From Sideroxydans sp. (GTDB lineage Bacteria; Pseudomonadota; Gammaproteobacteria; Burkholderiales; Gallionellaceae), in assembly GCA_011620315.1 (NCBI GenBank), contig WOZO01000099.1, positions 1 to 36,308 on the forward strand: DNA of 36,308 nt, in the 5' to 3' direction. Positions 1-36,308 of the stretch are shown here, one piece after another. The number at the start of each line of letters is the position of its first letter. The stretch's first letter is position 1. Made by a program: the position numbers and the translations under genes. The notes beneath the pieces were generated by a model. The model saw nothing but the letters and a program-made list of their open reading frames with translations, was not told where the DNA came from and searched no databases.

Positions 1-42
1 TTCTATGCGGGTTTCAAGCCTGTGCCGACCCTGTTTGTGTGA
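1..42 (+). CDS. 3' end of an unidentified plus-strand gene (partial)
   Basis: The first 14 codons in frame 1 read through to a TGA at 40-42, giving a 13-residue tail ending KPVPTLFV. It lies in front of, and convergent with, the minus-strand mogA gene. The tail has ordinary coding character, but it is too short to name a family. It could also be a chance open stretch, since the true start is outside the window. Confidence 0.35.
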   Translation, partial: FYAGFKPVPTLFV

Positions 43-84
43 AATATCCGGGCTAACCACCTTCCAGTCCTGCCCCACCGCCAG

Positions 85-630
85 TCATCCCCCGGTTTTC
101 TTGGCGTGCGCGGGACGGAACACCTTGCATTGCGCAGGATCGGCTTCCAGCCAGGCACCTTCAATGAGATCGATGCAATAGGGAATGGCCGGGAACACCG
201 CGTTCAGGCAATCGTCTATCGCGGAGGGTTTTCCCGGCAGATTGATGATCAGGCTCTTGCCGCGTATGCCGGCAGTCTGGCGGGACAAGATCGCAGTCGG
301 GACGAACTTGAGCGACTCGGTACGCATCAGTTCACCGAAGCCCGGCATCATCTTCTCGCACACGGCTTCGGTCGCTTCCGGCGTGACATCGCGCAGCGCG
401 GGGCCGGTGCCGCCGGTGGTGACAATGAGGCTACACCCTTCCTTGTCCGCCAGTTCGATCAGTGTCTGTTCGATCAACGGCTGTTCATCGGCGATGACGC
501 GCGCCACCGCTTCCCATTCATTCGTCAGCACACGCGCGAACCACGCCTGCATCGCGGGGCCGCCCTTGTCTTCGTACTCACCGCGACTGGCGCGATCCGA
601 TACCGTCACAAAACCGATACGTGCTTTCAT
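85..630 (-). CDS. mogA: Molybdopterin adenylyltransferase MogA
   Basis: MogA adenylylates molybdopterin in the cytoplasm so that MoeA can insert molybdate. The 181-residue protein has the MoCF/MogA signature: TTGGTGP at about residues 71-77, DVTPEAT at 81-87 and NLPGKPSA at 130-137. Full family length is slightly under 200 residues, so this is complete. It is the last gene of the left half of the molybdenum-cofactor set (mobB-mobA-moeA-mogA, all minus strand). It is separated from moeA by about 150 bases that hold a palindromic repeat, so tight coupling to moeA is unlikely. The ATG at 628-630 starts the conserved core directly (KARIGFVTVSDR). Confidence 0.93.
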   Translation of the reverse strand: MKARIGFVTVSDRASRGEYEDKGGPAMQAWFARVLTNEWEAVARVIADEQPLIEQTLIELADKEGCSLIVTTGGTGPALRDVTPEATEAVCEKMMPGFGELMRTESLKFVPTAILSRQTAGIRGKSLIINLPGKPSAIDDCLNAVFPAIPYCIDLIEGAWLEADPAQCKVFRPAHAKKTGG

Positions 631-647
631 CTCGAAAACCTCGAATA

Positions 648-761
648 GTCCACGAAAAACACGAAAGACACGAAAATGAAAAATGCCGCTCCCGCCCGCT
701 TACATTTCATGATGGAAAGGTTCATGAGTTTTGTTCGTGATTTTTTATGAATTTCGTGGAC
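648..761. repeat. Palindromic intergenic repeat, GTCCACGAAA family, copy 1
   Basis: The stretch between moeA and mogA begins with GTCCACGAAA (648-657) and ends with its exact complement TTTCGTGGAC (752-761). Inside each arm are further CACGAAA-type units on one side and TTCGTG-type units on the other. The same arms recur at 19626-19689 and 21813-21935, with a reduced form at 33709-33730. It looks like a non-coding mobile or REP-like element. No transposase is present. Confidence 0.8.
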
Positions 762-781
762 AACTGACTTTGCCAAGTTCA

Positions 782-2020
782 TCAACACTCTCCACCTGAT
801 TCATCCTGATAGGCGGTACCGTCCAGCAACTGCACCGTCACCTGCTCACCCGCCGCAAGCCCCCTGCTCTCAGCGGGCACCACCAGCAATCCTTCCCCCA
901 CTGCCATCGACAGCAGGATGCCGCTGCCTTGTGCACCGGTCGAGCTGGCCACGTATTCATTTCCTTCCGCACGCAAAGTAACGCGCACGAACTCGCTGCG
1001 ACCCGCTCGGTGCTTCACGGCATGCGCCAGCCGTGCCGTGACCGTGCGGCGATAGATGCGCGTGTGGCCGGTGATGGTGCGCAATGCGGGCACCACGAAT
1101 TCTTCGAAGCAGACCATGCTGGAGACGGGATTGCCCGGCAGGCCGAACACCCAGGTCAGCGGTGCGACACCAAAAGCCATCGGATTGCCCGGCTTCATCG
1201 ACACGCGCCAGAACTTCATCTGCACACCCAGCGCTTCCAGCGTGGGCCGTACATAGTCGTGCACGCCGACCGAGGTACCGCCGGAGACCAGCAACACATC
1301 GAATTGCAAACCGCGTTGCAGCATCTCTCTCAGATGTTGCGGTTCGTCGCGCGCGATGCCGAGCAGCACGGGCTGGATGCCCAGTGCCTGCACCTGCGCC
1401 ATCAGCGCATAGCTGTTCGCATCCGGGATCTTGTTCGCATCGAAGGGTTCATCCAGCCCTTCCAGTTCGTCACCCGTGGACAGAATCGCCACGCGCGGCA
1501 AACGCCACACTTCGACACAGGCCGCTTTCACCATCGCCAGCAAACCCACTGCCCCCGGCGTAATCTCGGTGCCTGCACTCAGGATCACCGCGCCGTCGCG
1601 CATGCTCTCGCCCTGATCGCGGATGTCGTTGCGTGGCTTCACTGCGACGTTGATGCGCACCTGAGTATCACCCACCGCTTCCGTGTCTTCCACGCGGATC
1701 ACTGCATCCGCCCCTTGCGGCACCGGCGCGCCGGTCATGATGCGCGCGCACTGTCCGGCCTGCACGGTCTTGCTCGGCATATCGCCGGCCTTGATGTCCC
1801 CGATGATCTCCAGCACCGCCGACGCGTACGCCACATCCGCACTGCGCAGGGCGAAACCGTCCATCGCCGACACGTCATACGGCGGCTGGTCGCGATTGGC
1901 GATCACATCCGCTGCCAGCACGCGACCCAGCGCCTGCTGCAAAGGCACGGATTCCGTGCCCAGTTTCTTCATCGCTTCGATGACGCATCGCTGCGCCGCT
2001 GCTACGCTCAGATCACTCAC
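782..2020 (-). CDS. moeA: Molybdopterin molybdenumtransferase MoeA
   Basis: MoeA inserts molybdate into adenylylated molybdopterin, releasing AMP, to form the active cofactor. The 412-residue protein has YDVSAMDGFA near residues 48-57, STGDE at 181-185, SGGTSVG at 246-252 and GLPGNPVS at 293-300, which are the signatures of MoeA domains I and III. Length is normal. The start is GTG at 2018-2020, overlapping the mobA stop (GTGA), so the two are probably translationally coupled. It belongs to the mobB-mobA-moeA operon. mogA follows after a repeat-filled gap. Confidence 0.95.
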   Translation of the reverse strand: MSDLSVAAAQRCVIEAMKKLGTESVPLQQALGRVLAADVIANRDQPPYDVSAMDGFALRSADVAYASAVLEIIGDIKAGDMPSKTVQAGQCARIMTGAPVPQGADAVIRVEDTEAVGDTQVRINVAVKPRNDIRDQGESMRDGAVILSAGTEITPGAVGLLAMVKAACVEVWRLPRVAILSTGDELEGLDEPFDANKIPDANSYALMAQVQALGIQPVLLGIARDEPQHLREMLQRGLQFDVLLVSGGTSVGVHDYVRPTLEALGVQMKFWRVSMKPGNPMAFGVAPLTWVFGLPGNPVSSMVCFEEFVVPALRTITGHTRIYRRTVTARLAHAVKHRAGRSEFVRVTLRAEGNEYVASSTGAQGSGILLSMAVGEGLLVVPAESRGLAAGEQVTVQLLDGTAYQDESGGEC

Positions 2021-2598
2021 TTCAACTCCTGTGCCGCTTGATGATCCTGCGGCGTATCCAGATCGACAAAACTGCGGAACTGCGTATCGTAATCACGCAA
2101 CTCCGCCTCCTCCACATAACGCACATCCAGTTGCTGCAACACGGCACGCACACGCTTCTCCCCCGCAGCCTGCATCTCGCGCATGGTGGCCAGCGCAGTC
2201 TGCGCATAGAACGCGAACAAGGGTTGCGGATGGCCGCCTATCAGCGGCACCACGGCCTGATAGTCGCCGCGCAACTCGGCCATGCGTTCGATGACGGCAG
2301 ACTGGATGAACGGCATGTCGCACGCGACGGCGAACATCCACGGTGTATCAACCTGCTCCAACCCCGCCACCAGCCCGGCCATCGGCCCGCCGTCTGCCTG
2401 TGCATCGCACACCTGCGGCAACACCACCTCGGCGCGAGGTTGCCGCACGCTGACAATGACCTGCAAGAAGGATCGTTGCATGGTGGCCGTCGCACGCTGC
2501 AGCAAGGACACGCCATCCAGCAGCAAGCCAGCCTTGTCCTGTCCCATGCGACTGGAATCGCCACCGGCGAGGATGAGCGCGGTGCAGTCTTCGATCAT
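2017..2598 (-). CDS. mobA: Molybdenum cofactor guanylyltransferase MobA
   Basis: MobA transfers GMP to molybdenum cofactor to make the guanine-dinucleotide form used by DMSO-reductase-family enzymes. I place the start at the ATG 2596-2598, which overlaps the mobB stop as ATGA. The reading frame is open further upstream, but that extension lies inside mobB and is low-complexity. From this start the protein is 193 residues and opens with the nucleotidyltransferase signature LILAGGDSSRMGQDKAGL (residues 8-25). A VACDMPF metal-binding motif follows. Length matches MobA. The GTG of moeA overlaps its stop. Confidence 0.94.
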   Translation of the reverse strand: MIEDCTALILAGGDSSRMGQDKAGLLLDGVSLLQRATATMQRSFLQVIVSVRQPRAEVVLPQVCDAQADGGPMAGLVAGLEQVDTPWMFAVACDMPFIQSAVIERMAELRGDYQAVVPLIGGHPQPLFAFYAQTALATMREMQAAGEKRVRAVLQQLDVRYVEEAELRDYDTQFRSFVDLDTPQDHQAAQELK

Positions 2599-3086
2599 TT
2601 CCCCGCCTGTTGCAGGATGAACGCGATGATGCCGTCCACATCGTCCAGCGCGAAATGCGGCAACTGTGGATGCGCTTCCTCCACATCCGTCACCAGCGCG
2701 ACCACGCCCTCGTCCGGCGTGCAACGCGGCTGCGACGAACACGCACGACGCAACACCTCGATCTTCGCTCCCGGTGCATGCGAGAAACCTTCCGCCAGCA
2801 CCAGATCGGCCTTACCCAGGAAGCGCTCGGCCAGTTGCTGCGGCTCGCGTTGCTCGGCCTGCGTATCGACCAACTGCACGCCGCCCTGCGTCACCAGCAG
2901 GCTCATCGCCGCGCCTGCCTGCGTGTAGCGCCAACTATCCTTGCCCGGCGTATCCAGCTCCACCTTGTGATGCGCATGCTTAATGGTCGCTACGCGCAAA
3001 CCGCGCTGCGTCAGTTCGCGCACCAGCTTTTCGATCAGAGTGGTCTTGCCGGAACCGGAGTGGCCGACGATGGAGATGAGGTTCAT
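2595..3086 (-). CDS. mobB: Molybdopterin-guanine dinucleotide biosynthesis adaptor MobB
   Basis: MobB is a small GTP-binding protein that assists MobA. The 163-residue protein carries a P-loop GHSGSGKTT at residues 8-16, followed by the family pattern ATIKHAHHKVELDTPGKDS, in which the lysine and the histidine pair are conserved. It ends with ATGA overlapping mobA. Its start ATG (3084-3086) overlaps the stop of the upstream acetyltransferase gene in the same way. The overlaps suggest one co-translated unit. Confidence 0.93.
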   Translation of the reverse strand: MNLISIVGHSGSGKTTLIEKLVRELTQRGLRVATIKHAHHKVELDTPGKDSWRYTQAGAAMSLLVTQGGVQLVDTQAEQREPQQLAERFLGKADLVLAEGFSHAPGAKIEVLRRACSSQPRCTPDEGVVALVTDVEEAHPQLPHFALDDVDGIIAFILQQAGK

Positions 3087-3553
3087 GGTTTATTCAATGA
3101 CTGTTGCTGTTTTTCCATACGGACGTGCGGTATCCCGACTTCAACGAATGGCGCTCCCAAGCGTACGTAGCCAAGCTTCTCATAAAAACCGGCAGCACTG
3201 ATGCGGGCATGCAATGAAAGTTGCGTGACACCGCGTGCGGCCAATAGCGCTTCAAGGGTAAGCAGTAACCTGCGCCCGACACCCTGCCCTTCATAGCCCG
3301 CCTTGACTGCCATCTGGCGAAGTTTGGCCTTACCTGGTTTCTGGAGCACTGCGATGACACAAGCGATCAGTTCAGCATCGTGATCGAATAGCCCGAAGTG
3401 CAATTGCTCTTTTTCCTGCTGCAGATCTTCGCTATACAGGCTCAGACCCAGCGGCAGGCGCAAGACTTCGTTGCGCAACTCGCAGGTCTGCTTGTATTCA
3501 TCCGAGCCGAATGTGATCTCACGGAAATCCAGCGCTTCAGCCCGCCAACTCAT
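3083..3553 (-). CDS. GNAT-family N-acetyltransferase
   Basis: This is a cytoplasmic acetyl-CoA-dependent acyltransferase whose substrate cannot be read from the sequence. The protein shows a GNAT core: a beta-strand pair (GLFDHDAELIACVIAVL), the acetyl-CoA loop YEGQGVGRRLL, and a C-terminal GFYEKLGYVRLG segment. I choose the ATG at 3551-3553 (156 residues) because GGAG lies about 10 bases upstream. A TTG two codons earlier sits too close to that site. The gene overlaps the 3' end of hsdR by 17 bases and the start of mobB by ATGA. It therefore bridges the defence island and the molybdenum-cofactor genes and may belong to either. Confidence 0.82.
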   Translation of the reverse strand: MSWRAEALDFREITFGSDEYKQTCELRNEVLRLPLGLSLYSEDLQQEKEQLHFGLFDHDAELIACVIAVLQKPGKAKLRQMAVKAGYEGQGVGRRLLLTLEALLAARGVTQLSLHARISAAGFYEKLGYVRLGAPFVEVGIPHVRMEKQQQSLNKP

Positions 3554-6500
3554 CTGCAATCATCTCCGCCTGCCTCAACACCGTCTCCGTCGCCAGCAAC
3601 TGCATGTCCGGCGGATAGCCGAATTGGCGCAACGTGCGCTTCACGATCACTTTCAGTTTCGCCTTCACGCTTTCTTTAATCGTCCAGTCTATGGAAGCGT
3701 TCTCGCGCACCCGTTGCGTCAACACCACGGCCAGCTCGCGCAGCTTGTCTTGCTGCATCAACTCTTTTGCGCTGTCGTTGTTCGCCACTGCCGTATAGAA
3801 CGCATATTCGAATTCGCTCAAACCCAAATGCGTAGCTTCGGCATCGGAGGCGACTATCTCCTTGCTGATCTTGATCAGCTCTTCCATCACCTCGGCGGCG
3901 GTCAGCACCTTGTTGTGATATTTCTTGATGGAAGCCTCCAGCATTTCCATCAGGCTCTTGCTCTGCACCAGGTTCTTCCTGGCGCGCGCCTTCAGCTCGT
4001 CGCTGAGCAGCTTCTTCAATACCTCCAGCGCAATATTCTTATGCTTGAAGCCCTTCAGTTCCGCCAGGAATTCTTCGGACAGCACCGAAATATCAGGCTT
4101 CTTGATGCCCGCCGCATCGAATACGTCGATCACCTTTTCCGACACCAGCGCCTGATCGATCACCTGCCGGATGGTGGTTTCGATCTCTTCGTTACTACGC
4201 CCTTCGCCCGTGCCGTCGAACTTCGCCAACCGTGCCTTCACCGCCTGAAAGAAGCCGACCTCGTCCTTGGCGTCCATCGCCTGCTCGTGCGGAATGGCGA
4301 TGGCGAATGCCTGCGATAGCGCCGTCACCTCGTTGATGTAACGCTTGCGCCCATCTTCCAGCCCAAGGATGTGTTCTTCCGCCGCCAGAATCAGTGAGAG
4401 CTTCTTCGAAGTTTCCGCCGCGAAATACTCCTCGTAGGCAAAGCCGCTATACATCGCCGAAACCACCTCCAGCTTTTCCAGCATCAGGCTCACCGCCTGC
4501 TCCTGCGCCAGCGTCGGGTCGCCCTTGCCGCCCGCGTCGGAATAGAACGACAACGCTTCCTTCAAATCGGCGGCAATGCCCAGATAGTCCACCACCAGGC
4601 CGCCGGGCTTGTCCTTGTAAACACGGTTCACCCGCGCAATCGCCTGCATCAAATTGTGGCCCTTCATCGGCTTGTCGATGTAGAGCGTGTGCATGCTGGG
4701 CGCATCAAATCCGGTCAGCCACATATCGCGCACGATCACCAGCTTGAGCGGGTCGTCGTCGTTCTTCATGCGCTCGGCCAGCGCGCGGCGTTGCTCCTTA
4801 CTGGTGTGGTGCATCGCCATTTTCGGGCCATCACTGCTGGCCGCCGTCATCACCACCTTGATTGCGCCTTTTGTCAGATCGTCATCGTGCCATTCCGGCT
4901 TGAGTACTTTGATCTCGGCATACAGCTCGGCGGCAATGCGCCGCGACATGCATACGATCATGCCCTTGCCCGCAAACACCTGCTGCCGCGCTTCAAAGTG
5001 CGTCACGATGTCTTTGGCGATGTTTTTAATGCGCTGCTCACTGCCGATCAGCGCTTCCATCTTGGTCCACTTGGCCTTGGCTTTCTGCGTCTCGGTCAGC
5101 TCGTCCTGATCCAGCTCTTCGTCCAGCTCGGCGATCAGCTTCTTGCCCTCGTCGGAAAGGCCCACTTTCGCCAAACGGCTCTCGTAATAGATACGCACCG
5201 TCGCGCCATCTTCCACCGCCTGCGCGATGTCGTAGATGTCCACGTAGTTGCCAAACACCGCCGGGGTGTTCACATCGGTCTTTTCAATCGGCGTGCCGGT
5301 AAAGCCCAGATAGGTCGCATTCGGCAGCGCATCGCGCAGGTATTTGGCAAAGCCGTACACTACCTTCTTGCCGATCACCTCGCCGCTGGCATCCTTGTCG
5401 TCAACCGTCTTGGCGCTGAAGCCGTATTGCGTGCGGTGCGCTTCGTCGGCGATCACCACAATGTTTTTGCGGTCGGACAACTGCTCGTACACATTGCCTT
5501 CTTCCGGCTGGAATTTCTGGATGGTGGAAAAGATCACCCCGCCCGAAGCCACCTTGAGCAAGTCTTTCAACTGCTCGCGGTTCTCGGCCTGCACCGGCTC
5601 CTGCCGCAGCAACTGCTTGGAGGCGGCGAAGGTATCGAACAACTGATCGTCCAGATCGTTGCGGTCGGTGATCACCAGTATCGTCGGGTTATCCAGCGCC
5701 AGCACGATCTTGCCGGTGTAGAACACCATCGACAGCGACTTGCCCGAACCCTGCGTATGCCACACCACCCCGGCCTTCTTGTCGCCCTTGGGCTGTTGCG
5801 CCACACCGGGCAAACCGTAACTGGCCGGGGTCTGTGCCACCTTCTGCTCCACCATGTCCGCCGCACGCAAGGTGGAAGCCACCGCCGCATTCACCGCGTA
5901 ATACTGGTGATACGCCGCCAGCTTCTTCACCGTACTGATCGTGATCACACCGGTCTTGGGGTCTTCCTTCTTCGATTTTTCAAAGACGATGAAATGGCGC
6001 ACCAAATCCAGCAGCGTCGCCTTGTTCAGCATGCCGTTGATCAACACCTCCAACTGGCTCACCAGATGCGAAGCCTCCGCCTTGCCGTCCGCGCTCTTCC
6101 AGCTCATGAAGCGCGAATAGCCCGCCGAGAGCGAACCCGCCTTGGCCTCCAGCCCGTCGGAGATCACCACAAATGCGTTGGCAGTAAACAGGCTGGGGAT
6201 GGCCTGCTTGTAAGTTTCCAGTTGCTGATAGGCCGCTTTGATGGTGGCGTTTTCATCAACGGCGTTTTTCAGCTCGATCACCACCAGCGGCATGCCGTTC
6301 ACAAACAGCACCAGGTCTGGGCGCTTGTTCTGGTGATTCTCGATCACCGTGAACTGGCTGGCGACGACGAACTCGTTGTTCTCGGGCTTGGCAAAGTCAA
6401 TCAACCACACCCGCTCGCCGCGCTCGTCGCCATCCTTGTGGGCGGATACCGGCACCCCCTCCGTCAGCAAACGGTGGAACGCCTCATTGTTCGCCAGCAA

Positions 6501-6743
6501 CTCGGGCGAATGAATGCGCTGTACTTCTTTCAAACCAGCTTGCAGCAATGCGGGTGACAGCTTGGGGTTGATGCGCTTCAGCGCCGCCTCCAGCCGCCCG
6601 GTCAGCAACACCTCATCGTAGCGACTACGTTCCGGCCTATCGCCATCCGGCGCAATATCTGGCGCATGGATATAGTCGTAGCCCAAGCGCTCGAATAGCT
6701 TGATAGCGAAATCTTCGATGGCGGATTCAGTGAGCCTGGTCAT
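3537..6743 (-). CDS. hsdR: Type I restriction endonuclease subunit HsdR
   Basis: HsdR is the DNA translocase and nuclease of a type I restriction-modification complex. From the ATG at 6741-6743 it has 1,068 residues, a full-length subunit. An N-terminal PD-ExK nuclease is seen (RPDLVLF ... VVIELK, about residues 141-159). The SF2 helicase motor has GSGKS at 332-336, DEAH at 433-436, then GFTGTP and a motif VI region QAIARVNRVYKDK. I prefer this ATG over an open extension 11 codons upstream because two degenerate copies of this same start elsewhere in the island also begin at the equivalent MTK residue. The start overlaps the hepT 3' end by 17 bases. Its partners hsdS and hsdM are about 4 kb upstream, separated by inserted cargo. 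Confidence 0.95.
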   Translation of the reverse strand: MTRLTESAIEDFAIKLFERLGYDYIHAPDIAPDGDRPERSRYDEVLLTGRLEAALKRINPKLSPALLQAGLKEVQRIHSPELLANNEAFHRLLTEGVPVSAHKDGDERGERVWLIDFAKPENNEFVVASQFTVIENHQNKRPDLVLFVNGMPLVVIELKNAVDENATIKAAYQQLETYKQAIPSLFTANAFVVISDGLEAKAGSLSAGYSRFMSWKSADGKAEASHLVSQLEVLINGMLNKATLLDLVRHFIVFEKSKKEDPKTGVITISTVKKLAAYHQYYAVNAAVASTLRAADMVEQKVAQTPASYGLPGVAQQPKGDKKAGVVWHTQGSGKSLSMVFYTGKIVLALDNPTILVITDRNDLDDQLFDTFAASKQLLRQEPVQAENREQLKDLLKVASGGVIFSTIQKFQPEEGNVYEQLSDRKNIVVIADEAHRTQYGFSAKTVDDKDASGEVIGKKVVYGFAKYLRDALPNATYLGFTGTPIEKTDVNTPAVFGNYVDIYDIAQAVEDGATVRIYYESRLAKVGLSDEGKKLIAELDEELDQDELTETQKAKAKWTKMEALIGSEQRIKNIAKDIVTHFEARQQVFAGKGMIVCMSRRIAAELYAEIKVLKPEWHDDDLTKGAIKVVMTAASSDGPKMAMHHTSKEQRRALAERMKNDDDPLKLVIVRDMWLTGFDAPSMHTLYIDKPMKGHNLMQAIARVNRVYKDKPGGLVVDYLGIAADLKEALSFYSDAGGKGDPTLAQEQAVSLMLEKLEVVSAMYSGFAYEEYFAAETSKKLSLILAAEEHILGLEDGRKRYINEVTALSQAFAIAIPHEQAMDAKDEVGFFQAVKARLAKFDGTGEGRSNEEIETTIRQVIDQALVSEKVIDVFDAAGIKKPDISVLSEEFLAELKGFKHKNIALEVLKKLLSDELKARARKNLVQSKSLMEMLEASIKKYHNKVLTAAEVMEELIKISKEIVASDAEATHLGLSEFEYAFYTAVANNDSAKELMQQDKLRELAVVLTQRVRENASIDWTIKESVKAKLKVIVKRTLRQFGYPPDMQLLATETVLRQAEMIADELAG

Positions 6744-7086
6744 TCCCGTTGCCATGGTCCTGCGCCAGCATGGCACGGATACTCTCTTCGAGCGCGGGCA
6801 GGTTCTTATCGATCACGGCTGCAACTGTCAGCGGATCGATGTCCCCCAGATAGTTATGCACGAGAATATTGCGGAAGCCGCTGATTTCCCGCCATGGGAT
6901 ATTGGGGTATGCCGCTTTCTTGTCGTCCGGCAACAATTGCGTGGCTTCGGAAAGCGTCTGCAAATTGCGTAGCGCGGCATCGTAAAGCACCTCATCGGCG
7001 ACGATGTCACCACGCATCCGTATGCGTTGGATTTTTGCAATAGCGTCCAGGATATGCAGCGCGTAGGGCTGCCACGGCTTGCTCAT
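6727..7086 (-). CDS. hepT: HepT-like HEPN ribonuclease toxin
   Basis: HepT is the toxin of MntA-HepT pairs, a HEPN-fold RNase neutralised by AMPylation near its active site by MntA. The 119-residue helical protein contains the family motif RX4HXY exactly, as RNILVHNY (R72, H77, Y79). The ATG (7084-7086) overlaps the mntA stop as ATGA, the usual coupled arrangement. Its 3' end overlaps hsdR by 17 bases. The pair sits inside the hsd operon as one of three cargoes in the hsdS-hsdR gap. Active-site residues are intact, so it should be functional. Confidence 0.9.
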   Translation of the reverse strand: MSKPWQPYALHILDAIAKIQRIRMRGDIVADEVLYDAALRNLQTLSEATQLLPDDKKAAYPNIPWREISGFRNILVHNYLGDIDPLTVAAVIDKNLPALEESIRAMLAQDHGNGNDQAH

Positions 7087-7373
7087 AACTCTACCGCCTC
7101 ACCCGTCACCCGTTCACGGATGTGGCGATTGAGTTCATGCTCCGGCACCAACTCCACCTTTCGGTGCAGCAGATTCTCCAGCCCCAGGGCAAGCGGCATG
7201 CGCTGGGTGAGCAGATCATAACCGCGCGGAAAATCCACCAGAAAATCCACGTCGCTATCGGGCCGCTCCTCGCGCCGGGCAACCGAACCAAACACCCGGA
7301 TATGCAGCGCGCCATATTGCCGCGCCAAAGCCTCAATCCGGTTTTTATTCAGCCGCAATTCGTCCAGCAACAT
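7083..7373 (-). CDS. mntA: MntA-like nucleotidyltransferase antitoxin
   Basis: MntA is a minimal nucleotidyltransferase that modifies and silences its HepT partner. The 96-residue protein has the GSX10DXD signature (G29-S30, then D41 and D43). A third acidic position lies further on (KVELVPE). I choose the ATG at 7371-7373 because AAGGAG lies five bases upstream. An in-frame ATG six codons earlier (7389-7391) overlaps the stop of an hsdS-like fragment as ATGA and is a possible alternative start. This overlap suggests the pair was imported together with the hsdS tail in front of it. Confidence 0.9.
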   Translation of the reverse strand: MLLDELRLNKNRIEALARQYGALHIRVFGSVARREERPDSDVDFLVDFPRGYDLLTQRMPLALGLENLLHRKVELVPEHELNRHIRERVTGEAVEL

Positions 7374-7387
7374 GGGTTCTCCTTTTC

Positions 7388-7577
7388 TCATTCAGCAACA
7401 TTGGCGCGATTATACGTCCAGCCCTGCGTATCCTGCTCCAGCGCCACGCACACCTCGCCGCTCATCAGCTTGGACAGGAAGGGGATCGCCACCCGGTGCG
7501 TGGATGTAGTCGTAGCCCAGGCGCACGAACAGCTTGATGGCGAAGTCTTCGATGGCGGATTCAGTGAGCTTGGTCAT
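7388..7577 (-). pseudogene. Fused remnants: hsdR 5' end joined to hsdS 3' end
   Basis: Read on the minus strand, the ATG at 7575-7577 opens a copy of the first ~28 HsdR codons (MTKLTESAIEDFAIKLF ...). It matches the intact HsdR start at 26 of 28 residues and ends just after the IHAP motif. Around 7485 the homology switches to the end of an hsdS gene in another frame (LSKLMSGEVCV, 7388-7486), whose stop overlaps an ATG of mntA as ATGA. Reading straight through from the ATG gives only a 55-codon frame ending at 7410. Neither piece can encode a working subunit. It marks a recombination boundary between two cargoes. A related fusion lies at 9047-9202. Confidence 0.85.
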
Positions 7578-7872
7578 GTTGTTGTCCTGACCTAAAGATA
7601 GCGTTTTTTCTTTTAAATATCATTTTTAAATAATCAAAACAATGGCGATAGGTAATTGAATGTTATTGACATAATTTCAGCCCTTCTTTCAGTGCTCTTT
7701 TAAATCGCGCTTTATATCTCATTTAAAAGAAGCCATTCTGACTCTTTAAAAGCTCCCCGTTTATGCACAAAGATATTGCACTTTAGCTGGCTATCCCTTA
7801 AAGTTCGCCCCGTCTCATCCACCATGTGTGGAAAGAGCATTCGAAGCCGCGTCAGAGCGATCTGGGGCGGCT
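7578..7872. other. AT-rich gap with an inverted repeat; no convincing gene
   Basis: This stretch between the 155-residue cargo gene and the hsdR/hsdS remnant is clearly richer in A and T than its neighbours. It contains an imperfect hairpin at 7694-7733, with arms GCT-CTTTTAAAT and its complement carrying one bulge and a 15-base loop. Several further TTTAAA-type words occur. A 37-codon minus-strand frame (7712-7825) is open, but I recognise nothing in it. It could hold a promoter for mntA-hepT-hsdR or be the scar of a lost gene. Confidence 0.5.
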
Positions 7873-8340
7873 TCAGCCATTCTGGTTCCTGAATTGTTCT
7901 CTTTCCCGAATAAACGTCGCCCTACGGTGGCTCTCCGCACAGTACGCGGATTTCAAAAGATAGTAGCCGCTTCGCTCAGCCAGGATCACCACAAAATTCT
8001 CCGCTTCATGCCAGATCACCACATGCGTATTGCCCTTGCGCTTATTTTTCCACCAGCTTATTTCCGTATCTGTTTCGGCATTGGCAATCAGATAGGCAAT
8101 CCAGCCCATCCGCTCGCAACGCCTGAAATCCGGCAGGCGATCATCTTCAACATTGCCTTCTGAAATCACATGCCAGAAGCCGAAGTGCTTGCCCTGCGAT
8201 TCAGGCCGGTACTGGCAACTTATCTTCAATCCCCCGAATCTCAGATTTCCATTGACGACCGTATCGAGATAAACCGAATACAGCCGCTCGACATACGCCG
8301 GCCAGTTACCGTCAAAAAGAATCAACTCGGGCAGTGCCAT
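7873..8340 (-). CDS. Unrecognised 155-residue protein, possible BECR-fold nuclease partner of the DUF3800 gene
   Basis: I do not recognise this protein with certainty. It is soluble, has no signal peptide, and contains FWHVIS (55-60), ISWWKNKR (94-101) and a C-terminal segment ILAERSGYYLLKSAY (119-133) followed by HRR (138-140) and an E/R-rich helix. A strand with the shape Y-L-L-K-(T/S)-A-Y followed by H-R-R recalls small phage-associated RNases of the Barnase/EndoU/colicin (BECR) superfamily. That is memory-based inference, not proof. The start ATG shares one base with the DUF3800 stop (TGATG), so the two are probably co-translated. Placement among known anti-phage modules suggests a defence or toxin role. 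Confidence 0.6.
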   Translation of the reverse strand: MALPELILFDGNWPAYVERLYSVYLDTVVNGNLRFGGLKISCQYRPESQGKHFGFWHVISEGNVEDDRLPDFRRCERMGWIAYLIANAETDTEISWWKNKRKGNTHVVIWHEAENFVVILAERSGYYLLKSAYCAESHRRATFIREREQFRNQNG

Positions 8341-9050
8341 CAGACAGCATCCCCATTGCTTGCCTGCCAGACTAACAAATTAAACTTCTCTTCCCGATAC
8401 AAAGTATTCCGCTCAAGGCTGTAGCCGGACAAGTGCTTGATCTGCTCGATCAGAGCCTGCTTGGCCGGACTGGTCGTCAGACCACGATGCAAATACGACA
8501 ATGCGCCGATCAGCAAATCGGCGACCTGCAATAGCTCCGACTCATGCGAACGGATTTGCTGGATACGCTGAATACTTTCCCTGTCGAAATCGAAACGGCT
8601 GTTGCACAAACAATCGTGCAGCCCCTGCACCATCTGCTGGCTCCGCGTATCCTTGATATCCAGATAGATTGCGTATTGATGATTCGGGACAAAAATGATT
8701 TTGAGCAGGGTGAAAAACATCTTGTAGTAAAAGGCATCGTGGTTCTGCTCGAACTGTGCATGATTCAACAGCGACTTATCGGGAATGACGATGCCCCTGA
8801 AATGCAGCTCCGGCGTGCTGAAAAACAAATCCACCAGCGCCGCATAAAAATCCATCTTGGCGGGCGAAACCTTGGTCCACTTGATCTCGAACTGACGCGA
8901 CAAACCATGCGCCTGCTTGAGCTGCCTGATTTGCTCAGCGATACGCTTAACTGCCGACCTTTCGCACCAGATCGCCCCCAGACTCATCGCTTTGATATGG
9001 TCATTCTCCAGATGGCACGACTCGTCACAGTAAATATTGTAAAAACTCAT
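8340..9050 (-). CDS. DUF3800 domain protein
   Basis: DUF3800 proteins are predicted RNase-H-like enzymes that are often found in defence islands; their activity is not established. The 236-residue protein shows the expected acidic pattern: IYCDES at residues 6-11, EIKW at 55-58, YLDIKDTRS at 129-137 and QVADLLIGA at 175-183. All predicted metal-binding acidic residues appear present. It begins with an ATG overlapping the stop of a 51-codon hsdR/hsdS chimeric frame (ATGA) and ends overlapping the 155-residue partner gene. It is therefore tied into the hsd operon by translation coupling on both sides. Confidence 0.85.
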   Translation of the reverse strand: MSFYNIYCDESCHLENDHIKAMSLGAIWCERSAVKRIAEQIRQLKQAHGLSRQFEIKWTKVSPAKMDFYAALVDLFFSTPELHFRGIVIPDKSLLNHAQFEQNHDAFYYKMFFTLLKIIFVPNHQYAIYLDIKDTRSQQMVQGLHDCLCNSRFDFDRESIQRIQQIRSHESELLQVADLLIGALSYLHRGLTTSPAKQALIEQIKHLSGYSLERNTLYREEKFNLLVWQASNGDAV

Positions 9051-9202
9051 GATGCGATTCCTTCATAAGTCACTTGCGTTTCACCGTTCGTCAGCATGGG
9101 CAGCAAGGTATTTCCATCCGGCGCGTGGACGCGGTCGTTGCCCAAGCACTCGAACAGCTTGATAGCGAAATCTTCGATGGGGAATTCGGTGGGCTTAGTC
9201 AT
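9047..9202 (-). pseudogene. 51-codon in-frame hsdR-head/hsdS-tail chimera
   Basis: The ATG at 9200-9202 overlaps the kwaB stop (ATGA) and opens a copy of the HsdR N-terminus (MTKPTEFPIEDFAIKLF ...). It matches the intact start at 20 of 28 residues through HAP. Without a frame change it then becomes an HsdS-type tail (NTLLPMLTNGE), and it stops overlapping the DUF3800 ATG. No family protein is this short, so it is a relic. It has stayed open, and both of its ends keep ATGA overlaps, so it may serve as a translational coupler. The HsdS tail differs from those at 7388-7486 and at the end of the intact hsdS. Confidence 0.85.
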
Positions 9203-10170
9203 CTGGCATCTACGTTAGCAGCTTCTTCCACACTATCTTTCGCCACGCTTTCATAGTGAAAATTCGTCAACTCGGAAGTCAGGAAATCATCCATCAGCAG
9301 TTTAATAAATAAATCCTTGGAAACCTGCGTATCGAGCAGAATTTTATCCCCAGCCTCGTTGAACCGTATTCTCCCGGCCAGCTTGGGGAATGTTCTGCAA
9401 AACTGGATTATTGATGCATTGGGGACGCGGGCGCTTAATACAGGAGATGATCTGGCAACTTTTGTAAATCTTCTTGCATACTTAACGTCGTCAAGAAGTT
9501 CACGAAGCACATCTGGATTTTCAACAATTGAAATCGATTCAATGGCTGAAATTCCCAAGGCTGCCTCCCTGACAATAGCCTCATGAAACCCGAAGCTTCT
9601 TTCAAGTGCATGAAGATCGATAACCAATAATTCCTCATTCACTCTCATAAACTGAAAGCCAGCGCTGACCCTGAGAAATTCATCATTGATCTGTTCTAGC
9701 CTGTGCCTTGCTTTCTTCAAAAAGAAGCTGCCCCGACCGAAGATGTTTACTGGAGCCATCGTTTTGTATAAAACAACCTGGCCAATATCATTGCCTATCT
9801 CGATCATGAGTGCCTTGATGTCAGACAAATCACTTTCAGCTAAATCCAGAAGAGAGTGGTTATCGGTCTCGGTTACGCTTGCCATTGCCGCCAGACCATC
9901 CGGCACATCAATATCGTAAACGTAGATCGCATGGGCTCTTTCATCAGACGTCGATAAATCAAGAACCGCAAGCTCGTCCCGCTCCATTATCTCCTCACGA
10001 ATACTTTGCATGAAAAGAGCCTTGAGCCCCGGCAGTGCATCACCTTCAATGTCAAGTTTCCTCGGGGCCAAATCGCCTTGGCTTTTCAAAATCGCATAAA
10101 CAGACACACCAATCTCGTCGATCCTATCGAAAAATGGCTGTAACGCTGCTCTTAGCTCTGCTGTATTCAT
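9199..10170 (-). CDS. kwaB: Kiwa anti-phage protein KwaB (DUF4868)
   Basis: KwaB is the cytoplasmic effector of the Kiwa anti-phage system and works with the membrane protein KwaA. The 323-residue protein has the DUF4868 pattern: an N-terminal part with ELAVLDLSTSDERAHAIYVY, a central APVNIFGRGSFFLKKA, then IIQFCRTFPKLAGRIRF and a highly typical C-terminal DTQVSKDLFIKLLMDDFL segment. Length fits the family. The ATG overlaps the kwaA stop (ATGA). The stop overlaps the ATG of a 51-codon hsdR/hsdS relic. The DNA is visibly more AT-rich than the dsr and molybdenum genes, consistent with transfer. Confidence 0.86.
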   Translation of the reverse strand: MNTAELRAALQPFFDRIDEIGVSVYAILKSQGDLAPRKLDIEGDALPGLKALFMQSIREEIMERDELAVLDLSTSDERAHAIYVYDIDVPDGLAAMASVTETDNHSLLDLAESDLSDIKALMIEIGNDIGQVVLYKTMAPVNIFGRGSFFLKKARHRLEQINDEFLRVSAGFQFMRVNEELLVIDLHALERSFGFHEAIVREAALGISAIESISIVENPDVLRELLDDVKYARRFTKVARSSPVLSARVPNASIIQFCRTFPKLAGRIRFNEAGDKILLDTQVSKDLFIKLLMDDFLTSELTNFHYESVAKDSVEEAANVDAR

Positions 10171-10751
10171 GCCGAAACACCTTTTACGTAATAGATTCGA
10201 TCATCCAACTTGATATATGAGACCTTTTGACCAGCCTGAATTCGCTCCTTGCAGACCAGAATGATTCCATTCCTTTCGCCGGTCTTGAAATGACCGTCTG
10301 CACGGTAGATGTGAAAGCCAAGAAGTGCGAGCGATGGGTTTGCATAGAACAAGTCGGTCTTTATGTAAATCGCCCCCATGACAACTAGAAGCAGCCCAAG
10401 AACAATCATGTGCCGCCCACTTCCGAAATCAAAACTGATTAATGGAACTACATAGGTTGCCAAGAAGGTGAGGTGCTCATAATTGATCCCTTCGCATTTC
10501 TTGATTTCAAAAGGAATCTCAGTCGTACCTTTCAGGTCAAAGTCAAACTTCCTGTATGCGTAGAGACAATACGCAAGAAGGAGCAAATAAATGATGGCAA
10601 TAGGATTGGACTCCGCCAACGCTATCCACAAAGCTCGATCATTGATGAGAAATAGGCCTTCAGGGAGTTTCGCGGTAATGATGATAAAGAAGACAAATAG
10701 CAGGGCAAGCGACAAAACATACAGATCAATCTTTCGGCGAATACTGCTCAT
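10167..10751 (-). CDS. kwaA: Kiwa anti-phage membrane protein KwaA
   Basis: KwaA is the inner-membrane component of Kiwa. The 194-residue protein has four predicted membrane segments at roughly residues 9-27, 50-67, 93-107 and 114-131, then a soluble C-terminal domain of about 60 residues. The YEHLTFLATYVVPLISFDF segment and the following FYANPSLALLGFHIYR match my memory of the family. Directly downstream is kwaB, overlapping by ATGA, which is the strongest support for the assignment. Its own ATG overlaps the hsdS stop (ATGA), so Kiwa is translated as part of the restriction operon. Confidence 0.8.
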   Translation of the reverse strand: MSSIRRKIDLYVLSLALLFVFFIIITAKLPEGLFLINDRALWIALAESNPIAIIYLLLLAYCLYAYRKFDFDLKGTTEIPFEIKKCEGINYEHLTFLATYVVPLISFDFGSGRHMIVLGLLLVVMGAIYIKTDLFYANPSLALLGFHIYRADGHFKTGERNGIILVCKERIQAGQKVSYIKLDDRIYYVKGVSA

Positions 10752-11980
10752 GTCCTTACCCTCACTTCTCCGCTCATCAGCTTGGGCAGCAGGGTGTCGC
10801 GGAGGGTTTCGAGGGTGCGGATTTGCCGTGAATTTGAGTGCAATTTTGGGACTGCCGATTCTGCGAAAGTATTAAATTCGCCTACAACATCCCTGGATGG
10901 AATCTTGATTTTGTAGCTCTTCAAATGATCCACATCCACACGTTGTCGCCCACTGGAGCCCGCCAAGCACCCCTCTGCGTAATCCCTGAAATCGCCATTC
11001 CTTGCCAAGGTATAGGCGAAGAATGGATGCAGGTTGCCTTTCGGGCGCATCACGATATATTCGGTTGATCCCCAAGCGACTTGTCCATCTTGCAAGAAAG
11101 TTACGTAGGCTGTCTTTCCATTTTCCAAGCACGGTGTGATGCGCGCAAGCAAGGTGTCGCCATTTATGAATTTCGTGCCGGACGAAAACTCTCTGTCATA
11201 CCAACCGTCTGGATTAAATGTTGCATTACTGAGAGCCGCCATTTCCAAATAAGGGGCAATGGAACCCTTCGCCAATTTTCTCGGAGGGTTAAATTCGATC
11301 AGATCGGCAATGACTCCATCCTCCTGCGCCTCTTCCACGAACCACTGGCGGAACAGAGTTTCGGCCATGGCTTCGAGGGTTTTGTTCTGGCGGTGCAGCA
11401 GGTCGATTTTGTCGTCGAGGCTGCTGAGAACGGCGGCGATGGATTTCTGTTCGGCGGGGCGAGGCACAGGCACTTCAATTTCTTTTAGCGATGTCAGTGG
11501 ATTGCTAATTGACGGCACTCCAACTTGTGATTCGTATTTAAGAATCTGATGTTGTCCAAACTCTGACTTAAAGAAGTAGAACAAAAAATCGCTGTTCATC
11601 AATTCTGGATTTACAGTCAATTTCATTCCAGACTGAGAAATTACATAGCGAGGAAATTTTCCCGATGGGATTAGTCCAACTTGCCCAATTGTCCCTCGAT
11701 GCGTAAAAACTAGATCGCCAGCCTTACAGTTACTTCCGAGCAAGTCATCCGCTTTTTCTTCTGTCAAATATACGAATTCTCCACCCACATATTTCGCATA
11801 GTTAAGGTTTGTTCCTCGAATTACTGGAACACCATATTCAACAAAGTTTTCAGCTTTTATATTCGAGCCAAATGGCCCCATGGCGATTGCTCGTTTGTCT
11901 TCGCCCTTGATATTCGCGACTTTCTTCACATCCCAATCTTTGGGAATTCTTCCAAAGTCGGCTTCCTGCCAAGCGCTCAT
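10748..11980 (-). CDS. hsdS: Type I restriction specificity subunit HsdS
   Basis: HsdS selects the bipartite DNA target for both methylation and restriction. The 410-residue protein shows two variable target-recognition domains (about residues 1-170 and 225-365) separated by a conserved helical region ([20 protein letters not shown], about 178-197). A second helical region ends in [12 protein letters not shown]. Both domains look complete. The ATG overlaps the hsdM stop and the stop overlaps kwaA, both as ATGA. The recognition domains are AT-rich compared with the conserved parts, as is common in this family. The target sequence cannot be predicted by eye. Confidence 0.94.
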
Positions 11981-13551
11981 GCCTTCACCTTCGCCAGATT
12001 CTCGGCAATCGCTTTGTTCAGCTTCGCCTCTTCCAGCAACTGCGCTTCAAATTCCGCTTTCAGTGCGGCGAAGCGCTCGGCAAAGTTGAAGTCGTCCTCT
12101 TCGTCGGGCAGGCCAACATAGCGGCCTGGTGTGAGCACGTAGTCCAGTTCTGCCACGCGCTCTAATGGCACGGAGGCACAGAAACCTTTGATGTCTTGGT
12201 ACTGAGCACCCTCTCCCCCTGCCCCTCTCCCGCTTGCGGGCGAGGGGAGCTGGCGCCAAGCATGGTAGGTGTCGGCGATCTGCTGGATGTCTTCGTGCGA
12301 GAGTTCTTTGGTGCGGCGGTTGATGAGGTGGCCAAGGTTGCGCGCGTCGATGAAGAGGATTTCGTCTTTGCGCGGATGGCCGTTGGCTCGGGCGCGGTTC
12401 ATGAACCACAGCGCCGCCGGTATCTGGGTATTCAGGAACAGTTTGGCGGGTAGGTTGACGATGCAGTCGATGAGGTTGCCATCGGCGATGAGCGCCTTGC
12501 GGATGTCGCCTTCGCCGCTGGTCTTGCTGGTGAGCGCGCCTTTGGCGAGTACCACGCCCGCTCTTCCATTGGGAGCGAGGTGGTAGATGAAGTGCTGCAA
12601 CCAGGCGAAGTTGGCGTTGCCTGCGGGCGGCGCGCCGTATTTCCAGCGACCATCATTGCGCAGCAGTTCGCCGCTCCAGTCACTGACGTTGAACGGCGGG
12701 TTGGCGATGATGTAATCGGCCTTGAGGTCTTTGTGCGCATCGTTGAGGAAGGAGCCTTCGTTGTTCCACTTCACCTGCGAGGCGTCGATGCCGCGGATGG
12801 CGAGGTTCATCTTGGCCAGCCGCCAGGTGGTCTGGTTGCTTTCTTGCCCGTAGATGGAGATGTCGTTGACGCGGCCCTGGTGTTCTTCGACGAACTTTTC
12901 CGATTGCACGAACATGCCGCCCGAGCCGCAGCAAGGGTCGAACACGCGGCCTTTGTAGGGATCCAGCATGGCGACCAGCAATTCGACAATGCTGCGCGGC
13001 GTGTAGAACTGCCCGCCCTGCTTGCCTTCAGCCAGCGCGAATTCGCCGAGGAAGTATTCGAACACATGGCCCAGCACGTCGGCGCTGCGTGCCTTGGCAT
13101 CTCCCAGCGCGATGTTGCCCACCAGGTCGATCAGGCCGCCGAGGCTGGCGGGGTCGAGGTTTTGCCGCGCGAACACCTTTGGCAGCACGCCCTTGAGGAT
13201 GGGGTTTTCTTTTTCGATGGCATCCATCGCTGCATCGACATGGCTGCCGATGTCGGGCAGCTTGGCTTTCGCCAGCAAAAACGACCAGCGCGCCTCGGCC
13301 GGCACGAAGAAGATGTTCTCGGCTTTGTATTCGTCCTTGTCTTCTGGATCGGCTCCGGCCGTTTCGCCTTCGCCCTTTTGCAGCTTGGTGTACATCTCCT
13401 CGAACGAGTCGGAGATGTATTTCAGGAAGATGAGGCCAAGTACCACGTGCTTGTATTCTGCGGCGTCTATGTTCTTGCGCAGCTTATCGGCGGCTTTCCA
13501 GAGTTGTTTTTCCAGCGGTTCTTCTTTTATTTCTTTTGGTGCTCTTGCCAT
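11977..13551 (-). CDS. hsdM: Type I restriction methyltransferase subunit HsdM
   Basis: HsdM is the adenine-N6 methyltransferase subunit. From the ATG at 13549-13551 it has 524 residues; a TTG ten codons upstream is open but less likely. It has the helical HsdM N-domain ([15 protein letters not shown]), the motif before the SAM site ([13 protein letters not shown]), the SAM-binding [10 protein letters not shown] (about 205-214) and the catalytic NPPF (284-287). Residues ~434-448 ([12 protein letters not shown]) are the translation of a palindromic repeat that inserted without breaking the frame, in the C-terminal region after the catalytic core. It starts the island, 71 bases downstream of moaE. 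Confidence 0.95.
12209..12253. repeat. REP-like palindrome inside hsdM, in frame
   Basis: A C-rich stretch leads into a near-perfect hairpin at 12222-12247 (CCCCTCTCCCGC, TT, GCGGGCGAGGGG). Related hairpins occur at 31236-31257 between dsrB and dsrA and within dsrN. In hsdM it is a multiple of three in effect, since the frame stays open on both sides. It adds a glycine/serine/proline-rich loop to the protein. Confidence 0.75.
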
Positions 13552-13622
13552 TTGTTGTCCCTGATTGTCACGCCCGGTCAATTCACCGACTGAATGCTAT
13601 CAGAATTAGCAGAGCGACTACG

Positions 13623-14048
13623 CTATGGGTGCTGCGTTACCCACGACTCGCCCTCCGGCGTGACTTCCTTCTTCCAGATCGGCACGCGCTGCTTGAGTTC
13701 GTCGATCATCCAGCGGCAGGCGTCGAAGGCGGCGGCGCGGTGGGCGGCACCGGCGGCGATGAAGACGATGTTGTCACCGGCTTGCACGGTGGTGACACGG
13801 TGCACGATGCGGGCGTCGAGCAGGTCGAACTTGCTGATGGCTTCTTCGCGCAGTTTGCGCATCTCGGCCAGCGCCATACTGCCGTAGGCTTCGAAGCTGA
13901 TCTGACTAACGTCGCGGCCTTCGGAGAAGTCGCGCGCGCAGCCGAGGAACGTGGCGATGCCGCCCATGCGTTTGGAGGATGCTTTGAGGGCGGCGATCTC
14001 GGCGTCTTGCGAGAAGTCTTCCTGCTGGATGCGGACAGGGTCGGTCAT
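13623..14048 (-). CDS. moaE: Molybdopterin synthase catalytic subunit MoaE
   Basis: MoaE is the large subunit of molybdopterin synthase. With thiocarboxylated MoaD it adds two sulfurs to cyclic pyranopterin monophosphate. The 141-residue protein has GGIATFLGCARD near residues 29-40, FEAYGSMALAEM, HRVTTVQAGD and the lysine-bearing PIWKKEV at the active-site end. It lies downstream of moaD, separated by a 125-bp inverted-repeat element, and is the last molybdenum gene before the restriction island. Confidence 0.94.
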   Translation of the reverse strand: MTDPVRIQQEDFSQDAEIAALKASSKRMGGIATFLGCARDFSEGRDVSQISFEAYGSMALAEMRKLREEAISKFDLLDARIVHRVTTVQAGDNIVFIAAGAAHRAAAFDACRWMIDELKQRVPIWKKEVTPEGESWVTQHP

Positions 14049-14059
14049 ACGCCCTCCTT

Positions 14060-14184
14060 CGTCATTCCCGCGCAGGCGGGAATCCAGTTAAAACAAATAA
14101 ACCGCGAAGCGGACAAGAGCGAATGCTGTCCTGTTGCGCGGGATAGATTTGACCATCTGGATTCCCGCGTTCGCGGGAATGACG
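14060..14184. repeat. 125-bp inverted-repeat element (MITE-like) between moaD and moaE
   Basis: The ends are 28-base inverted repeats (14060-14087 and 14157-14184) agreeing at 26 of 28 positions, beginning CGTCATTCCCGCG. Each arm is itself a small palindrome (CCCGC ... GCGGG). The centre includes another short palindrome, CCGCGAAGCGG. No coding function is visible. Elements with ends of the TTCCCGCG...GGGAAT type are common dispersed repeats in proteobacteria. I see no clear flanking duplication. Confidence 0.8.
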
Positions 14185-14209
14185 GAGTTGTGGGGATACG
14201 CTCGGCATC

Positions 14210-14449
14210 TCAACCTCCACTGAACTTCGCCATGAAGGCGATCTCGTCGTTGTCGTTGAGCGCAGTCTGCTTGTCGTGCACCTGCTCCTGGTTGACGGCG
14301 ATGAAGCTGACGATGCTGAGTGCGCCGGGATGGAGCATGCCGACCTTGTGCGTGATGTCGTGCAGGGTCATGCCATCGGTGTATTCGATATCCATCTCGC
14401 GCGTCTGCACGCGGTCGGCGACGGGGCCGAAGAACAGGGCCTTGATCAT
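14210..14449 (-). CDS. moaD: Molybdopterin synthase sulfur-carrier subunit MoaD
   Basis: MoaD is a ubiquitin-like sulfur carrier whose C-terminal glycine is thiocarboxylated. The protein ends in the required GG (FMAKFSGG). I start it at the ATG 14447-14449 (79 residues, MIKALFFGPVADR). An ATG two codons upstream has no room for a ribosome site, whereas GGGGGA sits six bases before this one. A duplicated copy of the surrounding nine bases at the moaC stop shows that this ATG originally overlapped moaC. An inserted repeat now separates the two genes. Confidence 0.92.
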   Translation of the reverse strand: MIKALFFGPVADRVQTREMDIEYTDGMTLHDITHKVGMLHPGALSIVSFIAVNQEQVHDKQTALNDNDEIAFMAKFSGG

Positions 14450-14544
14450 TTGCATTCCCCCAGTTGCTGCGCAACTGATCCTTCGATACGCCTGCGTTGC
14501 AGGCTACTCAGGACGAACGGTCGGATGTTGAGCGAAAAGATCAT
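14446..14544 (-). other. 86-bp repeat insertion between moaC and moaD carrying a 32-codon coupling frame
   Basis: The nine bases GATCATTTG occur at 14444-14452 and again at 14539-14547, directly flanking an 86-base insert. The insert holds two perfect small palindromes (14461-14477 and 14490-14504). The duplication is what a transposed element leaves. On the minus strand the ATG overlapping the moaC stop (ATGA) opens a 32-codon frame across the insert, whose TGA overlaps the moaD ATG in the same way. The insert thus preserves a chain of stop-start overlaps. Whether the peptide is made or matters is unknown. Confidence 0.7.
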
Positions 14545-15038
14545 TTGTCCTCCTCGCGGCGCCATGTACCGCTCTTCCCGCCCCGCTTCTCGTCCAGCTG
14601 AACGTTCTCGATGCGCATGCCACGATCAATGGCTTTGCACATGTCATAGATGGTGAGCAGCGCGACGTTGACGGCGGTCAGTGCTTCCATCTCGACGCCG
14701 GTCTGGCCGACGCAGCTGGCGGTGACTTCGGCGTGCAGGCCGACGCAGCCTTGCGCGTCCGCTTCGGTCACTTCGGCAAATTCCACCTGCACGCCGGAGA
14801 GCGCGATGGCGTGGCACATGGGGATGATGTCCGGCGTGCGCTTGGCGGCCATCACCGCACCGACATCGGCCACGGCCAACACGTTGCCTTTGCCGATCTT
14901 GTCGTCGCGGATGCGTTGCAGGGTCTGCGGATGCATGCGGATGGTGCCGCTGGCGATGGCCACGCGGATGGTGGTTTCCTTGCCCGAGACGTCCACCATG
15001 CGGGCGCGCCCGGATTCGCTGAAATGGGTCAGGCTCAT
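14541..15038 (-). CDS. moaC: Cyclic pyranopterin monophosphate synthase MoaC
   Basis: MoaC converts the MoaA product to cyclic pyranopterin monophosphate. The 165-residue protein has the family features: MVDVSGKE (14-21), the [18 protein letters not shown] stretch, [12 protein letters not shown] with conserved Cys-His, [13 protein letters not shown] and the C-terminal [11 protein letters not shown]. Length is normal. It lies one base downstream of moaA. Its stop forms an ATGA with the old moaD start position, now the beginning of an inserted repeat. Confidence 0.96.
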
Positions 15039-15039
15039 C

Positions 15040-16026
15040 TCATCCTCCTGTCATCGACATGATGCGTATGATCTTGCCGGGTTGTTCGCTGAACTCGTGG
15101 CGCTCGGGCTTGAGTTCGATGGCGCTGCGGATGGCAGCTTCCAGTTCTTCGTCGCTGCAAACCGCGCGCAACATGGGGCGCAAGGGCAAGCTGTTTTCCT
15201 GCCCCAGACACAGGTAGAGCGTGCCATCCACCGACAGGCGCACGCGGTTGCAGGTCTCGCAGAAGTGCTGCGACATGGGGGTGATGAAACCGATGCTGGA
15301 CTTGCCGTCCGCTGTGACCAGATAGCGTGCGGGGCCGCCGCCGCCGATGATGCCGTCCACCAGACCGAAGCGTTCTTGCAGGCGCTGGCGGATCGGTTGC
15401 AGGTCGACGTAAGCCGCGTTGCGGCCGGTCTCGCCCATGGGCATGGTCTCGATCAGGCGCAGCACGAAACCGTGGCGGAAGCAGAACGCGGCCATGTCCT
15501 CCACCTCGTCCTCATTCACACCGGCCATCACCACCATGTTGATCTTGATCGGCGCGAAGCCGCTGGCCTTGGCCACCAGCAGCCCTTTCAGTATCTCGTC
15601 CAGCGCATCGCGGCGCGTGATCTGTTGCAAACGTTCGGCGCACAGCGAATCGAGGCTGATGTTGAGGCGGGTGACACCTGCCGCCTTGAGGGCTGCGGCG
15701 TGCTGCGCCAGATGGGTAGCGTTGGTGCTGAGCGACAGGTCATCCACGCCCGGTAACACCGACAAACGCGCGGCCAATCCGCTCAGGTCGCGACGCAGCA
15801 GCGGTTCGCCGCCGGTGATGCGGAAGCGCGAAGTCCCCATGCGCGCGAAGGCGGCCACCACGCGTTCGATCTCGTCGAAGTTCAGCCAGTCCGCCGGCTG
15901 CTTGTAGTCGCTGAAACCCTGCGGCATGCAGTAGCTGCAGCGCAGGTCGCAACGGTCCGTCACCGACAATCGAAGATAGTCGATGCGGCGGCTGAAACGG
16001 TCTTGCAATGTGGCAGCGGTAGTCAT
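15040..16026 (-). CDS. moaA: GTP 3',8-cyclase MoaA
   Basis: MoaA is a radical-SAM enzyme that starts molybdenum-cofactor synthesis from GTP. I place the start at the ATG 16024-16026 (328 residues). The open frame continues upstream, but that extension is basic, unlike MoaA, and lies partly in the spacer. It has the radical-SAM cluster motif CX3CX2C (C26, C30, C33), [11 protein letters not shown], and the C-terminal second cluster with CETCNRV and a later cysteine in LYLCLG. It ends in GG as MoaA should. Confidence 0.95.
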
Positions 16027-16093
16027 TCCTGATTCGTTACCTGTTATTTGATGCTGTACTCGATGACATGCATTGTAGCGGTAGCAGCCCCGC

Positions 16094-16531
16094 TCATTTT
16101 CTGTGTCTTCCTTGGTAATGCAGATGTGCGGCATGCACCACGGCCGAGAACGGAATGTCCCCTTCTTCGGGCCAGTTTTGCAGTGCCGCACGCATCAGTT
16201 CATCCACATCCGTCACCTCGGCATCGCCGCGCAACACGTCCTGCAACCCGCGCAATCCGCCGCACTGGATGCGCATCTCCTGACCATGCGGGATGGGGGC
16301 TTCGTCGTGCAGGGTGTGGATAGCGAAACCGAAGTTGTGACGCAAGGCGTCGTGCATGCGGACACAACGCTGCTGCAGGTCGGCTTCACGGCAAACGATC
16401 AATTCGCGTTCCGCCAGATTCATGCGCCCGGCCTGCGAGCAGGCGACACAGCCGGAGAACAATGCCATGCCGAACGGACACAGCAAAGGATGCGTCGCTT
16501 CCAGTGTCTGCCGGAAGGCCGCCTCGTCCAT
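16094..16531 (-). CDS. Conserved-looking cysteine-rich hypothetical protein
   Basis: I do not recognise this 145-residue protein. It has no signal peptide or membrane segment. Its N-terminal third concentrates cysteines: LLCPFGMALFSGCVACSQA gives C18, C28 and C31, and C47 and C56 follow. That spacing could bind a metal or iron-sulfur cluster. It lies four bases downstream of the 75-residue gene and about 70 bases upstream of moaA. Position between the dsr-linked genes and moaA hints at redox or sulfur metabolism. It could also be a molybdoenzyme maturation factor. Confidence 0.65.
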   Translation of the reverse strand: MDEAAFRQTLEATHPLLCPFGMALFSGCVACSQAGRMNLAERELIVCREADLQQRCVRMHDALRHNFGFAIHTLHDEAPIPHGQEMRIQCGGLRGLQDVLRGDAEVTDVDELMRAALQNWPEEGDIPFSAVVHAAHLHYQGRHRK

Positions 16532-16535
16532 GGCG

Positions 16536-16763
16536 TCAGTCGTCGCCGAGTTGCGGTGCCGGTTCGCGCACCTCGTTCAACAGGTCTTCGGCTTGCAGTT
16601 CGTTCTCGGCATGGATCATCTTGATGCTGCCGTTCTCGCCCCACACTTCTTCCTTGCGCAGTTCCTTGGCGCGCGCGGAAGCTTCCTTGTAGACCTCGTG
16701 CTGTTCCAGCTTCTCCAGAATACGGATCGGGCGCTCGGTGATGCGGTAGATGTAATAGGGCAT
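16536..16763 (-). CDS. Small hypothetical protein, 75 residues
   Basis: The protein begins MPYYIYRITERPIRILEKLE and is rich in charged helix-forming residues (EASARAKELRKE). It ends acidic with ELQAEDLLNEVREP. GAGGA lies five bases before the ATG at 16761-16763, which fixes the start; a longer frame in the same phase runs into the ankyrin gene and is spurious. No known function is apparent. It is sandwiched between the ankyrin gene (11-base gap) and the cysteine-rich gene (4-base gap), so all three are probably co-transcribed. Confidence 0.75.
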   Translation of the reverse strand: MPYYIYRITERPIRILEKLEQHEVYKEASARAKELRKEEVWGENGSIKMIHAENELQAEDLLNEVREPAPQLGDD

Positions 16764-16774
16764 GGCGTCCTCGC

Positions 16775-17242
16775 TTATTCCGGTTTTTTCATGAAGGTGA
16801 CGACATTGCTGCCGGGCGCGTTCTTGCTGGCGCAGCTGTTCTCGCCCAGACCGGCCAGCTGCTCGGCCTCGTGCAACAGGTTGATGACGTCCACGTAAAA
16901 CTTCTGCTTGACCATCATCAACGCGGTAAAACCGCCCTCGTTCTTGGCCAGCACATCGGCACCGGCCTTGAGCAAGGCATCGACCACTGCGGTCTCGCCA
17001 TAACCGGCCGCCAGCATCAGCGGCCGCACGCCGTAACCGATGGGGGCCTCGATGTTCGCCCCGGCATCGATCAGCGCCTGCACCACATCGGCAAAGCCGC
17101 ACTTCTGTTCGGCGTTGTAGCAAGCCTTCATCAGCGCGGTCCAACCCGCTTCGTCGGTCGCGTTCACGTCCGCACCGGCTGCCAGCAGTTGCTTCACTTG
17201 TTCCAGGTCGCCCGCATAGGCGGCAGTCATCAATTCAGTCAT
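16775..17242 (-). CDS. Ankyrin-repeat protein
   Basis: The 155-residue cytoplasmic protein is built mainly of ankyrin repeats, with typical phrases LLAAGADVNATDEAGWTALM, ALIDAGANIEAPIGYGVRPL and LLKAGADVLAKNEGGFTALM. About four repeats occupy residues 1-125. A short tail with one cysteine and a basic end follows. Ankyrin repeats bind other proteins, but the partner is unknown. It lies 13 bases downstream of the secreted-protein gene and 11 upstream of the 75-residue gene. Confidence 0.85.
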   Translation of the reverse strand: MTELMTAAYAGDLEQVKQLLAAGADVNATDEAGWTALMKACYNAEQKCGFADVVQALIDAGANIEAPIGYGVRPLMLAAGYGETAVVDALLKAGADVLAKNEGGFTALMMVKQKFYVDVINLLHEAEQLAGLGENSCASKNAPGSNVVTFMKKPE

Positions 17243-17255
17243 CGTTGCCTCCTGC

Positions 17256-18149
17256 TTACTTCTTTACCGCACCTTCCAGCGCCGCACGGATCGCCTCGGG
17301 TGCCTGCATGATGTTCACGAAGCTGTTCTTGCCCATCATGGACAAGTCGGGGAAATTGATGGCGATGCGGAAGCGCGCATACAGCGCATAAACGTTCTTG
17401 CCGGACACCAGCACTTCATACGGCAGATGCGCGGTCGACTTCACATCGTGGAAATCGATCTCGGACATGATGAAGGTGTCGTCCTTGTATCTGTCGTCGC
17501 TCTTCAGCGCCACGCCGAACACGCTCTCTTCCTTGCCCGGCACGTCCACACGGTACACCTTGCTCACACCGTTCTGGTTGGCGGACAGTTTGGCATCGAC
17601 CGCTTGCACGGCCTCTTCGTAGCTGTCGTAAGTCTCCAACCGGCTCGGCTCGTCGAAATATTCCATGCCGAACATGTAGTGGTACTTGCGTGCCTGTTTC
17701 TCGGTCAAGCCCTTGGCACCAAACTCCTCCGCGCGTCCCAGCGCCTTTTCCAGCGCAGCGGAGACATCGGACAGATCGCCCTGCATGCGATAGACATAGG
17801 ACATGTACACCGGATTGGTATAACTGACCTGCACCTGATCGCCAGCGGCAGTGAGCGACACGCGCTGCACCGCGCCGTAGCCGCCATGCTCCGATGCGGC
17901 GGCATTCTGCTTCAGCGCATCGCTGGTGACGATGATGATGTTGGCCCCGTCAAATGGTGCGTATTCGCCGACCACGGTGAAACCGGCAGCGGTCAGCGCG
18001 CTCTTCACCTGCACGGATCTCTCGGCGACGGTTCCGGCGCTGGTGGAAGCCAGCACGAACGGTTTATAGATCGCATCTTTGGCCTGGGTGCCGACGGCGA
18101 CACACAGCAACGCCACGGACAGCAACACCTTACTCATCACTTGCTTCAT
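17256..18149 (-). CDS. Secreted protein of unknown function, DUF302-like N-terminal region
   Basis: The ATG at 18147-18149 follows GGGAG with good spacing and starts a signal peptide (MKQVMSKVLLSVALLCVAVG, cleavage near TQA-KD), so the 297-residue protein is probably periplasmic. The upstream open frame is a shadow of cysG. Residues ~40-140 (VKSALTAAGFTVVGEY ... VQVSYTNPVYMSYVYRM) resemble DUF302-type proteins, but I am not certain. There are no cysteines after the signal peptide and no haem motifs. It lies between cysG and the ankyrin gene. Confidence 0.75.
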   Translation of the reverse strand: MKQVMSKVLLSVALLCVAVGTQAKDAIYKPFVLASTSAGTVAERSVQVKSALTAAGFTVVGEYAPFDGANIIIVTSDALKQNAAASEHGGYGAVQRVSLTAAGDQVQVSYTNPVYMSYVYRMQGDLSDVSAALEKALGRAEEFGAKGLTEKQARKYHYMFGMEYFDEPSRLETYDSYEEAVQAVDAKLSANQNGVSKVYRVDVPGKEESVFGVALKSDDRYKDDTFIMSEIDFHDVKSTAHLPYEVLVSGKNVYALYARFRIAINFPDLSMMGKNSFVNIMQAPEAIRAALEGAVKK

Positions 18150-18187
18150 CTTCTCTCTCCCTTTTTGTATTGGCCTACGAAGCGAAT

Positions 18188-19573
18188 CTAGTTCTGTTGC
18201 GGATGGAACCAAGCCAATTTCTCGCGCAGGGTGACCACCCCGCCGACGATGATGAGGGTTGGCGCTTGGGGCTTCTCGCGCTCGGCGATGCCGGGCAGCG
18301 TCGCCAGCGTGCCGGTGAACACGCGCTGCGTGGGCTGCGTGCCGTGCTGCACGATGGCGATGGGTGTGGTGTCCGGCATACCGTGTTCGATCAGTTTCGC
18401 GCACAGGATATCCAGACCGTGCAGGCCCATGTACACCACCACGGTCTGGCGCGGACGGGCCAGTTGCTCCCAGTCCAGATTCATCGAACCGTCCCTGAGA
18501 TGGCCGGTGACGAACAGGCAGGATTGCGCATGGTCTCTATGGGTCAGCGGGATGCCCGCGTAGGACGCAACGCCTGCCGCCGCCGTAATACCGGGCACCA
18601 CCTGGAACGGGATGCCTTCCGCCGCCAGTGTTTCAATCTCCTCGCCGCCGCGGCCGAAGATGAACGGGTCGCCGCCCTTCAGGCGCAGCACACGCCTGCC
18701 TTCCTTGGCCAGACGCACCAGCAGCAGATTGATCTCTTCCTGCGGCAAAGCATGATCGGCACGACGTTTGCCGACATAGACGCGCTCCGCATCGCGGCGC
18801 GTCATCTCCACGATGGGCTTGGACACCAGCGCGTCATACACCACCACGTCGGCTTTCTGCATCAGACGCAGCGCGCGGAAGGTCAGCAGGTCGGGATCGC
18901 CGGGGCCCGCGCCGACAAGGTAGACCTCGCCGCGAACGATGTTGTCCTCGTCGGCCAGCATCTGCCCCAGCATCGCCTCGGCGCTCGCCTCGTCGCCGGT
19001 CAGCACCTTCTCGGCGACCACGCCGTCGAACACGTTTTCCCAGAAGATGCGGCGCTTGGCGGGATTGGTCACGCGCTGTTTCACTTCTTCACGAAAGCGC
19101 CCGGCAAAGCCTGCCAGGTTGCTGTAGTTCTGCGGGATGACGGTCTCCAGTTTGCCGCGCATCATGCGCGTCAGCACCGGCGAGGCACCGCCGCTGGAGA
19201 ACGCCACCATCAGCGGCGAACGGTCCATGATGGCCGGCATGATGAAGCTGCACAGCTCGGGATCATCCACCACGTTGACCGGGATGTTGCGCGCCTGCGC
19301 CAGCTCGGAGACCTGCTTGTTCACTTCGCGGTCGTTGGTCGCGGCGATCACCAGCATCACGCCTTCCAGATGCTGCGGCTCGAAGCGGGCGAGCACCGCC
19401 TCGACATTGGCTTGCGCTTGCAGCGCTTCGTCGATCTCGGGCGCGACCACGCGCACCCTGGCACCCGCGTCGAGCAGCACGCCCGCCTTGCGCGCGCCGA
19501 CCGTGCAGCCGCCCACCACGAGGCACAGCTTGTTTTTTACATTGGCGAAAATCGGCAGGAAGTCCATTGTCAT
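18188..19573 (-). CDS. cysG: Sirohaem synthase CysG
   Basis: CysG makes sirohaem from uroporphyrinogen III. The 461-residue fusion has an N-terminal dehydrogenase/ferrochelatase half with the NAD-binding [13 protein letters not shown] (19-31) and a C-terminal SAM-dependent methyltransferase half starting at [10 protein letters not shown] (221-230). [16 protein letters not shown] and a VVPGITAA motif follow. Both halves look intact. Two ATGs lie two codons apart at the start; I keep the first. Sirohaem is the prosthetic group of DsrAB, which explains its place after dsrN. Confidence 0.95.
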
Positions 19574-19625
19574 ATCAACCCGGTGTATTAATCGTAGGTC
19601 GGGCTTCGCTCCGACAGAACCCTCT

Positions 19626-19689
19626 TGTCCACGAAAGACACGAAAAGGTCAAAGTGGTTTGTTCGTGCTTTTCGTGTCTTTCGTGGACA
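19626..19689. repeat. Perfect 22-bp inverted repeat, GTCCACGAAA family, copy 2
   Basis: The arms 19626-19647 and 19668-19689 are exact complements over 22 bases with a 20-base loop. They begin TGTCCACGAAAGACACG. The element lies 14 bases past the end of the DUF4202 gene and before cysG. It could fold strongly in the transcript. No run of U follows it in the direction of transcription, so it is not a classic terminator. Same family as 648-761 and 21813-21935. Confidence 0.88.
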
Positions 19690-19703
19690 GATTGGTTCAG
19701 TAT

Positions 19704-20306
19704 TTATCCCTGTACCGCCTTCAGGATCAGCGGCACCAGTGCCTCCGGCAGTTTGATCTTGCCTGCCAGCGCGAACTCGTGCGCGCTGTCGGACATCTTG
19801 TCCCAGGTCTTTTTGATGATGAGGATCCATTTTTCTTCGTCGTAGTCCGGCTTCTGCTCGGCGAAGTGCAGCATGTAGTGTTCGATGAAGCACAGGTCGA
19901 CCACGTCTTCCATCAGCTGCGTCTCGGGGTTGCTTTTCAGGTCCTTCTTGCCGACGATGGTCTTCACGCGCGCGATCATCTCGTCGTCGTAGCCGACTTC
20001 CTTCATCAGACTACCTGCGGTCTCGGCGTGGAACTTGTACAGGTTGGTGCGCCACAGCATGTAACCCTTCTTGTCCATCGGGTAGTCGCTGCGCGGGCTC
20101 TTCCAGCGCTGAATGTGCTGCGCGCGGCAGGCCAGCTTGACGGCTTCCGATGCGTCCGGCGCGAAGCGCTCCTGCATCTCGGTCATGCGCTGTGCGTACA
20201 GCAGTTCTTTCGGATAGGTTTTGCCCTCGAACACTTCCAGATTGGGGTCTGCGGAATTGGCTTTGTCGAATGCCGCGATGGCAGCTTGGTACAGTGCTTG
20301 TGTCAT
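19704..20306 (-). CDS. DUF4202 family protein
   Basis: From the ATG at 20304-20306, which overlaps the dsrN stop as ATGA, the protein has 200 residues. The open frame runs further upstream but only as a shadow of dsrN. It matches the DUF4202 pattern: an N-terminal FDKANSADPN, RAQHIQRWKSPRSDYPMDKKGY and a helical region with DVVDLCFIEHYM. It looks like an HD-domain-type all-helical protein of unknown activity. Coupling to dsrN suggests a role with sirohaem amidation or DsrAB maturation; this is inference from position only. Confidence 0.85.
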   Translation of the reverse strand: MTQALYQAAIAAFDKANSADPNLEVFEGKTYPKELLYAQRMTEMQERFAPDASEAVKLACRAQHIQRWKSPRSDYPMDKKGYMLWRTNLYKFHAETAGSLMKEVGYDDEMIARVKTIVGKKDLKSNPETQLMEDVVDLCFIEHYMLHFAEQKPDYDEEKWILIIKKTWDKMSDSAHEFALAGKIKLPEALVPLILKAVQG

Positions 20307-21793
20307 ATCGCTTTCTCTTTGATTGAAATTGAGTCCAGTGTTTGCCCCTTGCATCGTCGAATGAAGCCGACGAAGCGGGTCGCCCAATAGCAGCTGCCGA
20401 TGGTGCGCAGGTGCGTGTAGGAGGCCAACAGGTTGTTGACGATGATGCCGTCGCGCTCCCCGTCGATGCCGTAACCTCGCGCCACATGGTAAGCGAAGCG
20501 ACTGTCCGGCGGAAGGTTCTCCAGACTCGAATAATGGAACTCGTGTGCCTTGATCTGTTTGGCCGGTGCGTCAGGGCGCGGCCAGGGATGTTCCGCGTCT
20601 TCCTGCAGATGCACATAGCCGCGACCGATGGGCTTGGCGTGCATCTTCACGTCGCCGGGGATGGCGCCGACCATGTCGAAGCTGCGCCCTTCGTAGGCGA
20701 TGCCGCGCGACAAATACATCAGCCCGCCGCACTCGGCATAGGCCGGCATGCCGTTGGCGATGGCCTGCCTGATCTCGCCGCGCAGGGCCGTGTTCGCTTC
20801 CAGTTCGGCGGCGCAGGTCTCGGGAAAACCGCCGCCGATGTACAGGCCGTCCACCTCGGGCAGATGCGCATCGCGCAGGGCATCGAACGGCACCAACTCG
20901 GCACCGGCGGCTTCCAGCGCATCCAGGTCGTCCGCGTAATAGAAGCCGAACGCGCGGTCGCGCGCGATGGCGATGCGGACTTTCGGCTGGGGAAACGGTA
21001 CAACTTTATCCGCTTGTCCTTCTCTACCCCATCCCCCTTGCAGGGGGAAGGTTGGGATGGGGGCAGAAGTAGCTGGGCTCACAGTTTCTACCCTCTCACT
21101 GCAAAGGAGAGGGAGTTCTGTCTTCTGCGACAGTTCGAGCAGTCGGTCGAGGTCGACCTGCTCGGCGATGGCCTCGCCGATCTGTTTGATCTTGGCGTTG
21201 GCCACATGCGATTCGTTGCTGGGCATCAGTCCCAGATGGCGCTCGACGATGGAAAGCTGTTCGTCATGCTGGATGGCACCGATCACCGGCACGTCGGTGT
21301 AGTGCTCGATGACCTCGCGCAGCTTGGATTCGTGACGCTTGCCACCCAGATTGTTGAGGATGACACCGGCGATGTTGATGTCCTTGTCGAACGCCTGATA
21401 ACCGAGGATCAGCGGCGCGATGCCGCGCGTCATGCCGCGCGCGTCGATCACCAGCATCACCGGCAGGTCGAGCAACTTGGCCAGCGCGGCGTTGCTGTTG
21501 CTGCCGTCCAGTGCCAGACCGTCGTAGAGTCCCTTGTTGCCCTCGACCAGATTCACCTCGGACGCATGACGCGAGAATGTGTATACGACATCGTCGTTCT
21601 CCATCAGATACAGGTCGAGATTGCGGCAGGCATGGCCGGCAGCCTGGCCCAGCCACATCGGGTCGATGTAGTCCGGCCCTTTCTTGAACGGCTGCACGGC
21701 ATGGCCGCGCACGGCGAGCGCCGCGCACAGGCCGATACTGACCATGGTCTTGCCGGAGGATTTGTGTGCTGCCGAGATCAGGAATCTATTCAT
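20303..21793 (-). CDS. dsrN: Sirohaem amidase DsrN (cobyrinate a,c-diamide synthase homologue)
   Basis: DsrN is a CobB/CbiA-type glutamine amidotransferase that amidates sirohaem for dissimilatory sulfite reductase. The N-terminal ATPase domain has the P-loop region ISAAHKSSGKT (7-17) and GPDYIDP. The C-terminal class I glutaminase has GLYIGGGFPET and the nucleophile motif YAECGGLMYLS. Between the domains, about residues 227-256, the protein contains the in-frame translation of two palindromic repeats, making it longer (496 residues) than usual. Domain cores look intact. It follows dsrP and overlaps the DUF4202 gene by ATGA. Confidence 0.92.
   Translation of the reverse strand: MNRFLISAAHKSSGKTMVSIGLCAALAVRGHAVQPFKKGPDYIDPMWLGQAAGHACRNLDLYLMENDDVVYTFSRHASEVNLVEGNKGLYDGLALDGSNSNAALAKLLDLPVMLVIDARGMTRGIAPLILGYQAFDKDINIAGVILNNLGGKRHESKLREVIEHYTDVPVIGAIQHDEQLSIVERHLGLMPSNESHVANAKIKQIGEAIAEQVDLDRLLELSQKTELPLLCSERVETVSPATSAPIPTFPLQGGWGREGQADKVVPFPQPKVRIAIARDRAFGFYYADDLDALEAAGAELVPFDALRDAHLPEVDGLYIGGGFPETCAAELEANTALRGEIRQAIANGMPAYAECGGLMYLSRGIAYEGRSFDMVGAIPGDVKMHAKPIGRGYVHLQEDAEHPWPRPDAPAKQIKAHEFHYSSLENLPPDSRFAYHVARGYGIDGERDGIIVNNLLASYTHLRTIGSCYWATRFVGFIRRCKGQTLDSISIKEKAI
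21027..21113. repeat. Two REP-like palindromes inside dsrN, in frame
   Basis: CCCCATCCC at 21027-21035 pairs with GGGATGGGG at 21054-21062, enclosing an inner CCCCCTTGCAGGGGG palindrome. A second, CCCTCTC ... GAGAGGG, lies at 21091-21113. Together they form a paired element in the linker between the two DsrN domains. They are related in style to the copies in hsdM and between dsrB and dsrA. Confidence 0.75.
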
Positions 21794-21812
21794 GTCGGAC
21801 CTAAAAGAATCT

Positions 21813-21935
21813 GTCCACGAAATACACGAAAATCACGAAACGAATCAATTCATCACTGAATCCGGTTGCCTCATCAACTCAGCCCATCATTCCGGTTGTT
21901 TGGCTCTGTTCGTGTCTTTCGTGTATTTCGTGGAC
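21813..21935. repeat. Palindromic intergenic repeat, GTCCACGAAA family, copy 3
   Basis: The 27-base ends (21813-21839 and 21909-21935) are inverted repeats with two mismatches, starting GTCCACGAAATACACGAAA. It fills nearly the whole gap between dsrP and dsrN. The unique centre of about 70 bases shows nothing recognisable. Confidence 0.85.
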
Positions 21936-21950
21936 GGTCTGTATTTCGTA

Positions 21951-23147
21951 TCAGTCCGCGATATACGGCTTGTCCTGCGGCATGAAGTTCAGCACGCGTA
22001 CGCTGACGGTGGTGATGAGGAAGGCGATGGACAATCCGCCCAGCCCAAATAGCAACTCATAGATCGAGGGGCTGTAGGCGCTGATCTGGCCGTCCGCGAA
22101 AGTACTGCTCACTTCATAACCGGGGAACATGTTGAGCGGCCAGGCCTGGCCGCCGATGATGAACACATACAGCAGCGCGAAACCGCCAAGGATGATCAGC
22201 AACGCGGCCAGCGCGGCCCAGCGGTCACGCCGGATGCCCGGCGCGTACAGCAAGGCCAGCGGCACGATGTTGCCCAGCAGGAAATAGCCCCACCAGAACA
22301 GGCCCGGGTAGATGCCGCCATCCAGCAGGATAAAACGCTCGAAGCCCTGCTGGTGCGCGAAGTAGGCATTGGTGAAGTAATAGGTGGCGACCATGTACAG
22401 CGAGCCGAGCACGAACACGCCGAGCAGATGTTTCTTGCGCGACAGGATGGACGGATCGATCTCTTTCTCGTTCCACATGTAGATGCTGGTCTGCACCAGA
22501 TGGAACACAGCCATGCCCCATGCGAAGGACAGCACGATGAACATCGGCGGCAGCAATGCCGAACCGTAAGCCTGGCGAGCGGTGAGGAAAGCGAAGATCA
22601 GGCCGGTACCGGTGGTCAGCACGAAGCGCCACACGAACACGCCGATGCCGGCGATCTTGTTGTACGGGTTCATGCGGCGTTCCATCATGGTCCACAGATA
22701 GACCACCACCAGACCGACCATGCCGGAATACAGCAGCACGTTCCAGGCGAACACCGATCTCAGGTTGTAGTTGGTCGCCGCGACGATGATGCGGTCGGGA
22801 CGACCGAGGTCCAGCATCAGCACGGTCAGACCGCCTACCAGCATGGCGATGGACAGCAGGCTGGCCAGCGGCGCGCGCGCCTTGTAGATGGCCTTGCCGA
22901 ACACCGATCCGATGGACGCGACGTTGAGCACGCCGGAAGCGGCCACGATCAGGAAGATGGCGAACACGTGCGGCATGCCCCACACGATCTGGTTGTTCAT
23001 GCCGGTGATGATGTGGCCGTGCGATTCCATCATGTGCACGGCATACATGCCGGCTGCGGCGACCAGACCTCCTGCGGCGAGCAGCAGCCAGTACAGGCGG
23101 TTCTTGAAATGCAACGATTCGAGTGTCGGTGTGGCTGCCATGGTCAT
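21951..23147 (-). CDS. dsrP: Membrane quinol-interacting subunit DsrP (NrfD family)
   Basis: DsrP is the integral membrane subunit of the DsrMKJOP complex and exchanges electrons with the quinone pool. The 398-residue protein has about ten hydrophobic segments with NrfD-type motifs (DLGRPDRI, SVFAWNVLLYSGM, AWGMAVFHLVQTSIYMW). The first ATG (23145-23147) overlaps the dsrO stop as ATGA and is preferred over one two codons on. Length is normal. It ends shortly before a palindromic repeat that precedes dsrN. Confidence 0.93.
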   Translation of the reverse strand: MTMAATPTLESLHFKNRLYWLLLAAGGLVAAAGMYAVHMMESHGHIITGMNNQIVWGMPHVFAIFLIVAASGVLNVASIGSVFGKAIYKARAPLASLLSIAMLVGGLTVLMLDLGRPDRIIVAATNYNLRSVFAWNVLLYSGMVGLVVVYLWTMMERRMNPYNKIAGIGVFVWRFVLTTGTGLIFAFLTARQAYGSALLPPMFIVLSFAWGMAVFHLVQTSIYMWNEKEIDPSILSRKKHLLGVFVLGSLYMVATYYFTNAYFAHQQGFERFILLDGGIYPGLFWWGYFLLGNIVPLALLYAPGIRRDRWAALAALLIILGGFALLYVFIIGGQAWPLNMFPGYEVSSTFADGQISAYSPSIYELLFGLGGLSIAFLITTVSVRVLNFMPQDKPYIAD

Positions 23148-23860
23148 AGTCCCTGATAACGAACGCCGGGGTTCAAACGCAGATCGGCACGCACCTGTAC
23201 CGAGGCCACGCTATGCACCTTTCGGGAAATCTCGCTGTTCGCATCGTTCAGATCGCCGAACATGATCGCTTTGTTCGGGCAGGCTTCGGAACAGGCCGAC
23301 TTGCCGCCCACATCGATACGGTGCACGCACAACGTGCAGCTCTCGACGGTACCTTTTCCGCGCGGCACGTCCGGGTTCTGGCCGGTCAGCGGCTCGTGCA
23401 CGAAGGAACGCGCCTTGTACGGGCAGGCCATCATGCAATAACGGCAGCCGATGCAGCGGTGTTTGTCCACCAGCACGATGCCGTCGGCGCGCTTCATGGA
23501 AGCGTTGGTCGGGCACACGTCCACGCAGGGCGGATGCTCGCAGTGCTGGCACATCATCGGCAGCGATATCTCGCGACCGGTGCTGATATCCTTGATGTCG
23601 ATCTTGCGTATCCACTGCGAATCGGTGGGCTTGGTCTCGCCGGACAAGCCGTTCTCATTGTTGCAGGCGGTCACACAATCGTTGCAACCGGGCTTGCACT
23701 GGTTGGTGTCGATCAGCATGCCCCAGCGCACCTTGCTGCTGGCGCCTTCGCTCTTGCCCTGCGCGACCGAATACAACAGCATGCCCGGCGCGATGGCGAC
23801 CGCCGCCGCGCCGACCGATGTCTTGAGGAAATTGCGGCGATTCATATCCATGTCGCTCAT
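23144..23860 (-). CDS. dsrO: Periplasmic ferredoxin-like subunit DsrO
   Basis: DsrO carries [4Fe-4S] clusters that link DsrJ and DsrP on the periplasmic side. The ATG at 23858-23860 overlaps the dsrJ stop and gives a 238-residue protein. A twin-arginine signal is present (RRNFLK at residues 8-13, then a hydrophobic stretch). Cysteine groups CKPGCNDCVTAC, CQHCEHPPCVDVCP, CIGCRYCMMACP and CTLCV ... CSEACP supply ligands for about four clusters. Its ATGA overlaps with dsrJ and dsrP indicate coupled synthesis. Confidence 0.94.
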   Translation of the reverse strand: MSDMDMNRRNFLKTSVGAAAVAIAPGMLLYSVAQGKSEGASSKVRWGMLIDTNQCKPGCNDCVTACNNENGLSGETKPTDSQWIRKIDIKDISTGREISLPMMCQHCEHPPCVDVCPTNASMKRADGIVLVDKHRCIGCRYCMMACPYKARSFVHEPLTGQNPDVPRGKGTVESCTLCVHRIDVGGKSACSEACPNKAIMFGDLNDANSEISRKVHSVASVQVRADLRLNPGVRYQGL

Positions 23861-24222
23861 TTCGCGTTCCTTTGCGCCAGCCATGCACTCTTGCGCGTGC
23901 CGGAATGGCACTCGAAGCAATCCAGTTTGACCGCTTCGTACTTGTGGCAGCCGACGCAGAAACTGTCTGCGCGCGCGATCACGCTGTTGTCCCGGGTGCT
24001 GGCATGGCATTCGATGCACACCTTCAGACTGCGCTTCTCGTCGCGGATGCCCAGACGCAATGCATCGTCACGCGCATGCTTGAGCAAGTGCATGTGGTTC
24101 TTGCGCATCCATTGCGTATCTTCCACGCACTGTCCGCCCTTGCCGATGTCCAGCTTGGGTGCATCCGCAGCCCAGACCGGGAGGCAGAGGCAAAGCAACA
24201 AGGAGAAGAACAGCTTTTTCAT
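23857..24222 (-). CDS. dsrJ: Triheme cytochrome c DsrJ
   Basis: DsrJ is the periplasmic cytochrome of DsrMKJOP. The 121-residue protein starts with a signal peptide (MKKLFFSLLLCLCLPVWA) and has three haem motifs: CIECH (69-73), CVGCH (89-93) and CFECH (102-106). C32 and the following QWMRKNHMHLLKH supply possible unusual axial ligands, as known for this family. The ATG shares one base with the dsrL stop (TAATG). The longer open frame upstream is a shadow. Confidence 0.95.
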   Translation of the reverse strand: MKKLFFSLLLCLCLPVWAADAPKLDIGKGGQCVEDTQWMRKNHMHLLKHARDDALRLGIRDEKRSLKVCIECHASTRDNSVIARADSFCVGCHKYEAVKLDCFECHSGTRKSAWLAQRNAK

Positions 24223-26195
24223 TATTCGCCGAGTCCCATCTGGATGTAGCCGGTCGGACAAACGTCCGCGCAGATATGGCAGCCGATGCACTTGTCGTAG
24301 TTGGTCGCGACATAGCGGCCCAGCGTCGCCTCGCTCTTCTTGACGCGGTACACCGCGGTCTGCGGGCAGTACACCACGCAGTTGTCGCACTCGAAGCACA
24401 TGCCGCAGCTCATGCAGCGCTTGGCTTCGGCCACGGCATCCGCTTCAGGCAAGGGATTCAGCCGTTCCTCGAAGTTGCCCAGTGCGGTCTGCTCGTCCAG
24501 CGTGATGATGTGGCGCTGCCTGCGCGGCGTGAAACCGAAGTGACCCAGGAACAGCTTGTCGTGCGGAATGATGTAGCGGTCGGAACGGTTGTCGAAGTTG
24601 TGCACGGCGACGTTGGTGTTGCAGGTGCCGCGCAATGGCTCGGTCGCTTCCTTGATCTCAAGGCCCTTCTCCGCCATCTTGCGCATCAGGTCGAACTGGT
24701 GCGCGTCGATCTTCGGACGCTTCTCCAGATCAATGCCCAGCAGGAAGTTGTGGATACCGTCGGCGGCGATGGAGCCGTGGCCGATGGCCGTGGTCAACAG
24801 GTGCGGACGGATCACGTCACCGCCTGCGAACACGCCAGGCTTGCCGTTGACCACATAGTTGCGGTCGGTGGACACGGCCCCCTTGCCGTTGTTGAATTCT
24901 TCCAGACCGGTGAAGTCCACCGCCTGTCCGATGGCGGACACGATCAGGTCGGCTTCGAGATCCTGCTCGCTGCCTTCGACATTTTTGATCTCCAGCTTGC
25001 CGCCGACGAACTTGGCCTCACACTGCATCACGCGCAGCGCGGTGGCGCGGCCGTTCGCATCGCGCACGATGCCGATCGGCACCAGACCGCCCTTGATGGC
25101 GATGCCTTCCGCCAGCGCCTGTTCGATCTCGTGCTTGTTGGCCTGCATCTTGTCAATGGGGAACACCGAGGTCAGCGTGACTTCAGCACCTTCCTTGGCG
25201 GAAATTTCGGCGACGTCGTGTGCCAGTTGACCGGTGATGGCCAGCTCGGTGTCAGTCTGGTTGGCATGGCTGATGTGACCCAGACGACGGGCAACGGTTG
25301 CCACGTCGATAGAGGTATCACCACCGCCGACCACCACCACGCGCTTGCCGACATGTTGCAGGCGGCCATCGTTGAACGCTTTCAGGAAGGCGGTCGCGGT
25401 CACGACGTTGGGTGCCTCGGCGTCGGCGATAGGCAGCGCGCGGCCGGCCTGCGCGCCCATACCCAGGAACACCGCGTCGAACTCCTTGCGGATCTGCTCC
25501 AGTGTGATGTCCTTGCCGACGTGGCATTTCATGCGTGTCTTCACACCCAGGTCGAGGATGCGCCGGATCTCTGCGTCCAGCACGTCGCGCGGGGTACGGA
25601 AACCGGGGATGCCGTAACGCATCATGCCGCCGAGGAACTCGTGGTCGTCGAAGATGGTGACTTCGTGGCCCTTCAGCGTGAGCTGATAGGCGACCGACAG
25701 ACCGGCCGGGCCGCCGCCCAATACAGCAACCTTCTTGCCTGTGGGGGCCACGTTCGGCTTGTTGAATTTCAGCTTGTTGGCGATTGCATATTCGCCGAGG
25801 AAATGCTCGACCGAGTTGATACCGACGTGGTCTTCCACTTCGTTGCGGTTGCAACCGGATTCGCACGGTGCCGGGCAAACACGGCCCATCACCGACGGGA
25901 ACGGGTTAGCTTCGGTCAGACGGCGCCAGGCGTATTCCTGCCACGGCATGATCGGTGTCTTACCGTCAGCACCAACCGGCACTTTCTCGGTGCCGCGCAC
26001 GATGGACAGATAGCCGCGAATATCTTCACCGGCCGGGCAACTGCCCTGGCACGGCGGTGTGGACTGGATATAGGTCGGGCACTTGTAAGAGAAGCTGGCC
26101 TGGAAGATCTTTTCGTTCCAGCGACGCACCTTGCTGTCGCCGTCCTTGTAACGACGGAAAGTCAGATTTTGTGGGGTATCAATTGTTGCCGACAT
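24222..26195 (-). CDS. dsrL: NAD(P)H:acceptor oxidoreductase DsrL
   Basis: DsrL is an iron-sulfur flavoprotein that accepts electrons from DsrAB and reduces NAD(P)+ in sulfur oxidisers. The 657-residue protein has an N-terminal cysteine cluster region of glutamate-synthase small-subunit type (CPTYIQSTPPCQGSCPAG, then CPAPCESGC). An FAD motif VLGGGPAGLSVAY, an NAD motif VVVGGGDTSIDV and a C-terminal ferredoxin domain (CMSCGMCFECDNC, CIGCHICADVCP) follow. GGAGG lies seven bases upstream of the ATG. Its presence with dsrEFH argues for the oxidative direction. Confidence 0.95.
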   Translation of the reverse strand: MSATIDTPQNLTFRRYKDGDSKVRRWNEKIFQASFSYKCPTYIQSTPPCQGSCPAGEDIRGYLSIVRGTEKVPVGADGKTPIMPWQEYAWRRLTEANPFPSVMGRVCPAPCESGCNRNEVEDHVGINSVEHFLGEYAIANKLKFNKPNVAPTGKKVAVLGGGPAGLSVAYQLTLKGHEVTIFDDHEFLGGMMRYGIPGFRTPRDVLDAEIRRILDLGVKTRMKCHVGKDITLEQIRKEFDAVFLGMGAQAGRALPIADAEAPNVVTATAFLKAFNDGRLQHVGKRVVVVGGGDTSIDVATVARRLGHISHANQTDTELAITGQLAHDVAEISAKEGAEVTLTSVFPIDKMQANKHEIEQALAEGIAIKGGLVPIGIVRDANGRATALRVMQCEAKFVGGKLEIKNVEGSEQDLEADLIVSAIGQAVDFTGLEEFNNGKGAVSTDRNYVVNGKPGVFAGGDVIRPHLLTTAIGHGSIAADGIHNFLLGIDLEKRPKIDAHQFDLMRKMAEKGLEIKEATEPLRGTCNTNVAVHNFDNRSDRYIIPHDKLFLGHFGFTPRRQRHIITLDEQTALGNFEERLNPLPEADAVAEAKRCMSCGMCFECDNCVVYCPQTAVYRVKKSEATLGRYVATNYDKCIGCHICADVCPTGYIQMGLGE

Positions 26196-26216
26196 CGCTA
26201 TGCCTCCAGATTGAAG

Positions 26217-27746
26217 TTACTTATCGCCCAAGATGATCGCGTTACTGACCAACTGGTGCACACCGCCCACCATCTTTCGGTCGAAACCGTAGACGGGCAT
26301 GATCTTTGAAAACTGTGTCTTGCAGATGGCGCAGATGGCCGCCATGTAATTCACACCGTGCTCCTGCACCGCCTGATTCAGCACTTCCATGCGCGGCAAA
26401 GCGCCCTTCACGCGCAGTTCCATCAGGTCGTCGGTGAGCAGACCGCCGCCGCCGCCGCAACAGAAGGTGCGTTCGCGCGTGGTGTTCGGGTCCATCTCGA
26501 CGAAGTTGTTGGCCACCGCCTTGATGATGTTGCGCGGGATCTCGAACTGTCCGCCCGGCAAATCGCCCATGCGCGAACCGCGCGCCACGTTGCACGAGTC
26601 GTGCATGGTGATGACGAATTGGTCGTTCTTGGACTTGTCGAACTTCAGCGCGTCGCGCCGGATGAGGTCCCAGGTGAACTCGCAGATATGGGTCGGCTGC
26701 CTGTAGCGGTGGTCGAGCTGCTTCTGCAGCATCTGCGCGAAGCGGTCGGTCTCGTCCGCACCGTCGCCCACGCCGGACAGCGTGTTCCAGAAACTGTAGG
26801 CGACGCGCCAGGCATGGCCGCACTCGCCCACCACGATGCGTTTCACGCCCAGCTCCAGCGCGGCCTCGCGGATGCGCAGCGCGATCTTGCGCAGCTGCTC
26901 GTAGTTACCGATGAACATGCCGAAGTTAGCGCCTTCGGAAGCCATCGAGGACAGCGTCCAGCTTGTGCCGGAAGCATGGAACACCTTGGCATAGCCGATC
27001 AGGCCGTCGATGTGCGGCTCGGCGAAGAAGTCGGCGGACGGTGTGATCAGCAGCACTTCCGCGCCCTTCACATCCACCGGGAATTTGATGTCCAGACCGG
27101 TATCTTCCTTGACGTCCTCTTCCAGACCTTCCAGCGTATCGACCAGCGCCGGCTCGGGCAGACCGAGGTTGTTGCCGATCTTGTGCACCTTGGCGATGAT
27201 CTCGTTGGAGTACTTCTGCCCCATGCCGACCGAAGCGAGGATCTCGCGCGCGGCCATGGTGATCTCGGCGGTGTCGATGCCGTAGGGGCAGAACACCGAA
27301 CAACGGCGGCACTCGGAGCACTGGTGATAGTAGTTGTACCACTCATCCAGCACTTCGCGGGTCAGGTCGCGTGCACCGACCAGCTTTGGGAAATATTTGC
27401 CGGCGAAGGTGAAGTAGCGACGGTACACGCTGCGCAGCAGATCCTGACGCGCCACCGGCATGTTCTTCGGGTCTTGTGTACCGATGAAGTAATGGCACTT
27501 GTCGGAGCAGGCACCGCAGTGCACGCAGGCATCCATGAACACGCGCAGCGAGCGGAATTTGCCCAGCAGATCGCCCATCTTGGCGATGGCCTTGTCATGC
27601 CAGTCGTCCACCAGTTGGCCGGGGAATCCCAGTGCCTCCTGCATCTTCTCGTTGGCGATGAAGGGGCCCTTGCCTTCCATCGCGCCCGGCTTCAGCGCGG
27701 GGATGATGGGGATGGTGCGGTAGGCTGGTGCGGTGATGTCAGCCAT
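26217..27746 (-). CDS. dsrK: DsrK, HdrD-like subunit of DsrMKJOP
   Basis: DsrK is the cytoplasmic catalytic-type subunit, related to heterodisulfide reductase HdrD, thought to act on the DsrC trisulfide. I start at the ATG 27744-27746 (509 residues), one base after the dsrM stop (TAAGATG). Two [4Fe-4S] motifs are seen (CVHCGACSDKCHYF and CSECRRCSVFCPYG) and CCG-type motifs towards the end (GECGHAW; CCGGGGG). Length is normal. Confidence 0.95.
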   Translation of the reverse strand: MADITAPAYRTIPIIPALKPGAMEGKGPFIANEKMQEALGFPGQLVDDWHDKAIAKMGDLLGKFRSLRVFMDACVHCGACSDKCHYFIGTQDPKNMPVARQDLLRSVYRRYFTFAGKYFPKLVGARDLTREVLDEWYNYYHQCSECRRCSVFCPYGIDTAEITMAAREILASVGMGQKYSNEIIAKVHKIGNNLGLPEPALVDTLEGLEEDVKEDTGLDIKFPVDVKGAEVLLITPSADFFAEPHIDGLIGYAKVFHASGTSWTLSSMASEGANFGMFIGNYEQLRKIALRIREAALELGVKRIVVGECGHAWRVAYSFWNTLSGVGDGADETDRFAQMLQKQLDHRYRQPTHICEFTWDLIRRDALKFDKSKNDQFVITMHDSCNVARGSRMGDLPGGQFEIPRNIIKAVANNFVEMDPNTTRERTFCCGGGGGLLTDDLMELRVKGALPRMEVLNQAVQEHGVNYMAAICAICKTQFSKIMPVYGFDRKMVGGVHQLVSNAIILGDK

Positions 27747-27747
27747 C

Positions 27748-28473
27748 TTATTTCTCCGATTCCAACTTGCCGGCCCAGGCACTCAGATGGCGATGCTCGC
27801 GGCAGTCGTCGGTCTGGTTGCGGGTGGGCGAAAAAAAGACTCCTGGCGCATGTAGAAGCTTGCTTAGAGGGAAGAGTGCCAGGAGTGCGAAAACGAGGAA
27901 CAGGTGCAACAGCAGCAGACTGTCTGACGGCAGCGTGCCGATATCGAAATGCAGCAGGCCGAGGAAATAGGATTTCACAGCAATCACATCGGTATGCGAG
28001 GCAAATTGCATCAGCAGACCGGACGCGGCGATGACGATCAACAACACCAGCCACAGATGGTCGGACGGAGTGGAGATATAACGGATGCGCTCGACGAACA
28101 GGCGGCGTACCCACAGCCCGCACAGGCCCAGCAGCATGGTGATGCCCGCATAGATGCCGAACGGCTGGATAAATGCGACCCAACCCCAGACGGGATCGGT
28201 GAAATAACGCAGGTGGCGCAAGACGACCAGCGCCATGCTGGCATGGAACAACCAGCCCATGGCCCACGTCCACAGATTGGCTTTGAACAGACTTTCGAAG
28301 AACACCACTTCGCGTGTCAGGCGAAATACCACGCCGGTCCTGGTGGTCGGCGCGGGTGTGGTCGGGATCTTCAGTGGCGCGGGCGTGCGCGCATACAGAT
28401 TGATACGGGAGAGCAACCCCACGACGAGCACAAGTGTCGCAAGGTAGAACAGGATCGCGAAAATCACACTCAT
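27748..28473 (-). CDS. dsrM: DsrM, membrane cytochrome b subunit
   Basis: DsrM is the NarI-like haem b membrane anchor of DsrMKJOP. The 241-residue protein has five to six hydrophobic segments and histidines suited to haem binding (WLFHASMALVVLRHLRYF; LLLLHLFLVFALLALFPLSKLLH). The C-terminal tail is soluble. A palindromic repeat separates it from dsrC upstream. Start is the first ATG before the first membrane helix. Confidence 0.92.
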   Translation of the reverse strand: MSVIFAILFYLATLVLVVGLLSRINLYARTPAPLKIPTTPAPTTRTGVVFRLTREVVFFESLFKANLWTWAMGWLFHASMALVVLRHLRYFTDPVWGWVAFIQPFGIYAGITMLLGLCGLWVRRLFVERIRYISTPSDHLWLVLLIVIAASGLLMQFASHTDVIAVKSYFLGLLHFDIGTLPSDSLLLLHLFLVFALLALFPLSKLLHAPGVFFSPTRNQTDDCREHRHLSAWAGKLESEK

Positions 28474-28482
28474 ATCATGTAC

Positions 28483-28593
28483 CAGGATTCAGGATACAGG
28501 GGGCTGGGCGGGATGCCGGTCCGGGATATGGAGTGCAGGCGTCAGCTGACTGCCCACAACACTGTATCCTGCATCCCGCATCCCGTATCCTGC
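28483..28593. repeat. Palindromic element between dsrC and dsrM
   Basis: CAGGATACAG (28490-28499) is matched exactly by CTGTATCCTG (28562-28571). A second pair, GGGATGC near 28511, matches tandem GCATCCC words after 28570. The element occupies the whole gap and differs in sequence from the other repeats here. It could modulate the mRNA between the soluble-protein genes and the membrane-complex genes. Confidence 0.7.
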
Positions 28594-28596
28594 CTC

Positions 28597-28932
28597 TTAG
28601 ACGCAACCGGTCGGCTTGGGCAGACCGGCGATCTTGCATGCCTGCTTGCCGGGACCGTACGGAAACAGACCGTACAGGTACTCGCTGTTACCCTTCTCCG
28701 CGCCCAGCTTCTTGCCGATGGCCTTGGTCAGCACGCGCACTGCGGGTGCAATCTGATACTCGTCGAAATATTCGCGCAGGAAGTTGATCACTTCCCAGTG
28801 CTGATCGGTCATCTCGATGCTTTCGGTTTTGGCGATGTAATCCGCGACTTCCGCGTTCCAATCGCTCAGGTTGACCAGATATCCTTCTTCGTCTGTTTCG
28901 TAGCTCTTGCCGCCGACTTCGATGCTAGCCAT
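28597..28932 (-). CDS. dsrC: Sulfur-carrier protein DsrC
   Basis: DsrC carries persulfide sulfur to DsrAB and forms the trisulfide product. The 111-residue protein ends with the flexible arm bearing both functional cysteines, C99 and C110 (CKIAGLPKPTGCV), at the conserved ten-residue spacing. AAGGAG lies eight bases before the ATG. It is the true DsrC of the locus, in contrast to the cysteine-less paralogue at 33773-34102. Confidence 0.97.
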   Translation of the reverse strand: MASIEVGGKSYETDEEGYLVNLSDWNAEVADYIAKTESIEMTDQHWEVINFLREYFDEYQIAPAVRVLTKAIGKKLGAEKGNSEYLYGLFPYGPGKQACKIAGLPKPTGCV

Positions 28933-29034
28933 GTTGTATCTCCTTCTATGAATAATGGTTGCTGCTGACTACTCTTCCCTCATTTCGCGCTTCACCTTGC
29001 GGGGAGGCAACGAACCGTATCGCAACGCGATTTG

Positions 29035-29334
29035 TTACAGCCAGGATTGGCAATTCTTGTTGCTGACCGCCAGTCCGACGAATCCGGCATAGTCGACCCC
29101 CGCCACACCCGCCATGAGGCGGTCGCCCAGGCCGCGTGCTTCCAGGTCGGGCATCAGCACGTGCACCTTGCAACGGCCCATGGCCGCGCTCAGCTTGGAT
29201 TCATAGGCGTTGCCCTTGGTCGCGGCATACACCGCGTCTTCGATCAGCAGGACATCGCCGCCGTCGGCCATGGTGTTCAGGCAGCTTTCCAGCGTGCCGC
29301 TGGTCAACGGGGATTTGTTCACGATATGTAGCAT
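29035..29334 (-). CDS. dsrH: DsrH (TusB-like) sulfurtransferase subunit
   Basis: DsrH is a subunit of the DsrE2F2H2 sulfur-transfer hexamer that hands sulfur to DsrC. The 99-residue protein begins MLHIVNKSPL and contains DVLLIEDAVYAA, VHVLMPDLEARGL and the C-terminal family phrase WL preceded by a cysteine (NKNCQSWL). It is 10 bases downstream of dsrF. Confidence 0.93.
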   Translation of the reverse strand: MLHIVNKSPLTSGTLESCLNTMADGGDVLLIEDAVYAATKGNAYESKLSAAMGRCKVHVLMPDLEARGLGDRLMAGVAGVDYAGFVGLAVSNKNCQSWL

Positions 29335-29344
29335 GTTTTCCCCT

Positions 29345-29710
29345 TTAGAAACTCAGAACGACGTCTTGCTCGTCCATCAGTTTGCCCATCTCGGCACGGC
29401 TCAGCACGGTGACGCCGACGATGAAGTCGTCTTCGTTCAGGCCGCGTGCTTCCATCGCTTCCTTTTCGACGTACAATTTCTCGACATCGTAATCTTCCAG
29501 CGCACGGTAGGTGGGCGAGAAGTTCTTGGTCTCGATGCCTTTGGTCTGCATGCCCTTCTTCAACTGGTAGACACCGTCGTCGAGGAAAGCCAGCGACACA
29601 TCCTGGTCGAAAGCGGCGGTGATCAGCACCACCTCCAGCGATTCCAGCGCGTAGATCGTGCCGTAAGGTGCCTTGCGGTTCACGAACATGAATTTCTTGT
29701 TGTCACTCAT
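29345..29710 (-). CDS. dsrF: DsrF sulfurtransferase subunit
   Basis: DsrF is the middle subunit of DsrEFH. From the ATG at 29708-29710 it has 121 residues. The open frame reaches further upstream but into dsrE. It has the DsrE/F fold pattern (FMFVNRKAPYGTIYALESLE, AAFDQDVSLAFLDDGVYQL) and the end LMDEQDVVLSF. No cysteine is seen, as is usual for DsrF. Confidence 0.93.
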   Translation of the reverse strand: MSDNKKFMFVNRKAPYGTIYALESLEVVLITAAFDQDVSLAFLDDGVYQLKKGMQTKGIETKNFSPTYRALEDYDVEKLYVEKEAMEARGLNEDDFIVGVTVLSRAEMGKLMDEQDVVLSF

Positions 29711-29720
29711 ATCGTTCTCC

Positions 29721-30080
29721 TCAATCGCCGAAGGTGACCAGACGGTCGCACTTGATACCGGACTCGACCAGTTGCCCCAGACCGGAGATGCGGAAGCCCT
29801 GCGCCAGATTCTCTTCCTTGATGCCGCGACGCAACGCTGCCGCCACGCACACCACCAGGTCAACCTTGTGTTCTTCCGCCAGCTTGGTCCAGCGGTTGAC
29901 GATGTTGCGGTCGTCCTGCGGCGGCTCGGTCAGGCGCGAGGCGTTGTTCACGCCGTCGTGATAAAAGAACACGCGCCACACTTCATGTCCTGACTCGATA
30001 GCCGCCTTGGCGAACAGGTAAGCAGAATCGCTCGCCTGATGCTGGTACGGCCCCTCGTTGACTACGATCCCGAACTTCAT
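29721..30080 (-). CDS. dsrE: DsrE sulfurtransferase subunit
   Basis: DsrE is the catalytic sulfur-binding subunit of DsrEFH. The 119-residue protein has the conserved cysteine at position 78 (DLVVCVAAALRRG), the residue known to bind sulfur in characterised DsrE, and a second at 111. It lies 13 bases after dsrB and 10 before dsrF. Confidence 0.94.
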   Translation of the reverse strand: MKFGIVVNEGPYQHQASDSAYLFAKAAIESGHEVWRVFFYHDGVNNASRLTEPPQDDRNIVNRWTKLAEEHKVDLVVCVAAALRRGIKEENLAQGFRISGLGQLVESGIKCDRLVTFGD

Positions 30081-30093
30081 TCAGTCACCTCGC

Positions 30094-31188
30094 TCAGAAA
30101 CGGATATGTGCCGAAGCGTTCAAGTTGTAACGCGAACCGCGCCAGTCGTCGATCAGATACTTGGTGAACGGCAGACCGGTCTTCTCGAAGAAACGCGGCC
30201 AGCCGATACGGTCGATCCAGTCGGCCAGACGCTCCCACGGACGGGCATCTTCCTTGTACACGGTGAGGATGTTCTTCACTACGGCACCGACTTCAGGCCA
30301 GCGCGGCGGATTGTTGGGCAGACCGGCAGCGACCATCTTCATGAAAGTGGGCTTGCCGCGTGCGTTGGAGTTCTTGCCGCCGACCCAGATGGCCAGCTTG
30401 GAGAATTCCGGATCGTTGATCTGCATCGGCGGGCACGGGGGATAGCAGGCGCCGCAGCACATACACTTGGCTTCGTCGATCTCCAGCGAAGGCTTGCCGT
30501 TGACCATGGCGGGACGGATCGCCGCAACCGGGCAACGCGCCACGACTGTCGGGCGTTCGCACACGTTGGCGACCAGATCATGGTTGATCACCGGCGGCTT
30601 GGTGTGTTGCACGATGATGGCCAGGTCGGCCTGACCGCCGCAGTTGATCTCGCAGCAGGAAGTGGACAGGTGCACGCGGTTCGGCATCTCTTCGCGACGG
30701 AATTCGTCGTACAACTCGTCCATCAGCGCCTTCACCACGCCGGAAGCGTCGGTGCCGGGGATGTCGCAGTGCAGCCAACCCTGGGTGTGGGCGATCATGG
30801 TGACCGAGTTGCCTGTGCCACCGACCGGGAAGCCGTTCTTCTCCAGCTCGGCGATCAGCGGTGCGACCTTCTTCTCGTCCGACACGATGAACTCGATGTT
30901 GGAACGGATGGTGAAACGCACGCGGCCTTCGGCGAAGTTGTCGGCGATGTCGCACAGCTTGCGGATGGTGTACACATCCATCTGGCGCTGCGTACCGGCA
31001 CGCACAGACCATACTTCGTCGCCGCTGTGTGCCACGTGATGCAGCACGCCCGGACGCGGACGGTCGTGATAACGCCAGTTGCCATAGTTCTTTGCCAGCG
31101 TCGGGTGCAGGTACTTGGTGTTCTCCGGCACGCCGGTTTCCTTCGGCTTGCGCTTTGCTGCGGGTGCGGCTTGGACGGCTTGATTCAT
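30094..31188 (-). CDS. dsrB: Dissimilatory sulfite reductase beta subunit (reverse type)
   Basis: DsrB pairs with DsrA in the sirohaem sulfite reductase that here oxidises DsrC-bound sulfur to sulfite. The 364-residue protein has the substrate-site arginine region, STSCCEINCGG, CERPTVVARCP and an inserted ferredoxin domain CMCCGACYPPCPPM. GGAG lies seven bases before the ATG. The 129-base gap to dsrA holds a REP-like hairpin. Confidence 0.96.
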   Translation of the reverse strand: MNQAVQAAPAAKRKPKETGVPENTKYLHPTLAKNYGNWRYHDRPRPGVLHHVAHSGDEVWSVRAGTQRQMDVYTIRKLCDIADNFAEGRVRFTIRSNIEFIVSDEKKVAPLIAELEKNGFPVGGTGNSVTMIAHTQGWLHCDIPGTDASGVVKALMDELYDEFRREEMPNRVHLSTSCCEINCGGQADLAIIVQHTKPPVINHDLVANVCERPTVVARCPVAAIRPAMVNGKPSLEIDEAKCMCCGACYPPCPPMQINDPEFSKLAIWVGGKNSNARGKPTFMKMVAAGLPNNPPRWPEVGAVVKNILTVYKEDARPWERLADWIDRIGWPRFFEKTGLPFTKYLIDDWRGSRYNLNASAHIRF

Positions 31189-31232
31189 CTTCTATCTCCA
31201 GAGTTATAAAAGTCGCGTAGCGATCCGTTTGC

Positions 31233-31271
31233 CTCCTCTCCCGCTTGCGGGGGAGGATTGAGGAGGGGGAA
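31233..31271. repeat. REP-like hairpin between dsrA and dsrB
   Basis: A hairpin at 31236-31257 (CCTCTCCCGC, then GCGGGGGAGG) sits in the gap between dsrA and dsrB, followed by a second GAGGAGGGGGA arm. It is the same type as the element within hsdM. A stem at this place could influence the relative amounts of the two subunits' messages. Confidence 0.7.
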
Positions 31272-31317
31272 ACGAGCAATCGCGAAATTCATTGTCAGAT
31301 AATTTTATTCCTGCTCG

Positions 31318-32613
31318 TTAGGCTGCTTGCTTCCTGGCGTTGATCTTGGCGACTTCGGCATCCCAGCCGTCGGTACGGACATAGGGGTTCATGCGCGGCG
31401 AATTGATCATGGCCGGATCGACATCGACTTCCATCGCATCGAGGAAGTTGGCCAGACCGATACGCTCGATCATCTCGCCGGTGCGCTCGTGCTCCAGTGC
31501 ATTCTCGGCGAAGAAGTCGATGGTACGCTGCGCGAAGTCAACCAGCTGTTCGACTTCCTCTTCGGTTTCCAGCTTGATGAACGGCAGCACCACGGTGCCC
31601 ATCAGGCCGCCGATCTTCAGGTGGCTCTTGCCGCCGACCAGCACGGTTGCGCCCTTGTCCTTGCCCGGTGCCAAAGCGCCGGTCATGACGTTGATGCAGT
31701 GCATGCAGCGCACGCAATCCTGATTGCTGATCTCGATACCGTGGGTGTCGTTCACCGCCACAGTGGAAGTGTGCTCGCCTGCCTTGATCTTGGACAGTTC
31801 CTTGACTTGGAACGCCTTGGTCGGGCAACGCGCCACGACGTCGTTCACCAGCTCGTCCATGCCGTGCTTGGCGAACCATGTCTTGGCCAGACCTTCGTCG
31901 GTGCGGATGTTGTCACGCCATGTGCCGATCACGGCCATGTCGGCACGCTGCACGGAGTTCATGCAGTCGTTCGGGCAGCCCGAGAACTTGAACTTGAACT
32001 TGTACGGCAACGAAGGACGGTGGATGTCGTCGAGGAAGGTGTTCAGCACCGCGCGGTGCGCTTGCGCTTCGTTGTAGCAGGACTGTTCGCAGCGTGCGGC
32101 CCCCACACAAGACATGGAGGTACGCACGGCAGGACCGGCACCGCCGAGGTCGAAGCCCATCTCGTTGAATTCGTCGAAAGACTTCTGCACGTTCTCTGTG
32201 GTCGCGCCCTGGAACATGATGTCGCCGGACTGGCCGTGGAAAGCGATCAGGCCGGAACCGTGGTTTTCCCAGATGTCGCAGAACTTGCGCAGGGTCGCTG
32301 TATCGTAGTGCATACCGGGAGGAGGCATGATGCGCAGGGTGTGGAATTCAGCCGCGTCGGGAAACTTGGCGGAACCGTCCGCGTTCTTCAGCTCGGTGAA
32401 GCGCGGGATCACACCGCCGCCGTAACCGAACACGCCGACTGTGCCGCCCTTCCAGTAACCCTTCTTGGTCTTGTAGGACTCCTCCAGCTGACCCAGCAGG
32501 TCAACCACGTAGTCCTTGTCCTGAGCCAGATGCTTCAGGCCGGTAACGAAGCTGGGCCAAGGGCCGGACTCCAGTTGATCCAGGTTAGGCGTGTCATGCA
32601 TCTTCTTGGCCAT
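31318..32613 (-). CDS. dsrA: Dissimilatory sulfite reductase alpha subunit (reverse type)
   Basis: DsrA carries the catalytic sirohaem-[4Fe-4S] centre. The 431-residue protein has the ligand motifs CX5C (SCVGAARC) and CX3C (GCPNDC), a second CPTKAF, and the inserted ferredoxin domain with CVRCMHC. Residues needed for sirohaem binding appear intact. It is the first gene of the minus-strand dsr operon. AGGA precedes the ATG at 32611-32613. The promoter should lie in the 280-base divergent gap to its right. Confidence 0.97.
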   Translation of the reverse strand: MAKKMHDTPNLDQLESGPWPSFVTGLKHLAQDKDYVVDLLGQLEESYKTKKGYWKGGTVGVFGYGGGVIPRFTELKNADGSAKFPDAAEFHTLRIMPPPGMHYDTATLRKFCDIWENHGSGLIAFHGQSGDIMFQGATTENVQKSFDEFNEMGFDLGGAGPAVRTSMSCVGAARCEQSCYNEAQAHRAVLNTFLDDIHRPSLPYKFKFKFSGCPNDCMNSVQRADMAVIGTWRDNIRTDEGLAKTWFAKHGMDELVNDVVARCPTKAFQVKELSKIKAGEHTSTVAVNDTHGIEISNQDCVRCMHCINVMTGALAPGKDKGATVLVGGKSHLKIGGLMGTVVLPFIKLETEEEVEQLVDFAQRTIDFFAENALEHERTGEMIERIGLANFLDAMEVDVDPAMINSPRMNPYVRTDGWDAEVAKINARKQAA

Positions 32614-32893
32614 AATGTCTTTCCTTTCGATTTGCTGTGCCTCTGGCTTATGCAGTGCTCGGCAGGGTTGGTTGATTACGTCCGGGCTCTTCGTCCCGAT
32701 TTCTAATGGTTGAGCATATTACGAGGGTGACCCCATGCAGACCATCACCCTGAGCGGGTATGTTAGGTAACTCTAATGGGGGGTGCTTTTACCTTCCCCG
32801 GTAGTATTCCAATACAGGTGGCATTGCGGCTAGACTTGCCGCATTACCCGACCCATTAACTATGGCACCCGGGAAACTCACATAGGTATAGCC
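32614..32893. promoter_or_regulatory. Divergent control region for the dsr operon and the plus-strand operon
   Basis: The 280-base gap separates divergently read operons, so it must contain both promoters. A dyad AGGGTGA (32724-32730) / TCACCCT (32745-32751) lies immediately upstream, in dsrA's direction, of a TAATAT word (32721-32716) that could be a -10 box. No convincing -35 is visible. TCTAATGG occurs twice (32702-32709, 32773-32780), 71 bases apart. On the plus strand TTGCCG followed 17 bases later by ACTATG is a weak promoter candidate. All assignments are inference. Confidence 0.5.
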
Positions 32894-33109
32894 ATGGCAC
32901 ATATCACTGCACTCGATCAATTCACCGCGCCGATCGGCAAACAGCAGATCGAACTGCAGCATGTCGATCATGACGAAGGGGGCTTGAACATGCTGCGCGT
33001 GCGCATCCGCGAAGGCAAGCGCTTCACCATCTTCGATATCGACCCGGCCACCGCCAGCAAATGGGCGACCATCATGCAAGACTGGGCAAAATCCCAGCAA
33101 CAGGCATGA
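32894..33109 (+). CDS. Small conserved-looking protein, 71 residues
   Basis: The protein is compact and soluble (FTAPIGKQQIELQHVDHDEG, then RIREGKRFTIFDIDP). The RIREGKRFTIFDIDP phrase looks like a conserved domain I associate with sulfur-oxidiser dsr neighbourhoods, but I cannot name it securely. It is first in the plus-strand operon. Its stop overlaps the start of the Cas6/Cmx6-like gene (ATGA), so the two are probably made together. Confidence 0.8.
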   Translation: MAHITALDQFTAPIGKQQIELQHVDHDEGGLNMLRVRIREGKRFTIFDIDPATASKWATIMQDWAKSQQQA

Positions 33110-33693
33110 GCGCAATCGACATCAGCTTCGACCTGCACGGCGAAAGCATCCCCGCCGACTACCCGCACAAACTTTGGGAAGCCCTGCTGCGCATCGCCCC
33201 GGCGCTGGCCGCAAGCGAGGCAGTGGGCGTGATCCCCCTGCGCGGCCCCAACAACAACGGCGAACTGCTGCTGCCCAAACGCGCCAAGCTGGCACTGCGC
33301 CTGCCCATGGATTTACTGGATGCGGCGCTGGCGCTGTCCGAGCAGGCGCTGCAGATCGGCGATGCGACCGTACAACTGGGTCAAGGCAAGACGCGCGAGA
33401 TACAGCCCTACCCCACGCTGCATGCGCATCTGGTGGTCGGTCCGACTGACGAGGTGGAATTCATGGCGATGGTAGATGCCACGCTGGCCACACTGGAGGT
33501 CAGCAGCAAACTGATCTGCGGCAGACATCATCGCTTGAACATCCACGAGCAGGACATCAGCGGTTTCAGTCTGGTGATGCACGATCTGACACCGGAAGAC
33601 TCCCTGCGCGTCCAGTACGTCGGCATGGGAACGGGACGCAATCTGGGGTGCGGCATCTTCGTGCCGTACAAGGTCATCTCCGGTCTGGAATAA
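33106..33693 (+). CDS. Cas6/Cmx6-like protein in the dsr locus
   Basis: The 195-residue protein resembles the type I-MYXAN Cas6/Cmx6 family of CRISPR RNA endoribonucleases. The sequence LLLPKRAKLALRLP (54-67), ALQIGDATVQLG, then KLICGRHHRLN (135-145), a SLVMHDLTPEDSLRVQYVG stretch and the glycine-rich loop GMGTGRNLGCGIFVPYK (173-189) fit that family. This is by recall, not by search. No cas gene and no repeat array lies in the window. It is translationally coupled to the 71-residue gene and is followed by sulfur-carrier genes. Either a Cas6-fold protein has been recruited to sulfur metabolism, or the family name over-reaches. Confidence 0.72.
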   Translation: MSAIDISFDLHGESIPADYPHKLWEALLRIAPALAASEAVGVIPLRGPNNNGELLLPKRAKLALRLPMDLLDAALALSEQALQIGDATVQLGQGKTREIQPYPTLHAHLVVGPTDEVEFMAMVDATLATLEVSSKLICGRHHRLNIHEQDISGFSLVMHDLTPEDSLRVQYVGMGTGRNLGCGIFVPYKVISGLE

Positions 33694-33708
33694 ATCAAAA
33701 ATCAGGCG

Positions 33709-33730
33709 ACCACGAAGAGGATTCGTGGAC
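33709..33730. repeat. Short palindrome related to the GTCCACGAAA repeats
   Basis: CCACGAA (33710-33716) and TTCGTGG (33722-33728) flank five bases, and the right side continues as GGAC like the larger copies. It lies between the Cas6-like gene and the DsrC-like gene. It may be a decayed or minimal copy of the repeat family. Confidence 0.55.
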
Positions 33731-33772
33731 ATGTTTTGTTGTAGTTGTTTCTTAAATATAAGGAGCTTGAAG

Positions 33773-34102
33773 ATGGGATACGTAGTAGCTGGCAATGAAC
33801 TTGAGACGGATGACGACGGCTTCCTGCTGGAGCCGGATTTCAGCGAGGAAGTGGTGGGCGTGATCGCCGCTGCCGAAGGCATCGAGCTAACCCCCAAGCA
33901 CTGGGAGATCATCAACTACATGCGCGAGCAATATCGTGAAGAGGGACATACCCCGAACTTCCGCAACATGCTCAAAGGTGTGAACGAATTCTGGGCGGAT
34001 GCAGACAGCAAGGCGCTGTATGATCTTTTCCCCACCGGCCCGGCCAAGCAGGCTGCCAAGGTCGCAGGTCTGCCCCAGCCCTATGGCAAGGGCGGCTACT
34101 AA
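33773..34102 (+). CDS. DsrC-like protein lacking both functional cysteines (RspA-type)
   Basis: The 109-residue protein aligns with DsrC/TusE through LTPKHWEIINYMREQYRE and the C-terminal GPAKQAAKVAGLPQPYG. However, the position of DsrC Cys99 is alanine (A95) and the end GKGGY has no cysteine. It therefore cannot carry a persulfide. DsrC-like proteins without cysteines have been grouped as possible regulatory sulfur-related proteins (RspA). AAGGAG lies seven bases before the ATG at 33773, which excludes an upstream in-frame start. Probably binds DsrC partners or DNA; unproven. Confidence 0.9.
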   Translation: MGYVVAGNELETDDDGFLLEPDFSEEVVGVIAAAEGIELTPKHWEIINYMREQYREEGHTPNFRNMLKGVNEFWADADSKALYDLFPTGPAKQAAKVAGLPQPYGKGGY

Positions 34103-34115
34103 GGAGAGCATGGAA

Positions 34116-34598
34116 ATGGATGACAACGTACATGTAGTTCTAGATATGAAGGGGCTGTCCTGCCCCAAGCCGCTGATCGGTGCAAAACGCATGGTGGACG
34201 AGTTGAATCCCGGCCAGGTGTTGCTGCTGATCTCCAACTGCCCCGGCACACCGGACGATCTTTTCTCCTGGGCTGAACTGACCGGCAATTCCGTCATCAA
34301 GACCGAGAAGATGGAAGGCGGCAGCACCGGCTACCACATCCAGAAAGGCGGCAAGAGCGCGAAGCATCCCAATGCCAACGTCTCGCTGGATATCCGTGGC
34401 GCAGTCTGCCCCGGCCCTATCGTAGAAGCCAAGAAGTTGCTGAACGGTATGCAGGCTAACGAAGTGCTCAAGCTGGTCAGCGATTGTCCGGGCGTGGCAT
34501 CGGACATCGAAGGATGGGCAGCGACCACCGGCATGACCGTGCTGGAGACCCTTGAAACTGCGGCAGGTGTGCATGAGTTCTACATCCGCAAGGGATAA
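34116..34598 (+). CDS. Tandem TusA-domain sulfur carrier
   Basis: TusA proteins carry persulfide sulfur on the CPxP cysteine. This 160-residue protein contains two complete TusA domains, with CPKP at 16-19 and CPGP at 98-101. Each is followed by a second cysteine in a matching place (SNCPG at C42, SDCPG at C124). Most TusA proteins are single-domain, so this is a fused form. AAGGAG ends nine bases before the ATG at 34116; an ATG two codons upstream is only three bases from it and less likely. The next gene overlaps its end by 26 bases. Confidence 0.88.
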   Translation: MDDNVHVVLDMKGLSCPKPLIGAKRMVDELNPGQVLLLISNCPGTPDDLFSWAELTGNSVIKTEKMEGGSTGYHIQKGGKSAKHPNANVSLDIRGAVCPGPIVEAKKLLNGMQANEVLKLVSDCPGVASDIEGWAATTGMTVLETLETAAGVHEFYIRKG

Positions 34599-35208
34599 GG
34601 CGCACGTCGCCATCCGCATCAAGAGCAACTGGTTCAAGGATGGCCGGGCGCGCACGCCGCAGGAGATCTCGGACGCGCTCGCCTTCACGCTGTGGCGTCT
34701 CGCCGATGCCGCCCTGCGCCGCACGCGCAAGGACGATTTCGCCATCGAGGTCGGCCCGCAGTATCTGGATTTCCTCGCCGAATATCTGGTGTTCCTCATC
34801 CTAGTCGCAGACCGTGTCGCCTATCGCAAACTTTCCGCAGAAGATCGGCAGATTTTCACCGGCAATCTGGCGAATCGCAGCGGTGAGACCTATGCCGAGA
34901 ACCGCATCCGTCTGCTGGAGAGCGATCAGAAGACCTGCAAACAGGACTTCATCGACCTGCTCAACCGCCGTGCCGGCGAGTATGCGGATTTCGGCTACGA
35001 CGAGAACGGCCCCGACTACGGCTTCTATCGTTATCTCGCCTGGTGCATCAGCCAGATCCTCAGCGAGGAAGACGCCAAGTGGATCATCGACCCGATGATC
35101 AGCTTCGAAGCGCCCGACACCGTGAAGCTGGTGGAAAAGACTTTGCGCGGCCTGTGGGAAGAAGAACCCCGTCCGGCACGCCGCCGTAGCGGCACCAGCG
35201 GAGACTGA
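34573..35208 (+). CDS. Unrecognised 211-residue soluble protein
   Basis: I do not recognise a family. The ATG at 34573 is preferred over a TTG seven codons upstream; AGGTG is near. The protein is helical and charged (TPQEISDALAFTLWRLADAA, RKDDFAIEVGPQYLDFLAEY) and has no signal peptide or cofactor motif. The tail is basic (PRPARRRSG). It overlaps the tandem-TusA gene by 26 bases and abuts the dioxygenase start (TGAATG). Tight packing implies co-function with sulfur carriers. Confidence 0.78.
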   Translation: MSSTSARDKAHVAIRIKSNWFKDGRARTPQEISDALAFTLWRLADAALRRTRKDDFAIEVGPQYLDFLAEYLVFLILVADRVAYRKLSAEDRQIFTGNLANRSGETYAENRIRLLESDQKTCKQDFIDLLNRRAGEYADFGYDENGPDYGFYRYLAWCISQILSEEDAKWIIDPMISFEAPDTVKLVEKTLRGLWEEEPRPARRRSGTSGD

Positions 35209-36081
35209 ATGTCCAACCCTTTCGACCTCGCCGACGAGGAAACCTACCAGCGCTGGCGCGACGCCAAGCTGGCCAACGCCCCGCGCACCGCAGCCGACCT
35301 CATCGTCGAAGTCAAAGACCCGCGCGCGCTCAGCACTAGAGAGCATGCCGAACTGGCGGCACGCATCAAGCACTGCAACATGGCCATCTACGCCAGCCCC
35401 ATGCTGGAAGAAGACAGCGACATCCTGCGCAAGCTGGGCACGCAATTCGGTCTGAACCAACTCGACGCCAACTGGCTGGCCGGCGAGGACGGCGTGTCAT
35501 CCATCCGCGTGTTCGACGGCGGCACACGCAAGCACTACATCCCCTACACCGACAAACCCGTCAAGTGGCACACCGACGGCTACTACAACCCGCCCGAACG
35601 TCAGATACGCGCCATGGTGCTGCATTGCGTGCGTGATGCGGCCAGCGGCGGCGAGAACCGCCTGATGGACCATGAGTTGTGCTATCTGAAATTGCGCGAC
35701 GAGAACCCCGCTCACATCGCAGCATTGATGCAGCATGATGTGATGACCATCCCCGAGCGCTTGGACGTGGCCGACGGCGTACGCGCCGCCCAGAGCGGCC
35801 CGGTGTTCTCGGTCGATGCGCAAGGCCATCTGCACATGCGCTACACCGCCCGCACGCGCAGCATCGAATGGAAAGACGACGCAGCAACAAAAGCCGCGGT
35901 CACCGCACTGGAAGCCCTGCTCGCCTCCGACGTCCCGCAAGTCTTCAACACCCGCCTGCAGCCCGGCATGGGCCTGCTCTGCAACAACGTCCTGCACGAC
36001 CGCAGCGCCTTCACCGACGATCCGCACCATCCGCGATTACTGTATCGCGCGCGATATCTCGACCGCATCGCGCTCAGCTGA
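35209..36081 (+). CDS. TauD/TfdA-family Fe(II)/2-oxoglutarate dioxygenase
   Basis: The 290-residue protein has the TauD-type iron triad HxD...H: WHTDGYY (H121, D123) and NNVLHDRSAF (H263). Downstream arginines (R276, R280) are suited to binding 2-oxoglutarate. It could hydroxylate a sulfonate or other organosulfur compound, but nothing in the sequence fixes the substrate. It is the last gene of the plus-strand operon, directly abutting the upstream stop. TauD-like genes are not a standard part of the dsr pathway. Confidence 0.85.
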   Translation: MSNPFDLADEETYQRWRDAKLANAPRTAADLIVEVKDPRALSTREHAELAARIKHCNMAIYASPMLEEDSDILRKLGTQFGLNQLDANWLAGEDGVSSIRVFDGGTRKHYIPYTDKPVKWHTDGYYNPPERQIRAMVLHCVRDAASGGENRLMDHELCYLKLRDENPAHIAALMQHDVMTIPERLDVADGVRAAQSGPVFSVDAQGHLHMRYTARTRSIEWKDDAATKAAVTALEALLASDVPQVFNTRLQPGMGLLCNNVLHDRSAFTDDPHHPRLLYRARYLDRIALS

Positions 36082-36308
36082 GCCGCTATGGATTATTCAT
36101 TCGATGTAATTCTTCAGACCGGAGAAGCTGTAAGTGTTGTCCAAATGAGTAAGTCTAAAAAGGCAACTTTTCGGCCGAGGACTAAACCGCTCCGCGGTAT
36201 GGGCGCTCCGATCCGCGAGTCCGGGTTGATCGTAGGAGCGGTTGAATCTCAGATTCTGTTTCCCTAACTTGTGAAGTGAGGCAATCCGCCTCATCTCACG
36301 AGAGGAGC
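36082..36308. other. Downstream gap with several inverted repeats; no gene seen
   Basis: After the dioxygenase stop no convincing gene is visible to the window's end. The region holds AACCGCTCC (36185-36193) paired with GGAGCGGTT (36235-36243), a GAATCT-C-AGATTC palindrome (36244-36256) and a TGAGGC-AATCC-GCCTCA hairpin (36277-36293). The last could end transcription, but no T-run follows within view. Confidence 0.5.

Follow-up and report, generated by a model that had tools for sequence, protein, structure and literature searches.

The window, the whole 36,308-nt stretch of Sideroxydans sp. DNA analysed here, carries a type I restriction operon whose hsdM, hsdS and hsdR genes are complete and lie on one strand, with foreign genes inside (Pfam, PADLOC and full-length ORFs). 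Read along the minus strand, three cargos, kwaAB, a DUF3800 pair and mntA-hepT, lie between hsdS and hsdR and are set apart by two short composite sequences, here called scars (Table 1). All of these parts are where an earlier sequence-only reading had placed them, as judged from ORFs, Pfam and PADLOC. The genes inside the operon fall into defence families, known or candidate (KwaA, KwaB, PDC-M04A/B and PDC-S09 in PADLOC), the cargo proteins thus matching the PADLOC candidates PDC-M04 and PDC-S09 in addition to Kiwa, for which kwaA and kwaB adjoin as they should. A motif scan found GSx10DxD in the mntA-like protein and Rx4H in the hepT-like protein, which we take to be the motifs expected of an mntA-like nucleotidyltransferase and a hepT-like HEPN protein, respectively; the pair is presumably an MNT-HEPN system. 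We noticed nothing out of the ordinary in the cargos themselves.

Table 1. Genes, scars and remnant at the hsd locus of the window.
Feature	Position	Strand	Evidence
hsdM, type I methyltransferase subunit	11977..13581	-	Pfam N6_Mtase 1.1e-107, HsdM_N 1.4e-26
hsdS, intact specificity subunit	10748..11980	-	Pfam Methylase_S 6.9e-21
kwaA (Kiwa)	10167..10751	-	PADLOC KwaA 7.7e-77; Pfam: no match
kwaB (Kiwa)	9199..10170	-	Pfam KwaB 1.8e-42; PADLOC KwaB 2e-121
Scar 2, R′ part: hsdR 5′ end, ~86 nt	9117..9202	-	72/87 nt to intact hsdR; 21/29 residues
Scar 2, S′ part: hsdS 3′ end, formerly ahead of DUF3800	9047..9111	-	colinear with L128, L129
DUF3800 protein, PADLOC candidate PDC-M04A	8340..9050	-	Pfam DUF3800 9.5e-14; PDC-M04A 2.2e-95
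DUF3800 partner, PADLOC candidate PDC-M04B	7873..8340	-	PDC-M04B 1.2e-54; Pfam: no match
Remnant of a lost cargo of AlbA_2 (Schlafen-like) type: terminal codons KESEWLLLNEI plus spacer before an hsdR	7578..7757	-	likeness to L058
Scar 1, R′ part: hsdR 5′ end, ~85 nt	7493..7577	-	26/28 residues; 80/85 nt to L059 hsdR, 74/83 to own
Scar 1, S′ part: hsdS 3′ end	7388..7477	-	KLMSGEV tail, own frame; alignment to hsdS tails
mntA-like nucleotidyltransferase	7083..7391	-	Pfam NTP_transf_2 5.1e-10; PADLOC PDC-S09 4.5e-32
hepT-like HEPN	6727..7086	-	Pfam HepT-like 7.4e-20
hsdR, intact restriction subunit	3537..6743	-	PADLOC REase_I, E-value printed as 0; Pfam HSDR_N 1.2e-53

Each scar is directly visible as a single fused unit, in which the first ~85 nt of an hsdR (R′) run straight into the last ~65-90 nt of an hsdS (S′); the reading frame is kept across the joint in scar 2 and shifted in scar 1. 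The scars were aligned locally, as DNA, with the intact genes, and the highest score among 300 base shuffles served as the null: scores against hsdR were 65 for scar 1 (shuffle best 17) and 57 for scar 2 (15), and against hsdS 27 (17) and 20 (14). The fragments match hsdR and hsdS ends and not cargo genes; had they proved to be common parts of the cargo genes, the sequence-only reading would by its own account have been overturned. Its count of 26/28 residues shared between the scar 1 head and intact hsdR stands, while for scar 2 we measured 21/29 and not 20/28, and the three hsdS tails of the window do diverge past the L..GE motif, as it had noted.

Four-nucleotide ATGA overlaps join the hsdS stop to the kwaA start, the kwaB stop to the start of scar 2, the S′ stop of scar 2 to the DUF3800 start and the S′ stop of scar 1 to the upstream ATG of mntA, and hepT overlaps the hsdR start by 17 nt. 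The overlaps at kwaB/R′, S′/DUF3800 and S′/mntA would suit functional scar peptides, with in-frame R′S′ mini-genes passing ribosomes from cargo to cargo and being kept by selection, and by our reading the fusion is indeed in frame in scar 2, L067, L052, L074, L066a and L129 (L numbers denote loci in other genomes). The frame is, however, broken or stopped in scar 1, L062, L059 and L109, again by reading, and we consider selection for such mini-genes unlikely.

Upstream of scar 1 lies the AT-rich gap of the earlier reading, which proved not to be empty. Its right part, together with the hsdR head of scar 1, aligns with the end of an AlbA_2-type gene and the intact hsdR that follows it in L058, a locus of the same genus (214/275 aligned columns identical; the AlbA_2 label comes from Pfam for a related protein in L067 and, for L058, from likeness in the gene list). 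Judging by this alignment, the gap carries the tail of a lost fourth cargo of AlbA_2 type. The earlier proposal that every cargo is framed by its own hsdS tail and hsdR head thereby fails for DUF3800, because the head that follows it belonged to the lost AlbA_2 cargo.

Stranded hsdR heads recur at other loci. From the relatives we kept the best 80 of 124, of which 65 allowed both the end of hsdS and the start of hsdR to be resolved, and in 63 these lay at least 60 nt apart; with the window and 11 other loci this made 75 gaps (167 kb). At least four of the 11 (L037, L054, L138 and L140) had been picked for a flagged relic, so rates from the 75 gaps are biased upward, and L064 and L065 are near-identical. 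The score of a locus' own hsdR head exceeded the null maximum (43) in 15/75 gaps, 14 of them distinct, and in 9/63 gaps of the part not picked for relics. All 16 hsdR fragments detected in the 75 gaps begin at one of residues 1-5 of the 1068 and reach no further than residue 88, and a reversed-protein control of this search gave zero matches in the same gaps. The search returned a single hsdS tail, and it missed the window's own two, being blind to very short tails. The scars of L089/L052, L129 and L069 were found by eye or by colinearity and not by score threshold: the head-tail pair score of L069 (51) lies inside the null range (maximum 54), while L109 passed the pair test (73) and not the head test. 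As a query against plasmids, the hsdR head hit 497 records at 503 places, all below 60% identity, which is uninformative for short relics. The DUF3800 protein was found at E<=1e-40 in its own genome and in only 2/399 genomes of a sample of the order.

Unscarred counterparts of the scar flanks exist, and we observed them on one side at a time. On the R′ side, cargo and R′ are colinear with cargo and intact hsdR elsewhere at 6/19 scars, for example L052 with L072 (96.5% over 743 nt), L142 with L141 (93% over 761 nt) and L109 with L091 (92% over 687 nt). On the S′ side, an alignment of more than 600 nt runs into an intact hsdS end at 4/21 sites, the window's DUF3800 included: its S′ and DUF3800 align with the intact hsdS 3′ end and DUF3800 of L128 (73.9% over 628 nt) and L129 (72.8% over 626 nt), where the DUF3800 pair directly follows an intact hsdS, and both alignments begin 2 nt past the 90-nt stretch taken as R′. 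No scar had an unscarred counterpart on both sides. It had been conceded that the reading would fall if no genome held a cargo directly between hsd ends; besides L128 and L129 on the hsdS side, L091, L141, L144 and L082 have a cargo directly between hsdS and hsdR with no scar detected. Relatives with other cargo combinations at the junction, a kind of variation that the sequence-only reading had proposed to look for, also exist: L059 has kwaAB and mntA-hepT without DUF3800, and L066 has kwaAB, Bro-N and AbiEi::mntA-hepT. The scars and these cargo sets together support the claim that the stack records successive acquisitions at the hsdS-hsdR junction.

The joints themselves do not fit recombination within conserved hsd ends, as had been suggested. 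What is joined is an hsdR head to an hsdS tail, and because hsdR and hsdS are unrelated genes, this joint is illegitimate and not a product of homologous recombination in conserved ends. The hsdR and hsdS matches overlap at the joint by 8 nt in L067, 5 nt in L059 and 4 nt in L069, but microhomology at all joints was rejected, since of 18 aligned joints we judged 11 placeable, and just 3 of these show it clearly; the other placeable joints have unexplained bases between the two matches. A true cassette system, whose recombinase would target a site within the hsdR head and the hsdS tail, would place its joints alike, and scars 1 and 2 and L062 do lie at about one joint position, with R′ ends grouping near codon 26-34 in several loci. 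Elsewhere the joint falls at codon ~45 (L067), ~15 (L052), ~19 (L059), ~5 (L069) or ~72 (L139) of hsdR, a range of codon ~5 to ~72 that differs from the fixed site of an integron-like cassette array, and none of nine hsd-locus proteins scanned with Pfam matched a recombinase family. We regard such a system as extremely improbable. The position that scars 1, 2 and L062 seem to share could instead reflect one old joint re-used, and not independent events. Reading the alignments by eye, we suspect a common GCGAY match in the three, which would require that substitutions followed and that 12 nt collapsed between direct repeats of the hsdR head.

One locus shows an event directly enough to be resolved. 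The R′ of L142 is identical at 54/55 positions to the hsdR start of L141 and at only 38/48 to its own intact hsdR. In 20-nt windows, the intact hsdR genes of L142 and L141 are 70-80% identical up to about nt 120 (one window at 95%) and 85-100%, mostly 95-100%, from there to nt 600; deeper in the gene identity is uneven (84-99% in 300-nt windows). By these alignments, L142 gained a module whose left joint is illegitimate and whose right end is a homologous crossover inside hsdR, ~120-140 nt from its start, and the old hsdR head was left stranded. Among the short relics L142 alone is decisive, with L129 leaning the same way; in most, identity cannot tell a foreign from an own hsdR head. The window's own hsdR gave no sharp switch of the L142 kind against five relatives, and its identity to L068 falls because the L068 hsdR itself breaks off. 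Scar-free loci show a head/body switch in hsdR just as often, so this pattern is not specific to stacks and was rejected as their general mark.

The same comparisons bear on tandem duplication of an ‘hsdS tail - cargo - hsdR head’ unit within one genome, followed by replacement of one cargo copy through homologous recombination. This would leave exactly an hsdR-head to hsdS-tail joint, and the locus' own head is indeed the nearest in 3/18 relics (L109, L037 and L054). In the other 15/18 it is not, although margins are often small; L142 carries a head that is close to another locus' hsdR and distant from its own; and by eye the gene lists showed no scar flanked by duplicate copies of a cargo, RhuM-like paralogues excepted. 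We hold this origin to be very unlikely.

Our preferred reading, which we think likely, is that the stack grew by homology-facilitated illegitimate recombination (HFIR) at the hsdS-hsdR junction, in the manner of L142. The junction would act as a slot that gains defence and toxin-antitoxin modules from pieces of other incoming hsd operons. An incoming donor hsdS tail, cargo B and donor hsdR would pair by homology inside hsdR, and the donor's other end would be attached without real homology, in some cases through a few bases in common, to the resident hsdR that follows cargo A, within its first tens of codons. This would yield hsdS, cargo A, R′-S′, cargo B and hsdR. The resident hsdR head would be left as the scar and the donor 5′ end would restore hsdR, so that the restriction genes and the old cargo would be kept and the new cargo added. 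Repeats of this step could build stacks, and cargos may be lost again by decay or deletion, of which the AlbA_2 remnant is an example. Long scars would be rare because long hsdR or hsdS repeats would recombine away. We infer that the window's own two scars were made this way, in one step, and infer the order of events likewise.

An identical product could arise in two steps, if one homologous crossover first placed a whole foreign hsd operon next to the resident operon, and deletion at short matches later removed the duplicated stretch in between (the rest of hsdR, hsdM and most of hsdS). The end structure of L142 fits one step and two steps alike, and L055 looks like a large internal hsdR deletion, its head joined to a C-terminal piece. 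The intermediates, however, are missing: the 75 gaps (167 kb) held no hsdM fragment and no window-hsdR fragment past residue 88, and each locus' own hsdR beyond residue 70, used as query, gave matches in just 4/69 loci, a repeat in L110 and short or weak matches in L070, L073 and L125. We consider the two-step route rather unlikely.

Restriction operons, through the genes embedded in them, are a source of new anti-phage systems. A 2024 preprint by Payne et al. reportedly treats defence genes embedded in type I restriction operons. The embedding of cargo in type I operons is already known: DarTG2 in EPEC, at a site called a potential recombination hotspot (PMC12255303), and TgvAB in V. cholerae (PMC11411939) lie between hsdS and hsdR, and PrrC lies in the EcoPrrI type I operon (PMC12707154). 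Like the window, these operons hold other defence genes inside an hsd operon; in the portions of the papers available to us they have one embedded module, with neither a scar nor an acquisition route described, whereas the window has several modules with R′-S′ scars. The available portions of papers on restriction-operon-embedded genes likewise do not explain their entry route.

The mechanism had been called undescribed, and in part this no longer stands. For T6SS immunity-gene arrays, growth by repeated insertion, homologous at one end and illegitimate at the opposite one, has already been proposed, old immunity genes being displaced and kept and remnants left (PMC5361080, as far as its available text goes). 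The serial insertion, the two kinds of end and the gene remnants resemble the window; there, however, the effector-immunity module has its anchor on the upstream side and it is effectors that are displaced, whereas here hsdR serves as the anchor, cargo modules are retained whole and two unrelated genes contribute the pieces fused in the scar. HFIR, in which one end of a linear DNA integrates through homology and its other end is joined illegitimately (PMC3240628), is in the accessible part of that source a laboratory process of low frequency in E. coli conjugation, in contrast to the version proposed here from natural loci. Of the marks of an HFIR-type array, we found the illegitimate end and one-sided unscarred parents, and the homologous end for L142 only. 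No description of hsdR/hsdS scars between embedded genes was found in the literature searched, some of it seen in part, which did not extend to bioRxiv preprints and most subscription journals.

The scars are a sequence signature of past acquisitions. They tell which neighbours arrived together and which once adjoined hsdS or hsdR, they expose lost modules such as that of the AlbA_2 tail, and through them the entry route could be put to the test in a transformable laboratory strain. More tentatively, and somewhat short of what we would expect to hold, type I operons in general may be scar-recording accumulators, in which any incoming hsd operon can donate cargo through hsdR pairing and an illegitimate join to the resident hsdR head, and R′-S′ scars may form a fossil record from which defence genes embedded in such operons could be dated, ordered and predicted in many phyla. 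Stranded hsdR heads occur also in other hsd subfamilies (L037, L139, L054 and L140), as well as in records not marked as MAGs, namely L066 (Ferriphaselus R-1) and L078 (Sulfuriferula multivorans).

A type I restriction operon, complete and in the order hsdM-hsdS-...-hsdR, lies on the window's minus strand, and its hsdS-hsdR interval holds three cargo modules: kwaA-kwaB (Kiwa), a DUF3800 gene and its partner (PDC-M04A and M04B, both PADLOC candidates), and mntA-hepT. Two short fused pieces, here called scars, separate these modules; each joins a stranded hsdR head (R′) to an hsdS tail (S′), with scar 2 between kwaB and DUF3800 and scar 1 between an AT-rich gap and mntA. In all four comparisons the scar parts aligned to intact hsdR or hsdS with scores above the best of 300 shuffles, and ATGA overlaps occur at kwaB/scar 2, scar 2/DUF3800 and scar 1/mntA, the same as at intact hsdS/kwaA. 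On this evidence, the left part of each scar looks like a true hsdR 5′ end and the right part like a true hsdS 3′ end. The operon itself is flanked by an apparent molybdenum-cofactor gene cluster (window 85-3559 and 13623-16191; names read from ORFs), with mog, moeA and mobAB-like genes on one flank and moaE, moaD, moaC and moaA-like genes on the other.

Stranded hsdR heads and scars, and colinearity of scars with unscarred counterparts at other hsd loci (L-numbers)
Feature	Coordinates	Strand	Counterpart	Side	Description or match
Window scar 2	9202-9047	minus			hsdR head then hsdS tail, in frame
Window scar 1	7577-7388	minus			hsdR head then hsdS tail, with frame shift
L037 stranded hsdR heads	6192-6329 and 8232-8426	reversed locus			one strong, one weak
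L052			L072	R′	96.5% over 743 nt
L142			L141	R′	93% over 761 nt
L109			L091	R′	92% over 687 nt
L062			L089	R′	88% over 780 nt
L067			L058	R′	75% over 852 nt
Window scar 1			L058	R′	77% over 269 nt
Window scar 2			L128 and L129	S′	>600 nt
L074			L064/L065/L143	S′	>600 nt
L125			L082	S′	>600 nt
L138b			L082	S′	>600 nt

The right part of the AT-rich gap and the hsdR head of scar 1 together match, at 214/275 positions, an AlbA_2-type (Schlafen-like) gene end followed by the intact hsdR start in L058, a locus from a Sideroxydans MAG of the same genus as the window, and the last codons, KESEWLLL, are still recognisable before scar 1. The left part matches, at 90/108 positions, what follows M04B in L129, a Methylophilaceae locus. 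These matches indicate that a fourth cargo once lay in the gap and was lost except for its tail, and that the hsdR head of scar 1 came from the operon of that lost cargo.

Unscarred counterparts were found for other scars as well. For 6 of the 19 scars examined, DNA alignment showed cargo and R′ to be colinear with the same cargo and an intact hsdR start in another genome. On the S′ side, 4 of 21 sites gave colinear alignments longer than 600 nt between S′ plus the next cargo and an intact hsdS end plus that cargo, with weaker cases at L129 (with L144) and L066a (with L067); none of the scars examined had unscarred counterparts on both sides. In L129, DUF3800 lies directly after hsdS, whose tail ends in EVRVEIEGTFE, equal in length to the ETQVTYEGIAS of scar 2. 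Gene orders, with names read from sequence and the RhuM and transposase names assigned to related proteins by Pfam, agree with the colinearity results: L091 reads hsdS - VapBC-like pair - RhuM-like - hsdR, and L109 reads hsdS - VapBC-like pair - RhuM-like - R′S′ scar - second toxin-antitoxin-like pair - hsdR. Likewise, L144 reads hsdS - transposase-like - RhuM-like - hsdR, and this order recurs behind the DUF3800 pair in L129.

One event is resolved, in the comparison of L142 with L141: the two loci are 95% identical over 4785 nt, a stretch made up of their cargo block and ~60 nt from the start of hsdR. The relic head of L142 is 54/55 identical to the intact head of L141, as against 38/48 to its own intact head, and behind it lie another RhuM-like gene and then intact hsdR. 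Compared with L141 in 20-nt windows, this intact hsdR is 70-80% identical up to ~nt 120 (one window 95%) and 85-100%, mostly 95-100%, from ~nt 120-139 to nt 600; in 300-nt windows along the full length of the gene, identity lies between 84 and 99%. The relic identity and the switch in hsdR identity indicate that L142 gained a foreign tract, consisting of new cargo and ~120 nt of hsdR, that was joined without homology on the left and by a homologous crossover inside hsdR on the right. That L141 simply lost the extra module is at odds with hsdR nt ~80 to ~120, which differs between the two loci. The L142 footprint is that of homology-facilitated illegitimate recombination (HFIR), an experimental process (PMC3240628).

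A search with the hsdR N-terminus hit 48 of 158 family genomes; in several of them a second, short head lies upstream of the intact hsdR. Our survey sample comprised the best 80 of 124 loci and further loci from other genomes (L040=L059, L042=L062, L044=L066, L045=L067, L050=L074 and L052=L089 are each one locus under two handles); both gap ends were placeable in 77 loci, with a gap of at least 60 nt in 75 and none in two. The score of the locus's own hsdR head exceeded the null maximum of 43, obtained from the antisense strand and the reversed head, in 15 of the 75 gaps (lowest of the 15, 55), and exceeded the null in 9 of the 63 gaps that came from the 80 loci, a set chosen without regard to relics. 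When full-length window proteins were searched against the 75 gaps (167 kb, E ≤ 0.05), 16 of 16 hsdR matches started at residue 1-5 of 1068 and ended by 88, and the one hsdS match covered residues 389-408 of 410, in a search blind to very short tails, both of the window's among them; the hsdM protein found no fragments and reversed proteins no matches. With own hsdR beyond residue 70 as query, 4 of 69 loci gave matches: a repeat in L110, and short or weak matches in L070, L073 and L125. The confinement of hsdR and hsdS matches to the ends thus marks the fragments found as gene ends facing the slot, not random debris. Besides gain of a foreign tract by one illegitimate and one homologous join, a two-step route via a tandem operon would give the same end product, but no such intermediate was seen in the 75 gaps.

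Stranded heads also occur in other subfamilies. The genome of the window has a second hsd locus, L037, on contig C12 and with an hsdR of a different subfamily; two stranded heads lie between its cargo genes, the weak one at E 1e-4. In L139 (other hsd subfamily), ~72 residues of hsdR head run in frame with FLSGELYF, which we read as a putative hsdS-like tail. L055 (8997-9251) joins an hsdR head to a C-terminal piece of hsdR, apparently the result of a large internal deletion. The repeated segment in the hsdS-hsdR gap of L110 (Thiothrix eikelboomii) matches its own hsdR in several overlapping places (residues ~150-217, numbered after the 70-residue trim).

Joints were examined by aligning 18 sites with the best hsdR and hsdS match of each, and 11 were placeable by judgement. 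At three of these the two matches overlapped: 8 nt in L067, 5 nt in L059 and, in the weak scar of L069, 4 nt. At the others unassigned bases lay between the matches; joint position within hsdR varies from locus to locus. Most of the short relics are not assignable to a foreign rather than own allele, though the own hsdR head is nearest in only 3 of 18. Head divergence beyond that of the hsdR body was ruled out as a mark of stacks, since it is also frequent in unscarred loci. In many close scar-free pairs, hsdR diverges far more over its first ~100 nt than in its body (for example L079/L087, 0.75 vs 0.95), which may reflect clean cargo swaps, with a crossover just inside hsdR, or weaker constraint.

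Defence genes are known from the hsdS-hsdR interval (PMC12255303, PMC11411939), which PMC12255303 names a potential recombination hotspot. PMC5361080 proposes that T6SS immunity-gene arrays grew by successive insertions with one end joined illegitimately, and says that the same was proposed for Rhs loci. Our literature search, of partial coverage, found no printed description of hsdR/hsdS scars.

Relatives of mntA occur in 6 of 158 family genomes (E ≤ 1e-20), all just before hsdR and five with hepT in between; hepT had no match in L046. kwaB occurs in three (E ≤ 1e-40), each time followed by an hsdR head, and DUF3800 relatives in four (E ≤ 1e-5, own genome counted) and in 2 further of 399. The DUF3800 pair precedes an hsdR in the window and in genomes G105 and G114 and is split in G369; the contig of G416 ends inside the DUF3800 gene, behind an hsdM, and G012 has a 35% relative outside any hsd locus. 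L059 carries kwaAB-scar-mntA-hepT without DUF3800, and L066 carries kwaAB-Bro-N-AbiEi-like fused to mntA-hepT. The L066 fusion (8646-9584) is one 312-codon frame, with no AbiEii ORF listed beside it. In L163 (8183-14246, another hsd subfamily), DUF3800 directly follows hsdS and its partner lies ~4.9 kb further on, adjoining hsdR, as if the pair had been split by an insertion.
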